64,000 bases of DNA, from contig UICE01000012.1 in assembly GCA_900471815.1 (NCBI GenBank), forward strand, positions 1 through 64,000. Direction: 5' to 3'. Of the stretch, positions 1-64,000 are shown one piece after another. How positions within the stretch are numbered: the first letter of the stretch is position 1; every line of letters begins with the position of its first letter. The stretch is from Hyphomicrobiales bacterium. GTDB lineage: Bacteria; Pseudomonadota; Alphaproteobacteria; Rhizobiales; Rhizobiaceae. The position numbers and the translations under genes are program-made. A model generated the notes under the pieces. It was not told the origin of the DNA. It saw nothing but the letters and a program-made list of their open reading frames with translations, and did not search any database.

Positions 1-585
1 GGTGCATGGACCGGTGAAATATCGCCGCTGATGCTGAAGGACTGCAATCTCGATCTGGTCGAGCTTGGACATTCCGAGCGCCGCGAGTTTTTTGGTGAAA
101 CCGACCGCACGGTTGGCCTCAAGGTCGCGGCAGCCGTGCGTCATGGCTTGACCCCGCTGATCTGCATTGGTGAAAGTCTGGCTCAACGCGAGGCCGGAGA
201 GGCCGACGCCGTGCTTGCTGCGCAAGTGCAAGCTGCCCTCGGCCTGCTTGAAGGTGAAGCGAAGCGGCATCCGATCCTTCTTGCCTATGAACCCATATGG
301 GCAATCGGCGTCAACGGCATTCCGGCAACGTCCGACTATGCAGATGAACGCCATGCGAAGATCGCGGCTGTGGCCAGGTCGGTGCTCGGCACTGCTGTAC
401 CTGTCCTTTATGGCGGCAGCGTCAATCCTGAAAACTGCGCCGAACTGATTGCCTGCCCGAATATTGATGGCCTTTTCATTGGTCGCTCTGCTTGGGCAGC
501 AGAAGGCTATCTTGATATTTTACAGCGGGTCGCAAAAGCAATTCCAGGAAAAGTGGGAACCGGTTTTCCGTCCGGAATTGCGTAA
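1..585 (+). CDS. lerI: TIM-family isomerase, probable L-erythrulose-1-phosphate isomerase (5' end outside window)
   Basis: Triosephosphate-isomerase fold, reading open from the first base, so the N-terminal part (about 60-70 residues, with the catalytic Lys) lies upstream of the window. Visible TIM signatures are GEISP near the start, the catalytic His in ELGHSERR, the catalytic Glu and loop 6 in AYEPIWAIG, and the phosphate loops YGGSVNP and IGRSAW. A second TIM beside an RpiB homologue is the arrangement of the tetrulose-phosphate isomerases LerI/EryH. In erythritol/threitol and apionate breakdown these turn L-erythrulose 1-phosphate into D-erythrulose 4-phosphate. The downstream apionate-type genes support that reading over a housekeeping tpiA. 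The family is certain; the substrate is inferred from context. Confidence 0.75.
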
Positions 586-611
586 AGAACAGATCTAGAA
601 AGGAAAAACTC

Positions 612-1049
612 ATGAAAATAGCAATTGGAGCCGATAGTGCGGGTAAGCCTTTGCTCGATATCATCGCTGCGCATCTTGCGACAAAGCCGGAACATGTCAT
701 TGCAGACCTCAGCCAGTCCGGCTTTTATGCCGATCTTTCGCAAAAATTGGCGCAGACAATTGTCGATGGAGCCAATGAGCGCGGCATTCTCATCTGCGGC
801 ACGGGCATTGGCGTCAGTATTTCAGCAAATAAGGTGCCGGGCATTCGCGCCGCGCTAACCCATGATACCTATTCCGCCGAGCGTGCTGCCAAATCCAACA
901 ATGCGCAGATCATCACCATGGGCGCCCGTGTTATCGGCCCGGAACTTGCCAAGGCTATCGTGGATAAATGGCTGGAATCCGAATTCGATCCCCAAGGCGC
1001 ATCAGCAGGTAATGTCGAAGCAATCGATAGGTTGGACAGCGCGAAATAA
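612..1049 (+). CDS. derI: RpiB-family isomerase, probable D-erythrulose-4-phosphate isomerase
   Basis: A 145-residue RpiB/LacAB-family protein of normal length. It begins [11 protein letters not shown] and carries the family loop [14 protein letters not shown] with the catalytic Cys. The ATG follows an AGAAAGGA ribosome site, 26 bases after the TIM gene, so the two are co-transcribed. RpiB paralogues paired with a TIM paralogue (DerI/EryI) convert D-erythrulose 4-phosphate to D-erythrose 4-phosphate, the last step of tetritol and apionate catabolism. An ordinary ribose-5-phosphate isomerase B role cannot be excluded from sequence. The pairing and the apiose-type genes that follow favour the tetrulose-phosphate role. 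Confidence 0.75.
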
Positions 1050-1128
1050 GCGCCTAATATGATGGAGCGATCATTGACTCATTATACCAGTTAATGTACC
1101 AAAACGTATATTCATGAGGTGAGGAAAC

Positions 1129-1956
1129 ATGACTGCAATCGCTCTACTCGGTGCCGGCGGGAAAATGGGCTACCGCTTGGCCAAAAATCTGATGGGCTCA
1201 CGCTTTGAGGTGCGCCATGTAGAAATAAGCGATGCCGGCAAGTCTCGCCTTGAAGCAGAGCTTGGCCTGTCATGTGTAGATATTAACACGGCACTTGCGG
1301 GTGTTGATGTTGTCATCCTTGCGGTTCCAGATACAGTCATTGGCACGGTCGCCGCCAGTATTGTTGATAGGCTGGTTGCGGGAACCATGGTCATTGCGCT
1401 CGACGCTGCTGCCCCCTTTGCGGGACACCTACCCGTTCGACCCGACCTGACGTATTTCGTCACCCACCCGTGCCATCCACCGATTTTCAACGACGAAACC
1501 GATATGCAGGCGAAGAAGGATCACTTTGGAGGTCTCTATGCCAAGCAGCATATCGTCTCCGCGCTGATGCAGGGTCCCGAAACGGCTTATACTCTGGGTG
1601 AGGAAATTGCCAAAGTGATCTGGGCGCCGGTCATGCGGTCTCATCGTGTCACCGTTGAACAGCTCGCCATTCTCGAGCCGGGCTTATCGGAAACGGTAGC
1701 GGCTTCTCTGCTCATGGTCATGAAGCAGGCGATGGATGAATGCGTGACGCGAGGGGTGCCAGAACAGGCCGCACGCGACTTTCTGCTCGGCCACATGAAC
1801 GTCCTCGGCGCGGTGATCTTCGGTGAAGTTCAGGGGGTGTTCTCTGACGCGTGTAACAAAGCCATCGAATTTGGTATTCCAGCGCTTATGCGCGACGATT
1901 GGAGAAAGGTGTTTGAGCCTTCCGAAATCGCTGAAAGCATCCGGCGCATCACCTGA
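1129..1956 (+). CDS. apnO: ApnO-like NAD-dependent dehydrogenase, probable D-apionate oxidoisomerase
   Basis: A 275-residue protein with an N-terminal Rossmann fold (LLGAGGKMGYRLA at residues 5-17). The all-helical C-terminal half resembles the phosphogluconate-dehydrogenase-like PGDH_C domain. The ATG has a strong GAGGTGAGG ribosome site. Its position between tetrulose-phosphate isomerases and a sugar ABC importer followed by a Gfo/Idh/MocA dehydrogenase and a large putative lactonase matches published D-apionate loci. There ApnO oxidises and rearranges D-apionate to 3-oxo-isoapionate. The dehydrogenase fold is clear; the exact substrate is inferred from gene order. The 79-base gap before it could hold a secondary promoter, but I could not define one. 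Confidence 0.6.
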   Translation: MTAIALLGAGGKMGYRLAKNLMGSRFEVRHVEISDAGKSRLEAELGLSCVDINTALAGVDVVILAVPDTVIGTVAASIVDRLVAGTMVIALDAAAPFAGHLPVRPDLTYFVTHPCHPPIFNDETDMQAKKDHFGGLYAKQHIVSALMQGPETAYTLGEEIAKVIWAPVMRSHRVTVEQLAILEPGLSETVAASLLMVMKQAMDECVTRGVPEQAARDFLLGHMNVLGAVIFGEVQGVFSDACNKAIEFGIPALMRDDWRKVFEPSEIAESIRRIT

Positions 1957-1973
1957 CCGGCATGGGGCCTTAA

Positions 1974-2975
<1,002 letters not shown>

Positions 2976-3048
2976 TACTCCAGAGAATAAGTGCGGTGTG
3001 GATGATTTCCGCACCGCACGATTATTCCTTTGGAAGGGAGCAGTATTC

Positions 3049-3693
3049 ATGCCGAACCCTCGCAAAGCTGCCGCGGCCTGCGTCGCCATTGCGCTGATTT
3101 TGACCGGCTGCAAAATTATCAAGACGCCGACGGCTGAAGAGGCCACGGCGGCGGCAAACGGCGGGTTTAACCCGGATCAACAGGTTGCCGGGATTTGGGA
3201 CACGAAAGTCATCTCGTTTCTTGAAAAGCGCGCCGGCACATTCCAAGAGGTGTCTGCTCTTTCCGCAACTGATCTGAACGCTGCCGCCGCTGCCTATGGG
3301 CACAAGGAAAAGGAGGGAAGCGCACCCTGGACTTTTGCCGCCAAGGTTTCCGGTTTTATCATTAAAGCTGAAACGAAATCCCGCGCTGCCTATCTCGACA
3401 CTGATGTTAATAGTGACGGCAAGGCGGATGTCCGCATTCAAATCGGTCCGGTCATCAAAGGGACAGCACTACGTGACAGCCTCGATTTTGTCAATTTCAA
3501 TGAGTTCAAGAACCAGATCCAATGGGCAGAATTTGGCAAAGCATTTAACACGCACGTTAATAAATTAACGCTTGAAAAGCTGCCGCGCGAAGGACTGGAA
3601 GGCAAGAAGATCGAAGCACTCGGCGCCTATCCCTTACCGTCAACCGGCCAGCCGGCATTATTTACGCCAGCCACCATCGCGATCGGCGGCTGA
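3049..3693 (+). CDS. DUF2291 periplasmic lipoprotein
   Basis: Encodes 214 residues beginning MPNPRKAAAACVAIALILTGCK. A lipobox (LTGC) at residues 19-22 predicts export and lipid anchoring. The start at 3049 is chosen over an in-frame upstream start because a GGAAGGGAG ribosome site precedes it and the lipobox is then correctly spaced. The mature region (FNPDQQVAGIWDTKVISFLEKRAGTF and after) resembles DUF2291, a family found between binding protein and ATPase genes of ribose-type ABC operons in Rhizobiales. Its biochemical role is not known to me. The position and a stop one base before the ATPase ATG tie it to transport. Confidence 0.7.
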   Translation: MPNPRKAAAACVAIALILTGCKIIKTPTAEEATAAANGGFNPDQQVAGIWDTKVISFLEKRAGTFQEVSALSATDLNAAAAAYGHKEKEGSAPWTFAAKVSGFIIKAETKSRAAYLDTDVNSDGKADVRIQIGPVIKGTALRDSLDFVNFNEFKNQIQWAEFGKAFNTHVNKLTLEKLPREGLEGKKIEALGAYPLPSTGQPALFTPATIAIGG

Positions 3694-3694
3694 G

Positions 3695-5254
3695 ATGACG
3701 GTTACGGACAAACTCCACACAATCCTCAAGCTCGACGATGTCACGAAGGTCTATTCGGGTATCGTTGCAGTCAAGCGCGCCAGCCTTGAATTGTATCGCG
3801 GCGCGGTCAACGTGCTCGTTGGCGAAAACGGCGCCGGCAAGTCAACGCTGATGCGCATGATTGCAGGCGTCGAGAGGCCAACCCTCGGCCGCATTCTCCT
3901 GGACGGCACAGAAGTCGAATTCAATTCGCCAGCCGATGCGCAGAAGCATGGCATCGGAATGGTGTTTCAGGAGCTCAATCTCTTCGGCAATCTTTCCGTG
4001 GCCGAGAACATCTTCCTGACCCGGGAGATTACCCGCGGCATGCGTGGCATCGATCACAAGGCGCAGGTGGAAAAAGCCAACCATTTTCTGGATAAACTTG
4101 ATGCTGGCATCAATGCCGAGACCATGGTGGAAGACTTACCGATCGGCCAGCAGCAGCTCGTTGAAATCGCCAAGGCAATCTCGCTTGATACCCGTATATT
4201 GATCCTCGATGAACCAACTTCAGCCTTGTCGGCCGCCGAAGTCGATATTCTCTTCAAGGTGATCGGCGAACTGAAGGCGCAAGGTGTCGCGATTGTTTAT
4301 ATCTCGCACCGTCTCGAAGAACTGATGCGCATCGGTGACTATATAACGGTGCTGCGCGATGGCCGGATCACCGGTCAGGCCATCATCAAGGACATCGACA
4401 CAAGGTGGATCGTCCGCTCGATGATCGGCTCTGACGCCAAGGATTTCGCCAAGTCGGTTGACCACAAGCTCGGTCCGGAAGCCTTCCGCGCCGAGGATAT
4501 CTGCTTGCCGCGCAAAACCGGAGGCCTCTCTGTCGATCACCTCTCCGTCTCGGTTCGCGCTGGAGAAGTGCTTGGCATTTACGGGCTCATGGGCGCCGGT
4601 CGCAGCGAGTTCTTCGAGTGCGTCATCGGCCAGCACGCGCACTCGACCGGGAGGGTTTTTGTGGCAGGCGAGGAGGTCGTCGCCCGCGACACGTCCACCC
4701 GGATCCGCAAGGGCCTCGCACTCATCCCTGAAGACCGGCAGCGCGAGGGACTTGTACAGGTGCTTTCCATCGCCTCGAACCTGACCCTCGCCAGCCTTGA
4801 GAAATTTGTCAAATTTGGCTTCCACATCGTCGGTGAACGGGAAAAATCTGCCATCAAAGACTCGATCCAGAACCTTTCTATCAAGGCACCCAATCCGGAT
4901 TTCGATGTTACTTCCATGTCCGGCGGCAATCAGCAAAAAGTCGTCATCGGCAAGGCACTGATGACCAATCCGAAAGTGCTCCTCATGGACGAGCCGAGCC
5001 GCGGGATTGACGTGGGTGCAAAGGCAGACGTGTTTCGTACCATGAGACGGTTGGCTGGCGAAGGTCTCGCCATTCTGTTTTCGACCTCCGATCTGGAAGA
5101 GGTTATGGCATTGTCCGACCGTATCGCGGTGATGAGCAACGGCAGGATCACGGCTATCCTTGACCGGGCTGACGCGAGCGAAGAACTCATTATCAAGGCC
5201 GCGTCTGAAGGACACAAATCCGCCGGGCATAATGTTATTGGGGAAATTGCGTGA
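3695..5254 (+). CDS. RbsA-type sugar ABC transporter ATP-binding protein (two nucleotide-binding domains)
   Basis: A 519-residue double ATPase. The first domain has Walker A GENGAGKST (about 43-51), a signature region IGQQQLVEIAKA and Walker B LILDEPTSAL. The second has the degenerate loop GLMGAGRSE, the signature SGGNQQKVVIGKAL and Walker B LLMDEPSRGIDVG. This asymmetric pair is typical of RbsA/XylG/AraG. The start at 3695 is one base after the lipoprotein stop; upstream in-frame starts lie inside that gene. It powers import through the permease at 5254, whose start overlaps its stop as TGATG. Family certain; substrate inferred from the operon. Confidence 0.9.
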   Translation: MTVTDKLHTILKLDDVTKVYSGIVAVKRASLELYRGAVNVLVGENGAGKSTLMRMIAGVERPTLGRILLDGTEVEFNSPADAQKHGIGMVFQELNLFGNLSVAENIFLTREITRGMRGIDHKAQVEKANHFLDKLDAGINAETMVEDLPIGQQQLVEIAKAISLDTRILILDEPTSALSAAEVDILFKVIGELKAQGVAIVYISHRLEELMRIGDYITVLRDGRITGQAIIKDIDTRWIVRSMIGSDAKDFAKSVDHKLGPEAFRAEDICLPRKTGGLSVDHLSVSVRAGEVLGIYGLMGAGRSEFFECVIGQHAHSTGRVFVAGEEVVARDTSTRIRKGLALIPEDRQREGLVQVLSIASNLTLASLEKFVKFGFHIVGEREKSAIKDSIQNLSIKAPNPDFDVTSMSGGNQQKVVIGKALMTNPKVLLMDEPSRGIDVGAKADVFRTMRRLAGEGLAILFSTSDLEEVMALSDRIAVMSNGRITAILDRADASEELIIKAASEGHKSAGHNVIGEIA

Positions 5255-6318
5255 TGGCTACGGCAACTGCGAGTGAAAAAACATCCGGAGCATACAGCGG
5301 CTCCATTCTGCTGACACTGATGAAACTGCGAACGTTCATCGCACTTTTTGCCGTCATCATCTTCTTCTCGATCTTCGCACCCAACTTTTTGTCGGCGGCA
5401 AATATCATTCTGATGTCAAAGCATGTCGCGCTTAATGCATTTCTCGCCATGGGCATGACCTTCGTTATCATCACCGGCGGCATTGACCTTTCCGTGGGCT
5501 CGATTGTTGGCCTTTGCGGCATGGTCGCAGGTGGCCTCATCTTGCATGGCATCGATCTGCAGTTCGGCTATACGATATATTTCAACGTCGTTGAAGTTTG
5601 CCTGATCACACTCGCTGTTGGGATCGTCATCGGTGCGGTCAACGGACTTTTGATAACCAAGCTGAATGTAGCCCCCTTCATCGCCACGCTTGGCACCCTC
5701 TACGTTGCCCGCGGTTTCGCCCTGCTTTCCTCCGATGGTCAAACCTTTCCGAATCTCGTTGGCAAACCCGAACTGGCAACCACGGGATTCAGTTTCCTCG
5801 GGTCCGGCCGTGTTTTTGGTCTTCCGGTTTCCATCTGGATACTCATTGTTGTGGCACTTGGCGCCGCCTATCTGGCAAGATACACGCCCATCGGTCGCCA
5901 AATATTTGCCGTTGGTGGCAATGAGCGTGCTGCCCGCATGTCCGGCATCCGTGTCAATCGCGTCAAAATGTTCGTCTACATGTTCTCCGGCTTTTGCGCA
6001 GCGATCGTTGGCATCGTTATTTCCTCCGAGTTGATGGCCTCGCACCCGGCGACCGGTAATTCCTTCGAACTCAACGCAATCGCTGCAGCCGTATTGGGCG
6101 GCACCTCCATGTCCGGGGGGCGCGGCACAATCGGCGGTACCATTATCGGTGCCTTTGTCATCGGCATTTTGTCCGACGGCCTGGTGATGATGGGCGTCTC
6201 TTCCTTCTGGCAAATGGTCATCAAAGGTATCGTCATCATCGTCGCAGTGGTGATAGATCAGGCACAACGCCGCTTGCAGCAACAGGTCGCCCTGATGCAG
6301 TTAGCCAAGAAAGGTTGA
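5254..6318 (+). CDS. RbsC-type sugar ABC transporter permease
   Basis: About 354 residues of strongly hydrophobic sequence with roughly nine to ten membrane segments. It carries RbsC/BPD_transp_2 hallmarks: GGIDLSVGSIVGLCGMVAGG, INGLLITKLNVAPFIATLGT-like text, and the C-terminal loop AVLGGTSMSGGRGTIGG that contacts the ATPase. The ATG at 5254 overlaps the upstream stop as TGATG; a GTG three bases earlier is equally possible. A single permease gene implies a homodimer, as in the ribose system. It forms the inner-membrane channel for the binding protein at 2037. Confidence 0.9.
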   Translation: MATATASEKTSGAYSGSILLTLMKLRTFIALFAVIIFFSIFAPNFLSAANIILMSKHVALNAFLAMGMTFVIITGGIDLSVGSIVGLCGMVAGGLILHGIDLQFGYTIYFNVVEVCLITLAVGIVIGAVNGLLITKLNVAPFIATLGTLYVARGFALLSSDGQTFPNLVGKPELATTGFSFLGSGRVFGLPVSIWILIVVALGAAYLARYTPIGRQIFAVGGNERAARMSGIRVNRVKMFVYMFSGFCAAIVGIVISSELMASHPATGNSFELNAIAAAVLGGTSMSGGRGTIGGTIIGAFVIGILSDGLVMMGVSSFWQMVIKGIVIIVAVVIDQAQRRLQQQVALMQLAKKG

Positions 6319-6322
6319 GCCA

Positions 6323-7357
6323 ATGTCGAATCTGCGTGGAGCTCTCATCGGTTGCGGTTTTTTTGCCGTCAACCAGATGCATGCGTGGAGAGATGTTGCG
6401 GGCGCGACAATCACCGCCATATGCGATCGCGATGCGGAGCGCTTGAAAAGCGTCGGCGATCAGTTTGGGATCGAGCGCCGTTATGGCGATGCCTCAGATT
6501 TATTCAAGGATGGCGGTTTCGACTTCGTCGATATTGCGACGACGGTAGCAAGTCATCGTACGCTGGTTGAAATGGCGGCCAAACACACGATTCCAGTCAT
6601 TTGCCAGAAACCTTTCGCGCCGACACTGGCTGATGCCAAAGCCATGGTTTCCATCTGTCAGGACGCTCACATACCGCTCATGATCCATGAGAATTTTCGC
6701 TGGCAAACGCCAATCCAAGCCGTGCGCAAGATTTTGGACACGGGGACAATCGGTGAGCCTTTCTGGGGCAGATTCTCGTTTCGCTCCGGTTATGACGTGT
6801 TTTCCGGTCAGCCTTATCTGGCTGAGGGAAGGCGCTTTATCATTGAGGATCTCGGCATCCATACGCTTGACATCGCCCGCTATATCCTTGGCGACGTGAG
6901 ACGCCTGTCTGCGCGCACAAAGCGCGTCAATGGAGCTATCCAGGGAGAGGATGTAGCAACCATACTACTCGATCACGAAAATGGCGTGACCTCCGTCGTC
7001 GATGTAAGCTACGCCACCAAGCTCCCAACAGATCCATTCCCCGAAACTCTGATTGAACTTGATGCGACAGAGGGTTCGTTACGCCTGTCTCAAGGCTACC
7101 GGCTTCAGATCAATGGTCCGCTTGGAAGCGAGGTTCTCGATGTGTCGCCGAGGCTCCTGTCCTGGGCATCACACCCCTGGCACAATATCCAGGAAAGTGT
7201 GCTTGCGATCCAGCAGCATTGGACAGATCATCTTCTGGTCGGCACGGAGCCCTCCACCTCCGGTGCGGACAATCTGAAGACATTTGCATTGGTGGAGGCT
7301 GCCTATCAAAGCGCCGAATGCGGTCAGACAATCGACATAAGAGCGCTATTGAAATGA
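6323..7357 (+). CDS. apsD: Gfo/Idh/MocA-family dehydrogenase, probable D-apiose dehydrogenase
   Basis: A 344-residue Gfo/Idh/MocA oxidoreductase. The N-terminal Rossmann motif is RGALIGCGFFAVNQMHAW. The catalytic Lys is in the family's EKP position (written QKP in VICQKPFAPT), and the DLGIHTLDIARY helix gives the conserved Asp/His. It begins four bases after the permease stop and overlaps the next gene by ATGA. In characterised D-apiose loci a dehydrogenase of this family (ApsD) oxidises D-apiose to D-apionolactone, which fits the lactonase-like and ApnO-like neighbours. Another aldose or polyol cannot be excluded from sequence alone. Confidence 0.6.
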   Translation: MSNLRGALIGCGFFAVNQMHAWRDVAGATITAICDRDAERLKSVGDQFGIERRYGDASDLFKDGGFDFVDIATTVASHRTLVEMAAKHTIPVICQKPFAPTLADAKAMVSICQDAHIPLMIHENFRWQTPIQAVRKILDTGTIGEPFWGRFSFRSGYDVFSGQPYLAEGRRFIIEDLGIHTLDIARYILGDVRRLSARTKRVNGAIQGEDVATILLDHENGVTSVVDVSYATKLPTDPFPETLIELDATEGSLRLSQGYRLQINGPLGSEVLDVSPRLLSWASHPWHNIQESVLAIQQHWTDHLLVGTEPSTSGADNLKTFALVEAAYQSAECGQTIDIRALLK

Positions 7358-9243
7358 CCGCTGATCTGGATCATTTCAGGCTTTTTGGCACTCATCAGCG
7401 CCGAGCTCGGCCGATCCTTCTGACAGCGGGGAGACTATCGGCGGAATTCACCGATGGCGGCTTGAGGACGGTTTCCTATGACGGCGTAGAGGTATTGCGT
7501 TCTGTTGCCTATCTGGTCCGGGACCGAGATTGGGGTACATATGCTCCCCGCATCGAGGATCTTAGTATCAGTCAGGACGATGACCGGTTTCTCATTGCAT
7601 TTATGGCCAGATACATGGGCGATGCAGATACAGAATTGACGGTTCTAGTTGCAATTTCAGCAGAGGCCTCTGGCATTCTTACGTTTGAAACCGAAGCGCT
7701 CTCGCAAACCGGATTTGAAACAAACCGCTGCGGATTTTGCGTTCTGCATCCGATTATCGGCCTTGCGGGTACCGCTGTCACTGTCGAACACGTCGACGGC
7801 GTGGTAGAACAGACGCAGTTACCATTTTTGATTGATCCCTGGCAGCCTTTCAAGAATATGCGGGCGATAACGCACAATGTTATGACCGGGGTCAAAGCTG
7901 AATGTCGCATGGAAGGCGATACGTTCGAGATGGAAGACCAGCGAAATTGGTCAGACGCCTCCTACAAGACCTATGTCCGTCCCCTGGCTCTACCTTGGCC
8001 TTATGAGATTCCTGTTGCAAAACTGGTCAAGCAGCGGATCGCACTGACCATAACTGATACGCGTATTGCGCCCAAGGCGGCGCCCTGTTCTTCCCGGCCC
8101 AATCCGGCAGTCGTCGTAACCCATGGCGTCAAGTCCGGGACAATACCGCGCATTGGCCTTGTCGTAACTCCGGAAGAAGCCAAGGCAACGCTCGCTGCAC
8201 GCCAACATCTTGCCGATATTGCCCCACAGGAATTGCTGTTCCATTTTGATCCATTGGCCGGGCACGGAAAAGAAGCTTTTGAGGATTTTTCCGCAATCGC
8301 CGGAATCCATCGCGGCAGTACCACCGTGGAAATTGTGCTTCCATGCCAACAAACGGCGGCAACGGAACTTACCGAGATCGCAGCACAAATGAGTGCTTCC
8401 AATTTCAATCCCCACGCCATTGTCGTATCCCCTGCCGTTGACAGGCAATCAACACCGCCCGGTAGTATCTGGCCGCAATGCCCACCCCTTGAGGAAATCT
8501 ATGACGCTGCGCGCGTTGCCTTCCCGCACGCGCGGCTTGGAGGCGGCATGCTCAGCTATTTCACGGAACTTAACCGCAAGCGTGTACCGGCCCGTGCGCT
8601 CGATTTCATAACTCATTGTACAAATCCCATTGTGCATGCGAGCGATGATCTGAGCGTCATGCAAACCCTGGAAGCCCTGCCCTTTATTACCCGGTCAACC
8701 CGCGCGATCTACGGCGATAAAGCCTACCGCATCGGACCATCGACCATAGCAATGCGCCAAAATCCGTATGGCAGCCGCACGATGGAAAACCCCGCGGGCG
8801 CACGCATTACAATGGCAAAAACCGACCCTCGACATAACAGCGTATTCGCTGAAGCCTTTGCAATGGCCTACGCAATTCAGGTTCTCGACGCCGAGCTTGA
8901 ATGCCTCACTCTTTCAGCATTGACTGGTTCCTTCGGGCTTATTGCCGGACAGGGAGAGCCGGTTATCGAGGGGGGTAAAAGAGCGCTGTTCAACACAATA
9001 AAATGGCTTGCCGGTGTTGCACAAAGCAAATGGCGGGAATGCATCTCGTCAGAACCGGCGCACGTCGTAGCTTTTATTGTAGAAGGTGCAAAGGGATCAT
9101 ATCTGCGGCTTGTGAATGTCACTTCGGAAATGAAAAACGTCAACGTAGAAGCCTTCGATATTAAAGCGGATGACTCGCAACCAATGGTCGCTCTCGGGCC
9201 GCTGGCGACCATATCGCTGAATTTGAAAGACAATCCTCTCTAA
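7354..9243 (+). CDS. Large AplA-like protein, candidate D-apionate lactonase
   Basis: A soluble protein of 629 residues starting MTADLDHFRLFGT. The ATG overlaps the dehydrogenase stop (ATGA); in-frame starts further upstream lie inside that gene. It has no signal peptide or membrane segment and no short motif I can assign with certainty. The second half suggests an (alpha/beta)-barrel-like body, with HFDPLAGHG, VVSPAVDR, ARLGGGMLSYFTELNRKR and FITHCTNPIVHASDD. Characterised apionate clusters contain a large lactonase (AplA) of this size class beside ApsD and ApnO, the basis for the call. It closes the operon; a 197-base gap with no clear terminator follows. Confidence 0.5.
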   Translation: MTADLDHFRLFGTHQRRARPILLTAGRLSAEFTDGGLRTVSYDGVEVLRSVAYLVRDRDWGTYAPRIEDLSISQDDDRFLIAFMARYMGDADTELTVLVAISAEASGILTFETEALSQTGFETNRCGFCVLHPIIGLAGTAVTVEHVDGVVEQTQLPFLIDPWQPFKNMRAITHNVMTGVKAECRMEGDTFEMEDQRNWSDASYKTYVRPLALPWPYEIPVAKLVKQRIALTITDTRIAPKAAPCSSRPNPAVVVTHGVKSGTIPRIGLVVTPEEAKATLAARQHLADIAPQELLFHFDPLAGHGKEAFEDFSAIAGIHRGSTTVEIVLPCQQTAATELTEIAAQMSASNFNPHAIVVSPAVDRQSTPPGSIWPQCPPLEEIYDAARVAFPHARLGGGMLSYFTELNRKRVPARALDFITHCTNPIVHASDDLSVMQTLEALPFITRSTRAIYGDKAYRIGPSTIAMRQNPYGSRTMENPAGARITMAKTDPRHNSVFAEAFAMAYAIQVLDAELECLTLSALTGSFGLIAGQGEPVIEGGKRALFNTIKWLAGVAQSKWRECISSEPAHVVAFIVEGAKGSYLRLVNVTSEMKNVNVEAFDIKADDSQPMVALGPLATISLNLKDNPL

Positions 9244-9440
9244 CCCTCGGCAATGAGTACGCATTCCCATGTCTGCGCACGAAACTTAGGTCACAGGTAG
9301 TTCCGTTCGGTCGAACCTACCCTGGCGACCGGGGAGCGTATTTGGCGACCTGAATGTCGTTAGCGGAACAAACGCCCTCGATAACGTCTGGACGAAAGGT
9401 ATTCAGTCGAATCTGCGTCCAGGTCCGTTTGTTCCATCCG

Positions 9441-11378
9441 TCAGTCACCATTTGCCCTAGCCTTGATAACCTCGTCGTGTTTTTCTTCGATAAGCCTGAA
9501 CATGTCCGTAAACCGACTATCGTATCTTATGGCGTTTAAATCGGAATCGTTCTTGAACCACATTGTTTGGTAGTAGGAGCTTCTAGGCAAAACACACTGC
9601 AGAAGCTGGATGGCTTGCTCAGCGTCGCCGATCAACGAGTATACGCACGCAACGTTGTATTGTGCTACAACATCATCGGGATCAATCGCCAACGCCCGGT
9701 CGGCCCATTCACGGGCACGTTGATCATCGCCAAGATGGGCCCAGGCAAGAGCTCCTCGGTGGGCTGGTCCGGAATTCTCCGGGTTTTGTTTCAATGCCTG
9801 TTCGGCCCGCCATAACGCCACGCGAGCCCAACTTTCGATCTCTGTTGAGTTGCCAAGCGATGCGTAAGCGCTCATCAAGTGAACGGGCGAAAGATAATCA
9901 TCAGGTTTGAGCTCGGCTGCCCGTTTAAAGAACTGTACTGCTGCCTCGAAATTTCCTCGCATGTAATGGAAGCGAGCATAGTGAAAATTTGCCTCGTGCA
10001 GACCCTGATCAATCGCCAGCGCGTGGTGAAAAGAGGCAGCTGCTTCCTCATCTCGACCAGCCTGATGCAGCGCCAATCCACGGGAAGCATATGCTTCGGC
10101 CAAATTTGGGTCCAGCTCAAGGGCCTTGGCCGCCATTGCCGAAATTCGTTCCAACGGAAAATCTTCCGGCTGCCAGTCCCGCAAGGCTGCCTCGCAATCT
10201 GCAATACCAGCATAGGCACGGGCGTAATCGGGGTCCAGTTCCACTGCCTTGCAGAACATGCGCCGTGCCAGGTGAAGATAGGATTTCGTCCAGGCATGAG
10301 AGAATTGCCGCCCACGCAGATAATAAGTGTACGCTTTTACATTCCCTGTTGGCTCGGTCTCGATCGCCTTGCGCTCGTCCGGCAACAGTTTGATTTTCAA
10401 TTGACTGACGATTGCGTAGGTTATTTCATCCTGTATCGCAAAAATATCTGTGAGCTCCCGATCATATCGTTCCGCCCAGACATGACCGCCATACATGGCA
10501 TCAATAAGCTGCCCTGTTATGCGGACGCGTCCTTCAACTTTGCGAACACTGCCTTCCAAAACATAGCGCACACCAAGTTCCTGTGCGACCTGTTTGACTT
10601 TTATGGATTTGCCTTTGTAGGTGAACACGGTATTGCGCGCCACGACATGAAGGCTCGAAACCTTTGACAGATCGGTAATTATGTCTTCGGTAATCCCGTC
10701 GGAAAAATACTCCTGTTCTGGATCGCAGCTCATATTGGTGAATGGCAAGACGGCTATGAATTTCTGAGAATGATCAGGCACGTCAAGCGTTGCGGGTAAA
10801 TCGGAACCTCTTGTGCTCGCCTCGCCAAAACCAACCGTGTAGACTCTGATGTTTTGCTTGATATTTTTAAGGGATTGCTCACCCCGGTCCATGAAACCCA
10901 AATTAAGCCGGGAGCCAATCTGATCGCGAACGGATGCAGCCACGGCAATGCCGCCCGGTTGCGCAATGCTTTCAAGACGCGCGGCGATATTGACACCGTC
11001 GCCAAATATATCGCCATCCTCAACAATTATATCGCCGATATTAATCCCAATGCGCAGTTCAATCCGGCTGTTCTCGTCTACATCGCGGTTGCGTTCCGCC
11101 ATGCCCCTTTGGATATCAGCTGCACACGCAACAGCGTTGACCACACTGGAAAATTCCACCAGCATTCCGTCACCAGTCAGCTTGAAGATCCTGCCGGAAT
11201 GGTCGCTGATCAACGGATCGATAAGTTCGCGGCGATGACGCTTGAAACTGTCGAGCGTTCCCGCCTCGTCAATGCCCATCAAACGGCTGTAGCCGACAAC
11301 GTCAGCGGCGAATATAGCGCTCAGTCGACGTTCCAAATGGCCTCCAGATATCAATTGGCATGTGCAAACGTTTACCAT
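9441..11378 (-). CDS. Class III adenylate cyclase with TolB-like domain and TPR repeats
   Basis: About 645 residues. The N-terminal cyclase homology domain begins HLERRLSAIFAADVVGYSRL. Metal-binding Asp residues sit in ADVVGYS and TGDGMLVEF, and the transition-state Asn/Arg in GDGVNIAARLE, so the catalytic set looks complete. A middle domain (FIAVLPFTNMSCDPEQEYFS, then SDGITEDIITDLSKV) resembles the TolB/FlgO-like module common in these proteins. At least five TPR-like repeats follow (AYAGIADCEAAL, AYASRGLALHQAGR, VAQYNVACVYSLIGD). It likely makes cAMP in response to a protein or ligand bound by the TPR part. The start is uncertain: 11408 is an alternative, and none has a good ribosome site. 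Confidence 0.8.
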   Translation of the reverse strand: MVNVCTCQLISGGHLERRLSAIFAADVVGYSRLMGIDEAGTLDSFKRHRRELIDPLISDHSGRIFKLTGDGMLVEFSSVVNAVACAADIQRGMAERNRDVDENSRIELRIGINIGDIIVEDGDIFGDGVNIAARLESIAQPGGIAVAASVRDQIGSRLNLGFMDRGEQSLKNIKQNIRVYTVGFGEASTRGSDLPATLDVPDHSQKFIAVLPFTNMSCDPEQEYFSDGITEDIITDLSKVSSLHVVARNTVFTYKGKSIKVKQVAQELGVRYVLEGSVRKVEGRVRITGQLIDAMYGGHVWAERYDRELTDIFAIQDEITYAIVSQLKIKLLPDERKAIETEPTGNVKAYTYYLRGRQFSHAWTKSYLHLARRMFCKAVELDPDYARAYAGIADCEAALRDWQPEDFPLERISAMAAKALELDPNLAEAYASRGLALHQAGRDEEAAASFHHALAIDQGLHEANFHYARFHYMRGNFEAAVQFFKRAAELKPDDYLSPVHLMSAYASLGNSTEIESWARVALWRAEQALKQNPENSGPAHRGALAWAHLGDDQRAREWADRALAIDPDDVVAQYNVACVYSLIGDAEQAIQLLQCVLPRSSYYQTMWFKNDSDLNAIRYDSRFTDMFRLIEEKHDEVIKARANGD

Positions 11379-11740
11379 AGCCGCTTGCTTGTGTGATGTC
11401 GCGTCCATCATTCGATTGAACAGCACTAGGAGAAGCCAGGGCTCCCCCCACCAAGCGGACTTTTTTACGACGGCGATGGTTGCCCATTTGCCCGGAACCG
11501 AATTCAAGTGCTGGTTAGATCGTGCAGGGCCCAGCAAGGCAAAGCTGTAACGATCAGCTGAACTGCATCATTCGCGCCTTGGCATTCATTCTGACATCCG
11601 TAGTCGATATCGCGAGCAACCCTTCATACCTTTCCTGTTTCGGCTTAAACGAATTGCGTGGAGATCATTGACCTTGCCTCCACACAGTGAGTTAACCGGT
11701 AGATTATTGCCTACGATTCTTGCGTCAAAGAAGGTACATC

Positions 11741-12037
11741 ATGCGCGCACTTCTCATTTTCAGCTCTCTCATCGCTGGAACCATTGCCGGAATATACCTA
11801 TTCGGAATGATTTGGCGAACAACAGCTCCGGAAGGAACAACGGCAATGGTTGTTGGCGCTGGCATGCCGGTTGTCGTCGGAGCTCTGACTTTTCTTGGTA
11901 CAAAGGCGGCAGATGGCAGGCGGCCAAGCCTGCGCAATCTGCAGACATGGCTCGTTCTTTTGGGAATAGCTGCCTCCGCTGTTGGCCTTTTCGTGCTGTT
12001 GATCGTAGTCGTCTTTCTGGCGGTTCAGCGCGGTTAG
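11741..12037 (+). CDS. Small inner-membrane protein, function unknown
   Basis: A 98-residue protein (MRALLIFSSLIAGTIAGIY...) with three predicted membrane helices, at about residues 2-22, 38-55 and 70-93. A short polar loop GTKAADGRRPSLRN lies between the last two. The ATG follows GAAGG with suitable spacing; an in-frame TTG 21 bases upstream is less likely. I recognise no family. It stands alone between the cyclase, which runs the other way, and the lyase cluster that ends toward it. Coding is supported by helix pattern and ribosome site only. Confidence 0.5.
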   Translation: MRALLIFSSLIAGTIAGIYLFGMIWRTTAPEGTTAMVVGAGMPVVVGALTFLGTKAADGRRPSLRNLQTWLVLLGIAASAVGLFVLLIVVVFLAVQRG

Positions 12038-12406
12038 AATCCAGGTAGAAACGACCGATCCTAAAGAAAACAGCGGCGCACATTGTTGGGCTTCGGCAAG
12101 CTGATATTTAGTGAGCCCCCGGACGCAATCGAATGCGGATCCGTGCATATGGGCCACTGAGCGGGCGCTCTAACTCCCATGGCTATCCAAGAAGTTCTCG
12201 AGATGATTCTGGCACCCTACCGCATTCAGTTGGCCCAGCCCCAAACAAGACTGATATTTTGGAACCAGTTGAAGTGCGGGTCGATTTAGCACCATCAATC
12301 ATCTTCGTGGAGGTGGACATCTATCTTCCTCCCAACCATCGCGCTTCATGCATTAGCTTGCACAGTGGACCCACCACAACCTTGCCCTGACAGCTTGATG
12401 CCACGT
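12038..12406. other. Gene-free interval
   Basis: 369 bases between the small membrane protein and the end of the lyase gene. I see no convincing gene, RNA, repeat or strong hairpin. One short open frame (12133-12390) has no ribosome site and no recognisable motif. Confidence 0.5.
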
Positions 12407-13876
12407 TCAGCCACGGCTCAGAGAATAGACGAGTTGGGAGAGATCATCGCTGAGTGCCCGGTCTTCAACAAGCCGGGCTGACGAGCTGCGCACGAACCGA
12501 TGTATCTGCAAGATCGCCGGGCCACAACTATGTTCGGGTTTGAGGTCAACGGCTTGTGCGGCGGCGAGGAATTCACAAGCTACAATCTGCCGCCAGAGAT
12601 CAATCATGTCGGCGCATTTTGAAACGGCCAGTACCGATTGGGTAGCGTGATCCTCCACACCCTCCGAAACCGGCAGGAAATCGAGCATGACCGGGTTGGC
12701 TTTATGGCGAATGGCGGCCAATAATGCGACGACAGTTTTTTGCAGCGGCACGAAACCGGCTGAAGCTCCGCCCACAGCACTGAGATATTTTGGAAGTCCG
12801 TTGCGCGATGAGCCAGTCAGTTGAATAAACCGTGCAGCGCTGGCAGCGGCGACTTGTGCTATTGCAAGGCCCAAAGTCTCGAAAGCCAGTGCCAATGCGG
12901 GTGTGTGAAAATTGCCGGTTGAAAGCACCCGCTCTTCATCGATGACCACGAGCGGATTATCTGCCGCTGCATTCAGTTCGATTTCAACTGAGTGCTTTGC
13001 TCCTTCCAGCGCCGTCGACAATGCTCCATGGATTGAAGGAATGCAGCGCAGGCTTAAGGGATCCTGTATGGCAGGGCTGGTCGTATGTAATGCCGAACCA
13101 TCAAGCAAGGCCGTCAGTTGTTCTGCTTCTTCGATTTGACCGGAGGCAGCCCGTGCACGTTGCAGCACCGGTGCGAGAATAAGTGGATTGCCACCCAAGC
13201 CTTCAAAACTCAAGGCTGCTGCCTGACGCTGAAAATCAAAAAGCGCCAATGCATCAAAGACAACAAGTGCGCCCTGCCCGACCGATACGGCTGAAGCATT
13301 AAGGAGCGAAAGCCCATCTTTTGGACCAAGCTGCGACGGGAGGAGACCGGCCAATTCAAGTGCAGACGCAGATGGGTAAACCTGCCCTTGATACTCTGAA
13401 TGTCCCTCACCTATCATGCCTTGGGCAAGTGCCGATAATAATACCAGATCACCTGCTCCAATCGATCCAATTGAGGGCATTACGGGGTGAACCTGTTTAT
13501 TCAGCAGAGCGAGCAGATCTGTAAATACGGCAGGCGAAATACCTGAGCCTCCCGCGACCAGCATTGAAAGCCGTGTGGCCATAACCGCCCGCGTGAGTTC
13601 GCGGGACAAGGGCGTGCCCGCCCCCATACCGCGGCCATGCACCAATTGTTGTTGGAATCCGGTGATATCGCCGCTGACGGGTGTTTTGAGATTGGCGCCG
13701 AGGCCGGTGTTCAACCCATAAATCTGCTGCCCGGATGCGGCTGCCATATCGAGTATAGCGCGCGCTTTTTCCAGCCGTTCATATACCTGCGATGCAATTT
13801 CCACGAACGCATCGTTGCGGGCTATAGCTGCAATATCTGTAATCTTGACGGGGCCGTTACCAAAGACGATATTCAT
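12407..13876 (-). CDS. Histidine/phenylalanine ammonia-lyase-fold enzyme lacking the MIO-forming serine
   Basis: A 489-residue member of the aromatic amino-acid lyase family (HutH/PAL). Conserved landmarks are the catalytic Tyr in YGLNTGLG, QQQLVHGRGMG, DPLSLRCIPSIHG, SDNP-like AADNPLVV, TGNFHTPALA and the late acidic motif GVEDHAT (HutH: NQEDHVS). The region that should read GSVGASGDL reads GSIGAGDL. The Ser of the Ala-Ser-Gly triad is absent, so the electrophilic MIO cofactor cannot form in the usual way. Such an enzyme probably eliminates a better leaving group than ammonia; ergothionase, which releases trimethylamine, is the precedent I know. It is the last gene of the cluster and overlaps the previous one by ATGA. 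Substrate unknown. Confidence 0.8.
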   Translation of the reverse strand: MNIVFGNGPVKITDIAAIARNDAFVEIASQVYERLEKARAILDMAAASGQQIYGLNTGLGANLKTPVSGDITGFQQQLVHGRGMGAGTPLSRELTRAVMATRLSMLVAGGSGISPAVFTDLLALLNKQVHPVMPSIGSIGAGDLVLLSALAQGMIGEGHSEYQGQVYPSASALELAGLLPSQLGPKDGLSLLNASAVSVGQGALVVFDALALFDFQRQAAALSFEGLGGNPLILAPVLQRARAASGQIEEAEQLTALLDGSALHTTSPAIQDPLSLRCIPSIHGALSTALEGAKHSVEIELNAAADNPLVVIDEERVLSTGNFHTPALALAFETLGLAIAQVAAASAARFIQLTGSSRNGLPKYLSAVGGASAGFVPLQKTVVALLAAIRHKANPVMLDFLPVSEGVEDHATQSVLAVSKCADMIDLWRQIVACEFLAAAQAVDLKPEHSCGPAILQIHRFVRSSSARLVEDRALSDDLSQLVYSLSRG

Positions 13877-14892
13877 GCAAACCGCAATCGCTGACCAATA
13901 TTGGCTGTCTTGGCCTTTTCCAACATGGCATAGCCTAGTGCGATATCGCTAAGTGACAGGCCTCGGTGCCAGAACAGAATCGTTTCTCCATCGTCTTCCC
14001 GGCCAGATTTATGCCCGGCAACGATCTGTCCAAGTTCAGCGTGCAGGGTCTTTTCAGAGAGTTTTCCCGCTTCGACATGGGCTCGCAGCGAGCCGAATTT
14101 GCCGCCTTTGCATTGACCCCAGTCGTCGACGACAAGCTTGTCCATTATATCTGTCAACGACAGTTCGACGGCACTCATTGTGCCGTAGGGCACTACAAAC
14201 GCTCCTGGCTTGACCCATTCGGTTTTCAACTTCGGCTCGGGAGATGGCAGCCGCGAGGCTTCGACGATGATGTCCGCGCCTTCAACACAGCTGCGCCAGT
14301 CATTGGTCACTACGATTTTCTTCCCGAGATCGTTCGACAACTTTTCCGCAAAAGTTTCCCGGCTTTCCGGGCGGCGCGAATGGATCCTGATCTCATCAAA
14401 ATCATAGAGATGATTGAGCAGACGCACATTCCAGTAGGCCGTGCCGCGTGCGCCAATGTGTCCGAGAATTTTCGAGTTCTTTCGTGCCAGATGCCTGGCA
14501 CCCAGCGCTGTGATCGCTCCTGTTCGCATGTCGGTAATTGCCGTGGCGTCAATTATGGCAAGTGGAACGCCGGTGCGTGGATCAAACAGATTGAGCACAC
14601 CGAATTCCGAAGGATAATTCTGCTTATAATTATCAACAAAGTCGCCAACGATCTTGACGCCGGCTAAATTCAAAGGTGCAACATACCCCCGTAACACATT
14701 GAAGTGACCATTAAAACTCGCATCCGGCTCGAGATGGACACGGGGTTCGATAACAGTCTGATTATTGCCTTGAGCAGTGAGGGATTTCTCGATGGCGCTC
14801 AGAATTTCGGCATCGGTGAGTGTTAGTGCGTCGATATCGAATGCGTTCAGATAATCGATGTAGACTGGTTTCATGTTTGTTTCTTTGGTCAC
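13873..14892 (-). CDS. Ornithine cyclodeaminase/mu-crystallin family protein
   Basis: A 339-residue NAD(P)-binding protein of the OCD/mu-crystallin family. Its Rossmann segment is ILGHIGARGTAYWNVRLL, followed by DEIRIHSRRPESRETFAEKL and GADIIVEASRLPSPEPKLKTEWVKPG. The first half supplies the substrate-binding barrel (GVPLAIIDATAITDMRTGAITALGARHL). Members deaminate ornithine or alanine-like amino acids or reduce cyclic ketimines. The start overlaps the upstream stop by four bases; a second Met six codons later is possible. Sitting between two flavin monooxygenases and a lyase-fold enzyme, it probably handles an amino- or imino-acid intermediate. The actual reaction cannot be read from sequence. 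Confidence 0.8.
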   Translation of the reverse strand: MTKETNMKPVYIDYLNAFDIDALTLTDAEILSAIEKSLTAQGNNQTVIEPRVHLEPDASFNGHFNVLRGYVAPLNLAGVKIVGDFVDNYKQNYPSEFGVLNLFDPRTGVPLAIIDATAITDMRTGAITALGARHLARKNSKILGHIGARGTAYWNVRLLNHLYDFDEIRIHSRRPESRETFAEKLSNDLGKKIVVTNDWRSCVEGADIIVEASRLPSPEPKLKTEWVKPGAFVVPYGTMSAVELSLTDIMDKLVVDDWGQCKGGKFGSLRAHVEAGKLSEKTLHAELGQIVAGHKSGREDDGETILFWHRGLSLSDIALGYAMLEKAKTANIGQRLRFA

Positions 14893-16214
14893 ACTGCGCG
14901 CTCCGGAATATTAAGACCGAGATTATCACGTAGTGTCCTTCCCTCATATTCTATACGGAAGAGACCACGTCGGCGAAGCTCGGGTAAAACCAAATCAATA
15001 AAATCCCTGAGCGCACCGGGAAAGTAAGCACCCATGACATTAAAGCCATCAGCAGCCTTGCCACGAAAGCGCTCTTCCAGCTCATCAGCGATCTGCCTCG
15101 GTGTGCCGATCAACTGCCAATGACCGCGTGCACCCGCGAATTTGCGGGCAGATTGCCGGATATTGAGGTTCTCCCGCCTGGCCTGATCGACAATCAACTG
15201 CTGACGACTCTGTATTCCGTCGGTCGCAGGCATTTCTGGCAAAGGTCCGTCGAGCGGGTATTGCGACAAATCTTTAATGCTCAGATAGCTGGCCAGTAAT
15301 GCGACGCCGACCTCATCTGGAATGAGGTCCTGCAGGGCCTCATATTTCGCCCTCGCCTCGCTCTCCGAATTCGCGACTATTGGAGAAACACCGGGAAGGA
15401 TTTTGAGGTCGCCGGGCTTTCGACCGAACGCCGGCATCCGGGATTTAAGATCAGCGTAATAGGCCTGCGCTTCTTCGATCGTTTGCGCGGCAGTGAATAC
15501 CACATCTGCTGTGCGCGCTGCCAGATTCTTACCCGCCTCCGATGCGCCAGCCTGTACCATAACCGGGCGTCCCTGCGGTGAGCGCTGGCTGTCCAAAATA
15601 CCAGTTAGGGTGAAATGTTTGCCGTGATGGTCCACGGGATGAAGTTTAGCTGGATCGGCATAAACTCCGTCGCTGATGGTGTGTGCATCACTATCCACAC
15701 CGTCCCACAATGCTGCTGCAGCACCGGCAAATTCTTCTGCCCTTTCATAGCGCTGCGCATGGGGCCTCAATCCGCTGGAAACAAAGTTTTCAGCTTCAAG
15801 TTCACTGGCAGACGTGACTAGGTTCCAGCCTGAGCGCCCGCCACTCAATTGATCTAGCGAAGTGAAGGCGCGTGCCAGACCGTAAGGCTCATTGTAGGTT
15901 GTCGATGCGGTGGCAACCAGCCCGATATGGGATGTATTGACCGCCAATGCAGCCAAAAGCGACAGCGGTTCGAACATTGTCGAGCGTGCCGCCTGACTTG
16001 CGAGATTAGGATCTCGCTCACGTATTGCCGCTGCATCCTCTACGAATACCATGTCAAATTTTGCAGCCTCTGCCATGCGCGCCAATTCGATGAAGTGGTC
16101 GATATTGACTCCCGCATTGGCGATTGCATCCGGATGCCGCCAGGCTGCGATGTGATGCCCTCCCGCCATCAGAAAGGCACCAAGTTTCATCTGCCCTGAA
16201 TTCGTACCAGTCAT
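14889..16214 (-). CDS. Flavin-dependent monooxygenase, NtaA/SnaA/DszA (bacterial luciferase-like) family, copy 2
   Basis: A 441-residue luciferase-like monooxygenase of the nitrilotriacetate/pristinamycin/dibenzothiophene-sulfone group. Typical landmarks are MKLGAFLMAGGHHIAAWRHP, FIELARMAEAAKFDMVFVED, FEPLSLLAALAVNTSHIGL, TSASTTYNEPYGLARAFTSL-type text and SGGRSGWNLVTSAS. These enzymes use FMNH2 from a separate reductase to hydroxylate or cleave C-N or C-S bonds. No reductase gene is visible nearby, so reduced flavin must come from elsewhere. It overlaps both neighbours by ATGA-type junctions, showing tight co-translation. Substrate unknown; the amine-type transporter in the same operon suggests a nitrogenous compound. 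Confidence 0.85.
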   Translation of the reverse strand: MTGTNSGQMKLGAFLMAGGHHIAAWRHPDAIANAGVNIDHFIELARMAEAAKFDMVFVEDAAAIRERDPNLASQAARSTMFEPLSLLAALAVNTSHIGLVATASTTYNEPYGLARAFTSLDQLSGGRSGWNLVTSASELEAENFVSSGLRPHAQRYERAEEFAGAAAALWDGVDSDAHTISDGVYADPAKLHPVDHHGKHFTLTGILDSQRSPQGRPVMVQAGASEAGKNLAARTADVVFTAAQTIEEAQAYYADLKSRMPAFGRKPGDLKILPGVSPIVANSESEARAKYEALQDLIPDEVGVALLASYLSIKDLSQYPLDGPLPEMPATDGIQSRQQLIVDQARRENLNIRQSARKFAGARGHWQLIGTPRQIADELEERFRGKAADGFNVMGAYFPGALRDFIDLVLPELRRRGLFRIEYEGRTLRDNLGLNIPERAV

Positions 16215-17284
16215 GATGCTTGCTCCGTCATAGCAGTTGCCGGATGGGCAGGTCTTGGCAAACTCAGATGCTCGCGCAAAGTTTGTCCAGCATATTCTGA
16301 ACGAAAAATGCTGCGCTTCTGGAGTTCGGGCACGACACTTTCAATGAATGGATCGCGGCCATTGGGCAGAAAGGGGGAAAGGCTGATGAAGCCATCGACC
16401 AGTTCGCTCCACTTTTCCAATTGGTCAGCAATTGCCTGTGCAGTTCCGACCAATTCGATGCCGGAAGTTTGTTCGTTGACCTCGATCAAACCACTGAGCT
16501 CCTGCCGAAGCTTGTTTGCCTCATTCTCGGTCTCGCCAATATAGGGGACGATATTGACTAGGATTTTGATGTGGCTTCGTTTGCGTCCGGTTCGATCAAG
16601 GGCTTCGTGAAAGTTGGTGAGCGTCGATTTCAACTCTTCCGGACTACTTACATCCAGGAAAATCACTTCTGCCTTTTGCGCGGCAAGCTCCAGTGTCTGC
16701 GACCGTAACAGTGTAGCGACTACCGGTTTTGCCTGCGGTGATCGATTGACGTTGAGCGGGCCGCGAACCGTGAAATTTTCACCGACGTGGTTCAACACAT
16801 GCATTTTCTGGGGCAGGAAAAACCGCCCCTTGTTCTTATCATAGACAAAAGCGTCGTCTTCCCAACTGTCCCACAATCTGCTTACGACGTCGATGTACTC
16901 GGCAGCTTTTGCCGAAGCTGATGCTGCGATATAATTCCACCCGGTGCGACCGTGACTGATCGTATCAAGTGAAGCAAATCGTCGCGCCAGATTATATGGC
17001 TCATGCTGATCCATAGCTGCACTGGCTATCAACCCGATTTTGCCTGCCATGGTCGCCAAAGCCGCAATCAGTGTCGTGGGTTCAAACGGAACGGTTTGGG
17101 CTGACAGGTCTTTAACTGGCCTATGGCCAAAATTGTCTGCAAAAAGAACAAAATCCAGTTTTGCATCCTGCGCCCGCTTCACCTGTTCCGAAATTCGATC
17201 GAACCGAAGCGCATTTACCGATCCATTTTTTTGCCATGCAGCAAGATGATGGCCGAACGGCGTGATGGAGGTTCCAAGATGCAT
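16211..17284 (-). CDS. Flavin-dependent monooxygenase, NtaA/SnaA/DszA family, copy 1
   Basis: A 357-residue paralogue of the monooxygenase directly downstream. It has MHLGTSITPFGHHLAAWQKNG, DAKLDFVLFADNFGHRP, FEPTTLIAALATMAGKIGL, SAAMDQHEPYNLARRFASLD and SHGRTGWNYIAASASAKA. It is about 80 residues shorter than copy 2, the difference lying in the middle, but the flavin barrel appears complete. The ATG has an AGGGAG ribosome site and lies 20 bases after the ATPase gene. Two paralogues in tandem may act in sequence or on two parts of one substrate. Family assignment is strong; substrate unknown. Confidence 0.85.
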   Translation of the reverse strand: MHLGTSITPFGHHLAAWQKNGSVNALRFDRISEQVKRAQDAKLDFVLFADNFGHRPVKDLSAQTVPFEPTTLIAALATMAGKIGLIASAAMDQHEPYNLARRFASLDTISHGRTGWNYIAASASAKAAEYIDVVSRLWDSWEDDAFVYDKNKGRFFLPQKMHVLNHVGENFTVRGPLNVNRSPQAKPVVATLLRSQTLELAAQKAEVIFLDVSSPEELKSTLTNFHEALDRTGRKRSHIKILVNIVPYIGETENEANKLRQELSGLIEVNEQTSGIELVGTAQAIADQLEKWSELVDGFISLSPFLPNGRDPFIESVVPELQKRSIFRSEYAGQTLREHLSLPRPAHPATAMTEQAS

Positions 17285-17303
17285 TTTCGCGCTCCCTGCG
17301 CCG

Positions 17304-18236
17304 TCAAACCGAAAAGATGGCGTCGCGGCTAAGTTTACCCGTCACGGTGCCATGTTCGTCGATCACTGCAAGAACGTCGCTATTGGCGGCAACCATCAGT
17401 GCCAGCGCATCGCGCAGATTACTTGTTTGCCTGACGCTCCTTGCATTGTTTGACGGTGCGTCGCCATTCATGGCATCTGCGACAGTAAACAGGCTAAGCC
17501 GCTTGATCGCTCTGTCTATACCGACGAAATTTTCGACAAAAGCGTCTGCTGGATGTGACAGCACAGCGTCTGGCGTATCATATTGAACGATCTTGCCATC
17601 TTTCATGATGGCGATGCGATCGCCTAGCCGGATCGCTTCGTCAAGATCATGCGTCACAAGTACGACCGTCTTTTTCACCCGCTGCAATATCTGGCGAAAC
17701 TCGGCTTGCAGCCTTGTGCGAGCAATCGGGTCAATCGCCCCGAAAGGTTCGTCCATCAGCAGGACGGGAGGATCGGCAGCTAGAGCGCGCGCCACACCGA
17801 TACGCTGACGTTGTCCGCCGGAAAGTTGGCGGGGATAGCGCTTTAGCATTTCGTTAGGATCGAGACCGACCAGATGAAGCAGTTCTTCTGTGCGGCTTTT
17901 GATTCTAGCGTCTTCCCAGCCAAGCAATTTGGGCACCGCCGCAATATTTTGCGCTATGGTCATGTGCGGAAACAGGCCGACCTGCTGAATCACATATCCA
18001 ATATGCCTGCGCAGTTGTACGGGATCAACCTTGGTCACATCCTCGCCGTTGACGATGATCTTGCCTTCGGTCGGATCAATGAGGCGATTGATCATCCGCA
18101 TTGTCGTCGTCTTGCCGCAACCTGATGGTCCGATAAGCGCAGTGGTTGTGCCCTCGGGCACAGCAATTGATAGATCGTCAACCGAGGCAGGCCCGCCATC
18201 GGTGTAGCGTTTGGTGACGTGTTCCATGTTAATCAT
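17304..18236 (-). CDS. Osmoprotectant/quaternary-amine-type ABC transporter ATP-binding protein (OpuBA/ProV-like)
   Basis: A 310-residue ATPase with Walker A GPSGCGKTTTMRMINRLIDP, Q-loop VIQQVGLFPHMT, signature LSGGQRQRIGVARALA, Walker B VLLMDEPFGAIDP and switch His in LVTHDLDEA. The RMINRLI segment after Walker A is characteristic of the glycine-betaine/carnitine/choline ATPases. The C-terminal ~80 residues (DALALMVAANSDVLAVIDEHGTV) look like one CBS-type regulatory module. The gene overlaps the permease stop. It drives uptake of the substrate that the enzymes downstream presumably process. Confidence 0.88.
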   Translation of the reverse strand: MINMEHVTKRYTDGGPASVDDLSIAVPEGTTTALIGPSGCGKTTTMRMINRLIDPTEGKIIVNGEDVTKVDPVQLRRHIGYVIQQVGLFPHMTIAQNIAAVPKLLGWEDARIKSRTEELLHLVGLDPNEMLKRYPRQLSGGQRQRIGVARALAADPPVLLMDEPFGAIDPIARTRLQAEFRQILQRVKKTVVLVTHDLDEAIRLGDRIAIMKDGKIVQYDTPDAVLSHPADAFVENFVGIDRAIKRLSLFTVADAMNGDAPSNNARSVRQTSNLRDALALMVAANSDVLAVIDEHGTVTGKLSRDAIFSV

Positions 18237-18874
18237 GCGGCCGATCTTTCTGAAAAGAAAACTTTCTCGGCAAGGCCAAGGATGAACTCGGTACCAAGTG
18301 CCAAAAGTGCGATTGGAATCGCTCCGACGAGCAGCCGCGACATATCCATCATGCTGATACCAACAGCGATAAAATCGCCAAGGCCGCCTCCGCCAATGAA
18401 TGGCGCGAGTGTTGCTCCTGCCAGCACCTGAACGGCAGCAGTACGTGCTCCAGCAAACATGGCTGGCGCCGCAAGCGGAATACGGATTTTCCGCAGAACC
18501 TGCCCGCGGCTCATGCCCATCCCGATTGCAGCTTCGATCGCATCCGGATCGACATCCCGTAATCCGATAAAGGCATTGAGCAGAATTGGCGGAAGGGCAA
18601 GTACCGTCAGTGCGACAATGGAAGGCAAAAGCCCGATACCCAGCAAAGGCATCATGATCGCAAGAATGGCAAGGCTCGGCACCGTGCGCAGAGCGTTGAC
18701 GATATTGATTACGCTGAAGGCGAGATTACTGCGGTTGATAATCAGGATCGCCAACGGAAGCCCAATAGCAAGCGCAATTCCAAGGGAGACACCCGACATA
18801 ACGAGGTGGCGACCCAGCGCCTGATAAAACTCAGGCTGATGTTCGATTATCCAGGTAAAGGCAGTGCTTAACAT
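18233..18874 (-). CDS. Osmoprotectant-type ABC transporter permease (OpuBB-like), second subunit
   Basis: 213 residues with about five to six membrane helices and the BPD_transp_1 coupling loop (DVDPDAIEAAIGMGMSRGQVLRKIRIPLAAP). Residues NALRTVPSLAILAIMMPLLGIG are typical of OpuB/YehW-type permeases. A gap of four bases separates it from the other permease, and it overlaps the ATPase gene. It forms the membrane channel with the subunit encoded at 18879-19496. Confidence 0.88.
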   Translation of the reverse strand: MLSTAFTWIIEHQPEFYQALGRHLVMSGVSLGIALAIGLPLAILIINRSNLAFSVINIVNALRTVPSLAILAIMMPLLGIGLLPSIVALTVLALPPILLNAFIGLRDVDPDAIEAAIGMGMSRGQVLRKIRIPLAAPAMFAGARTAAVQVLAGATLAPFIGGGGLGDFIAVGISMMDMSRLLVGAIPIALLALGTEFILGLAEKVFFSERSAA

Positions 18875-18878
18875 GCTG

Positions 18879-19496
18879 TCACCGCCCTCTTGCCATCAGT
18901 TTTTCGGCCTGGCTGAGGACAACATCGAAAAACGTAGCCATCAGAGCGGTCAGTATGCCACCAACGAGAATTTTCTCGGTGTATTCCTGATCTATTCCCG
19001 TGAGAATGATAGTGCCGAGACCTCCGCCGTCAATGAATGCGGCAACAGTCGCGATTCCTATCACTGTTACAAGCGCAATACGAATGCCGGAAATTATAAG
19101 CGGCATTGCAAGGGGCAACTCGATCTGAACCAACCGCTGCCACGCGCTGTATCCCATACCATCTGCGGCATCCAGTACGTCGGCGGGGACACCACGTAAG
19201 CCCGTCACGACATTGCGCAACAGGATGAGCAAACAATAAGACGATAGACCGACCAGTGCCGGTTTTGTGCCAAGCCCCAACCACGGTATGAGCAAGGCAA
19301 ACAGGGCAAGACTCGGAATGACAAAGATAATACCGGTAATCGTCAGCACGACCGCATAAAGTTTTTGCCGGCGCGCGCAGATGACGCCGAGTACCAGCGC
19401 GATTATCAGTCCGATGAGAACCGCAGAAACGGACAGGAACAGATGCTGCCAGGTTGCGGTCAGTATTTCAGGAATGTTTTTAGGAGCCCAATTCAA
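18879..19496 (-). CDS. Osmoprotectant-type ABC transporter permease (OpuBD-like), first subunit
   Basis: About 206 residues with five to six membrane helices, the OpuB-type segment ITGIIFVIPSLALFALLIPWLGLG and coupling loop GVPADVLDAADGMGYSAWQRLVQIELPLAMP. No ATG exists in the frame upstream of the membrane core. I prefer the TTG at 19496, which has AGGA six bases ahead. A TTG at 19544 also opens the frame but sits exactly in the loop of a 15-bp hairpin and has no accessible ribosome site. Translation of this subunit is therefore probably limited relative to the binding protein. Confidence 0.82.
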   Translation of the reverse strand: MNWAPKNIPEILTATWQHLFLSVSAVLIGLIIALVLGVICARRQKLYAVVLTITGIIFVIPSLALFALLIPWLGLGTKPALVGLSSYCLLILLRNVVTGLRGVPADVLDAADGMGYSAWQRLVQIELPLAMPLIISGIRIALVTVIGIATVAAFIDGGGLGTIILTGIDQEYTEKILVGGILTALMATFFDVVLSQAEKLMARGR

Positions 19497-19526
19497 AGGT
19501 GTTTCCTGTATTGCCGGTTCTGCAAT

Positions 19527-19560
19527 GAACCAGCGGAGATGCAATCATCTCCGCTGGTTC
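19527..19560 (-). other. Strong hairpin between binding-protein and permease genes
   Basis: A perfect 15-bp inverted repeat (arms 19527-19541 and 19546-19560) with a CAAT loop. It begins 42 bases after the binding-protein stop. On the transcript it is not followed by a U-run, so it is more likely an mRNA-stabilising or partial-attenuation element than a full terminator. Such elements often give binding proteins higher expression than permeases. Confidence 0.65.
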
Positions 19561-19602
19561 CTATCGCATGGTCGCTGGAGCTTTTGGTTCCTTTTAGGCC
19601 AA

Positions 19603-20484
19603 TCAGATACCTTTTTCCTTCAGGAATTCGGCTGCTACTTCCTTCGGTTCCTTTTTGTCACGTTCTACCGCTGCGTTCAGTGCGCGCATGTTTTCATTGT
19701 TAAGGAGCGGGCTGATCTTGTTCAGCACTTCAGCAATCTTTGGATTCTTTGCCAAAGTATCCTGCCGGACGACCGGCACCAGATAATAGGGAGGGAAAAG
19801 ATGTTTGTCGTCATCAAGCACTACAAGCTTGCTGTCGGCGATCTGCCAATCAGTGCTGAATCCGTAGGAAACATCGATATCACCGCTCGTAAGTGCGCTG
19901 TAGCGGATACCGAGCTTGGCGAAGATACGGAAGTCCTTGAACTGGATGCCGTAAGTTTGCTTCAGGCCTGGCAATCCATCCTTGCGCTCGCCGAAACCAC
20001 CCTCTGCGCCGAATGACAAATCTTTGGACACCGGACCGAGATCAGTCAGCGTCTTGAGCTTGTATTTCTCGGCAGTTTCAGGAAGCGTGATGATTGCATA
20101 GCCATTGTTAATCTGCGTAGGGTCGAGAAGTGTCAGCTGCAGGTTTTTCTCGTAGTAGTCTTTGACTTCCTTGTAGATTTTATCGGCGGTCCCCGACAAA
20201 TCTCCTTTAACAACTGAAGCCAGGGCCGTGCCGGTATATTCCGGATATAGATCGATTTCGCCGTTGGTCAGCGCTGAATGAGCAATCAACGTAGCGCCAA
20301 GGTTCAACCTGCGCTCCACCGTGAGCCCCGCCTTTTCCAAAGCCTGCGCGTAGATTTCGGCAACAACGAATTGTTCCGTGAAATTTTTGCTGCCAATCTT
20401 AACCGTTTGGGCAAAACCAGAAGTCGCTCCAGCGAGCGTTATAAGAGCGCCCAGACCAAGCGCAGCGATGCTTTTCAAGATCAT
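19603..20484 (-). CDS. Osmoprotectant-type periplasmic binding protein (OpuBC/OsmF-like)
   Basis: About 293 residues of the OpuAC/choline-binding family. A signal peptide (MILKSIAALGLGALITLAGA, cut near GFAQ) precedes the mature start TVKIGSKNFTEQFVVAEIYAQALEKAG, which is highly typical of OpuBC/YehZ. Later hallmarks are IDLYPEYTGTAL, SGDIDVSYGFSTDWQI and PPYYLVPVVRQDTLAKNP. The ATG at 20484 has GGGA eight bases upstream; a TTG 12 bases earlier is unlikely. It is the first gene of the transporter-monooxygenase-lyase cluster and captures its presumed substrate, probably a betaine-like or quaternary nitrogen compound. Ligand is inferred. Confidence 0.88.
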   Translation of the reverse strand: MILKSIAALGLGALITLAGATSGFAQTVKIGSKNFTEQFVVAEIYAQALEKAGLTVERRLNLGATLIAHSALTNGEIDLYPEYTGTALASVVKGDLSGTADKIYKEVKDYYEKNLQLTLLDPTQINNGYAIITLPETAEKYKLKTLTDLGPVSKDLSFGAEGGFGERKDGLPGLKQTYGIQFKDFRIFAKLGIRYSALTSGDIDVSYGFSTDWQIADSKLVVLDDDKHLFPPYYLVPVVRQDTLAKNPKIAEVLNKISPLLNNENMRALNAAVERDKKEPKEVAAEFLKEKGI

Positions 20485-20503
20485 GATTTTTCCCAAGAGC
20501 TTC

Positions 20504-20525
20504 GTAAGATCTCGACGTATCTTAC
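20504..20525. promoter_or_regulatory. Inverted repeat upstream of lyase cluster
   Basis: GTAAGAT and ATCTTAC, perfect 7-base arms around an 8-base spacer, lie 20-41 bases before the binding-protein ATG. This may be an operator or a short leader hairpin. No regulator gene stands next to the cluster, so the cognate protein is unknown. Confidence 0.3.
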
Positions 20526-20690
20526 TGGTTTAACTAATTATTTTCATGCTATCAATCTTATCGACTAGTTTCGTAGAATGGTTTCCCATTTTCGCCCCTA
20601 TAAGTAGAAATTATTTACTAGTGGATTGCAACCGTCGTTCAGACCATTGCTGTCATGTTGCGGCAACAGGATCGACCTGCCGATCTCGCG

Positions 20691-21557
20691 TTAACCCTTC
20701 ACTGCGCCGGCGGTCAGACCCGATACAATTTTGCGTTGGAAAATCAGAACCAGAACGAGAAGCGGAAGCGTGACCGTTACAGAAGCCGCCATTATCTGAC
20801 CGAACGGATATTCGTAACGGCTGCTACCGGTAAGCAGACCCATAGCGACAGGGACCGTGCGGTTCTCATCGGTGAGAATGAACGTCAAGGCAAACAGAAA
20901 CTCATTCCACGAAAGAATAAAGGCAAGCAAGCCTGTGCTGGCAATGGCCGGCCCCATAAGTGGTAGGAGGACATGGGTGAGTATCCTCAGACGGGAGCAT
21001 CCGTCAATTAGCGCAGCTTCCTCGAGTTCTTGCGGCAGATCTCGAATGAAACTTGTCAAAACCCACGTCGTAAATGGCAACACCAACAAGAGATAGGAGA
21101 AGACAAGTGCCGTCGGTCGATTGTAAAGACCGAGCCATCCGATAACCTCGAACATTCCGGACAAGACAACAACCTGCGGGAAAACTGAAATCATCAGCAC
21201 GCAGATCAGAATGATACGGGAAAACCGAAAACTCATCCGCCCCAATGCATATGCCGCCAGGATACTGATGGCTAGAGAGATCACGCTGCTGGTAAAGGCG
21301 ACAAAAGCTGAGTTGACGATTGCACCAATAAAGATCGGGTTGTGATAAAGGGTGATGTAGTTACTGAAATCCAGCGAGGGCAGCAAACTGAAAGAATAAA
21401 GATCTTCGCTCGATTTTGTAGAGGAAATAATAGCCCAATAATAAGGGAATAACATGTAAACGAGCACCAGCGCCACACCCGCATAAAGCCCGGCACGTTT
21501 GGCAATGCGTAATTTTCGATAGGTGCTGTTGGAATAATGTCTTGAACCTCCCGTCAT
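20691..21557 (-). CDS. Carbohydrate ABC transporter permease (MalG/ThuG-like)
   Basis: 288 residues, six membrane helices, with the CUT1 permease coupling loop (LEEAALIDGCSRLRILTHVLLPLMGP, the EAA motif) and the C-terminal VSGLTAGAVKG end typical of MalG-type subunits. It is the last gene of the GH4/kinase/ABC operon, starting three bases after the MalF-like subunit. It forms the inner-membrane channel for an oligosaccharide or glycoside. Family certain; substrate not determinable. Confidence 0.9.
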   Translation of the reverse strand: MTGGSRHYSNSTYRKLRIAKRAGLYAGVALVLVYMLFPYYWAIISSTKSSEDLYSFSLLPSLDFSNYITLYHNPIFIGAIVNSAFVAFTSSVISLAISILAAYALGRMSFRFSRIILICVLMISVFPQVVVLSGMFEVIGWLGLYNRPTALVFSYLLLVLPFTTWVLTSFIRDLPQELEEAALIDGCSRLRILTHVLLPLMGPAIASTGLLAFILSWNEFLFALTFILTDENRTVPVAMGLLTGSSRYEYPFGQIMAASVTVTLPLLVLVLIFQRKIVSGLTAGAVKG

Positions 21558-21560
21558 CGG

Positions 21561-22436
21561 TCAACCCGTATTCCGGTCGAGTCTGAGAATGCTCACCATA
21601 GCGATCGCAATCAGCCCTATTATAAGAAACACCCAAGTTGAAGCGGCGGAACCTACACCCAGGTCCTGAAAGCTGATCAGTTGATCCCGCGCATAGATTG
21701 ACATTGTCATCGCCTTCTCATTGTTGGCGGCAAGGACATAACTCAGATCAAACATCCGCAGCGCATCGAGTGTCCGGAAAAGAACGGCTACTCCAATGGC
21801 GGGTGTCGCCAGCGGCAAGGTGATCGACCACAGACGCTTCCATGCCGGCACTCCGGAAACCTCAGCGGCCTCGTAGATTTCTTCCGGTATCAACTGTAAA
21901 CCAGCAAGAATAAGCAGAACCATGAAGGGCGTCGTGACCCATACGTCGATGAAGATAACCGTGCCGAGGATAAGGGACGGATCAGCTGTCCATGCGATGC
22001 CCTTTTCAAGGAAGCCTAGCCAGATCAAGCCCTTGTTGATAAGGCCAAATTGATCATTGAACATCCACTCCCAAATCTTTGCGGATACGACCATCGGCAT
22101 GGCCCATGGAACCAATATAGCGGCCCGCACCAGCCCGCGCCCGACGAAGGCGCGATGCAACAGCAAGGCGATCGCAAAACCAAGCAGGGTCTCCAACGCC
22201 ACGGAGACAAAAGTGAAAACAAGCGTATTGCGTACGGCACCCCAGAAAATGGAGTCTTCCCAAACCGTAATAAAGTTTTGAAAGCCGACAAAGCTATAAT
22301 CTGCAGGATTATCGAGAAAGGCATCGGTGAAAGAGAAATACATGTTCCGTGCCAGTGGCCATGCTGCAACAGCCGTAAGTGCCAACAGAAGTGGCAGGAG
22401 AAAAAACCAGGCTATGGTTGTTTCCCTGTTTTTCAT
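21561..22436 (-). CDS. Carbohydrate ABC transporter permease (MalF/ThuF-like)
   Basis: About 291 residues starting MKNRETTIAWFFLLPLLLAL. The ATG overlaps the ATPase stop as ATGA; an earlier in-frame start would lie within that gene. It has six membrane helices and the EAA coupling loop (IYEAAEVSGVPAWKRLWSITLPLATP). The segment LRMFDLSYVLAANNEKAMTMS is typical of ThuF/UgpA-like subunits. It pairs with the permease at 20691. Confidence 0.9.
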   Translation of the reverse strand: MKNRETTIAWFFLLPLLLALTAVAAWPLARNMYFSFTDAFLDNPADYSFVGFQNFITVWEDSIFWGAVRNTLVFTFVSVALETLLGFAIALLLHRAFVGRGLVRAAILVPWAMPMVVSAKIWEWMFNDQFGLINKGLIWLGFLEKGIAWTADPSLILGTVIFIDVWVTTPFMVLLILAGLQLIPEEIYEAAEVSGVPAWKRLWSITLPLATPAIGVAVLFRTLDALRMFDLSYVLAANNEKAMTMSIYARDQLISFQDLGVGSAASTWVFLIIGLIAIAMVSILRLDRNTG

Positions 22437-23536
22437 TGGTTTATTGCAACTGCTGGTTTCAGAACTAGGCCAACGTCGAGACACTGGTCTTTATCATCGA
22501 AAAGATAGATATCCTCGGGGTTCCATCTCAAGCCAACCTTGGACCCTGAAGCATATGCCGGAATGGCACCTCCGGAGCGTACGGTCCAGATCGTGTCATC
22601 GCTCAAGCGGATATAAGCGATCTGCTCATAACCAAGGTCTTCGACACGTTCAAAGACACCCTTTATGCAACGGCCTGCGTCTGCGGAAATTATTTCCAAT
22701 GATTCGGGGCGAAGTCCTAGTGTCACTGGTTTTTTTGCATCTAACTGATCCAGTTTCAGCTCGAAGCCGCCAGGGCCGGTTATCACGCCCTGCGTTTCAC
22801 TTTTGACAGACGCAAAGTTCATGCGAGGGCTACCAAGGAAACCTGCAACGAACTTGTTTGCCGGATGATCATAGAGCTGACGGGGCGTTCCTACCTGTTC
22901 AATGCGCCCATGATTGAGGATGACGATCCGATCGGCGAGCGTCATGGCCTCAGTCTGATCATGTGTAACATAAATCATCGTGGCACTGACTTCGGCATGC
23001 AACTTGGCGATTTCGAAACGCATCTCCATTCGCAAGTCAGCATCAAGATTGGAAAGGGGCTCATCAAAGAGGAATAGTTTTGGCTGACTGACCAGAGCCC
23101 GTCCTATCGCAACGCGCTGGCGCTGCCCGCCTGAAAGCTGCTTTGGTTTACGATCGAGTAGGTGGTCGATTTTCAACATATCGGCGACCTTGGCCAACCG
23201 CCGACCAATCTCGACCTTGGTCATTCGCGCTGTTTCCAGGGCAAAACTGATGTTACGAGCCACATTCATGTGAGGATAGAGGGCATAGGACTGAAAAACG
23301 AACGCAACGCCGCGTTTTGACGCCGGTACGTCCGTAACTTCTTCTCCATCAATTGAGACAGTCCCTTGCGAGACAGGAACCAACCCGGCAATGACACGCA
23401 GCAAAGTTGATTTGCCGCAGCCTGATGGCCCCACGAAGACCACGAATTCTCCATCTTCAATGTCGAGGTCGATCGACCGGAGCACATCAAAAGCTCCAAA
23501 GCTCTTGCTGACTTCTTTCAGTGTGACGGAGGCCAT
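22433..23536 (-). CDS. MalK/UgpC-type sugar ABC transporter ATP-binding protein
   Basis: A 367-residue CUT1 ATPase with Walker A GPSGCGKST, Q-loop FVFQSYALYPHM, signature LSGGQRQRVAIGRALV, Walker B LFLFDEPLSNLD and switch YVTHDQTEAMTLADRI. It has the C-terminal TOBE/OB regulatory domain (VTLGLRPESLEII, VGLRWNPEDIYLFDDK). Notably a dedicated ATPase is present rather than a shared MalK. It lies 93 bases after the binding-protein gene, with a hairpin in the gap, and overlaps the MalF-like gene. Confidence 0.92.
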   Translation of the reverse strand: MASVTLKEVSKSFGAFDVLRSIDLDIEDGEFVVFVGPSGCGKSTLLRVIAGLVPVSQGTVSIDGEEVTDVPASKRGVAFVFQSYALYPHMNVARNISFALETARMTKVEIGRRLAKVADMLKIDHLLDRKPKQLSGGQRQRVAIGRALVSQPKLFLFDEPLSNLDADLRMEMRFEIAKLHAEVSATMIYVTHDQTEAMTLADRIVILNHGRIEQVGTPRQLYDHPANKFVAGFLGSPRMNFASVKSETQGVITGPGGFELKLDQLDAKKPVTLGLRPESLEIISADAGRCIKGVFERVEDLGYEQIAYIRLSDDTIWTVRSGGAIPAYASGSKVGLRWNPEDIYLFDDKDQCLDVGLVLKPAVAINQ

Positions 23537-23595
23537 TATGTTGCCCTTGCCTTAACCTGTGACTTGCAATGCGTGAGCTTTGGTGAAGGAGAAGC

Positions 23596-23622
23596 CCGCC
23601 TGCGGGCGTTATCCGCAGGCGG
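23596..23622 (-). other. Hairpin between binding-protein and ATPase genes
   Basis: CCGCCTGCGG and CCGCAGGCGG form a perfect 10-bp GC-rich stem with a 7-base loop, seven bases after the binding-protein stop. No U-run follows on the transcript. It is placed like the REP-type stabilisers after malE, so it probably raises binding-protein expression relative to downstream genes. Confidence 0.65.
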
Positions 23623-23629
23623 TTGTGCT

Positions 23630-24892
23630 TCAGTTGGCTTTTACGTCGCGCTTCAGCTTCTTTTCAAGCTGCACAACTTCCTCTGCCACATCGCCGGTCC
23701 CGGAGATTATGTCATGGACCGCGCGATAGAAGGTGCGCGAAACCCGATTATAATTCTTCCCGGTCGCCGCAGATGGCCGAGCAACGGATTCTTCGAAAGC
23801 TGCTTTCGCCATGGGCAGGAACGGTATTTTCGCGAGGACGTCAGCGTCGGTGTAGAGCGCTTCAACCGTAGGGTTGTATCCGCCCTTTATTGCTCGCATT
23901 TTCTGGTCCTCAAGTCCCACCATATACCTCAACAGTTCTGCAGCTTTCTCTTGCTTTGCCGAATATTTCGACACGGCCAGATAGGCTGTACCAAGAGCAC
24001 CGCTTGATTTTTGCCCATTTGCACCGATTGGCAATGCTGAGACGCCAACCTTATCAACCAGCTTGCCGCCCTGCGCCTGAGATGTCCCCCAGACATAAGG
24101 CCAATTGCGGTGGAAGACGGCATTGCCACTTTCGAAAAGCGCGCGGGAGCTCTCTTCATCATAGTTCAAGACACCCTTTGGGGAGATCGTATCAATCCAG
24201 CCCCGAGCCCGAGTGAGTGCGGCAACGGTTGCTGGATTGTTGATTGTCACCTCTCCTTTGTCGGAAAGAATGGTACCGCCACCGCCTGCAGCGATCCATT
24301 CGACGGCGTCACAGGTAAGCCCCTCATAGCTGCGGCCCTGCCAGGCGTAACCCCACATATCGGCATTGCCAGCCTTGCGCTCACTGTCCTGAATTTCCTT
24401 GGCGGTTGCTGTTAGCTCATCCCAAGTCTTCGGTGCCTGCTTGCCATATTTTTCCAGCAGATCCTTTCGATAGAACATCAGTCCGGTATCAATGTAGAAG
24501 GGCATTGCGACAAGCTTGTTGTCGATACGGGCCGCATCTGTCGCCGATGCAAAATGGGCCTTTACCTCTGCCTCGGGAACAAGCGAGACAAGGTCCGAGA
24601 AGTGATCCTTCATCATGCCCAACCAAATCACATCCACATAGAGCAGATCGACATCAGACGATTTGGAAGCGAATAATTGCTGATAGATAGGAATGGCGTC
24701 ATCGAGATTTTGCGGTGTGCGATTGATCTTGACCTCATTACCCGAGGATTTTGCCCATTTTTGAGCCCCTTCTTCGCAAAGCTCATAATCCGTGGCCGAG
24801 CAGAACATCGATATTGTTTCTGCCTTAGCTGGCAGCGCCACTGCAACTGTCATAAAAGCGAGGCTTGCAAGCAGTTTGTATTGGTATCCCAT
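23630..24892 (-). CDS. Extracellular sugar-binding protein of ABC importer (CUT1 family)
   Basis: 420 residues with a signal peptide (YKLLASLAFMTVAVALPAKAE). The mature part is a type 1 solute-binding protein resembling trehalose/maltose binders: IPIYQQLFASKSSDVDLLYVD, AMPFYIDTGLMFYRKDLLEKYG, TWDELTATAKEIQ, NPATVAALTRARGWID, FESGNAVFHRNWPY and GTAYLAVSKYS. It delivers a di- or oligosaccharide to the permeases downstream. It is followed by the hairpin at 23596-23622. Ligand unknown; the GH4 enzyme in the same operon suggests a glycoside. Confidence 0.88.
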   Translation of the reverse strand: MGYQYKLLASLAFMTVAVALPAKAETISMFCSATDYELCEEGAQKWAKSSGNEVKINRTPQNLDDAIPIYQQLFASKSSDVDLLYVDVIWLGMMKDHFSDLVSLVPEAEVKAHFASATDAARIDNKLVAMPFYIDTGLMFYRKDLLEKYGKQAPKTWDELTATAKEIQDSERKAGNADMWGYAWQGRSYEGLTCDAVEWIAAGGGGTILSDKGEVTINNPATVAALTRARGWIDTISPKGVLNYDEESSRALFESGNAVFHRNWPYVWGTSQAQGGKLVDKVGVSALPIGANGQKSSGALGTAYLAVSKYSAKQEKAAELLRYMVGLEDQKMRAIKGGYNPTVEALYTDADVLAKIPFLPMAKAAFEESVARPSAATGKNYNRVSRTFYRAVHDIISGTGDVAEEVVQLEKKLKRDVKAN

Positions 24893-24927
24893 GATCGTTC
24901 CCTATTTTTCTTGATTGATTGGAGTCA

Positions 24928-25854
24928 TCAGCCGGCGGCACTGCGCCGCCGGTATCGGTCAAGATCGGAAAGATATGGCAGGTTCCTGCCACCATATCCG
25001 GTTACTGCAAGCGAGCCGCAAATCACTGCCACTTCCAGAGCCGAGATAAAGTCCGGCTCGTGCAGCAGACCGTGAACAAACCCTGCATTGAAGGAGTCCC
25101 CGGCTCCGGTTGTGTCGAAAACATCGACCGACAAAGCCGGTAGCCGGTAGACACGGCCATTATCGCTGGCGATAACACCTTCCGCTCCACGCTTGATCAC
25201 GACGGTGCTGCAGTATCGGGTAAGAACGCCGAGCGCGATTTCGACGTCGGTTTCGCCGGTCAGCGCCTTGGCTTCTGTTTCGTTGGGCAGGAACACATCG
25301 ATCTGTCCCAAAGCGTCAGTCAGGCCAGGCTCCGACAAATCCATATCTATGTGCTGGCAGTCCGAACAGATTCTTATGCCGAGATTACGAGCGGCATTGA
25401 TAAGTGCCTTGCGCTCCTTATCAAGCGAGAATCCCTGCAGCAGAAGTACGTTTGGCCGGATTCGTTCAAGATCAGCCGGTGTCGGGCTGGGATCACGGTC
25501 TTCGCTGTAACTGATGAATCCGCGATCATCGGTAAACGAAAAAGCCGAGCTCAGCCGCCGCCAAGGCTTGTCCAGTTGGATAAATAAGCCATCGTCAATA
25601 CTCTCTTTTCGAGCCTCTTCCATGATCATACGACTGAAGATGTCGTTACCGAAAGCACACCACCATCCGGCATTTGTCCCAAGACGCGTCAGTGCCAAGG
25701 CTGTTGAAAATGCTGCACCCGGCACCCAATCAAATTCCTGAGCCCAAAGATCCGCACCCATTCGAGGGATATCCGGCAGGCCACGGAAAACAAGATCGAA
25801 ATAATATTCGCCAACGACCATCACTTCGTAGCTTGATCGTGCGGTTTTCGTCAT
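24928..25854 (-). CDS. PfkB-family carbohydrate kinase
   Basis: About 308 residues of the ribokinase/PfkB family. The C-terminal signature DTTGAGDSFNAGFVHGLL holds the anion hole and catalytic Asp. Earlier parts (VVGEYYFDLVFRGLPDIPRMG, LPNETEAKALTGE, VVIKRGAEGVIA) fit as well. The ATG at 25854 overlaps the GH4 stop (ATGA); a start two codons earlier is possible. It probably phosphorylates the monosaccharide released by the GH4 enzyme after ABC (non-PTS) uptake. The SIS-domain isomerase encoded divergently would then act on the product. Specificity is not readable. Confidence 0.85.
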   Translation of the reverse strand: MTKTARSSYEVMVVGEYYFDLVFRGLPDIPRMGADLWAQEFDWVPGAAFSTALALTRLGTNAGWWCAFGNDIFSRMIMEEARKESIDDGLFIQLDKPWRRLSSAFSFTDDRGFISYSEDRDPSPTPADLERIRPNVLLLQGFSLDKERKALINAARNLGIRICSDCQHIDMDLSEPGLTDALGQIDVFLPNETEAKALTGETDVEIALGVLTRYCSTVVIKRGAEGVIASDNGRVYRLPALSVDVFDTTGAGDSFNAGFVHGLLHEPDFISALEVAVICGSLAVTGYGGRNLPYLSDLDRYRRRSAAG

Positions 25855-27236
25855 TTCCATACTCCTGCATATGGCGCATGAGCGGCAAGGTATTCGTCGA
25901 CCAATGGAACTGCACGCGAATAGGACAGCACAAGCGGATGGGCCATCAAAGCTTCAACGGCAACATCGCGGCTTCGCTCGCGAATTGCCTTTACAGCCAG
26001 ACGTTCATAGTGCTTGACGCTTTGAACAAGCTGAAATTGTGGTTCCGGCATCTTGCCGATATGCAAAGGGCGAATTCCCTCCTTGTCAACGACGCAGCTT
26101 ACTTCGACAACATCGTCGGAGCGCAGACCGTCTATTGATCCCTCATTGCGGACGTTGAGGCCGCTGTAGCAAGGCTTTCCGGTTTGCAGAGCATCCACAA
26201 GATTAAGCGCAACTCCGGCGTAACCCTCGCCTTCTTCCGAATTGCCCTCATGGCTGCCGGTATCGATCAGGCTATCAGCTTCTTCCATGGTTGGAGCATC
26301 TTCGAGCGCATAATGCATATAGGTTGAGCTACGACGGCGCTCATATGCGTAATAGCGGTTCAGTGCCTCCTGCGCATTCTTCTCAAGATCGATTGAACCA
26401 AGCGTCTCAATCAATGTCCGGTTAAGGTCTTTGACTTCCTCGCCGCGGGTACGGACATCGGATTTCAACGCCGCCACGGCTTTTTCGGCGTAGTAATAGT
26501 AATACAGATATTCATTTATCCAGTTCCGCTGCCTGCGGATAATCTTTGGATCAAACATCCGCTGGGACGTCGCCTTTAAAAACCGATCGTCATCCAGCAA
26601 GGCCTGCAGAACCTCTTGCCCGTTAATGGTTGCGCTTCGCGTAAACGAGAGATGATTGAGGCCTGCCACTTCTGCGTGCACATCGTTTTGTGGAACCTTG
26701 AACCACTTCGCCAAGGCTTCCTGCGCGCCGTTGGCGCCATCACAAATACCGACCGTGCGATGAAAGCCTTCATCCTGAAGTGCTTGCGCAACAAGACCAG
26801 CCGGATTTGTGAAATTAAAGAGCCAGGCATCCGGGCTGACTTTCTTTAAAAGCCTCGCATATTCCAAAATTGCCGGAATGCTGCGCAGAGCCATAGCGAA
26901 TCCGCCTGGCCCGGTTGTTTCCTGTCCCAACACGCCATGCGAGAGAGCAATCCGCTCATCCTTGATCCGGCCTTCTTCGTCGCCAGGGCGAACGGTTGTA
27001 ACAACATAATCTGCACCCTCCAGCGCTTTTTCAGCACTGGTGGTCAGGGAGATTTTCACGGGGGATTGGTTCCGACGACCCAATTCCTGACTGATACGCC
27101 CGAACAGTTCGAGCTTCTTCTCGTTGATATCCAGCAGGCAAATTTCCTTCAGCCCGCTCTGTTCTGCTCGGCGAAGCGCCGACCCAACAAACAATGGCGC
27201 TCTCACTCCGCCGCCGCCAACCAAAGTCAACTTCAT
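25851..27236 (-). CDS. Glycoside hydrolase family 4 (LicH/CelF-like, NAD- and metal-dependent)
   Basis: 461 residues starting MKLTLVGGGGVRAPLFVG, the NAD-binding glycine-rich loop of GH4. The ATG at 27236 has GGAGCAA as ribosome site; a TTG four codons earlier would include it. GH4 landmarks are VRPGDEEGRIKDERIAL, LFNFTNPAG, VGICDGANG (metal-binding Cys; many relatives have an Asn next, here Asp), VAGLNHLSF and DTGSHEGNSEEGEG. These enzymes cleave glycosides through a 3-keto intermediate using NAD and Mn2+. Many act on 6-phosphoglycosides; here uptake is by ABC, so an unphosphorylated substrate is more likely. First gene of the operon. Confidence 0.85.
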   Translation of the reverse strand: MKLTLVGGGGVRAPLFVGSALRRAEQSGLKEICLLDINEKKLELFGRISQELGRRNQSPVKISLTTSAEKALEGADYVVTTVRPGDEEGRIKDERIALSHGVLGQETTGPGGFAMALRSIPAILEYARLLKKVSPDAWLFNFTNPAGLVAQALQDEGFHRTVGICDGANGAQEALAKWFKVPQNDVHAEVAGLNHLSFTRSATINGQEVLQALLDDDRFLKATSQRMFDPKIIRRQRNWINEYLYYYYYAEKAVAALKSDVRTRGEEVKDLNRTLIETLGSIDLEKNAQEALNRYYAYERRRSSTYMHYALEDAPTMEEADSLIDTGSHEGNSEEGEGYAGVALNLVDALQTGKPCYSGLNVRNEGSIDGLRSDDVVEVSCVVDKEGIRPLHIGKMPEPQFQLVQSVKHYERLAVKAIRERSRDVAVEALMAHPLVLSYSRAVPLVDEYLAAHAPYAGVWK

Positions 27237-27269
27237 GAATTGCTCCAATGCTCATGCTGTGCTATTGCT

Positions 27270-27285
27270 ACTGGTCATAACCAGT
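27270..27285. promoter_or_regulatory. Candidate GntR operator in divergent promoter region
   Basis: ACTGGT-CATA-ACCAGT, perfect 6-base arms with a 4-base spacer, lies between the GH4 operon and the divergent GntR gene. Its size and symmetry suit a HutC-type GntR dimer. It could control both directions. The sugar signal is unknown. Confidence 0.5.
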
Positions 27286-27386
27286 TATGTCAACACAGTC
27301 GAAACATCTTGTATTCAATAACCTCGACAACAGGCGTAGCAATCTGCCAGATAGCTCAGACACCAAAAAGCGGGTGAAGATTCGAG

Positions 27387-28160
27387 ATGAGTGAAACACA
27401 CCGGAGTGGCCGAATAAATCCGGTCGATCGAAACCACCCCGACCCACTCTATGTCCAACTGCGGACTGTTCTCAAAAATATGATCGACAGCGGAAAACTC
27501 TCGGTCAACGACAAGCTGCCGTCCGAGCGCGAACTTGTGGCATTGTACGGAGTGAGCAGGATTACCGTTCGGCAAGCAGTCAAGGATCTCGAGAACCTCG
27601 GCTTTCTGCAAACTCGCGCAGGCAAGGGTATTTACGTCACCGAGCCCCGACCGACCTATGAAATTGAGATCGTACGGAGCTTCACCGAAACGGCCGAGGC
27701 TAATAATCGTAAGCCTGGCATGAAATTGCTCGCCGCAGACATTATTCAAGCCGATGCAGATATTACGCGTCCGCTTGGGCTTCCTTCAGGTTCAAATGTT
27801 GTTTTCATCGAGCGGCTGCGCTTCCTTGATGATTTGCCGGTTGTCGTTCAGCGCGACTGGTTTGCTCAGGCCCTGACACCAGGCATTCTGGATATAGACT
27901 GGAACACTGGAAACAGGTCGCTCTATGCCGAGTTTAAAGAACGCTATGGTGTCATTCCCGCGCGTGGCCAATCAACGCTGAGTGCCCGGCTTGCGACAGA
28001 ATCAGAGGCCGGGTTTCTGCAACTTGATCTTCCTGCGGCTGTGCTTACTCTCGATCAAATTGCCTACGATAGCGAATATCGCCCGGTGAATGTCAGTTCA
28101 ATGGCATATCACCCTGTCCGTTACCCGTTGTCATTGACACAATCTCGCAGGCGCAGCTGA
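27387..28160 (+). CDS. GntR-family (HutC/UTRA) transcriptional regulator
   Basis: 257 residues. The N-terminal winged helix has KLPSERELVALYGVSRITVRQAVKDLE, and the C-terminal UTRA effector domain runs from about residue 95 (FIERLRFLDDLPVVVQRDWF, AVLTLDQIAYDSEYRPVNVS). HutC-type GntR proteins commonly repress sugar-uptake operons and are released by a phosphosugar. It is divergent from the GH4/ABC operon with a palindrome between them, and co-directional with the SIS isomerase, so it very likely controls both. Confidence 0.9.
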   Translation: MSETHRSGRINPVDRNHPDPLYVQLRTVLKNMIDSGKLSVNDKLPSERELVALYGVSRITVRQAVKDLENLGFLQTRAGKGIYVTEPRPTYEIEIVRSFTETAEANNRKPGMKLLAADIIQADADITRPLGLPSGSNVVFIERLRFLDDLPVVVQRDWFAQALTPGILDIDWNTGNRSLYAEFKERYGVIPARGQSTLSARLATESEAGFLQLDLPAAVLTLDQIAYDSEYRPVNVSSMAYHPVRYPLSLTQSRRRS

Positions 28161-28194
28161 TGCCCAACCGCGCGCTTCTACCAAGGTATTACCG

Positions 28195-28731
28195 ATGACT
28201 GTTTCTCAAGGACCCTGGCTGATTGTTGGTCAGGAATTAACAGAAGCCTTATCGAAGATAGACGCAAACGCCTTTGACCGCCTGGCACAGGTTTTCGCAA
28301 ATTCCGAACGCCGCTGGTTCTTTGCCGGACAAGGTCGCTCCGGTTTGTCTGCGCAAATGGCTGCAATGCGCTTCATGCATATCGGGCGCAAGGTTCACTT
28401 TGTGGGTGAAGCAACCGCGCCCTCAATCCGAAAAACTGACGGACTTGTGATTCTATCGGCGTCAGGCGAGACACCCGTCGGTTTGAGTTTTGCCCGGATA
28501 GCCAAGTCCGAGGGAGCAACCGTTGTTGCACTCACGGGGAAAATGGGCAGTCCACTAGCTGAGATTGCTGATGTCATATTGCACGTACCTGTAGACGTGA
28601 CTGCGCAGTTTGGCGGAAGCCTTTTCGAACAATGCAGCCTGATCATTCTCGATGGCCTAATATTGGGCATGACAGTTGGAATACCGGACGCGCATAAAGC
28701 CATGCAGTACCGCCATACAAATCTGCAATAG
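28195..28731 (+). CDS. SIS-domain isomerase, 6-phospho-3-hexuloisomerase-like (HxlB/PHI)
   Basis: 178 residues consisting of one SIS domain with FFAGQGRSGLSAQMAAMRFMH, VILSASGETPVGLSFARIAKS, VVALTGKMGSPLAEIADVILHVP and QFGGSLFEQCSLIILDGLI. This pattern and length match 6-phospho-3-hexuloisomerases, which interconvert D-arabino-hex-3-ulose 6-phosphate and fructose 6-phosphate. No hexulose-phosphate synthase is nearby, so formaldehyde fixation is not indicated. It begins 34 bases after the GntR gene and faces the GH4/kinase operon, suggesting it isomerises the kinase product. Role inferred. Confidence 0.8.
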   Translation: MTVSQGPWLIVGQELTEALSKIDANAFDRLAQVFANSERRWFFAGQGRSGLSAQMAAMRFMHIGRKVHFVGEATAPSIRKTDGLVILSASGETPVGLSFARIAKSEGATVVALTGKMGSPLAEIADVILHVPVDVTAQFGGSLFEQCSLIILDGLILGMTVGIPDAHKAMQYRHTNLQ

Positions 28732-29123
28732 AGCATCCCTTCAGAAGGTACGGATTATTCACCTAACGTCCGGCAGATAATTAACTGCAGTCAGTCCCGG
28801 CTGACAAATTTGTTGAACCGGCTCTGAGCGCCATCGTTGGTCTCTTCCGGATGAAGAAATGCCAATTTGCTATTATCAAAAATCTCGAAAAATTCCGCCC
28901 TTTCCCTGGGTCCAGACAATGGAGAGCCTGCCATTGCGCGCTTCTGCCCACTTGCGAATTTTATCGTGATTGGTTGTGGTGTTCGAATTGGCCATCGAAA
29001 TCTTCTGTCTTTTTGACCGTGCTGAATAAAGCGAAATGCCACAGACAGAGGTGGTTCCAAAAAACGATAAATCTCCTCACTAAGTGATAAGCCAGGATAC
29101 GAAAGCCTTATTCCATCTTGATA
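28732..29123. other. Gene-free interval between convergent genes
   Basis: 392 bases between the SIS isomerase and the end of the RND pump gene. The only structure I see is a weak 5-bp inverted repeat at 28790-28805. Short open frames here have no ribosome sites or recognisable motifs. Confidence 0.45.
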
Positions 29124-32100
29124 TTATACAGGAACTACCGACGCCGAGCTCTGGCGGCTATCTTTCGTTGGCTCTATCCGAAACCATACCGCGTATAGAG
29201 CTGGAAGGAAGAGGAGGATCATCACGGTTCCCGCTGCCGTTCCGCCAATCAACGTGTACGCCATCGATCCCCAGAACACAGAATGAGTTAAGGGTATGAA
29301 GGCGAGAATGGCAGCAAGCGCAGTGAGGATGACCGGACGTGTCCGTTGTACTGTCGCTTCAATGACCGCTTTATAATCGTTGAGACCAGCTGCCTGATTT
29401 TCCTTGATTTGTTCTGTCAGGATCAACGTGTTGCGCATGAGGATGCCTGCCAATCCTATCAACCCGAGAATGGCGTTGAAGCCGAAAGGCTGATTGAAGA
29501 CGAGCAGCGTCGGGACCACCCCGGCAAGTCCGAGGGGTGCGGTCAACATGACCATCGTCATCGTTGACAAGCTGCGAACCTGGAGAATGATGACGATCAA
29601 CATGGCTGCAATCATAACCGGAAAGATCTTGACGAGTGCGACATTGGCCTTGAGGGATTCTTCTATATTGCCGCCCATCTCAATCTTGTACCCAAGGGGA
29701 AGCGATGCAATGAGCGGCTGTAGTGCCGTCATGACCTGTTGGGAGACCTCCGGGGGTTGTGTTGCCTCGTTGATGTCTGAGCGTATCGTGATCACAGGGG
29801 TGCGGTCGCGTCGTTTCAGGATCGGCTCCTCAAACCGGATTTCAGAACGGCCGATCTGATCAAGGGGGACCTGACGGCCATCCCTGCTCATCAGCGAAAA
29901 GTCGGAAAGCCGTGATGGATCAAGACGGTTCTCGCCTGCGCTTCGGGCAACGACCGGCACGTTGCGGATATTGTCGCGCACCTGTGTGACAGGGATGCCG
30001 CTGAGCAGCAACTGCATCTGCTGGGCTGCCTCGGAGGGTGAGAGACCGATCAGATTGAGTCGATCCTGGTCGGGAACGAACCGCAGCACCGGCGTGCGGT
30101 TGCCCCAATCCCGATTGGCCTGGCGGACATCTGGAACACTTTTCATGATAGCAAGAGCCTGCTCGGAGATTTTGTAAAGTTCATCCGGATCCGATCCCAT
30201 GATCCGAAACTCGACCGGAAATGGCGTGTAGGGCCCAAAGACAAGTTGCGTCACACGCACAGAGGCCTCAGGGACAAGTCCCTCGGAAATAGCGAGGCGC
30301 AAGCGATGCTTCAAATCCTCACGCGCATGCGCATCGGGCGTTAGCACAACGATCTTGGCGAAGGCAGGATCGGGCAATTCCGGCGCCATGGCAAAGAAGA
30401 AGCGTGGCGCTCCCTGCCCTACATAGCTGGTGACGATTTTTGTTTCCGGCTGCGTTTGCAGCCAACCTTCGACTTTCTCCACTGCGGCTGTCGTGGTCTC
30501 GATGCTTGCACCCTCGGGCATACGAACTTCGACCAGCACTTCGGGTCGATCCGATGTCGGGAAGAACTGCTGTTTCACGCCTCCCATCCCGACGACGGAG
30601 ACAGCCATTGTGATGCCGACCACGGCGCAGGTCATGAATTTATGGCGAACCGCAAACTCGATGAGGGAGCGCAGGCGACGGTAGTTTGGCGTGTCATAGA
30701 TTGCGTGCGGTCCGCCTTCTACAGGCTTGATGTCGGGCAGCATCTTGACGCCGAGATAGGGCGTAAAGATCACTGCTACAAACCATGAAACGATCAGCGC
30801 AAAGCCCACGACCCAGAATATGTTACCGGCATATTCACCTGCAGTCGATCTTGCAAAGCCTACTGGCATCAGCCCGATGATTGTGACGAGTGTGCCGGAA
30901 AGCATCGGCGCTGCCGTATGGCTCCAGGCATAAGCGGCCGCCTTGATACGGTCCATGCCCTCCTCCATCTTCACCACCATCACCTCAATGGCGATGATGG
31001 CGTCGTCCACGAGGAGGCCCAGCGCAAGGATCAATGCGCCGAGCGTGATACGATCGAAGAACCGGCCGGTTTCCAGCATGATGAGAAAAACGACGGCGAG
31101 CGTCAGCGGCACGGCAAGTGCGACAACGATGCCGACGCGCCAGCCGAGGGCAACCAGGCTCACAAACAGCACGACGCCAAGCGCCATTGCGAACTTGAGC
31201 ATGAATTCGCCAACCGCCTCTTCGATATTGACAGCCTGATCGCTGACTTTGGTAAGCGTCATGCCCAGCGGCAGTGTCTGCGCGATCGCAGCAGATCGTT
31301 CTTCAAGCGCCTTGCCGAGATCAAGACCATTCCAGCCCTGTTGCATCACGGCGCCCAGCATGATTGTCGGCTCGCCCTCATGGCGGATGATGTAGGTCGC
31401 CGGATCCTCATACCCGCGCCGAATATCCGCCAAGTCGGAAAGTTTTAGAGTGCGCCCAGCCGCTACGATCGGCGTATCGGCGATCGCCTGCACGCTGTTA
31501 TAGGCTCCGTCGAAACGGATGAACACCTGCGGCCCACGCGTGTCGATGGAGCCAGCTGGCGTGACCGTATTCTGTCTTTGCAAAGCTGCGGCGATATCGG
31601 TTGCCGATATTCCAAGTGTCGCGAGCTTGGCATAGGAAAATTCGACGAATATCTGTTCGGGGCGCTCCCCGATGATGTTGATTTTCTTGACGCCCGGAAC
31701 GTGCAGGAGATCTTGACGGATGACCTCAGCCTGTCGCACGAGGTCCCGCATCGGCATCCCCTTCGCCTTCAATGCATAAAGACCGAAACTCACATCGGAA
31801 TATTCATCATTGACGAACGGGCCCATCACGCCCGGAGGCAGATTGCGGGCTTCGTCGCTGAGCTTCTTGCGCGCCTGATAGAACTCTTCTTCGACGGCGG
31901 CCGGCGGCATGCTATCCTTCAAGGTCACGGTGAGGAAGGCGTAGCCAGGCCGTGTCGTCGTCTCGACACGGTCATACCAGGTCAGTTCCTGGATGCGCTT
32001 TTCCAGTGGTTCAGCGACAAGATCCTGCATCTCGCGCGCCGTCGCGCCCGGCCAGACGGAAGTGACCGTCAGGGTCTTGATGGTAAAGGAAGGATCCTCG

Positions 32101-32210
32101 GCGCGTCCCAGCTTGACAAAGGCGTACGCCCCCGCCGCAGCCAATAGAACGATAAAGAATAAGGTGACGGCACGTTCGCGAACGGCAAGAGCTGACAGGT
32201 TGAAGCTCAT
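29124..32210 (-). CDS. RND efflux pump, inner-membrane transporter (AcrB/HAE family)
   Basis: 1028 residues, full length for RND pumps. The N-terminus MSFNLSALAVRERAVTLFFI leads into the first helix, then the large periplasmic loop (SVWPGATAREMQDLVAEPLEK). The proton-relay helix contains LGLLVDDAIIAIEVMVVKMEEG with the paired Asp residues. A second periplasmic loop and a last helix set (LPALYAVWFRIEP) follow. It exports drugs or other small amphiphiles by proton antiport with the adaptor overlapping it by ATGA. No outer-membrane channel gene adjoins, so a shared TolC-like protein is needed. Likely repressed by the TetR protein at 33421. Confidence 0.92.
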   Translation of the reverse strand: MSFNLSALAVRERAVTLFFIVLLAAAGAYAFVKLGRAEDPSFTIKTLTVTSVWPGATAREMQDLVAEPLEKRIQELTWYDRVETTTRPGYAFLTVTLKDSMPPAAVEEEFYQARKKLSDEARNLPPGVMGPFVNDEYSDVSFGLYALKAKGMPMRDLVRQAEVIRQDLLHVPGVKKINIIGERPEQIFVEFSYAKLATLGISATDIAAALQRQNTVTPAGSIDTRGPQVFIRFDGAYNSVQAIADTPIVAAGRTLKLSDLADIRRGYEDPATYIIRHEGEPTIMLGAVMQQGWNGLDLGKALEERSAAIAQTLPLGMTLTKVSDQAVNIEEAVGEFMLKFAMALGVVLFVSLVALGWRVGIVVALAVPLTLAVVFLIMLETGRFFDRITLGALILALGLLVDDAIIAIEVMVVKMEEGMDRIKAAAYAWSHTAAPMLSGTLVTIIGLMPVGFARSTAGEYAGNIFWVVGFALIVSWFVAVIFTPYLGVKMLPDIKPVEGGPHAIYDTPNYRRLRSLIEFAVRHKFMTCAVVGITMAVSVVGMGGVKQQFFPTSDRPEVLVEVRMPEGASIETTTAAVEKVEGWLQTQPETKIVTSYVGQGAPRFFFAMAPELPDPAFAKIVVLTPDAHAREDLKHRLRLAISEGLVPEASVRVTQLVFGPYTPFPVEFRIMGSDPDELYKISEQALAIMKSVPDVRQANRDWGNRTPVLRFVPDQDRLNLIGLSPSEAAQQMQLLLSGIPVTQVRDNIRNVPVVARSAGENRLDPSRLSDFSLMSRDGRQVPLDQIGRSEIRFEEPILKRRDRTPVITIRSDINEATQPPEVSQQVMTALQPLIASLPLGYKIEMGGNIEESLKANVALVKIFPVMIAAMLIVIILQVRSLSTMTMVMLTAPLGLAGVVPTLLVFNQPFGFNAILGLIGLAGILMRNTLILTEQIKENQAAGLNDYKAVIEATVQRTRPVILTALAAILAFIPLTHSVFWGSMAYTLIGGTAAGTVMILLFLPALYAVWFRIEPTKDSRQSSASVVPV

Positions 32211-33322
32211 TGTTTTGTCACCTCTTGCTGCGGGGCAATTCTAACGGCTGCGCCATTTTCCAGGAGATGCGCGCCAAGAGCGACAACCCTCTGGCCAATG
32301 TTGACACCGGTGATAAATGCCATCTCCTCGCTGATCCGTTTGATTTCGACTGGTGTAAACGTCACCGTGAGGGTGGCACCGTTGACGACCCAAACACCCG
32401 TCCGCCCACCGTTGTCCAGGATCGAACCTACCGGAACTGCGACCTCCGACTGCCTGTGCGCGTCCAGGATTTTAATCGTCACCGTCGAGCCGAGCGGGGC
32501 AGAGGCGGCGGCGCCATCGAGGACGTAACGCGCCTCGTAGGTACGGGTCTGCGGATCGGCAGCATCGGAGATCTGTCGCAAGCGCGCCTTTCCGCTGATA
32601 CCGTCGGCTCCATAGACACTGGCCTCAGCTTGGGATCCTATGTCGGGCCGCAGTGTCTCAGGTAGCCAGACAACGGCTTCACGCGGGCCAGCCTGCGCGA
32701 GTTGAATGACCGTCTGGCCCGCGGCCACGACCTGTCCGGGATCTCCAAGCGTCTCGACGACAGTGCCATCTGCATCTGCAAGTAGAACGCTATAGGTGGC
32801 TGCATTTTCTGCGACACTGGCGTCAGCTTCAGCGGCCGCAAGCTGCGCCGAGGCCGTGTCGAGCGCTGCTTTCGCTTGTTCATAACGTTGTGGGGTGGCA
32901 GCCAGTCCATTTTTCACCAACGCCGCATAGCGTTTCTCATCTGCCTGTACTTGGATCAGGACAGCCCGCGCCGCGATGACCGTATTGCGCTTGGCCGTAA
33001 GGGCGAGTTGGAGATCTGTTTCATCTATGCGCATCAGAGCCTGACCTGCCCGAACTTGCTGACCCACATCAACCATCCGCTGGACGATCTTGCCCGGCAC
33101 CCGGAAACCGAGATTGCTTTGCACCCGTGACGCGACTGTGCCGGTAAACGACCGCTCTGCCGATGCAGTCTTCTTCGCCTCTGTCACCCTTACGAGCGGT
33201 GCAACCATCCTCGGATCCGCGGCATCGGCTTTCCGTTCAGTGGTTTCGGACATTAAGATAAAAGCAGCGACCGCCACCGTTCCCAGAAGACCTACAGATG
33301 TCAGGACATATTTGCGTTTCAT
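32207..33322 (-). CDS. RND efflux periplasmic adaptor (HlyD/MFP family)
   Basis: About 371 residues starting MKRKYVLTSVGLLGTVAVAAFIL, an N-terminal membrane anchor or uncleaved signal. An in-frame upstream start would overlap the operator region and disturb that anchor. MFP landmarks are RSFTGTVASRVQSNLGFRVPGKI, VDVGQQVRAGQALMRID, a coiled-coil hairpin rich in Ala/Gln/Glu (AKAALDTASAQLAAAEADASVAE), and barrel segments DADGTVVETLGDPGQVVAAG. It links the inner-membrane pump to an outer-membrane channel. It overlaps the pump gene and is divergent from the TetR regulator. Confidence 0.9.
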   Translation of the reverse strand: MKRKYVLTSVGLLGTVAVAAFILMSETTERKADAADPRMVAPLVRVTEAKKTASAERSFTGTVASRVQSNLGFRVPGKIVQRMVDVGQQVRAGQALMRIDETDLQLALTAKRNTVIAARAVLIQVQADEKRYAALVKNGLAATPQRYEQAKAALDTASAQLAAAEADASVAENAATYSVLLADADGTVVETLGDPGQVVAAGQTVIQLAQAGPREAVVWLPETLRPDIGSQAEASVYGADGISGKARLRQISDAADPQTRTYEARYVLDGAAASAPLGSTVTIKILDAHRQSEVAVPVGSILDNGGRTGVWVVNGATLTVTFTPVEIKRISEEMAFITGVNIGQRVVALGAHLLENGAAVRIAPQQEVTKQ

Positions 33323-33355
33323 TTTACATTCTCGGTTTGGCGAGCGATCCGTACA

Positions 33356-33381
33356 ATTTAGATTGCGACCTAAATCTAAAT
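33356..33381. promoter_or_regulatory. TetR-type operator between efflux genes and regulator
   Basis: ATTTAGAT and ATCTAAAT, perfect 8-base arms with a 10-base spacer, 34 bases from the adaptor start and 40 bases from the regulator start. A further half-site ATCTAA occurs at 33403-33408, just before the regulator's ribosome site. It is well placed for repression of both directions by the TetR protein. Confidence 0.6.
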
Positions 33382-33420
33382 ATGCCATAGATGTCAAATG
33401 AAATCTAATCGGAGGCGAAT

Positions 33421-34008
33421 ATGAGAGTGAGCCGCGTGCAGGCAGAGGAAAATCGAGAAAAGGTGATCAACGTTGCCAGCCGCCTCTTTCGAGAGCGTGG
33501 CTTTGATGGAATTGGCTTGAAGGATCTGATGAAGGGTGCCGGTCTAACGCAAGGTGGATTCTATAAGCAATTCTCATCCAAGGAACACCTCGCTGCTCTG
33601 GCATCCAGCCGCGCCATGGAAAGTGCGACGCGCAGATGGTCGACAGCTGCCGCGACAGGCTCCGATCCCCTGGAGGCGGTGATGTCGTTCTATCTTTCAA
33701 TGGGGCATCGCGGGGAAATGGCAGATGGCTGCCCATTGGTGGCGCTGGGATCTGATGCGGTGCGCCAGAGTGACGAAGTGAGACACCCATTTGAAGAGGG
33801 AGTAGCGGCTCACTTTGAGGTGCTGGATGAACTGATGAACGAAGCCAAGAGCTCCAACCCCAGCGCCAAGGCGATGACAATACTTTCGCTTATGGTTGGT
33901 GCCGTCACGCTTTCCCGTATCATGGGGGACAAGAGTTTGGCAGAAGGTATTCTTGATGCTGCGGCTGAGGAAGTCAGGCGCATTGCGCACCGTGAAGATG
34001 TCGTCTGA
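33421..34008 (+). CDS. TetR-family repressor of RND efflux operon
   Basis: 195 residues with an N-terminal helix-turn-helix (VINVASRLFRERGFDGIGLKDLMKGAGLTQGGFYKQFSSKEHL) and a helical ligand-binding C-terminal domain (PLEAVMSFYLSMGHRGEMADGCPLVAL). GGAGG lies five bases before the ATG. Divergent placement from an RND pump with a palindrome between them is the standard AcrR/TtgR-like arrangement. The inducer is unknown. Confidence 0.9.
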   Translation: MRVSRVQAEENREKVINVASRLFRERGFDGIGLKDLMKGAGLTQGGFYKQFSSKEHLAALASSRAMESATRRWSTAAATGSDPLEAVMSFYLSMGHRGEMADGCPLVALGSDAVRQSDEVRHPFEEGVAAHFEVLDELMNEAKSSNPSAKAMTILSLMVGAVTLSRIMGDKSLAEGILDAAAEEVRRIAHREDVV

Positions 34009-34141
34009 CAGATGCCGCTGGCTTGTTAAGCTCGCCATTGATAAGATTCAAACCAGCAAACAGCACTATCGTTCATCAATGCTTTCGGAGCCCTTGACCA
34101 CTCCAGTGGATTGATCGAGGTGGTTTCGCCGGAAATATCAT

Positions 34142-34345
34142 TCAAGATCGGTAGATGCGATAGCGATACACGTCGCGAATGTGCTGGTTGAAGAAACGTC
34201 CTTTGGAAAAGGCCTGGCGAAAATCGTCATATATTCCAGGCGGCACATCCATATAGTCGTACCGATTTCTGCTTGTCACAAACCATATTGACAATATCCG
34301 TGCCGCTTCATCATAGCTGGTATTTCGGATCAACGTAGAAGGCAT
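34142..34345 (-). CDS. KTSC-domain small protein
   Basis: 67 residues starting MPSTLIRNTSYDEAARILSI. The sequence (FVTSRNRYDYMDVPPGIYDDF, then SKGRFFNQHIRDVYRYR) matches the KTSC domain, named for its Lys-Thr-Ser-Cys-type residues and ending in SKG-FFN-HIRD-Y. The ATG at 34345 has GAGGG at proper spacing; a TTG five codons earlier is less likely. KTSC proteins are short, of unknown or possibly nucleic-acid-related function. It stands alone. Confidence 0.75.
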   Translation of the reverse strand: MPSTLIRNTSYDEAARILSIWFVTSRNRYDYMDVPPGIYDDFRQAFSKGRFFNQHIRDVYRYRIYRS

Positions 34346-34360
34346 TTTATCCCTCACCAA

Positions 34361-34692
34361 CCTCCACTACCCGGAGCTCTCTGACGGCCCGAACCATAAC
34401 CTGTCGGTAGGGAAATGGTTCCCGCATCCGAGCCTGTAAAGCCGGTCGCGATGCAGCGACGGAACAAGACGGCTGTCACATGCTGAAGCCACAACAATTG
34501 CGGCCTATTGCGCAACCGATGTTGCGGGGCACAGGAAAAAGTCTGCCATTCACGTCCGATTGGTTGGGCGTCTCGGCAACGGAGCTTCAACGATTCTACA
34601 ATTGCTGAGACCGATTGAAGACGACGAGGATCGACAGATCGCCCAGCTAGTCGCGGCGCAACCGTCGATGTCCCCATCACCCCAGGAAGGAT
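34361..34692. other. Gene-free interval with possible fossil sequence
   Basis: 332 bases between the KTSC gene and the isochorismatase-like gene. One plus-strand stretch (about 34480-34605) reads MLKPQQLRPIAQPMLRGTG and on for 40 residues before a stop. It looks protein-like, but I cannot name a parent family and it has no ribosome site. Confidence 0.3.
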
Positions 34693-35352
34693 TTAATGGC
34701 CGCCTTTGGTTGTCGGGACGGGGGTATTGAGCAACTGCTGCTCCCACAGATAGGCAATGCCGCTGCCGGCCATGTGCGAGATGAGCACTTCGGTCAGCTC
34801 TTCGACGTGCTCGGTGCGAGCCCAGTCACGCTGCCACTCGCCAGCAAGAGCCATCCAAGTCATCATGTTAACGCCTGCCGCAATCATCCGCTGGATGGCG
34901 ACCTGATGAGATTCAGTTGAGCTTCCGCCCGATGCGTCAGTGATTACAGTCACATCCCAGCCTTCGCCAGCTGCCTGAATCGCTGGCATCGCTACGCAAA
35001 CTTCGGTCCACAGACCTGCGATGATTAGTTGCTTGCGACCGGTCGCCTTCACCAGGTCCACCACCTTCTTGTCCTCCCACGTATTCACCCAGGTACGGTC
35101 GATTACTTCCTGCCCTGGGAAAACGTCTGTGATTTGCTTGAAGAGCTTGCCGCCGCGGTCCGCAATCACGCTGGTGAGGATGGTCGGAACATTGAAGGCT
35201 TTTGCCAGCTTTGCTAGCGCAGTCGTGTTGTTGACGACGGCCTGAGGATCATGGCTATTGAGGTTAGTTAGCTGGTAAGGCTGATGATCAATCAGAACGA
35301 GGACGGAATCTTCGGGACGAAGGAGAGAATTGAGGCCGTTACGAAAGGTCAT
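34693..35352 (-). CDS. Isochorismatase-family cysteine hydrolase (YcaC-like)
   Basis: 219 residues. The isochorismatase-like core has the catalytic Asp in SVLVLIDHQPYQ, a Lys in the strand region of VDLVKATGRKQLIIAGLWTE, and the nucleophile Cys in TEVCVAMPA. IQAAGEGWDVTVITDASGGSSTESH follows. Length and the C-terminal tail (TWMALAGEWQRDWARTEHVEE) match the YcaC group, homo-octameric hydrolases of unsettled substrate. A LysR gene is divergent 149 bases away, a common arrangement for these enzymes, so it likely regulates this gene. Confidence 0.88.
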   Translation of the reverse strand: MTFRNGLNSLLRPEDSVLVLIDHQPYQLTNLNSHDPQAVVNNTTALAKLAKAFNVPTILTSVIADRGGKLFKQITDVFPGQEVIDRTWVNTWEDKKVVDLVKATGRKQLIIAGLWTEVCVAMPAIQAAGEGWDVTVITDASGGSSTESHQVAIQRMIAAGVNMMTWMALAGEWQRDWARTEHVEELTEVLISHMAGSGIAYLWEQQLLNTPVPTTKGGH

Positions 35353-35500
35353 TGAATATAGATCCTATATTGGCGGTTCGTTAAGAGATGTTGCGAGGAT
35401 ACCCTCATCGGAGAGCCATCCGCAGCCAACTTGTCATTGTCTTCTGCGAGCCGGTAGACCTAAATCGTGTGACGCTGTGTTGCAGGAAAAGGAACGCGAT

Positions 35501-36406
35501 GTGCAACTTGAGGATCTGAGAATATTCATCGAGGTCGCTGATGCCGGCGGGATATCGTCAGCTGCGCTGCGCCTGGGCATTTCGAAGTCGATGGTCAGCC
35601 GGAGAATCACCCAGCTCGAGGCGGAACTTGGCGCACAGTTACTTGCGAGGACGACCCGTGGTATAGCGCTGACAGAAGCAGGTGTTACATTCAGGGAGCA
35701 CGCAGCCCGGATTTCCACCGAACTGGATGTCGCAAAGGAAACGATGTTGCCGGCCGGTGAGCTTCGAGGCCGCCTGCGCATAGCCGTACCACTGTCATTT
35801 GGTCCAACGCATTTTGCTCCTGTCCTTTCGCAGATGGCGCGCCGACACCCCCAACTGCATATCAGTTCTTCCTATACTGATCGCTTCGTAGATCTCGTTG
35901 GAGAAGGTTTTGACTGCGCAATCCGTGTAGGCCACCTTCAGGATTCCAACCTCGTCGCAAGACGTGTGGGACCACTCTTTGGCAAACTTGTCGCAAGTCC
36001 TGCCTACGTCGAGGCTCACGGCGCTCCCGTAACACCGGATGAGATTGTGAATCACCAGGTGGTCATGCGGGAAGCTGAAACGTGGCAATTTATGGATGCC
36101 GACAAGATTGTCCTGGTGCGCCCCCAAGAGCGTTTCGTAGCTGACAACGGAGTATCGCTCGTGGCGGCCGCTTTGGAGGGGATAGGGGTCGCCTATCTAC
36201 CCGAACCGCTCGTCGCCGATCATATCTCGTCGGGCGCATTGGTGCCAATCATGACAGGTTATCCGGTTCCACCGGCCGCCATCTTCGTTGTGAGGCCGCC
36301 CGGTCGGTATCCCACGAGAAAAGTGAGAATCCTCACTGAGATGCTTATCGAATGTTTTGGAAACCTGACCGAGGGCGAGGAGAGCGTCGGCAAAGGAGAT
36401 GCTTGA
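35501..36406 (+). CDS. LysR-family transcriptional regulator
   Basis: About 301 residues from a GTG start (V/M-QLEDLRIFIEVADAGG) with AAGGA eight bases ahead. In-frame starts upstream extend into the divergent promoter region and lack ribosome sites. The helix-turn-helix GISSAALRLGISKSMVSRRITQLEAEL is followed by the substrate-binding domain (GRLRIAVPLSFGPTHFAPVL, CAIRVGHLQDSNLVARRVG). It probably controls the isochorismatase-like gene transcribed away from it. Confidence 0.88.
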   Translation: MQLEDLRIFIEVADAGGISSAALRLGISKSMVSRRITQLEAELGAQLLARTTRGIALTEAGVTFREHAARISTELDVAKETMLPAGELRGRLRIAVPLSFGPTHFAPVLSQMARRHPQLHISSSYTDRFVDLVGEGFDCAIRVGHLQDSNLVARRVGPLFGKLVASPAYVEAHGAPVTPDEIVNHQVVMREAETWQFMDADKIVLVRPQERFVADNGVSLVAAALEGIGVAYLPEPLVADHISSGALVPIMTGYPVPPAAIFVVRPPGRYPTRKVRILTEMLIECFGNLTEGEESVGKGDA

Positions 36407-36588
36407 TTGGGCCATGAGCAGCATCACCGTGATTGTAGTCGGCCGCCGGCTGTCACTTGGCAGAGCCGACGGCGCGACAGCAGATGAGCCTTAGTGCTCC
36501 AGCCCGCTTACTGACAAACCCTGTCAGTACTAAGTGATCGATTTGGCCAGTATTTTGTTCTGCTTTCATGATTGAAAGGAGCGCAGAC
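36407..36588. other. Short gene-free interval containing an operator-like palindrome
   Basis: Non-coding stretch after the LysR gene. Its only notable element is the palindrome annotated at 36509-36529. Confidence 0.4.
36509..36529. promoter_or_regulatory. Orphan operator-like palindrome
   Basis: TACTGACA-AACCC-TGTCAGTA, perfect 8-base arms with a 5-base spacer, typical of a dimeric helix-turn-helix regulator site. The nearest downstream gene candidate is the small frame at 36589. No regulator other than the LysR at 35501 is adjacent, and the site does not have the LysR T-N11-A form. Confidence 0.4.
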
Positions 36589-36753
36589 ATGAGCGGGCAT
36601 CTCACATATATGATTGCACGAACTATTATTGCCGGCTCATCCGAAAGCAGGCGTAAAGAAGAGGAGTTCTATCGGCAGTTCTCAGCGACTTTCACCGTCG
36701 TCGCATGCATCCGGAGAATATGCCACTTTTCAAAGCAAGCACTGGCAAGATGA
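36589..36753 (+). CDS. Possible small protein, unknown
   Basis: 54 residues starting MSGHLTYMIARTIIAGSSES, preceded by GAAAGGAG with good spacing and by the palindrome at 36509-36529. I recognise no domain; the sequence is basic with no membrane segment. The C-terminal half (FTVVACIRRICHFSKQALAR) does not look conserved and may be frameshifted, so this could be the 5' end of a decayed gene. Support is the ribosome site only. Confidence 0.3.
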   Translation: MSGHLTYMIARTIIAGSSESRRKEEEFYRQFSATFTVVACIRRICHFSKQALAR

Positions 36754-37300
36754 TCCAAGGGCTTCACTGTTCAACGGTTGGTGCAATCCCGTTTCGCGCC
36801 CGTTAATCACAAAGCAAACCATGGGTGGGCCGATGACAATAATATCAAATGCCTTGTAAGCGGTCCTTTGCACGACATTCTCGGATTGAAACTTCCCCGA
36901 TTGATCCGGCGGATCAATGTGGTCAGGCAGAAAACACGAGGGAAATCCGAGCAAAATCTTCGGAAAACTTGCTGCCGAATGCTTGCAGGGATGAATGACA
37001 GACTGTCGGCGGATATTGCCTTAACCTGGGGTTTCAGATACGGAAAGTAGTATCAAGGTGCTGATTAAACGTCGACAGTAAACCTCTTCCACTATAGTCT
37101 AGATTCTTTTTCTGATCTTCAAACAAGTCAATGGCGATGCACTTCTCACTGGCTCTGGCCGCTGCTGCCATAATGAAGAACAGTCTACCGTGGTGCACAA
37201 AGCTTGTGGCTGGTATCAGTGTTGATGGCGTAGACGGAAGCCGCCAGCTGTGTAGTTCTGAGAGCATCTTTGGATAAAATCTTCCAGCTTTGTACATGTT
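36750..37300 (-). pseudogene. Remnant of a class I SAM-dependent methyltransferase
   Basis: On the minus strand, around 37034-37200, an open stretch reads FFIMAAAARASEKCIAIDLFE, then DQKKNLDYSGRG and FNQHLD. This looks like the glycine-loop/acidic-strand part of a methyltransferase acting on a carbohydrate or O-antigen-type substrate. Other pieces continue in different frames toward 36750 (ADSLSFIPASIR; ARISLVF; AYKAFDIIVIG). No single frame spans them and stops intervene. The N-terminal part is scrambled. Boundaries are approximate; the family call rests on short motifs. Confidence 0.35.
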
Positions 37301-37453
37301 GCTGCCCAACGCTCCGGTGGGAGCCCTTGCCGACTGTAGAATCAATGGCGATGCGCCTCGCGCTGACTTGCCGCTAACTTTCATCCAGCGGCGGTTCGAG
37401 CCCTGGCGGTAAATACGCCAAGTGGCATGATGGTGCAAACTGGGTTGAGGTCG

Positions 37454-38938
37454 CTATCGCTCGCCCATAGCTTCGGACGATATCTCGGCCAATGGCGAGA
37501 ACAGATACTCAAGGATACGGCGCTTGCCTGTCTTGATCTCTACGGTGACTGCCATACCTGGTGTCAGTTGCATCTCTTTGCCCTCGACATTGATGGTGGT
37601 TTTATCGGGTGTCACTGTCAGCGGAAAAACCAGATTCTGCATGCGCTGTACATTTCCAGTCGGTATTGTTGATTGCAATTCCTTGGCCGCCGCGGCCTCC
37701 ACCTGCTGAGCATCCGGTTCAGGGATGGCATCGGTAGCAACGCGTGACACTTTACCTTCGATAAGCCCAAAGCGCGTAAACGGATAGGCTTCAACCTTGA
37801 TAACTGCCGGCTGGCCCGCTGCGACAAAGCCAATGTCTCGATTTGGAAGATAAGCTTCAATTTCCAGCGTGGCATTGGCCGGAACGATGCGCATAAGCTC
37901 ACTACCGGCTGTTACTACCTGGCCCACAGTCGTAATGGCGGACATTTGCACGGTACCATCTATGGGACTTGTAATCGTCATGGACTTCCGGCGTTTTTCC
38001 GTCTTGATGACCTGCTGTTCAAGCTCATCGACCTTGCGCGCAGCCTCAGATTGTTTAGTGGTATTGTCAGCGATGTAGCTGTTAACCAGTTTTGCTGCCT
38101 CGCTCATGGCCACGTTAAGCGCAGCCTTGGCTGATGCAAGCTGACCGGTTTGACTGATCAGCTGCGTTGTTGCCTCCTGCTGGCTTTGCAAGGCATCGAT
38201 GACCTGTGCCCGAGAACCTACTTTCGACGCATCAAGCTCCGATCGCATAGAAACCCTTTCCGTCAAAGTGGTTACCAGTATCTTCTGTGCCGCGATGGCG
38301 TTGGTCAGGCTGTCGATTTCCGCCTGTTTTTGCTGACGTTGCGCATCGAGATTGTCGATAGACGAGGCAAGTTGAGACAACTCCGCCTGAAATACCTGTT
38401 CTTCGCGCAGGCGGATGTTTTGCGCAATGGTGTCAGCAAATATTGGCAGCGGACCAAACATCTGACGGTTGGCGCCCCATATGCCTTGTCTGTTCCAGTC
38501 AGCAATTGTTTGCAGTACCGCAGTTCGCCGAGACACTTCAGCACGATAGGCTTGCAGGCTGGCCAAGGCACCGTTTTCCTCAGCCCTAATTTCGGTATCG
38601 TCCAGTTCAACAAGGACGCCACCCGCCTTCACGTGATCACCGTTTGAGACCGGCACGGATTTGGTTTTGCCCAGTTCCAGCGATTGGACCACCTTGACGC
38701 GCCCAGTCGGCTGGAACTTTCCCTGTGCCGTGGAGACAATGTCGAACGTTCCAAGCCAGGCCCAGATCAATGTTCCCGAGGCCAAAATGCAGATAAAATA
38801 GAGGAACGCAGTCCTGATCGGCGAGGCCGGTGTTTCAAGAATCTCCAATGCGGCTGGCAGAAACTCATTGTCCGCGCGCGTTCGGCTTTTCGTCTTGACC
38901 GACTTCGTACGCTGTGATGGCTTTACCGGAGCGTTCAT
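37454..38938 (-). CDS. Type I secretion periplasmic adaptor (HlyD family)
   Basis: About 494 residues starting MNAPVKPSQRTKSVKTKSRT. The ATG overlaps the transporter stop as ATGA. A single membrane helix (about residues 44-62, TAFLYFICILASGTLIWAW) is followed by the barrel (FQPTGRVKVVQSLELGKTKS, GDHVKAGGVLVELDDTEIRAEE), a long coiled coil, a second lipoyl half (SPIDGTVQMSAITTVGQVV) and the C-terminal beta-barrel. This is the HlyD/PrtE pattern. It bridges the ABC exporter to an outer-membrane TolC-like channel, whose gene is not nearby. Confidence 0.9.
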   Translation of the reverse strand: MNAPVKPSQRTKSVKTKSRTRADNEFLPAALEILETPASPIRTAFLYFICILASGTLIWAWLGTFDIVSTAQGKFQPTGRVKVVQSLELGKTKSVPVSNGDHVKAGGVLVELDDTEIRAEENGALASLQAYRAEVSRRTAVLQTIADWNRQGIWGANRQMFGPLPIFADTIAQNIRLREEQVFQAELSQLASSIDNLDAQRQQKQAEIDSLTNAIAAQKILVTTLTERVSMRSELDASKVGSRAQVIDALQSQQEATTQLISQTGQLASAKAALNVAMSEAAKLVNSYIADNTTKQSEAARKVDELEQQVIKTEKRRKSMTITSPIDGTVQMSAITTVGQVVTAGSELMRIVPANATLEIEAYLPNRDIGFVAAGQPAVIKVEAYPFTRFGLIEGKVSRVATDAIPEPDAQQVEAAAAKELQSTIPTGNVQRMQNLVFPLTVTPDKTTINVEGKEMQLTPGMAVTVEIKTGKRRILEYLFSPLAEISSEAMGER

Positions 38939-41118
38939 GCTTGCGTCATTCCGTTCTGGAGGCGCCAAAGATGGGCGTAGAGGCCCTTATCGCGGGTAAT
39001 CAAGGTTTCATGTGTTCCCTCTTCGATGATGCGTCCGTCCTTCATACCGATAATCCGATCACAGGCACGAACCGTTGCAAGCCTGTGGGCGATAATGATT
39101 ACAGTACGCCCACGGACGATCTCCCGCATGTTGGCAAGTATGATGCGCTCGCTTTCATAGTCGAGCGCACTGGTCGCTTCATCCAAAATAAGGATAGGTG
39201 GATTGGTGGAAAGTGCACGTGCAATAGCTAGTCGCTGACGCTGTCCACCTGAAAGGTTGGCACCCCGCTCCTCGATCAGCGTATCATAACCACGAGGCAG
39301 CTTGGTTATGAACTCATCAGCGCCCGATAGTTTCGCCATCCGGATCGCGGCTTCGCGTGACATTGCTGGATTTGCAAGAACGATGTTATCGTGAATCGTG
39401 CGGTTGAAGAGCATGTTTTCCTGAAGCACAACACCAATGTTTGAACGCAGCCAGGCCGGGTCGACCTGCGCAATGTCCTGCCCATCCATGAAAACCTGTC
39501 CATTGTTTGGAATGTAGAAGCGTTGAACAAGTTTGGTGAGCGTGGATTTACCTGAACCTGACGGGCCGACAATCCCAATAACTTCTCCCGGGCGCACGGT
39601 GAGGTTAATGTCTTTCAAAACATCCTGTGCATCAGGTGCATATCGGAATGTCACCGATTTGAAAGTTAAAGCGCCCTTGGGTGCAGGCAAACTAACTGCT
39701 ATGGCCGGACGCGGCTCTTGTGGTGCATTCAGAATATCCGCAAGCCGTGAGACTGACACCTGCACCTGCTGAAAGTCCTGCCATAGCTGCGACAGGCGCA
39801 GGATGGGTTGCGCAACCTGTCCAGCGATCATATTAAAGGCAACGAGCGATCCGACAGACAGTTCGCCGTTGATGACAGCCTGCGCACCAAACAGGAGCAA
39901 AGCTGCGCTTGTTACCTTGCTGACATATTGAATTGCATTTTGACCTTTGGCCGCCAGCATGGTCGCGGCAAATGAGGAATGGACATAGGCGGCCAAGCGT
40001 TCTTCCCATTGCGCCGCGACCACTGGCTCCACAGCAGAAGCCTTTAATGTCTGGACGCCAACGACTGTTTCAACGAGTAGCTGCTGACTATATGCGCCGC
40101 GGTCGAACTTCTCATCGATCTTGTCTTTGAGGAAGGGCCTGATGAGAAAGCCAATCGCCAGATAAAACGGAATGGATGCCACGACAATCCAGGCCAGTTT
40201 CTGTGAATAGGCAAACAGCACAAAGATAAAGACGATTGTGAACACAAAATCGAGCCCGGAGAATAGCCCCTGGCCCGTCAGGAAATTCCGGATGGTCTCG
40301 AGCTCACGCATCCGCGCCACTGTCTGGCCGGCTGCCCGGGTCTCAAAGTAACTCAGCGGCAGATTGAGCAGGTGGCGAAACAAGCGCCGCCCGAGCTCGA
40401 CATCAATCCGGTTTGTGGTGTGGGACAAGGCGTAGGTGCGAAGATATTGCAAGACCACATCAAAGAGGCCGATAGCAGCAAGGCCAATAACCAAAATGAT
40501 CAGGGTCGAATAACTGCGATGGGCAAGCACTTTATCGACGACCACCTGAAAGAATAAGGGCATGACCAGCGCAAAAAGTTGCACAAAGAGCGATGCCAAA
40601 AGAACGTGGCCGAGCGAGCGGCGGTAACGCCATAAGGAGGGCAGAAACCAGCTGAAGCCGAAAATCTCGCGCGACGCCCCCGGCCCTGCAATACGTCTTT
40701 GAACAAGGATGAACTTGCCCTTGGTAAGTTGCAAAAGCTCTTCCGCCGATACTTCCCGGGATTTGAAATTCAGCGGATTGACCAGTCGGCAATTTCCATC
40801 GGCGGTCACTCCGCCAAAAATGGCAAATGTACCGTCTGCCATGGCAGCAATATTGGGTGTTGGCAGGCCCGAAAGGCGCTTAAGGTCGCGAACAACTACT
40901 GTGCGGGCCTTCAAGCCGATAGACTTTGCCGCCCGCAAAATGTCATCGCATGCGGCATTGCTTCGAAGCGCAAGTTCGCGGGCTATGGTCTCAGGCTTGG
41001 ACGAAATCCGGTAATAACCCGCAATAGCCACCAGAGCGCTCAGACCGCTGTCGGCCCGGGGCTTGTCAAAGGCTGGCGGCGCCTCATCCGGTTCTGTTTG
41101 GACCGTGACGCTATCCAT
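38935..41118 (-). CDS. Type I secretion ABC transporter with inactive C39-like peptidase domain (HlyB/LapB-like)
   Basis: 727 residues. The N-terminal C39-like domain (about 20-150) reads ADSGLSALVAIAGYY where active C39 peptidases have a Cys, so it is a non-cleaving docking domain as in HlyB. The ABC membrane domain (SLGHVLLASLFVQLFALVMPLFFQVVVD) is followed by a nucleotide-binding domain with Walker A GPSGSGKST, signature LSGGQRQRLAIARAL and Walker B ILILDEATSALD. It should export an RTX-type or other C-terminally tagged protein. No such substrate gene is visible in the window. Confidence 0.92.
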   Translation of the reverse strand: MDSVTVQTEPDEAPPAFDKPRADSGLSALVAIAGYYRISSKPETIARELALRSNAACDDILRAAKSIGLKARTVVVRDLKRLSGLPTPNIAAMADGTFAIFGGVTADGNCRLVNPLNFKSREVSAEELLQLTKGKFILVQRRIAGPGASREIFGFSWFLPSLWRYRRSLGHVLLASLFVQLFALVMPLFFQVVVDKVLAHRSYSTLIILVIGLAAIGLFDVVLQYLRTYALSHTTNRIDVELGRRLFRHLLNLPLSYFETRAAGQTVARMRELETIRNFLTGQGLFSGLDFVFTIVFIFVLFAYSQKLAWIVVASIPFYLAIGFLIRPFLKDKIDEKFDRGAYSQQLLVETVVGVQTLKASAVEPVVAAQWEERLAAYVHSSFAATMLAAKGQNAIQYVSKVTSAALLLFGAQAVINGELSVGSLVAFNMIAGQVAQPILRLSQLWQDFQQVQVSVSRLADILNAPQEPRPAIAVSLPAPKGALTFKSVTFRYAPDAQDVLKDINLTVRPGEVIGIVGPSGSGKSTLTKLVQRFYIPNNGQVFMDGQDIAQVDPAWLRSNIGVVLQENMLFNRTIHDNIVLANPAMSREAAIRMAKLSGADEFITKLPRGYDTLIEERGANLSGGQRQRLAIARALSTNPPILILDEATSALDYESERIILANMREIVRGRTVIIIAHRLATVRACDRIIGMKDGRIIEEGTHETLITRDKGLYAHLWRLQNGMTQA

Positions 41119-41636
41119 AAAGGCACTGCAGTGTTTTTAATTGAGTATCAAACATATTGGGTCCGGGATGCGCACTGCATTGTGAATGAGGACTGGAGGA
41201 GGAGGTAGGGCAATGGAGACTGGAAATATCCATTGCCCGAGTTTCGACCTTAAGCCGGAATAGTTGACGAAGAAACCCTTCCTTTAAAAATGCCGATAAC
41301 AGCCGATTTCCCCATCTTCGATTGTAGCGCAGGTTTCTACAATATCTGTAAAATTATTGTATTAAAATGATTATCAACGGAAGGCTTTATAGTGGACTGC
41401 GCGCCAAAACGTCAGGCACACCTCGCAGGTATTTCAGCATTTTTGTAAAAACTGCCCAAGCATTCAAGGATTAAGCATGTGCGCTGATACGATGGCTGCT
41501 TTGCGCCCCATTCTGGTTGTTCAATTTAGTCCAACTCGCTCCGAAAAGCTGGTATTTCAGATGAGCGACACCTTATCGTGACAGCGTTAGACGTTTGATT
41601 TTCATTTCACGGAAGGGATATCTTTTTTTGGCGACG
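41119..41636. other. Gene-free interval upstream of secretion operon
   Basis: 518 bases ahead of the secretion genes, presumably holding their promoter. AT-rich parts occur around 41330-41400 and 41440-41460, but I cannot define -35/-10 elements. No gene seen. Confidence 0.4.
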
Positions 41637-41880
41637 TCCCGGCGACTGGCTCAAGATCAAATGCATCCCAAGCGACAGCTTTGGATACAAGCCCTTCCAC
41701 GGGATTTCGCGGTGCAATCGCCAGTCTGCTCCTTGCCGCCAACAAAGGTGACCGGGTTCAAACATCGACAAGCCAAAGATATTCGAAAACAGCTCGACCT
41801 GGACGATCAATGCAAATACTTGCATTCACAGTTGTTGAACCGATATCGCTCGGTGAAAGCGCACTGGGCGAACCAAATAT
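41637..41880 (+). pseudogene. Frameshifted remnant of a LigD-type ATP-dependent DNA ligase
   Basis: Three consecutive pieces in three frames align with one stretch of the ligase domain end and OB fold of LigD. The first is PGDWLKIKCIPSDSF (41638-41682). The second is DTSPSTGFRGAIASLLLAAN with KGD (41682-41750). The third is VTGFKHRQAKDIRKQLDL (about 41748-41808). Intact relatives read GDWLKIKC-QSD-F, GYEPSTxSRGAIGSLLLAA-KGD, VGTGF-RKQLD. The copy has two frame changes and lacks a few codons. Nothing of the primase, nuclease or catalytic ligase parts is present, so this is a fossil fragment. Confidence 0.6.
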
Positions 41881-42247
41881 CTCGTTACCCTTGCAAACCC
41901 GAACTCGAATTCAAGCAGCGCCTTCTAGAAGACCACCTAAAAATTTCACAGTCAGAAGAACCTTTACGATTCGGCTCTTCCGGTGATGCCCACATGGTCG
42001 ATATGGTACTTTCTTATAGCTGGCTTGAACAGCTAGCAGGGTGGATTCACTGTCGTTTTGTATTGCCGTGGGGCCAAACGGACACAAAGCATTGCATATT
42101 CAACCACGAGACCTGCCGGATTTCTGGATGCTTTGTCGGACCGGCTTGGTAAACTAGCCACGTTATGATTTCTACACGGCGAGCGGAAGCCAACAACTCT
42201 GGTCAAGTCGGCAATCCACTGTGCCAAGGTCCTGTTCCATCCGCAAT
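41881..42247. other. Interval without a supported gene
   Basis: 367 bases between the LigD fragment and the sulfatase fragment. A plus-strand frame continues through here to 42152, but it joins unrelated text to the LigD piece and shows no motif, so I do not call it. Confidence 0.35.
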
Positions 42248-43056
42248 TTAACTCTCATAGGGTTCCTCATGGCAAGCTCCTGCACGAGCGAGATATCCCG
42301 TCAGCGTTCGCTCCTCGTTGCGTTGTCGCCAGGTCAGCAGGCGGTCGACGGCCCCAAGCCGCAGTCCTTGCTCGCTGGATCGTCGGAACGGTTCACTAGC
42401 TCAACAGGTCCTCGACAATGTCGAAAAGCACCGGAGGCATGCCCGCGCAGTGGACATACTTGATTCTTTCGGTGCGTATGACCTGCAGGTTGCACCATTC
42501 TGAAGGCAGGCCGAACCGCCGCTCCATGCGCTTGGTCTTGAGATCGCGGAAATCAAAGCTCAATGCGCCTCATCGCGCCAACCGGCAGGATTCTTGCCGG
42601 TACAGAATGGCAGCAGGTTTAGACCATCGCAGTTGCGCGGGGCTTCGAGTCCGCCACCAGCAAGCAAAGTCGGCATGAGGTCCACAGCTTCAGTGAATTT
42701 CTCCACTATCCGCCCCCGATGGGCACGTGCTTCGGATCGAGGGTCACGGATAATCAGCGGAATGTGAGCGGATTGATCATAATAGCCAGCCTTGCCGAGC
42801 ATCCAATGATCGAATAATTGCTCGGCGTGATCGGAGGTGAACACCACCAAGGTATTGTCCAGCATCCCGCTCGCCCTCAGCGCTGCTACGATGCGCCCAA
42901 TGTGGTGGTCCACTTCGGCCGCCTGACCGGCGTAGATCGCCTTAACGCGCCGGATCGTTGCATCGCCGATATCGCAAGCCCGACCATTGAGACCAAGCAC
43001 GAAGTTATTGACACCTGTAACATCGTGAAGAGCGGCGATAAGGGGGTGCTGGGAAC
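42248..43056 (-). pseudogene. 5'-truncated, frameshifted sulfatase/phosphonate monoester hydrolase
   Basis: The C-terminal half of an alkaline-phosphatase-superfamily sulfatase. It reads from about 43050 (QHPLIAALHDV...GRACDIGDATIRRVKAIYAG) through EVDHHIGRIVAAL, VVFTSDHAEQLFDHWMLGKAG and PLIIRDP to a stop near 42560. Two one-base frame changes follow, at about 42557 and 42415. They restore FDFRDLKTKRMERRFGLPSE, VIRTERIKYVHCAGMPP, then NRSDDPASKD, VDRLLTWRQRNEERTLTGYL and a TAA at 42248. The N-terminal half with the formylglycine-forming site is missing; the homology stops at the end of the MFS gene. Certainly non-functional. Confidence 0.8.
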
Positions 43057-44265
43057 TCAGGGGCTCCGGCTGTAATCATCTCGAAGAAACTCAATATCAT
43101 CATTCCTCGCATGCCGTATTTGCAGTGCCAGGACTATCCCTGCGACCACTGCCGCGAGTGCTCCCACCAAGGGAATGAACGGCAAGTATCCGCTGGCAAT
43201 TGTCACGCTGCCGAGCACACCGCCGAGTGCTGTTCCCAGATTGAATGACGCGATATTCAGCCCAGCAGCCACTGCCGTTGACTGAGGAATGTAGTGTTGC
43301 GCCATTTTCAGCAGGCGAAGTGTGAGCATCGTGACGGTGGAAAAGAAAGATATTCCCAATAAGCCGACAAGCAGCACCATTGCATCTGGCGAGCCTTTGA
43401 ACACGAACAGACCGACCAGATTGAGACCCAACCCTGCAACGCCGACCATCACACTCCGGTTGACGTCTATCGTATCAACGACATAGCCCCCGATAAGATT
43501 TCCGGCGACTGTACATAAACCAAATAATAGCATTGCTGCGCTCAGCCACTTAATGTCGGCATCGGTGATTTGTAGCAAATATGGAGCAACGAAAGTGAAG
43601 AACGAAAAGGTTGCGAGGCTTACCAAAATACCGATGCCCGCCGTAATCATCAATTGCGGATGGGTAACTGCCTGAATTCCAGCCCAAACACCTCGGCGAC
43701 TTGTACAATTGCAATTACCAACTCTGTTCTGCATGAAAAATAATAATCCTAGGCCTCCCAAAACACCAAGAACGCCAATGAATATGAAAATGATGCGCCA
43801 AGACCAAATATTTCCAAGGTAAGTCCCAAGTGGAACACCTAGCGCAAGAGCCAGCGTCAATCCGATCCAAACGACCGAAACGGCTCGCCCTGCCCTCGCG
43901 GGACCGGTAAGTTTCGTTGCCGCATCTGAAGCAACCGCCATGAAAACGCCGTGGCCAAGACCAACGACGAATCTGATCGCAAGCAGCGTAAAAATGCCAG
44001 GTGCAACAGACATGGCCAGGCTTCCTGCCGCCAGTGTGATCATGGCCAGCACGAGAACGTGCTTTTCCTGCCATTGCGAGACAAGCGCCGTTATGAAAGG
44101 TGCTCCGATCGTGGCACCAAAGGCATAGAAAGCAATTCCTGTGCCAACGATCCCAATGTCAGCATGAAGGTCAATGGCGACCGCCGATACCAGACCCGCT
44201 ACGACAAATTCCGAAAGGCCAAACGCGAACGTGCATAGGGAAAACATGTAGACGGCGGCAGGCAT
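43057..44265 (-). CDS. MFS transporter, DHA1-type exporter
   Basis: About 402 residues from an ATG at 44265 (MPAAVYMFSLCTFAFGLSEF) with AGAGGA seven bases ahead; an earlier in-frame start is less well placed. It has twelve membrane helices. Motif A-like text lies between helices 2 and 3, and helix 5 reads LALALGVPLGTYLGNIWSWR as in AraJ/YdhP/NepI-type drug or metabolite exporters. A LysR gene upstream on the same strand probably regulates it. Its stop coincides with the start of sulfatase homology, so the junction may mark a deletion. Confidence 0.88.
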   Translation of the reverse strand: MPAAVYMFSLCTFAFGLSEFVVAGLVSAVAIDLHADIGIVGTGIAFYAFGATIGAPFITALVSQWQEKHVLVLAMITLAAGSLAMSVAPGIFTLLAIRFVVGLGHGVFMAVASDAATKLTGPARAGRAVSVVWIGLTLALALGVPLGTYLGNIWSWRIIFIFIGVLGVLGGLGLLFFMQNRVGNCNCTSRRGVWAGIQAVTHPQLMITAGIGILVSLATFSFFTFVAPYLLQITDADIKWLSAAMLLFGLCTVAGNLIGGYVVDTIDVNRSVMVGVAGLGLNLVGLFVFKGSPDAMVLLVGLLGISFFSTVTMLTLRLLKMAQHYIPQSTAVAAGLNIASFNLGTALGGVLGSVTIASGYLPFIPLVGALAAVVAGIVLALQIRHARNDDIEFLRDDYSRSP

Positions 44266-44399
44266 AAGCACATCCTCTGAGAAAACTACTTCGTGGGCGC
44301 ACACCCATTATTGTTAAGTAGCGGCTCAGGATTGGTTCGTAAAATATCTTATATGTCTCTTAACAAGATGCTCCATGTCTTACTTTGCACGGCTGGGAA

Positions 44400-45296
44400 T
44401 CATGTGTGGGACCTGATCTCGTTAAGTAGCCGGTCGCGAACGGCAAGGGCCCGGTTGCCATTCCACGCCATCAACAATTCGAGGTGACGGATATTATCGG
44501 GTGCATCGACGACTATGGGACGAAATACGACGTCGCCACGCCCATCCGATGCCAGCGACTCGGGTAGTAGTGCAACACCAAAACCGCTCGCGACAAGTGC
44601 TATCAAGGTCTGCAGCCTCCGTGCTTCCTGAACAATTCGAGGCGAAAAACCGGCAGCCTGGCAAAGACGGATGATTTGATCGTGAAAGCCTTGCCCCAGA
44701 GCTCTGGACGATGCCACAAAAGATTCACCGCTGAGGGCATCTAGCGGGATGGAGTCATACGACTGTAATGGATGCCCCGCAGGCAATGCAGCAACGAAAC
44801 CTTCACGGAATATAATCTCGTAGCACAATTCGGGAGTCGTTGTGCCCGGTGAACGCAGGATCCCGACGTCGGCCACACCGGCTTCCAAAGCCTTGATCTG
44901 CTCATGCGTCGTAGCCTCACGCATGGTAAACTCAACCGTGGGATGGGCGTTGCGGAAGGTTCGCAGTGCCCCCAGCAGCGACGAATAGGGCGCAATATTG
45001 ATGAAGGTCATTGTTATGTGGCCATCGACACCTTTGGCGACGCGACGGGTGCGCGCTACCCCGTCTTCAAGCGAAACTAAGGTTTCCCTCGCCGTTTGCA
45101 GGAAGGATGCGCCAGCTGGAGTCAGGGCAACGCTTCGATTCGTGCGTTCGAACAAGGAAAAACCGATCTCGGCCTCTAGTCGGCGAATTGCCTGGCTAAG
45201 CGGCGGCTGGGCCATATGGAGACGCACCGCCGCCCGGTTAAAATGCAGTTCCTCGGCCACGGCAATGAACTGCCGCAGCAAGCGTGTTTCGATCAT
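44400..45296 (-). CDS. LysR-family transcriptional regulator
   Basis: 298 residues starting MIETRLLRQFIAVAEELHFN with AGGAGG six bases before the ATG. The helix-turn-helix HFNRAAVRLHMAQPPLSQAIRRLEAEIGF and the substrate-binding domain (GHITMTFINIAPYSSLLGALR, ADVGILRSPGTTTPELCYEI) are complete. It belongs to the BenM/CatR-like subgroup judging by the HMAQPPLSQ helix. It lies 134 bases before the MFS exporter on the same strand and probably controls it. Confidence 0.9.
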   Translation of the reverse strand: MIETRLLRQFIAVAEELHFNRAAVRLHMAQPPLSQAIRRLEAEIGFSLFERTNRSVALTPAGASFLQTARETLVSLEDGVARTRRVAKGVDGHITMTFINIAPYSSLLGALRTFRNAHPTVEFTMREATTHEQIKALEAGVADVGILRSPGTTTPELCYEIIFREGFVAALPAGHPLQSYDSIPLDALSGESFVASSRALGQGFHDQIIRLCQAAGFSPRIVQEARRLQTLIALVASGFGVALLPESLASDGRGDVVFRPIVVDAPDNIRHLELLMAWNGNRALAVRDRLLNEIRSHT

Positions 45297-45822
45297 CAAA
45301 ACCTCCTGCGTTCCAAAGACACGGATGTAGTATCCTTTTCGTCTCATTTGAAGGTGATGTGCTACTGTTGTCGGCGCTGTCGCGCAGATATTCCGCAAGT
45401 TCGTAGTTGGTCCAGTTCGCACCTATTGATAATCGAAGATGAACCCGGAGCTTGCAAATGCGCCTACCGTACCCATCTTTGCCCTCCAACGGTAATCGAG
45501 ATTATCGATCAGCCAGAAATGACGCTCGCTTTTCTCCGGGTAAGACGGCGCTCCTCGGAAACGAGCTAAGTGCCGTCTTGTTGTGGCGGGTCAACCATCA
45601 CACTGATAGTCCTGGGCGCATCCACGCCACTTAAAATCCGCGTCTTTCGCATCACCGAATTTTTTGCAACCGAGCCCTCAAGAAATTCTTGAGCAACTGA
45701 ACGCTTAAAATGAAACCTCAGCGTGCTTACGGAACAATAAGCCCATGCGCGACGTTGTTTCTTCGAAGTGTTTCTGTCGTTGGATAATCAGCGAGAAGCA
45801 TGAGTAGCTCTAGGAGAGCAAC
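45297..45822. other. Gene-free interval
   Basis: 526 bases between the LysR start and the 27-residue membrane protein. It must hold both promoters, but I can define neither. No repeat, RNA or hairpin of note. Confidence 0.4.
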
Positions 45823-45906
45823 ATGGATATCACCACACTTCTTATTATCGTTTTGATCGTTCTTTTCTTGGGCGGCGGCTGGTATGGCCGCGGTCGTTGG
45901 TATTAA
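45823..45906 (+). CDS. 27-residue membrane peptide (DUF3309-like)
   Basis: A very short gene encoding MDITTLLIIVLIVLFLGGGW followed by YGRGRWY. A strong AGGAG site lies seven bases before the ATG. One membrane helix is followed by a Gly/Tyr/Trp/Arg-rich tail. Very similar tiny proteins occur widely in Rhizobiales, often annotated as DUF3309-like; the function is unknown to me. It is followed by a 7-bp inverted repeat (45918-45947) that is too weak to call a terminator. Confidence 0.7.
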   Translation: MDITTLLIIVLIVLFLGGGWYGRGRWY

Positions 45907-46488
45907 CTAATCGCTTTAACCCAAGTTATCCGTTGTACATTTGGGTTGGTCCATGCATATCGATTCGCCTAAATGCTTTCTACATTTAATAAACCCGGCG
46001 TTTTCTAGGCTCAGGCAGAACGGGCTTACGTTACGAGTCAGATTTTTCGACTAGCCTCTATCCCACCTCGTCGAATTGCAGCGTAACAACAGTGTATTAC
46101 AAGATCGATTGCTACTGCCGGTAAGAAGCCTACAATATCTCGTCGCCGGGTTGTAACTTGTTAGGCTCCTGGCGCTTGGAAGACGCCTTAGTGCTTTCGC
46201 CCGATCAAGGGACAAAGCATGAAAACTCAGTACCACAATCTCATTCAATATACCGACAAGGATTGGCGTGTGATGCAGGTCGTGACCTTGCGTCAAGTGC
46301 TCTCCATCGCTCACCCAAAACCGGTGTGCATGCAGACCGTCATGCCCGAACAGTCATTGCGCTGTTCGATTTAAACATGCGCAACATTGATGAGATAGCC
46401 GAACAGGCAGTTCCGAGCGAGAGAAGTTTCGAAACTACAGCCTCTCAATCGAGCACGACGCTCACCCGTTAAGCAGGTTAAGGAAAAC
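45907..46488. other. Gene-free interval
   Basis: 582 bases before the LOV-kinase gene. A 51-residue frame at 46219-46374 (MKTQYHNLIQYTDKDW...) has a weak AAGGGA upstream but no recognisable motif and an abrupt end; I do not call it. Nothing else stands out. Confidence 0.35.
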
Positions 46489-47543
46489 ATGTCAAAGATT
46501 GCTAATAAAGCGAAGAGCAAAAAGACGCCGAAGCGGAAGTCAGGAGTTTCAGTGACAATCTCGGACCGTTCGTAATAGCTGCGGAGACAACGCGAATGGC
46601 AATGGTGTTTACAGATACCAAGGAGCCCGATCATCCTATTATCTTTGCCAATGACAGTTTTTTGGATCTGACAGGATATAGAAGGGAAGAAGTGCTCGGT
46701 CAGAATTTTAATTTCCTCCTAGCGCATGTCTCAGACGCTGCTGCTTTGGCCGACATTAAAGCCGAATTTGCAGAACATTCCGATCATAACTCGGAAATTC
46801 TCTATCGTCGCAAAGACGGAAGCGAATTTTGGTCCGCTATATTTATCAGCCCCGTCAAGGATGAGGCAGGCAAGATTGTCCAGCATTTTGCGTCGTTTGT
46901 GGACTTGACCAAGCACAAGGACGAACAAGCCCACTCTAAAATGCTCATCGATGAACTCAATCATCGCGTCAAGAATACGCTTTCGACAGTTCAATCGATT
47001 GTTTGGCAAGCACTGCGAATGGATTCTGAACCCAAAACCATCCAGGATGCGATTGAGTCACGGCTGCAAGCTTTGTCACGTTCACATGATCTTTTGACAC
47101 GACAAAATTGGAAGAATATTGGCCTGCTCGACGTGATCACGGATGCCTTGGAACCGTTCGGGATAACGGGAGGCCGTGCAGAACGCATTAAAATCAAAGG
47201 TAGCAACATTCTCCTCCCGCCAAAGATTGCGTTGGCACTCGGCATTGCATTCCATGAACTTGCAACTAACGCCGTCAAGTATGGTGCATTTTCCAAAGAA
47301 ACGGGTTCAATATCGATCGATTGGGAAATCAGAGAGACATCTGAAGGTCGCCGACTGCACTTGAAATGGCAGGAGAAGAACGGACCTGTTGTCGCCCAGC
47401 CACTGCGCCGTGGATTTGGCTCGCGCATGATCGAAACAGGGCTGGCTCATGAGATAGCAGGCGCGGTTCGCCTTGAATATCCCGCAAAGGGCCTGCTCTG
47501 CACCATGAACTTTCCGGCACCATACGTCGATCCAAATGAATAG
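46489..47543 (+). CDS. LOV/PAS-HWE histidine kinase with a 5' frame break
   Basis: The kinase body runs from the internal ATG at 46596, but homology starts earlier (NLGPFVIAAETTRMAMVFTD). In that frame no start codon exists back to the stops at 46503-46508. A well-placed ATG at 46489 with AAGGA joins it only through a -1 shift at the AAA-AAG of 46519-46524. Domains are LOV/PAS (about 25-140; the adduct motif NCRFLQ reads NFNFLL, so no photoactive Cys), the HWE H-box ELNHRVKNTLSTVQSIVWQ, N-box FHELATNAVKYGAFS, and WQE. It senses flavin redox or another cue and passes phosphate to the receiver protein that overlaps its end. Confidence 0.75.
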
Positions 47544-47955
47544 ATTGCTTTCCGATCGTCGGCTTCTAGTCGTGGAGGATGAAATGCTCATCCTCATGAT
47601 GATTGAAGACATGCTTGGTGAGCTTGGATGCACGTCGGTAACCACGGCAGCTACCAATGAACAAGCGATTAGATTAATTGAAGGCCAAAGCTTTGACGCC
47701 GCCATGCTGGATATGAATTTGAACGGCCAAAAAAGTCAGCGCGTGGCGGATGCTCTTGTCAATCACGGAGTACCTTTCATCTTCTCAACAGGGAATAGTT
47801 CACACGATACTTGGGACGGATATGCACACCACGTCGCCATCAGAAAGCCCTTTCTGTTCAACGAACTGGTAGCTGCATTGACGCAGCTGCTGCGCGCGCC
47901 TCGGGAGGATGACACATCGGTCAAAACTCTTAGTCTAGGCTTCAATCGGACCTAA
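47536..47955 (+). CDS. Single-domain response regulator (receiver)
   Basis: 139 residues with one receiver domain: acidic pair in LLVVEDEMLIL, phospho-acceptor Asp in AAMLDMNLNGQ, conserved Thr in FSTGNS and Lys in IRKPF. No output domain. It overlaps the kinase by eight bases, so the two are translationally coupled. Such receivers partner HWE kinases in Rhizobiales and pass signals by protein interaction rather than DNA binding. Confidence 0.9.
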   Translation: MNRLLSDRRLLVVEDEMLILMMIEDMLGELGCTSVTTAATNEQAIRLIEGQSFDAAMLDMNLNGQKSQRVADALVNHGVPFIFSTGNSSHDTWDGYAHHVAIRKPFLFNELVAALTQLLRAPREDDTSVKTLSLGFNRT

Positions 47956-47994
47956 ACACGAGCTCTGCGGAACAGTCAGATCGCGATGGAGACA

Positions 47995-48495
47995 TCAGAA
48001 AATGCCCAAGCGATACGCGCCCTTATCGAGCGATTGCCCGGACAATCTTTGGCCGAGAAGCTGCACCATTTCCGGGTTGTCGGCGAAGGTGTTATGGACG
48101 AGTGCATCGCCTGCCTTGATATTTGTCGTGTCGACAATTGTGATCCCAAGCTGCTTCAGTTCTGACGCGTAGGGCCGCAAATCCGCAGCACCGACACGAT
48201 CAACATCCCCCGAAATCCAATTGGAAACCGCGAGCGCTCGATCGCTCCTTGAGGCGAAGATTGTAAATTGCGGGCGCCTGGGGCCCATTTCGATGAGCTG
48301 GCGCCGGAACACATCGACATCGATGTCAGGCGAGGCAAGAACAACGTTCCTGATCTTTGGCGAGATGCTATTGTCTCGCATGGCCATGCCACGCAGTGCC
48401 TCCACCGCAAGCCAGCTTCCCATCGAATGGGCGAGAACCGTGACCTCCGTTACATCGGGACACTCCAAAAACCATCGGCAATCCGTGAGGCACAA
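47995..48495 (-). pseudogene. 5'-truncated DUF900 alpha/beta hydrolase
   Basis: The C-terminal half of a DUF900-type serine hydrolase: nucleophile elbow VLAHSMGSWLAVEALR, then NVVLASPDIDVDVFRRQLIEMG, FTIFASRSDRALAVS and the late His in ALVHNTFADNP. Intact relatives have about 150-200 more N-terminal residues carrying the oxyanion region. Upstream in this frame there is a TGA 15 bases before the only possible start (a TTG without ribosome site), and no continuation is recognisable in other frames. Probably a decayed gene, though the catalytic Ser region remains open. Confidence 0.65.
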
Positions 48496-48649
48496 ATTGA
48501 TGCCGCGTCAAACCAGCCGTCGGAGAATTATCCAAAACCCGTCCGAAAGGAAATTGGTTCACACGCTTGTCACTTAACGGTGGCTATCAGTTCAATACTG
48601 ATCATTCCTGCGGAGTACTTCTCGTGATCCTAATCCCAAATGGACGCGC

Positions 48650-49615
48650 ATGAGCGTCGTCGCATGTTATCTTTATCGTGATGGCAAACGGTTGAAAGAC
48701 GTGCCGTTCGATGCAGTGTCCATCCCGGAAACAGATTGTGACTTCATCTGGATCGGGCTGCACAAGCCCACGCCGGAAGAGCTTTCACTGCTGAAAGACC
48801 GGTTTGGTCTTCATGAACTTTCGATAGCAGATGCCCTCAGCTCTTTGCAGATGCCCAAGCTCAGCGCCTATGATGATCAGCTTTTTGTCGTCGCAAAAAC
48901 CGCGCAGCTTGCGGGTGACCGAATCGCCTATGGCGAAACCGCGATTTTCGTCGGAAAGCGCTACATAATCACGGTGCGCCATGGTTCGGATCGGGGTCAT
49001 GGCGAATTGCGCGGCAGACTGGAAACCTCACCTCAGACCCTTCGCCATGGAACCGATTATATATTGCATGCCATACTCGACTTCATCATCGACGGCTACC
49101 TTCCTATAGTACGAACGATCGAGGACACGGTTCTCGACATGGAACGGAAGATGCTCGACGCGTTCCTTGATCGTGACCAGATCACTCGCATTTTCAGGCT
49201 GCGAAGGGAAATTATTCTCTTTCAACGGGTTTTGGACGCGATGCTGGACCTTTGCGGCAAGCTTGTACACCTGGACCTGCCGTGCCTGGACAAGGAAGCT
49301 AAGCCCTATTTCCGCGATGCCCTTCAGCATATGCACCGCGTTGAAACGATGGTAGGGAGCCTGAGGGATGTGATTACCTCTGTTTTCGAGGCGAGCAATC
49401 TGCTGGAACAACAGCGGCAGGGAACGATAACCCGGCAATTGGCGGCCTGGGCGGCCATTCTGGCCGTCCCGACAGCAATCGCCGGCATCTACGGTATGAA
49501 CTTCGATAATATGCCGGAACTGAAAACGAGCTACGGTTATTTCGTTGTTCTCGGGATAATCGCCGTCTTGTGCATCGGGCTTTACGTTCGCTTCAAACGC
49601 GCCCGCTGGATATAA
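48650..49615 (+). CDS. CorA-family divalent cation transporter
   Basis: 321 residues. A long cytoplasmic N-terminal domain (VVACYLYRDGKRLKDVPFDA, DRFGLHELSIADALSSLQMPKL) is followed by the long helix and two C-terminal membrane helices. The pore signature GMN sits in AGIYGMNFDNMPE, and the end FKRARWI is basic. This is the CorA/ZntB family, forming a pentameric Mg2+ (or Co2+/Ni2+/Zn2+) channel. It converges with the DUF808 gene with only six bases between stops. Confidence 0.92.
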   Translation: MSVVACYLYRDGKRLKDVPFDAVSIPETDCDFIWIGLHKPTPEELSLLKDRFGLHELSIADALSSLQMPKLSAYDDQLFVVAKTAQLAGDRIAYGETAIFVGKRYIITVRHGSDRGHGELRGRLETSPQTLRHGTDYILHAILDFIIDGYLPIVRTIEDTVLDMERKMLDAFLDRDQITRIFRLRREIILFQRVLDAMLDLCGKLVHLDLPCLDKEAKPYFRDALQHMHRVETMVGSLRDVITSVFEASNLLEQQRQGTITRQLAAWAAILAVPTAIAGIYGMNFDNMPELKTSYGYFVVLGIIAVLCIGLYVRFKRARWI

Positions 49616-49621
49616 TAGCTT

Positions 49622-50644
49622 TTATTTCTTCGGATCCGCTAGCGGCTCCTTTGATCGGCGTTGCGGAAGGCATGATTTTATAAATTTCCACATCGGTGAG
49701 ACCACGTATCCCATGACCGGTATCGCAATCAACCCGACGATAATGCCGATAACACCCGCGCCAGCGGCCTCGACGACCCATGCGACAACGGACCCGACAG
49801 AAGGCAAGGCATGACTTGCCACCTCGCCCACCCCTTCGATCGCATGAGCAATAGCCCCGGCACCGTAACCCTCTAGTCCATGCACCAGGATACCGCCGCC
49901 CACCCAGATCATCGCGGCGGTTCCGATGATACCGAGCCCTTTCAGAAAATAGGGCATACCCATAACCAGCCCGCGGCCAACTGCCCGCAAAAGCGTGCCG
50001 ACGGGAGCTGCCGTCTGCGAGCGCGCCAACACCAGGCCAAGATCGTCAGCCTTAACGATCAGGGCCACACCCCCATAAACAACCAGTGTGATACCTATGC
50101 CCACAACTGCAAGTATGAGGGCCTGCGTCAGTACATTCCCCGACGGAAGCGACGCAAGCGTGATGGCCATGATTTCAGCCGACAAAATGAAATCGGTCTT
50201 GATCGCGCTGGCCACCTTCTCGTCTTCAAGAGATTTGGAATCGATGCTGGCCGTTTCAAGTGCAGCCTCATGCGAATGGGCGGCATGCGGCAGCAGGAGC
50301 GCATAGATTTTCTCCACGCCCTCATAACACAGATATACGCCGCCGATCATGAGGAGAGGCGTAATCGCCTGGGGTGCAAGCAGGCTCAGGATCAGTGCTG
50401 CGGGGAGCAAAATCACAAGTTTGTTCTTGAGCGACCCCAGGGCGATCTTGCCGATAATCGGCAGCTCTCGCGCGGCTGAAAATCCGGTGACATAGCGCGG
50501 TGTGACTGCTGCATCGTCGATTACGACACCGGCTGCTTTCGCCCCGGCCTTCGCAGCCTGGCCAGCGATGTCGTCGAGAGAGGCCGCTGCAACCTTCGCC
50601 AATGCCGCAATGTCGTCAAGGAGGGCGATCAGTCCTATGCTCAT
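49622..50644 (-). CDS. DUF808 family inner-membrane protein (YedI-like)
   Basis: About 340 residues starting MSIGLIALLDDIAALAKVAA with GGAGG seven bases before the ATG. The family start (LLDDIAALAKVAAASLDDIAGQ), VDDAAVTPRYVTGFSAARELPII and the repeated helices are those of DUF808/YedI. About eight to nine membrane segments. Function unknown; possibly a transport-related protein. Convergent with corA. Confidence 0.88.
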   Translation of the reverse strand: MSIGLIALLDDIAALAKVAAASLDDIAGQAAKAGAKAAGVVIDDAAVTPRYVTGFSAARELPIIGKIALGSLKNKLVILLPAALILSLLAPQAITPLLMIGGVYLCYEGVEKIYALLLPHAAHSHEAALETASIDSKSLEDEKVASAIKTDFILSAEIMAITLASLPSGNVLTQALILAVVGIGITLVVYGGVALIVKADDLGLVLARSQTAAPVGTLLRAVGRGLVMGMPYFLKGLGIIGTAAMIWVGGGILVHGLEGYGAGAIAHAIEGVGEVASHALPSVGSVVAWVVEAAGAGVIGIIVGLIAIPVMGYVVSPMWKFIKSCLPQRRSKEPLADPKK

Positions 50645-50691
50645 TAAGCCTCCACCAAGAAACCGGATAGCATCCGCAGATATCAATGCAA

Positions 50692-50720
50692 CGTGGCATC
50701 TTCCAAAAGAAGATGCCACG
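50692..50720 (-). terminator. Hairpin downstream of Na/Pi cotransporter gene
   Basis: An 11-bp perfect stem (CGTGGCATCTT / AAGATGCCACG) with a 7-base loop, 25 bases after the cotransporter stop and 48 bases before the DUF808 start. Only a short U-rich stretch follows on the minus transcript, so it is a plausible but not ideal intrinsic terminator. Confidence 0.55.
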
Positions 50721-50744
50721 CGCAAGCTATTACGGCAATGCGCG

Positions 50745-52472
50745 TTACTCCGCAGGCATTGGGCTCAGTCCGCCTTCGTTCATTGGGCGAACCTTTTCGC
50801 GTTTCTGCGCAGCTCTCGAAAGCACGCCCTGGCGATTGACTGACTTCCGTTCACTTTCGATACGCTCAATGAGAATTTCGGCACGTTCAATAGAGCCGAG
50901 AAGTGCCAGAATTGTTCCACGCTCGGCAGCACCGGCATTCGGTCCCAGCGCCAAGGTTCTCGCGCGCAATTCCTCTACATCCGGAATGCTTATGTGGCCC
51001 GCTGGCATCGGTGGGTTGGTAACACCGTAGTCCGGCATAATACCCTGCAACGACGCATCAAGCTTGTCGAGAGCAACATCAACGATGACGCGCGCTGCTG
51101 AACTAAATTCTTCACGTTTCACGCGTCGGGCGACCTGATGAAGCGACTCAGTCAATGCAGCGGTGAAATCCGCCTCTTCAATCAGGCTGGCGACAAGATC
51201 CAGCTGTTCGTAAGGCAAGTCTTCTTTCATCAGCGAAGCTGTATATTCACGTATATCGCGACTGAGAATATCGGTAGCAAGATAATGTTCACCCGGATCG
51301 GACGGTGCGGATTTTGCAGACCGTGCAATATCCAGAAACATGGCGCCAGCCTGAAGATGACGAGCAGTTTCCTGCTGAACTGCCGGGATTGCTTTTGCAA
51401 AATCCCCGGCAAGTTTGCGGTCGAGGAATTTGGGTGTCGAATAATCTTCTGCGTCCTCAGCGTCGGTACGACCGATCCGTGCCAATACGCTCTCAAACAC
51501 GCCTACGAAAGGAAAGAGCAACGCCGTATTGAATACGTTGAAGAATGTGGAATAAAGACCAACGGCAACCGGAACAAGCGGGAAAGTTTCCTTACCCTCC
51601 ACGACAACAGGAACGCCCGGATCACCCCCAAACCACTGCATCGCCCACGCAAGAACTTCGATCGAGACAAAGAACAGAGGCACGGTGATGCACACGCCGA
51701 TAATATTGAATGACATATGCGCATAAGCGGCGCGTTTGGCATTCTTGGACAAGTTCAGGGATGCTATCCAGGAGGTAATTGTGGTTCCAAGATCCGCGCC
51801 CAGAGAAAAGGCGACCGCAGTGGTCCAGTCAAGCACACCGGCAGCGCCCAACCCCATGACGATACCGATTGTAGCCGAGGATGAGTGGATCATCGCGGTT
51901 ACACCAGCTGCGATAAGAACGCACTTGATCAGGTTGAAATAAGAGTCTGCCTGGAGGGTAGAAAGAACCGACATCACTTCCGGGATATTTCGGAGCGGTC
52001 TTAGACCACCGGTCATCAGGTTCAACCCGTAGAAAATCAGGGCAAAGCCCATGCAGGCAAGCGCGATGTTGCGCACTTTGTCATTCTTCGAAAAACAATA
52101 TACCAACGAGAAAAGGCCGGCAAAGATCAGACCGAGCGGCCCAAGAGGGAGCGCAATCAAGCCATTGCCAAGTGTGGTACCGATATTCGCTCCCATTATG
52201 ACACTGATGGCAGGCCTCAATCCAACGACCCCGGCGTTCACCAGGCCTACTACCATAACAGTCATCGCTGTTGATGATTGAATAACGCCCGTGATTAGCG
52301 TGCCGGCCACAACGCCTTTTATCGGGGTTCCTGCGGCTTTTGCCAGAAATGCCCGCATCTTGTTGACGGAAAGTGCCTGAATGCCATTCGACATGAATTC
52401 CAGACCAAGCATGAATATTCCGAGCCCACCGATCACCGGCACGAGAACATCCTTGAAAATATCTATATCCAT
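50745..52472 (-). CDS. Na/Pi cotransporter family protein with PhoU-like C-terminus
   Basis: 575 residues. Two inverted Na/Pi repeats carry the QSS/TSS-type signatures (GVIQSSTAMTVMVVGLVNAG at about 60-80; HSSSATIGIVMGLGAAG at about 190-210), each followed by a MGANIGTT-like turn. The soluble C-terminal ~210 residues are helical and PhoU-like (AKAIPAVQQETARHLQAGAM, EADFTAALTESLHQVARRV). This is the NptA/YjbB type, thought to move phosphate. It lies 74 bases after a pstS-like gene on the same strand, so the two may act together. Confidence 0.9.
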   Translation of the reverse strand: MDIDIFKDVLVPVIGGLGIFMLGLEFMSNGIQALSVNKMRAFLAKAAGTPIKGVVAGTLITGVIQSSTAMTVMVVGLVNAGVVGLRPAISVIMGANIGTTLGNGLIALPLGPLGLIFAGLFSLVYCFSKNDKVRNIALACMGFALIFYGLNLMTGGLRPLRNIPEVMSVLSTLQADSYFNLIKCVLIAAGVTAMIHSSSATIGIVMGLGAAGVLDWTTAVAFSLGADLGTTITSWIASLNLSKNAKRAAYAHMSFNIIGVCITVPLFFVSIEVLAWAMQWFGGDPGVPVVVEGKETFPLVPVAVGLYSTFFNVFNTALLFPFVGVFESVLARIGRTDAEDAEDYSTPKFLDRKLAGDFAKAIPAVQQETARHLQAGAMFLDIARSAKSAPSDPGEHYLATDILSRDIREYTASLMKEDLPYEQLDLVASLIEEADFTAALTESLHQVARRVKREEFSSAARVIVDVALDKLDASLQGIMPDYGVTNPPMPAGHISIPDVEELRARTLALGPNAGAAERGTILALLGSIERAEILIERIESERKSVNRQGVLSRAAQKREKVRPMNEGGLSPMPAE

Positions 52473-52546
52473 TGCGTCTTATCCCCATAGCGCCAAGGCG
52501 CGGTCCATTGATCTGCCTGCATCCCCTTGCAGGCATGCTTTAACTT

Positions 52547-53629
52547 TCATTGCGTTGAGGAGCCGATCAGCCAATATTGCTTTATCCGGCTCACCAGAGG
52601 TTCCGATAAAGGTACATAACGCAGGGCCTGCGCATCGCGGCCGCCGCTCTCAAATGCCAGGCGAAAATAGTCATGGACACGGCGATAGCGACCAGGTGAA
52701 CGACCCTCTATTGCCACGACGGCATAAGTGGCTCCACAGATGGGGTATGTGGCTTCGCCGGGTTGGTCAGTGAGGGATAAGGCAAAGTCCTCCGCCTTCG
52801 TCCAGTCAACCGCTGCCTGAGCCGCCCTGACGCCTTCCGGGCCGGGCATAACAAATTTGCCTGACTTGTTCTCAATGGCGGCAACCGTCAGATCGCCCCG
52901 TTCGACCTGCCCATATTCCGCGTAGGCAATTGCGCCCTTTGTGGCTTTCACGGCAAGGATAAGGTCTTGTGTCCCTTCGACACTGGTCCCCCACGGCCAG
53001 GCTATCAGCGTGTCCGCCCCATATTTCGCTTTCCACTCATCATTCTTGGAGGAAAGGTAGCTGGAGAACATATAGGTAGTGCCTGATCCATCCTTGCGAT
53101 GGATGGGACTGATCTTGATGTCGGGGAGATTCTGTTCCGGGTTTAACTGTTTTATCGCCGGGTCGGACCATGATTGGATTTTGCCAAGATAAATATCCGC
53201 AAGAAGCGGACCCGACAGATTCAACCGGTCAATGCCTTCCAGATTGATTGCGATGGCAACGCTGCCCAAAACAATCGGGAATTGCTGAAGGCCATGTTTG
53301 GCAAGTTCCGCATGCGATAAAGGAACGTCTGTTGCCGCAAAATCCATTTCCGGCTGGCTGAGGCGCATAACACCTGCAAGCGATCCTACCAATTCATAGT
53401 CTACCGTCCAGTCTGGCGAAGTGAAATCTCCACCATCTGTGCGGGATGCTTTGTAGTTTTCAGCCCATTTCGCAATGATGGGCGCTGCAAATGTCGAGCC
53501 GGCGCCGCGGATTGGTTCAGCTCTGGCAGCGGGGGACAGCAAGACGACGAAGATCGTGATCGCCAAAACAAAAATGCCTGAAACGCATGATATTTTTTGG
53601 AGCATAAACAGCACGGAGCGTTTCATCAT
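52547..53629 (-). CDS. PstS-like periplasmic phosphate-binding protein
   Basis: 360 residues with a signal peptide (long hydrophobic stretch, cut near ARAEP). The mature region begins PIRGAGSTFAAPIIAKWAENY, the PstS phosphate-binding start, and continues with DFAATDVPLSHAEL, SPIHRKDGSGTTYMFSSYL and AIAYAEYGQVERGDL. A GAGG site precedes the ATG; a second Met follows at once. No pstC, pstA or pstB genes adjoin; instead a Na/Pi cotransporter follows. It may feed a Pst complex encoded elsewhere or act as a phosphate sensor. Confidence 0.88.
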   Translation of the reverse strand: MMKRSVLFMLQKISCVSGIFVLAITIFVVLLSPAARAEPIRGAGSTFAAPIIAKWAENYKASRTDGGDFTSPDWTVDYELVGSLAGVMRLSQPEMDFAATDVPLSHAELAKHGLQQFPIVLGSVAIAINLEGIDRLNLSGPLLADIYLGKIQSWSDPAIKQLNPEQNLPDIKISPIHRKDGSGTTYMFSSYLSSKNDEWKAKYGADTLIAWPWGTSVEGTQDLILAVKATKGAIAYAEYGQVERGDLTVAAIENKSGKFVMPGPEGVRAAQAAVDWTKAEDFALSLTDQPGEATYPICGATYAVVAIEGRSPGRYRRVHDYFRLAFESGGRDAQALRYVPLSEPLVSRIKQYWLIGSSTQ

Positions 53630-53813
53630 TGTACCTCAGATATGATCAATTAAAGGTTCACGAAGGCTGATCGCCTTCGCTTCAAAGGAGTTTGAAACGT
53701 CTGGCTTGCTTAAAAACTATTCTTACTTTTTCAGTATCTCCGTTTCTTAAAACATTAATGACAACTCCCTGCTTCGGGTTCTTATTGGGCCCATCACCGA
53801 AATTGACAGCCGC

Positions 53814-53831
53814 CTGTCATTCAACTGACAC
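53814..53831 (+). promoter_or_regulatory. Candidate Pho box
   Basis: CTGTCAT-TCAA-CTGACAC resembles two direct PhoB half-sites (consensus CTGTCAT-N4-CTGTCAT) with one clear mismatch in the second. It lies between pstS (minus) and bdhA (plus), 56 bases from the bdhA start and 185 bases from pstS. It could control either. Confidence 0.35.
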
Positions 53832-53886
53832 GTCGAGGAGATTTACATTGCTCGACTACGAAGGTCACATTCCGCAGGAGGTTTAG

Positions 53887-54693
53887 ATGTCCGACAGCGC
53901 AGGCGATGCCGGCCTCAAGAACAAGGTCGCGATCGTAACCGGATCGACAAGCGGCATTGGTATGGGCATAGCACGCCGGTTGGCAGGGCAAGGGGTGAAC
54001 GTCGTGATCAATGGCCTCGGTGATGCCTCTGTTATCGAGGCGGAACGGAATGCCATTGAAACCGAATTTTCCGTGCGGTGTCTGTACTCGCCAGCGAACA
54101 TGCTTTCTGGTCCCGAAACTTCCGGCATGGTACAGCTTGCAGTCGATGAGCTCGGTTCATGCGATATTCTGATCAACAATGCCGGCATTCAGCATGTGGC
54201 ACCGATCGACGAGTTTCCGGACGAGAAGTGGGAAGCGATCCTGCAGATAAATCTTGGCGCTGCCTTCCATGCCATCAAGGCGGTCATTCCCCCGATGAAG
54301 GCACGCGGATGGGGCCGGATCATCAACATTGCGTCTGCACATGCCCTGGTCGCATCCCCGTACAAATCTGCCTACGTGGCCGCCAAGCACGGTATTGCCG
54401 GTCTGACGAAGACCGCCGCCCTGGAGGTTGCAGCAAACCGGATAACGGTGAATGCGATCTGCCCCGGATATGTCTGGACGCCCTTGGTCGAAGCGCAGAT
54501 CCCAGGCACCATGGCTGCCCGCGGCATGACCAAGGAACAAGTGATCCATGACGTGCTTCTGGAAGCGCAACCCACGAAGGAATTCGTAACCATCGATCAA
54601 GTAGCGGCGCTTGCAGCGTTCCTGTGTTCGCACGACACCGCTTCAATCACTGGTGCGATCATTCCCATTGATGGTGGATGGACCGCACATTGA
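53887..54693 (+). CDS. bdhA: D-3-hydroxybutyrate dehydrogenase (SDR)
   Basis: 268 residues of the short-chain dehydrogenase family with TGSTSGIG (cofactor loop), NNAG, catalytic Ser in [12 protein letters not shown], YxxxK as YVAAK, and the BdhA-specific segment [15 protein letters not shown] with [23 protein letters not shown]. It oxidises 3-hydroxybutyrate to acetoacetate with NAD. A GCAGGAGG ribosome site precedes the ATG. It is followed by acetoacetate decarboxylase and patatin genes, forming a ketone-body or polyhydroxybutyrate breakdown operon. Confidence 0.92.
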
Positions 54694-54728
54694 ACAATGC
54701 TTTCGTAGCTATTCAAGGGACAGACCAT

Positions 54729-55472
54729 ATGAAGACCGACGATGTTCGCCGCGCCTATGCGATGCCTCTGACCAACCCGGCCTATCCGCCCGGACCTTAT
54801 CGGTTCACGGACAGAGAATATGTCATCATCACCTATCGAACCGATATTGACGCCTTGCGGCAGGTTGTTCCCGAACCGCTTGAAATTGTCGAGCCGATCG
54901 TGAAATATGAATTCATCAAGATGCCGGATTCAACGGGTTTTGGCGATTACGTCGAGTCCGGTCAGGTTATCCCGGTGCGATTTGATGGGAAGGACGGTGT
55001 CTATGTCCACGCCATGTACCTTGATGATGATGCCCCGATCGCCGGTGGACGTGAAATCTGGGGCTTCCCCAAAAAGCTTGCCTATCCCAAGCTTGTGCAT
55101 GAAGGCGAAGTGATCGTCGGGACCCTTCATTACGGTTCGGTGCTTTGCGCAACGGCGACCATGGGCTACAAACATCATGCAGTCGATAAAGCCGCAATTG
55201 CCAGGTCTCTCAAGCAGCCTAATTTTCTCGTCAAAATCATACCGCATGTCGACGCCACCCCGCGCATATGCGAACTGGTTCAGTATCACCTTGAAGACAT
55301 TACCGTGAAAGGTGCCTGGTCAGGCCCAGCCGAACTCGAGCTTCATCGCCATGTCATTGCCGATGTCGCCCGGCTACCGGTTCTGGAAGTCATCGGTGCG
55401 GTGCATTTCCTTGCCGATCTCACCTTGGGCATGGGCAAAGTCGTTCATGATTATTTGAGCGATCCGGTTTGA
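54729..55472 (+). CDS. adc: Acetoacetate decarboxylase
   Basis: 247 residues from an ATG at 54729 with AAGGGA upstream; an in-frame start at 54678 lies inside bdhA. The Schiff-base Lys region reads [17 protein letters not shown], the family hallmark, with supporting text [17 protein letters not shown] and [15 protein letters not shown]. It turns acetoacetate into acetone and CO2. The preceding enzyme makes acetoacetate, so the two steps are sequential. Confidence 0.92.
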
Positions 55473-55501
55473 ATCGCCCGGTCACAAAGGAACGTATCAA
55501 T

Positions 55502-56665
55502 ATGGACCAGTTAGCCGGCACTCCCACGAACAAGGCTGTCAGTATCAAGGAGGTGCTTGATCCCTATCAGTCCGTCGCGCTTGTCTTTCAGGGCGGCGGC
55601 GCACTCGGTGCCTATCAAGCCGGGGTTTTTCAGGCATTAAGCGAGGCAGGCGTGGCCGCCAACTGGTTATCAGGCGTTTCGATCGGAGCGATAAACGCGG
55701 CGATCATTGCGGGCAATAAACCGGGAGACCAGGTGGATCGGCTAAGGAATTTCTGGGAGACGGTATCCAGCAGAAAGGTCTGGCATTTCACACCGGAGGG
55801 CGACTACTTTCGCAAGCTGCGCAATCAGGCCAGCGCTATGATGACCATGACTTCGGGGCTACCGGGCTTTTTTGCACCGCGGGAAATGAACCCCTGGCAA
55901 CAGCTTGCGGGGGCATCCGGCGCGACCAGTTTCTATGATACCAGCGAACTGGAAACCACGCTGAACCGGCTGATCGATTGGAAGGTTCTGAACGACAGAC
56001 AGCAACGGCTGAGCGTCGGTGCCGTAAATGTGAGGACAGGCAACTTCCGCTATTTCGACAGTGAAATCGAAACTATCTCAGCCCAACATATTATGGCGTC
56101 TGGCGCACTTCCCCCGGCTTTTCCAGCGATCCATATCGAAAACGAATATTACTGGGATGGCGGCATTGTATCGAACACACCACTGCAATATTTGCTGGAA
56201 CAGGAAGATGTTCATGATACGCTTGTCTTCCAGGTCGATCTGTTCAGTGCACGCGGGACTCTGCCCCGCGAAATGCCGGATGTGCTCGCCCGACACAAGG
56301 ATATTATGTATTCGAGCCGGACACGCAACAACACGGATACATTCCGCCGGCTGCATAATCTCAAACTGAAGCTGCATCAGGCCTTGCTGCGCGTGCCAGC
56401 CGAAGCGCTCACCGCTGAGGATAGGGAATTTCTTTCCTCCATGCAGGATGTGCCACAGATCAACATTGTTCACCTCATCTACCAGCAAAAACTTTATGAA
56501 GGCCATGCCAAGGATTACGAATTCTCCGGAACTTCGATGCGCGAACATTGGGATTCTGGCTATGAAGATACGCGAAAGACCCTGCGCCACCGTACCTGGC
56601 TGGAAAAGCCGCCAGAGTCTGTCGGCATGACGGTGCACGATGTTCACCGCGATGACCCGAGTTAA
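55502..56665 (+). CDS. Patatin-like phospholipase (DUF3734 type)
   Basis: 387 residues from an ATG at 55502 with AAAGGA upstream. The oxyanion loop FQGGGALGAYQAGVFQAL, nucleophile Ser in GVSIGAINAAI (GXSXG) and catalytic Asp in YYWDGGIVSNTPL are complete. The C-terminal tail (SSRTRNNTDTFRRL, HWDSGYEDTRKTL) is of the DUF3734 type. It probably hydrolyses lipids or a polyester. Linkage with bdhA and adc suggests a part in polyhydroxybutyrate or lipid turnover; the link is common but its meaning is not established to me. Confidence 0.9.
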   Translation: MDQLAGTPTNKAVSIKEVLDPYQSVALVFQGGGALGAYQAGVFQALSEAGVAANWLSGVSIGAINAAIIAGNKPGDQVDRLRNFWETVSSRKVWHFTPEGDYFRKLRNQASAMMTMTSGLPGFFAPREMNPWQQLAGASGATSFYDTSELETTLNRLIDWKVLNDRQQRLSVGAVNVRTGNFRYFDSEIETISAQHIMASGALPPAFPAIHIENEYYWDGGIVSNTPLQYLLEQEDVHDTLVFQVDLFSARGTLPREMPDVLARHKDIMYSSRTRNNTDTFRRLHNLKLKLHQALLRVPAEALTAEDREFLSSMQDVPQINIVHLIYQQKLYEGHAKDYEFSGTSMREHWDSGYEDTRKTLRHRTWLEKPPESVGMTVHDVHRDDPS

Positions 56666-57314
56666 CTAATGTCGTGATGGTCGGATTTTACCGTAGGCGA
56701 CGGAGCATGGCCTGCATATTCTAAACGGGTACCACGGACGAAACTCTTTTTGGCTTTCCTCAAACTGACGGCGGTGGTGGTATCCACACTCCGTGAGGGC
56801 CAAGTTTCGTGGAAGATTGGTTGCCGTTTTCGCAGGAACTCTTATCTAAAACTAGACTTGGATGATATAGTTGCCCGACGTCAAGATAGAGGCGCTTGGC
56901 GTAACCAAGCTGGAACCTACCCCAGGCAATAAAATATCGATATACATGATATACTATACGAAGATTTGTACTTCATATGACCGCCAGCTCAATAGTCGAC
57001 GAAAATATGTGCTTCCTTTGCTGCCTAAATGAAAGCCGAACGTGCCTCCGCCACAGGTGTCCGTCCAAAGCTTCAAGACACTTTTGCCGAGCCAACTTTA
57101 GGCTCATGCCCTCATGGGCGTTGGTCCTTTCGGTATGCACCATGCTTGAGCAAGGTCCTGATTACTGCTGGATCCATTATATGCAAGGTGGAGTGGAGAA
57201 TCCCCCGGTTATCCACTCTCTCATAAGATTACAGCCAGTTAGAGAAATTGCTTTCATTCGATCATAGGTCTGCTATCGCCATTTTGGATACCGGAAGCTG
57301 CCTTTGCTAAATCA
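56666..57314. other. Gene-free interval between convergent genes
   Basis: 649 bases between the patatin gene and the end of the RutR-like gene. Short frames here have no ribosome site or motif. An AT-rich patch (56928-56965) has a short ATATCGATAT palindrome. I see no terminator-like hairpin or RNA gene. Confidence 0.45.
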
Positions 57315-58013
57315 TCATGACAGACGGATCATAAGCCCCCTCAATACCGTCTGTGTGATCGTCTTTGCAGCCATGTCATAGTCCACTGCCGTTAGTTCGT
57401 CGACATTAAGCGCATCGCAGGCCAAAGCCTCGAACTCGGCATAGAATTGCGTCACTGACCACAACAGAATGAACAGGTGGCGGGCATCGATTTTCTCGAT
57501 CTTTCCCGCCGCCGCCCATGCATCGATTACTCTTGCCTTCTCGGACGTAACAGTTCGCATGTGGTCGCGGGCCGCGACCGAAAGGTGTTCAGCTCCCTGC
57601 AATATCTCATTTGCAAAAAGGCGCGTCTCCGCGGCATTCTCCCTGGCATTGTCCAGCTTCGCACGCACATAGGCCTCGATCGCATCGCCGGGTTCACGAT
57701 CGGCGGAAATATGCCGAAACGCATCATCCCAACTGTGGATCAGGTGATCTATGGCAGCGGTGTAGATTTCCTCTTTGGACGAGAAATAATAATAGACATT
57801 GCCCTTAGGCAGACCCGAAGCCTTGGCGATTTCAACGATGCGGGCTCCATCAAGACCTTTGCGCGAGAATATCTCGACAGCTGCAGTCAAGATCTTGAGC
57901 ACATTCCGCGCTCTGATCGGCTCATCCGACGCGGCTTGCGCGGCAAGTCCTTTTTCAGCGGCGGCATGAGTTGCGCTAAGTTCTTCTGCCATTGGTATCC
58001 CGTTATTTTTCAT
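57315..58013 (-). CDS. RutR-like TetR-family regulator
   Basis: 232 residues. An Ala-rich leader precedes the helix-turn-helix (ILTAAVEIFSRKGLDGARIVEIAKASGLPKGNVYYYFSSKEEIY). The C-terminal domain (ETRLFANEILQGAEHLS, TSEKARVIDAWAAAGKI, FILLWSVTQFYAEFE) matches the YcdC/RutR class. RutR controls nucleobase use and answers to uracil or thymine. Two 16-base palindromes close to the known RutR consensus lie at 58121-58168, between this gene and the divergent operon, which supports direct control. The start may instead be Met 8; neither has a strong ribosome site. Confidence 0.8.
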   Translation of the reverse strand: MKNNGIPMAEELSATHAAAEKGLAAQAASDEPIRARNVLKILTAAVEIFSRKGLDGARIVEIAKASGLPKGNVYYYFSSKEEIYTAAIDHLIHSWDDAFRHISADREPGDAIEAYVRAKLDNARENAAETRLFANEILQGAEHLSVAARDHMRTVTSEKARVIDAWAAAGKIEKIDARHLFILLWSVTQFYAEFEALACDALNVDELTAVDYDMAAKTITQTVLRGLMIRLS

Positions 58014-58120
58014 AAGGTTTTGTCCGAATAATCGCCCACGTCAACACTCCTTTTCCCTTAGGAGGTAGGTCAGTCTTATTGAATGGGCCGCAAAGAATCG
58101 TGACGCCAATAAAAAAGAAG

Positions 58121-58136
58121 TTGACAATTTGGTCAA
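58121..58136. promoter_or_regulatory. RutR-type operator 1
   Basis: TTGACAATTTGGTCAA. Compared with the E. coli RutR box TTGACCA-NN-TGGTCAA it differs at one defined position. It lies 108 bases before the repressor gene start and 79 bases before the operon's first ATG. Confidence 0.65.
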
Positions 58137-58152
58137 GTTTTTTCATGAAAAG

Positions 58153-58168
58153 CTGACAAAACGGTCAG
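58153..58168. promoter_or_regulatory. RutR-type operator 2
   Basis: CTGACAAAACGGTCAG, a second 16-base palindrome of the same form as operator 1 (outer arms CTGAC/GTCAG), centred 32 bases (about three helical turns) from it. This spacing would place two repressor dimers on one face of the DNA. It lies 47 bases before the ATG at 58215. Confidence 0.55.
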
Positions 58169-58214
58169 GTTCTTGAAAGAGCCTGCCAGAGTCGACCAGT
58201 CAGGGGACGTGGAA

Positions 58215-59066
58215 ATGCCAATATCGTTAAGGGCCGCCATGGGGGAATTTCTGTCAGATTGGTCCGCTGACCTGACTGCACCATGGCGTTCGCTGATCGG
58301 GCATGCGGGGCCTGACATCGAAGCGATAGCGCCCGAACTCGAGCTGGAGGTCTGGGAGCCTATTTTCCCCGTTCGTCTCGAAAAGCATTTTCCCGGAATG
58401 CCTGCCGGCGCGCACTGCCTGAGGGCATTTGAAGGAATTAAACCCGACGACGTTCATTGTGTCATTCTGGGTCAAGACCCCTACCCCGAACCCGGGTTTG
58501 CTACCGGACGTGCCTTTGAGGCCGGGAATCTTGCGGGTTGGAACGAACTTGACAAGATGTTTTCCAAGAGCATTCGGGCCTATATGCAGATGATCGTGGC
58601 AGCGCGAACAGGCGATCTATCTTACGCCCGCAGCTTCGAAGACTGGCCGAAGACACTTGCCGCCATGGAAAGCGGTACAGTCGACATCGAACATCCATCC
58701 GCTATAGCCGACCGCTGGGTCTCAAATGGCGTTCTGCTTCTGAATGCCTCGCTCACGCTCACCCGTTTCAAAGTGAATATGGATGAGCATCAGACGAAGG
58801 GCCATCTGCGACTCTGGCATCCGCTGATTGTGGAAACCCTGCGTGTCCTCGCCTCCAAGGGCAAGCCGTTGGTGTTCCTCGGTTTTGGTGGCGCCGCTGC
58901 AGACGCACTGGCAGACGCTGGCATTGACGAGTCTGCCAATGGAAATCTGCGCTGCATCTTGCGGGAACATCCAGCCTATGCCGATGCCATCCTTTCTAGA
59001 CCCAATCCATTCATTCTTTGCAACGACTCTTTGAAGGAGATGGGCGCTCGTCCCATCGCGTGGTAA
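58215..59066 (+). CDS. Uracil-DNA-glycosylase-fold protein with altered active-site motifs
   Basis: 283 residues from an ATG at 58215 with AGGGGAC upstream; a TTG at 58173 is less likely. The family 1 layout is clear: VILGQDPYPEPGFATGRAF (UNG has GQDPYH), SNGVLLLNASLTL (UNG LLLNxxLTV), VFLGFGGAAADAL and REHPAYADA where UNG has HPSPLS. The water-activating Asp of GQDP and the uracil-reading Asn are kept, but the DNA-intercalation/His loop is changed. It opens a RutR-controlled transport and oxidation operon rather than sitting with repair genes. A nucleobase-related role other than DNA repair is possible. Confidence 0.75.
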   Translation: MPISLRAAMGEFLSDWSADLTAPWRSLIGHAGPDIEAIAPELELEVWEPIFPVRLEKHFPGMPAGAHCLRAFEGIKPDDVHCVILGQDPYPEPGFATGRAFEAGNLAGWNELDKMFSKSIRAYMQMIVAARTGDLSYARSFEDWPKTLAAMESGTVDIEHPSAIADRWVSNGVLLLNASLTLTRFKVNMDEHQTKGHLRLWHPLIVETLRVLASKGKPLVFLGFGGAAADALADAGIDESANGNLRCILREHPAYADAILSRPNPFILCNDSLKEMGARPIAW

Positions 59067-59068
59067 CC

Positions 59069-60700
59069 ATGGCGTCAACGAAAACATTCGATTTCATAAT
59101 CATAGGCGCCGGTTCGGCAGGTTGCGTCCTGGCAAACCGCCTGTCCGCCGATCCTTCCAACAAGGTACTTTTACTTGAAGCGGGCGGGCGGGATCTCAAC
59201 CCATTGTTTCGGCTGCCCATGCTTATGGGCAAGCTATTTCATTCGGGCATCTATAACTGGCACTATCACACCGAGCCGGAGCGGCATCTGAACGGACGCT
59301 CTCTCTATTGGCCTCGTGGCAAAGTACTTGGCGGAACATCCACGATCAATGGCATGATCTATGTTCGCGGCAACCGTCACGACTATGATCGCTGGGCGCA
59401 GATTGGCGCAGCGGGATGGTCATACGATGAAGTACTGCCGGCATTCCTCCGCTCCGAGAACCACGTGCAACGCAATGGCGCCTACCACAATTCCGAAGGC
59501 GAACTGACGGTCTGCCGGGCACGCGGCTGGAACAGCCTGCTGGATGTTTTCAACGAGGCAGGCGGACAGGCAGGATATCCGCACAATGACGATTTCAACG
59601 GTGGCGAACAGGAAGGTTTCGGTCGCTACGACTTCACCATAGCCAAGGGCAAACGCTGCTCGGCAGCTTATGCCTTTCTACGCCCTGCCAGGAAACGTTC
59701 GAACCTGACGATCATTTCACGCGCTCATGCGAGGCGTATCCTCATTGAAAATGGCCGGGCTATCGGCGTCGAGTTCAGCCGAAAAGGCAGTATTTCGCAA
59801 GTCTATGCAGACCGTGAAGTGATCCTGTCTGCTGGTGTCGTCAATTCACCGCAAATTCTCATGCTGTCGGGAATCGGCGCGGCGGACGAACTTGCGCAGC
59901 ATAATATTCCGGTCGTCCAGGACCTCCCCGGTGTAGGCAAAAACCTTCAGGATCATGTGGATTGCGTCATGTCCTATGAGTGCCGGGAGCCGGTCACTCT
60001 CTATTCGGACCTGCGCGCCGACAAGCTTACCTGGTCGGTGATCCAGGGTATGCTGTTCGGGAAAGGAATCGCAACGACTTTTCCCTATGAAGCCGGAGCC
60101 TTCGTCAAATCGCGCCAAGACCTGGTTGCACCCGATATCCAGCTTCACTTCATGCCGGCACTTGAAAAAACCGCGAACCTGCATTTTCCAAATCCGTTCA
60201 AGAAAGAGCGTGTAGAGGCCAATCACGGCTTTTCGTTGCGCGTCGGTCCGGTCAATCCAGAAAGCCGCGGCGAGATCAGGCTGCGCTCGGCCGATCCGAT
60301 GGACAGGCCATGCATCACAGCGAACTATCTGCAAACAGAATTTGACATTCGAACGATGATCAATGCGATCCGCATGACGCGGGACATTATCAAGCAGACA
60401 GCTTTCGATAAATATCGCGGCAAGGAACTTGCTCCTGGTCCCGCCGTCGAAAGCGACGCGGAAATGATCAAGTGGCTGCGTGCCAATGCCATGACGACGT
60501 TCCATCCTGTCGGCACCTGCAAGATGGGCAATGACCAGATGGCCGTCGTCGACTCTCGATTGAGGGTTCACGGCGTAAAGAGCCTGCGCGTCGCGGACGC
60601 TTCGATCATGCCAATCATTTCAAGCGGCAACACGAATGCCCCGGCGATCATGATCGGGGAGCGGGCTGCTGAATTCATTCTTAAGGAGCCATCCATATGA
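59069..60700 (+). CDS. GMC-family FAD-dependent oxidoreductase
   Basis: 543 residues starting MASTKTFDFIIIGAGSAGCV, the FAD-binding GXGXXG. An in-frame upstream start lies within the glycosylase-like gene. GMC signatures are WPRGKVLGGTSTINGMIYVRG (signature 1), GVVNSPQILMLSGIG (signature 2), and the catalytic His region NAMTTFHPVGTCKMG with the C-terminal SSGNTNAPAIMIGERAAEFI. Choline- or alcohol-dehydrogenase-like. It probably oxidises an alcohol or amine group of the imported compound. It begins two bases after the previous stop and overlaps the next gene by ATGA. Confidence 0.9.
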   Translation: MASTKTFDFIIIGAGSAGCVLANRLSADPSNKVLLLEAGGRDLNPLFRLPMLMGKLFHSGIYNWHYHTEPERHLNGRSLYWPRGKVLGGTSTINGMIYVRGNRHDYDRWAQIGAAGWSYDEVLPAFLRSENHVQRNGAYHNSEGELTVCRARGWNSLLDVFNEAGGQAGYPHNDDFNGGEQEGFGRYDFTIAKGKRCSAAYAFLRPARKRSNLTIISRAHARRILIENGRAIGVEFSRKGSISQVYADREVILSAGVVNSPQILMLSGIGAADELAQHNIPVVQDLPGVGKNLQDHVDCVMSYECREPVTLYSDLRADKLTWSVIQGMLFGKGIATTFPYEAGAFVKSRQDLVAPDIQLHFMPALEKTANLHFPNPFKKERVEANHGFSLRVGPVNPESRGEIRLRSADPMDRPCITANYLQTEFDIRTMINAIRMTRDIIKQTAFDKYRGKELAPGPAVESDAEMIKWLRANAMTTFHPVGTCKMGNDQMAVVDSRLRVHGVKSLRVADASIMPIISSGNTNAPAIMIGERAAEFILKEPSI

Positions 60701-61017
60701 TCGTCGAACATCGCACCTATACGTTTCGCCCTGGATCGGTCGACGGCTGGCTGAAAAAATACGAGACCGAGGGCCTGCCGATCCAGAAGCGGCACCTCAA
60801 CACATTTCTCGGTCTCTATGTCAGCGAGATCGGCCACCTGCACACAACGGTTCTGATGTGGCGCTATGACAGTCTTGCCGACCGGGAGACAAGACGGGCA
60901 GCCATGTATGCTGACCCGGATTGGCAGGCATTCATCTCCGGCGTCTGGTCTCTCGACGCCATTCAGAGTCAGGACGTTATGATTATGAATCCGGCACCAT
61001 TTTCTCCCGACGCCTGA
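60697..61017 (+). CDS. NIPSNAP-family protein
   Basis: 106 residues starting MIVEHRTYTFRPGSVDGWLKKYE, with LHTTVLMWRYDSLADRETRRAAMYADPDW: a dimeric alpha-beta barrel protein of the NIPSNAP type. Small proteins of this kind often accompany catabolic enzymes, as accessory or isomerase-like factors. Its role here is unknown. Its ATG overlaps the oxidoreductase stop. Confidence 0.88.
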   Translation: MIVEHRTYTFRPGSVDGWLKKYETEGLPIQKRHLNTFLGLYVSEIGHLHTTVLMWRYDSLADRETRRAAMYADPDWQAFISGVWSLDAIQSQDVMIMNPAPFSPDA

Positions 61018-61141
61018 GACGGGCGGTGTCTGAAGTGAAAAGGGCCCAAAATCCTGGACCCCGATGACGACCGGGCGGCAAACGAAGCCGCCCCAATAAG
61101 AAGTTGCTGATATACAACCTCCAGAGCAAGGAAATGGGAAC

Positions 61142-62212
61142 ATGACCAACAAGACTTCAAATGAAATGAATATGTTGCATAGGCCGGTCGGTCGCCGCAC
61201 ACTCCTCAAGGCCTCGGCCGGACTGGCCGCCATGACAATCGCAGGTGGCCGACTGACAACGGATGCGCGCGCTGCGGGCGGCCTTGTCGCGCTGGTTCAC
61301 ACGCAGGCAGCGGGTGATGCCGGTCCCGTGGACTCGATGATCGCCAGGCTCACACAACTCTCCAAAGAGCTGGGGTTCCAATATCGCGCCGTATACGCTC
61401 AAGACCCGGCGACCTATGAGACCATTTTCCGTACTCTCGGCGATGCTGGCGCGGCAGTGATCGTTTCGACCTTCAACGAGGTAGCAGAACCCTTCAAAGC
61501 GCTCGCCCCTTCCTACCCCGATACTAAGTGGATTCAACTTTTCGCTGATCCCTTCGAGCCAGCAATCCCCAATGTCGTGACGGTGTCCTATGATTACTAT
61601 CTCGGCTGTTATCTCTCCGGCATTTTTGCTGCGCGCGTGAGCAAGTCGGGCAAGCTTGGTTTCATCGGGGGCGTGTCCATTCCGCCAATCAATGCCGACT
61701 ATAATGCATTCAAGGCAGGTGCCTTGTCCGTGCGTCCGGATGCATCGGTCAAAATCGCGTTTGCAGGATCTTTTCAAGACCCGGCAAAAGGTCAGGAGAT
61801 CGCGACACAGATGTATTCAAGTGGCATTGACTTCATCCAGACTGATGCTGCAGCAACAGATTTCGGTATCATTGCCGCAGCAAAAGAGACGGAAGGCCGT
61901 CTGGTGAGCGTCCTTGATCCCGCTCAATTCCCGCAAGGTCCAAAATCCGTAATTTCAATCGTCGGCCTCGACTTCGGAACCTCGCTCTATAACGAGGTAA
62001 AGAAGGCATTTGGCAGCGAATTTGCTGGCGGAACCCATGAGCATACCGGTTTGGGAACAGGCGTTATCGACTTCATCCCGTCGCCACTCTTCGCCGAACA
62101 GGGGCCAGCTGACATTGTTGCCAGGGCAAAGGAAGTGGAGCCAGAGATTGCAGCGGCACGAGCAGCAATTCTTAACGGATCATTGAAGGTTCCGTTCAAT
62201 ACAAAGCTGTGA
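61142..62212 (+). CDS. BMP-family substrate-binding protein of nucleoside-type ABC importer
   Basis: 356 residues. A Tat-like signal (GRRTLLKASAGLAAMTIAGG) suggests export folded, which is unusual for a binding protein. The mature domain is of the BMP/Med family: PVDSMIARLTQLSKELGFQYR, VVTVSYDYYLGCYLSGIFAARVS, LGFIGGVSIPPINADYNAFKAG, DFIQTDAAATDFGII. BMP proteins usually bind nucleosides, nucleobases or related cofactors. A GGAAATGGGA site precedes the ATG; 124 bases separate it from the NIPSNAP gene. Confidence 0.85.
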   Translation: MTNKTSNEMNMLHRPVGRRTLLKASAGLAAMTIAGGRLTTDARAAGGLVALVHTQAAGDAGPVDSMIARLTQLSKELGFQYRAVYAQDPATYETIFRTLGDAGAAVIVSTFNEVAEPFKALAPSYPDTKWIQLFADPFEPAIPNVVTVSYDYYLGCYLSGIFAARVSKSGKLGFIGGVSIPPINADYNAFKAGALSVRPDASVKIAFAGSFQDPAKGQEIATQMYSSGIDFIQTDAAATDFGIIAAAKETEGRLVSVLDPAQFPQGPKSVISIVGLDFGTSLYNEVKKAFGSEFAGGTHEHTGLGTGVIDFIPSPLFAEQGPADIVARAKEVEPEIAAARAAILNGSLKVPFNTKL

Positions 62213-62234
62213 ACTTCGACTGGATCAAGCCGCG

Positions 62235-63794
62235 ATGACACAACTTAGCCCCCCAATATTTGAATGCCGCGACGTGACCGTTCGCTACGGTCATGTCCTC
62301 GCGCTCTCTAATGTCGGAGCCGTTTTTGAACGTGGCATGATCCACGCGGTGGTCGGCCAGAATGGTGCGGGCAAGACGACGTTTGCCCGCGTCCTGGCCG
62401 GTCTGGTTCGCCCTGCATCGGGTGAGATCAAGATCGACGGTCGCCCGCTTGCAGGCGGCAACGTCAGGGATGCCCGGCGTTCGGGTGTTGAACTCGTCCA
62501 CCAGAGCTTCGCGCTACCCCCCTCTTTCACGGTCGCCGAAGCAATGCAGTTTGGCGCGAAAGGCGGAAGATTCTTTACAAAGAAAAAACTTGAAAAGCGG
62601 TGGCAGCTCCACCTCGACGCGCTCGACGTGAAGGTGAGTACGAGGCAGCGCATTCGCGACCTGCCGGTCGAGACCCAGCAAGGGGTTGAAATCGCAAGAG
62701 CTCTTGTTTCGGACGCAAAGCTGCTCATTCTGGATGAACCCACCGCGGTTCTTTCTCCTGAAGGTGCCGAGAAGCTTTTCGAACGAGTGAGGCGTCTCAA
62801 GGAGCGCGGCGTGACCGTGATCCTTATCTTGCACAAAATTCGAGAAGTTCTGGCAATTGCAGATACCGTCACGGTTCTGCGTGGCGGTAAGCTCGTGGAT
62901 GGGCCGCTTGCCAGCAATGGGATTGATGCGAACCGGCTGGCAGAGCTTATTATCGGGCCAGCTGCTGCCCGCAATCTCAATCCGGAAGCCAAAGCCGCTT
63001 TGACCGGAACAACGCTGCTCCCGCATACCGAAAGGCAAGCGGACATCACTGCGGCGCCGGTCCTCAAGATGCGTAACGTTTCCACGCGACCCGACCCTGA
63101 AGGTCCTGCGCTCGACGGGATCACCCTCGACATCCGTCCCGGAGAAATTATCGGTGTTGCGGGCATTGAGGGAAATGGACAAAGGACACTGGTGCGCGCA
63201 ATTTCGGCATTGGCGAATATCGTCAACGGTGAGATTTCCATCGACAGCACAAATGTGACCGACACCCCGCTCGCGGCAAGACGGGCGATCGGGCTGCGCG
63301 TCATTCCCTTTGAGCGGAATGTTGAAGGACTTAGCATGACCAGTTCCCTTTGGGAAAATTGGTCCGCACGAAGTCTTCTTCAGACACCGCTTTTATCCAC
63401 TATCAGCCCCTCTGCTATTCGCAAGCAATGCGATAGCGCCCTGAAGCAATGGGATGTCCGTTATTCCGATGTGAGACAGCGCGCTGGTTCCCTTTCGGGA
63501 GGAAACGCTCAGAAGGTAATACTGTCGCGCGAGATGGATGAAGATGCCTGTCTTATTCTTGCAGCGCAGCCCACCCGTGGTCTGGATATCGGAGCGACCT
63601 CTTTTGTATGGGACTCGATGCGCAATGCGCGAGCACGCGGTTGTGGTTTATTGTTCATCTCGTCGGATCTAGACGAAATCTTCGATATTTCGGACCGTAT
63701 AATTGTCATGCTGTCCGGGCGCATCGTCGCCGAATTCCGCCCCCCCTATGATCTTGCCGCAGTCGGCGCAGCCATGACAGGAGTGCTGAGATGA
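62235..63794 (+). CDS. Nucleoside-type ABC transporter ATP-binding protein (two ATPase domains)
   Basis: 519 residues. Domain 1 has Walker A GQNGAGKTTFARVLAGLVRP, a signature-region LPVETQQGVEIARALV and Walker B LLILDEPTAVLSPEGAEKLF. Domain 2 has GIEGNGQRTLVRAIS, SLSGGNAQKVILSREMD and LILAAQPTRGLDIGA. The DEPTAVLSP and QPTRGLDIG texts are typical of BMP-system ATPases (YufO/NupA-like). It starts 22 bases after the binding protein and overlaps the permease ATG. Confidence 0.92.
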   Translation: MTQLSPPIFECRDVTVRYGHVLALSNVGAVFERGMIHAVVGQNGAGKTTFARVLAGLVRPASGEIKIDGRPLAGGNVRDARRSGVELVHQSFALPPSFTVAEAMQFGAKGGRFFTKKKLEKRWQLHLDALDVKVSTRQRIRDLPVETQQGVEIARALVSDAKLLILDEPTAVLSPEGAEKLFERVRRLKERGVTVILILHKIREVLAIADTVTVLRGGKLVDGPLASNGIDANRLAELIIGPAAARNLNPEAKAALTGTTLLPHTERQADITAAPVLKMRNVSTRPDPEGPALDGITLDIRPGEIIGVAGIEGNGQRTLVRAISALANIVNGEISIDSTNVTDTPLAARRAIGLRVIPFERNVEGLSMTSSLWENWSARSLLQTPLLSTISPSAIRKQCDSALKQWDVRYSDVRQRAGSLSGGNAQKVILSREMDEDACLILAAQPTRGLDIGATSFVWDSMRNARARGCGLLFISSDLDEIFDISDRIIVMLSGRIVAEFRPPYDLAAVGAAMTGVLR

Positions 63795-64000
63795 TCGATC
63801 GGCTCGTAACCGTTTTCCGTGCGCTGATCTTCATCATGCTGGGACTTACGCTTTGCGGCATCATCTTTCAGGCCGCTGGCTATTCTGCTCCCTTGATGTT
63901 CCAGTCTATCGCGGATGGCGCCTTCCTCAGACCAGGCGCACTGCAACAGATACTTCGCTGGGGGCTCCCGCTGTTCATCACCGCTGCGGGTGTAGCCGTC
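63791..64000 (+). CDS. Nucleoside-type ABC transporter permease (3' end outside window)
   Basis: Only the first 70 residues are visible: MIDRLVTVFRALIFIMLGLT, a first membrane helix, and a second helix opening at LPLFITAAGVAV. ATGA overlap with the ATPase gene and the start of a BPD_transp_2-type permease (RWGLPLFITAAGVAV) identify it as the first permease of the BMP importer. A second permease gene is expected just beyond the window. Confidence 0.85.
   Translation, partial: MIDRLVTVFRALIFIMLGLTLCGIIFQAAGYSAPLMFQSIADGAFLRPGALQQILRWGLPLFITAAGVAV

Follow-up and report, generated by a model that had tools for sequence, protein, structure and literature searches.

Which compound may be broken down by an operon that combines an importer for quaternary amines with a lyase of the histidine ammonia-lyase (HutH) fold lacking its MIO triad? 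This question is raised by positions 12407..20484 of the window, as we call the whole 64,000-nucleotide stretch of DNA analysed here, whose host is a relative of Phyllobacterium. All eight genes of the region lie on the minus strand (Table 1), and the eight families that an earlier note, made from the sequence, had assigned to them were borne out by profile matches, judged against the cutoffs of TIGR03860 (NtaA/DmoA), TIGR01186 (ProV) and TIGR01225 (HutH equivalog, 539.15 bits). From upstream to downstream, the intergenic distances are +58, +4, -4, +19, -4, -4 and -4 bases; past the first junction, four of six thus overlap by 4 bases, in keeping with the mostly overlapping arrangement described in the note.

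Table 1. Genes of the lyase operon, listed from upstream to downstream.
Protein	Positions	Strand	Assignment	Profile evidence
P0008	19603..20484	-	Substrate-binding protein (periplasmic) of a quaternary-amine ABC importer, OpuC/OsmF type	PF04069, 6.5e-70
P0007	18879..19544	-	Permease A of the importer	PF00528
P0006	18233..18874	-	Permease B of the importer	PF00528
P0005	17304..18236	-	ATPase of the importer; overlaps permease B by 4 bases	TIGR01186 (proV), 339.9 bits (cutoff 326.6)
P0004 (MoxB)	16211..17284	-	Luciferase-like; probable non-catalytic partner of MoxA	PF00296; above TIGR03860 cutoff
P0003 (MoxA)	14889..16214	-	NtaA/DszA-type FMN-dependent monooxygenase; probable catalytic subunit	PF00296; TIGR03860, 532.4 bits (cutoff 279.7)
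P0002	13873..14892	-	Ornithine-cyclodeaminase (OCD)/mu-crystallin family; GTG start	PF02423, 5.2e-53
P0001	12407..13876	-	HutH-fold lyase without MIO; GSIGA-GDL, K380, R82, Y53, R277, E408	PF00221

Alignment with P. putida HutH (GSVGASGDL) confirmed that the Ala-Ser-Gly triad is one residue short in P0001 (GSIGAGDL), leaving Ala-Gly, and that the Tyr, Arg, NFH and late Glu positions are retained as Y53, R277, NFH 322-324 and E408 (counterparts of HutH Tyr53, Arg283 and Glu414), which at the level of sequence supports the proposed inability to form MIO. It would be conceivable that we are dealing with an ordinary histidine ammonia-lyase operon whose triad was misread or has locally decayed, and relatives of P0001 are indeed annotated hutH. 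However, the triad is short by at least one residue in 114 of 132 distinct homologues, a set collected with P0001 as query and therefore not an unbiased survey, without the window's own locus, identical copies and matches spanning fewer than about 380 residues; the commonest short form, SIGA-GD, accounts for 84 of these 114. Because the shortening recurs in this way, the missing residue is, on the alignment evidence, no sequencing error, a possibility that the earlier note had raised against itself. P0001 furthermore scores 373.6 bits, below the HutH equivalog cutoff, and an intact-triad HutH is encoded separately on another contig (C14) of the same genome. Nor did we find the close intact-triad homologues that might have marked P0001 as an ordinary HutH, the nearest among those collected being only about 36% identical. 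On the homologue counts and the equivalog score we rejected a decayed or misread HutH as exceedingly improbable.

The short triad goes along with a second change. Lys occupies the site of K380 in 112 of the 114 triad-less homologues and in none of the 18 triad-bearing ones, and T. denticola ergothionase likewise has Lys here (Lys383 in 6s7j), which we take to be catalytic in that enzyme. In a clade count from which L159 was left out, the residue is Lys in 23/23 clade members and in ergothionase, and Val in 10/10 histidine ammonia-lyases. Judged by these sequences, the two-part signature of short triad and Lys380 splits a large MIO-less clade from true HutH. All 114 triad-less homologues keep the late Glu at the E408 site, which in HutH marks imidazole substrates. 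Residue 82, in turn, is Arg in most of the clade and His in both the histidine ammonia-lyases and ergothionase.

The note had pointed to ergothionase, the ergothioneine trimethylamine-lyase, as a MIO-less enzyme of the same fold, and the T. denticola enzyme (6s7j) is in fact the nearest solved relative of P0001 by sequence (7.5e-73, about 32% identity) and by fold (TM 0.91). HutH, which shares the fold and most active-site residues, matches equally well (TM 0.91), so that the fold alone has no discriminating power as evidence of ergothionase function; a structure alignment comprised P0001's window and 16 of the 80 loci. P0001 departs from HutH in lacking the triad and in having Lys for Val at 380 and Arg for His at 82, and shares with ergothionase the triad one residue short, the Lys at the QK site and the retained Tyr, Arg and Glu. 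It differs from ergothionase, however, in having GR and NTGLGANLK in place of the SH dyad and the NRGVGxNKD motif. A first tree combined P0001 and two PDB entries with 32 loci hand-picked from 148 with matches; a second one gained six rows and did without L159, L055, L024, L136, L138, L123 and L150. In the latter, without the odd row L159, MIO and non-MIO lyases are separated by a branch with support 100/100, while ergothionase pairs with a Polaromonas lyase (L181; 42% identity, support 100/99) outside the P0001 clade, which is set apart from that pair only weakly (54/87). The sequence support for the predicted trimethylamine release by P0001 is strong. Passages of a 2026 paper (PMC13405746) place ergothionase in few genera only. 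The MIO-less clade has many representatives among rhizobia and related bacteria, and numerous enzymes of this kind carry the annotation histidine ammonia-lyase.

The OpuC-type family matches support the quaternary-amine importer claimed in the note, and P0008 shares the PF04069 family with the subcluster F-III quaternary-amine binding proteins, for whose aromatic cage its residues were judged by motif. Among its relatives of solved structure are acetylcholine/nicotine sensor precursors, Lmo1422 and EgtUC, the binding protein of the EgtU ergothioneine importer (4.8e-43 to 5.8e-43 for the EgtUC chains). According to PMC9732360, Gly244 and Phe293 of SpEgtUC serve tight ergothioneine binding, and the glycine-betaine binder AfProX has Phe and Tyr at these sites. 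Motifs compared by eye (KNF and EYTGT) place Phe and Tyr there in P0008 as well, as in AfProX, so that its specificity residues seem mismatched for an SpEgtU-type ergothioneine importer.

Both proteins taken for flavin monooxygenases in the note do belong to PF00296 and TIGR03860, but more likely form one heterodimer than two independent enzymes. In the alignment rows compared, an H..RY motif is present in 4/4 MoxA and absent from 4/4 MoxB sequences, and mean pairwise identity is 77% for MoxA versus 54% for MoxB over 31 pairs, in which some places were counted more than once. By its spacing, we read H..RY as a putative FMN-phosphate site equivalent to H151/Y155 of NtfO2, and since MoxB lacks it, MoxB would be the non-catalytic subunit. 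A precedent is offered by the closest solved match to MoxA, 7e36_B: NtfO1-NtfO2/StmO1-StmO2 (7E36), in the sections of PMC8027225 that describe it, is a heterodimer of one FMN-binding subunit and a less conserved partner, an asymmetry in conservation that MoxA/MoxB shares. That pair, however, hydroxylates a polyketide, and the MoxA/MoxB complex is a prediction. The relatives of MoxA range from C-S-cleaving DszA and nitrilotriacetate/EDTA monooxygenases to the C-hydroxylating pair. MoxA-like genes of 57% identity on the K84 plasmid of Rhizobium rhizogenes (Agrobacterium radiobacter) and on a Phyllobacterium plasmid were set aside as belonging to other neighbourhoods, with no lyase or OCD annotation around either in the stretches inspected. 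In Mesorhizobium ciceri, a Mox pair adjoins what by eye appear to be xanthine dehydrogenase genes.

The genome-neighbourhood search suggested in the note recovered the complete eight-gene set in 18 of 80 loci; Mox is absent from 61 of the 80 within the stretch examined. At L173 and L176, MoxA and a lyase of 41-42% identity lie at most 3 kb apart, and among 121 family genomes MoxA (E<=1e-165) occurs in four, all of them within the eight that have the lyase (E<=1e-90). One search named 8 loci, with L050 and L005 outside its coverage; the match in G002 is interrupted by one TAG. OCD is the gene that accompanies the lyase most constantly, with 62-76% identity at loci where the lyase reaches only 32-43%. 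It also adjoins true, triad-bearing HutH, and its role is therefore not restricted to trimethylamine elimination; on one Comamonadaceae plasmid, OCD and a gene resembling PhnD form part of the hut operon. Regulators that pass the HutC equivalog cutoff adjoin lyase-OCD-importer loci in Rhizobium and Martelella, and a YeiH gene (PF03601) with a LysR gene lies about 6 kb or less from the lyase in Polaromonas (whose lyase is ergothionase-like), in G611 and in Rhizobium. YeiH, singled out post hoc, is near 5 of 190 sequences searched, one a partial match and none of the type found in the window. The HutC regulators, the one hut operon and the YeiH genes in the vicinity of related loci suggest that the pathway is histidine-derived and may release sulfur.

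In other branches, MttB, Rieske and DAO-GCV_T (dimethylglycine-dehydrogenase-like) genes near related lyases suggest several substrates across the clade, which may thus serve several N-methyl compounds. Such neighbours, and the nitrilotriacetate/EDTA and C-hydroxylating relatives of MoxA, would suit a different betaine, aromatic or of histidine (hercynine, hypaphorine or a histidine betaine substituted on the ring), with MoxA/MoxB acting on carbon or nitrogen instead of sulfur. We consider this unlikely; two indirect indications against it are the imidazole-type Glu, which is retained, and the occurrence of YeiH-type genes in the vicinity of three lineages.

The fate of the lyase product bears on the substrate, too. 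Thiourocanate hydratase is a member of the urocanase family. The genome has a single match to this family (PF01175), which starts 1.3 kb past the intact-triad HutH on C14, and no second one that could serve a thiourocanate hydratase route, so that the absence stated in the note extends to the whole genome as far as this family is concerned. That the substrate may be new, as the note concluded, does not follow: if the substrate were ergothioneine 2-sulfonate, or if sulfur were removed to give urocanate, the ordinary HutU would suffice. Urocanase is present in 32/32 lyase genomes, a co-occurrence that is weak support as 100 of the 121 family genomes have one above cutoff. The substrate could also be ergothioneine itself, converted by the lyase to thiourocanate, from which MoxA/MoxB would strip the sulfur oxidatively, with OCD acting later on a ring-oxidised product. 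P0001's ergothionase-like non-MIO signature, the C-S-cleaving enzyme among the MoxA relatives and the lack of a second urocanase would fit; however, Arg82, where T. denticola ergothionase has His, points to another substituent on the ring, and EgtU-type determinants seem to be missing from P0008. We regard this route as possible, if rather doubtful.

We instead propose, with confidence about evenly balanced by doubt, that the operon serves the aerobic import and degradation of an ergothioneine-family betaine, most likely ergothioneine or ergothioneine 2-sulfonate, with elimination of trimethylamine and formation of urocanate. As the genome has no match to the EgtD family, the compound would be taken from outside the cell. 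To judge by its family, the OpuC-type importer would take up the quaternary amine, whose ring sulfur MoxA and its partner subunit MoxB may oxygenate, using FMNH2 from a flavin reductase presumably encoded elsewhere. The lyase would then abstract a proton from the beta-carbon and expel trimethylamine, quaternary ammonium probably being an adequate leaving group without MIO and Lys380 lying at the position of ergothionase Lys383. In a speculative further step, the OCD-family reductase might give hydride to ring C2, whereupon sulfite would leave, and the resulting urocanate would enter the ordinary HutU pathway, whose genes are present on another contig. The short triad with Lys380, the ergothionase match, the branch between MIO and non-MIO lyases, the retained Glu, HutC, the hut operon, YeiH, DszA among the MoxA relatives and the Mox-lyase link speak for this pathway; the P0008 residues, Arg82, the many loci without Mox, the Mox pair of Mesorhizobium ciceri, OCD beside true HutH, the scarcity of YeiH, the MttB, Rieske and dimethylglycine-dehydrogenase-like neighbours and the tree placement of ergothionase outside the clade speak against it.

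More tentatively still, and with a low expectation of being right, we suggest that OCD could be a reductive imidazole C2 desulfonase, converting urocanate-2-sulfonate or a similar compound to urocanate and sulfite. It would form the core of a widespread module in which a conserved OCD is paired with diverse lyases (MIO-less Lys-type, ergothionase-type and true HutH), often together with a PhnD-like protein without obvious signal peptide, and which would join ergothioneine-family compounds to the histidine pathway.

A bacterial ergothioneine sulfonate catabolic pathway has reportedly been described, to go by the title of a 2022 study by Yan, Huang and Zhang (ACS Catal 12:4825, doi 10.1021/acscatal.2c00169). 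Both this title and the fact that the study is cited for Agrobacterium radiobacter suggest that bacterial order and compound class are the same, and it may describe this kind of pathway already. A search of a limited literature collection, judged by titles, beginnings of abstracts and term counts, returned no paper describing these genes. Trimethylamine elimination without MIO is known from ergothionase; the candidate novelty, probably moderate, lies in the lyase branch, its partner genes and the substrate. If members of the clade do eliminate trimethylamine, ergothioneine-type breakdown with release of this amine would be commoner than annotations show, and OCD, as the constant partner, would become a testable candidate enzyme of imidazole metabolism.

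The AlphaFold2 model of P0001, the lyase of the window's operon, has the HutH fold (mean pLDDT 83.2), with low-confidence loops at residues 58-69, 357-367 and 397-410 that take in part of the active site. Ergothionase (6s7j) was the best match both among PDB sequences (7.5e-73 versus 3.5e-70 for the next) and in Foldseek (5.4e-29 versus 5.7e-28 for the next protein), each time by a narrow margin, and HutH 1gkj reached the same TM-score to the model as ergothionase. The structural comparison proposed in the earlier note thus recovered the HutH fold but did not discriminate between the two enzymes; with such small Foldseek margins and equal TM-scores, the fold leaves the function of P0001 undecided. 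The closest named relative found, from Phyllobacterium sp. YR531, is 81% identical.

The shortened triad that had been noticed in the lyase was borne out by alignment: one residue is missing at the same place as in ergothionase (SIGA-GD and SIGE-GD, respectively, versus SVGASGD). Lys380 (Lys383 in 6s7j) is among the non-HAL residues shared by ergothionase and all 23 clade members in a 35-row alignment, in which ten of ten histidine ammonia-lyases (HAL) have Val. Among 132 distinct homologues, which were collected by a P0001 query and are not a census, 114 lack the triad; Lys occupies position 380 in 112 of these versus none of the 18 triad-bearing sequences, Tyr53, Arg277 and Glu408 are kept throughout, and in five lyases SIGDSD replaces SIGAGD. 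The two exceptions at position 380, L159 and L167, are HutH-like proteins with Tyr at this site and an SVGY lesion, three residues being gone, and perhaps represent a third MIO-less kind. In tyrosine and phenylalanine ammonia-lyases, the dyad equivalent to residues 81-82 lies opposite the distal end of the ring and determines which substrate is accepted. This dyad is GR or AR in 106 of the 114 triad-less sequences, and SH in the other eight, in all 18 triad-bearing ones and in Treponema denticola ergothionase; an Arg at this site would be a good match for a negatively charged group on the ring, a 2-sulfonate for example.

In a first tree (35 rows), the 10 MIO lyases grouped at 100/100 and the 23 triad-less rows of the window clade at 96/89, while L159 adjoined the MIO lyases and ergothionase sat on a long branch of unsure placement. 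When L159 was omitted (34 rows), 24 non-MIO and 10 MIO rows split at 100/100, and ergothionase paired at 100/99 with a Polaromonas lyase (L181; 42% identical), separate from the window clade, albeit at a weak 54/87. P0001 is therefore ergothionase-like by signature without being placed in the characterised lineage, and would, judging by these residues, work like ergothionase.

Profile searches returned the protein families that the earlier note had assigned to all eight genes of the operon, in which four of the seven junctions are 4-base overlaps and the remaining three are gaps of 58, 4 and 19 bases.

Coordinates of the operon, of other window features and of genes at related loci
Feature	Sequence	Positions	Strand
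Eight-gene operon: binding protein, permease A, permease B, ATPase, MoxB, MoxA, OCD, lyase	window	12407-20484	minus
Adenylate/guanylate cyclase domain with TPR repeats	window	9441-11537	
Upstream of the operon and apparently unrelated to it: apparent sugar ABC importer (by eye), family 4 glycosidase, PfkB kinase, divergent GntR/UTRA regulator	window	20691-28160	
HlyD-family protein and membrane-domain ABC transporter, possibly forming a type I secretion pair	window	37454-41118	
PhnD-like protein (PF12974)	L105	11615-12433	
PhnD-like protein (PF12974)	L104	11486-12286	
PhnD-like protein (PF12974)	L145	17785-18600	
MoxB-MoxA pair, Mesorhizobium ciceri	L107	6774-9166	
Second MIO-less lyase of G142	L151	8455-10047	
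SVGY-type protein	L167	near 15031	

The proposed neighbourhood search covered 80 loci found with P0001 (L003-L082), gene presence being judged by identity thresholds. The full set indeed recurs, in 18 loci, but 61, mostly from Mesorhizobium, hold the OCD-lyase pair alone within the stretch examined; L007 shows six genes before a contig end cuts it. The whole genomes behind six of the loci were searched, and all six contain MoxA homologues; in the five from Mesorhizobium an adjacent MoxB-MoxA pair (MoxA 66-68%) lies away from the OCD-lyase pair. In M. ciceri, the one inspected closely, this pair adjoins what by eye look like guanine deaminase and xanthine dehydrogenase genes. In Rhizobium johnstonii pRL12 and Martelella, a HutC regulator (279.1 and 266.7 versus an equivalog cutoff of 220) accompanies the lyase, binding protein, OCD, PhnD-like gene, permeases and ATPase, with Mox genes absent from the stretch examined. 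In two further genomes (L173 and L176), a lyase of 41-42% identity occurs together with OCD and MoxB-MoxA, and one of them has the importer at 72-74%. OCD occurs with PhnD-like and MttB-like genes at L145 (MttB family confirmed as PF06253) and L147 (by eye), and at L149 the OCD-lyase pair has a Rieske oxygenase and two DAO-GCV_T (DMGDH-like) genes as neighbours. The PhnD-like protein, which by eye lacks an evident signal peptide, is encoded after OCD or lyase in many relatives; no match to it was found in the window.

OCD is the constant element of the module, keeping 62-76% identity even where the lyase of the locus falls to 32-43%. In Polaromonas, with YeiH and LysR genes close by, its partner is an ergothionase-like lyase. 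On a Comamonadaceae plasmid it belongs to a hut operon that also encodes HutC, urocanase, HutI, HutG and a true HutH (triad ASG), and it accompanies a true HutH in Rhodococcus as well, where the match spans 78% of the query at a place lacking a gene annotation. Conversely, no lyase was found within the stretch read at a Terrarubrum OCD locus, and OCD was not seen at lyase loci L146, L148, L150, L151 (19 kb read) and L177. The L151 lyase, from a genome that also has a window-type lyase, carries the SH dyad of ergothionase and adjoins aminotransferase- and aldehyde-dehydrogenase-like genes (by eye). Since OCD occurs with several lyase types, its substrate should be common to them, the simplest candidate being an imidazole compound close to urocanate or histidine. 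The best solved match of OCD is alanine dehydrogenase; among its other solved relatives are pyrroline-2-carboxylate, thiomorpholine-carboxylate and iminosuccinate reductases or dehydrogenases, enzymes that work on C=N bonds. We propose that OCD would add hydride at C2 of an imidazole-2-sulfonate, with sulfite loss then yielding urocanate.

The best solved match of MoxA is 7e36_B, which we take to be NtfO2, the FMN-site subunit of the NtfO1-NtfO2 heterodimer. The H..RY motif was present in all four MoxA rows inspected and absent from all four MoxB rows, and pairwise identity averages 77% among MoxA sequences but 54% among MoxB sequences (window plus 31 adjacent pairs, some counted twice); O1 subunits are described as less conserved than O2 in PMC8027225. 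Other contigs of the genome carry two candidate flavin reductases (PF01613). Across 121 family genomes, all four with MoxA (E<=1e-165) fall within the eight with the lyase (E<=1e-90), a hypergeometric chance of 8e-6, or 1.2e-4 without the window's own genome, under an assumption of independence that these genomes violate; a 60% MoxA in G654 fell under the threshold. The two genes share an operon in two of the four (own genome and G636) and are neighbours in G611, and the overlap therefore reflects linkage as much as independent co-occurrence.

The single urocanase match of the window's genome starts 1.3 kb past its triad-bearing HutH. At least one urocanase was found in all 32 lyase genomes tested (exactly one in 28), and 100 of the 121 family genomes exceeded the cutoff; an EgtD-family gene was not found in the window's genome. 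As a lead only, noticed after the fact, YeiH-type PF03601 genes, one of which is recorded as a putative sulfate exporter, occur close to the module in four loci, L105 and L172 (one lineage), L173 and L181, and L183 has a partial match at its edge: five of 190 sequences searched (the window and 189 loci, 121 of them at least 10 kb), none of window type. In the window's genome, a single PF03601 gene is found on a different contig.

PMC13405746 gives Burkholderia, two Cupriavidus species, A. radiobacter and T. denticola as the bacteria in which ergothionase has been identified definitively, citing for A. radiobacter a 2022 ergothioneine sulfonate paper that PMC9967237 likewise lists; judged from its title, that paper may describe the gene set of this operon. 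Specialists might not anticipate the lyase signature, how widely the MIO-less clade extends, or the OCD partner.
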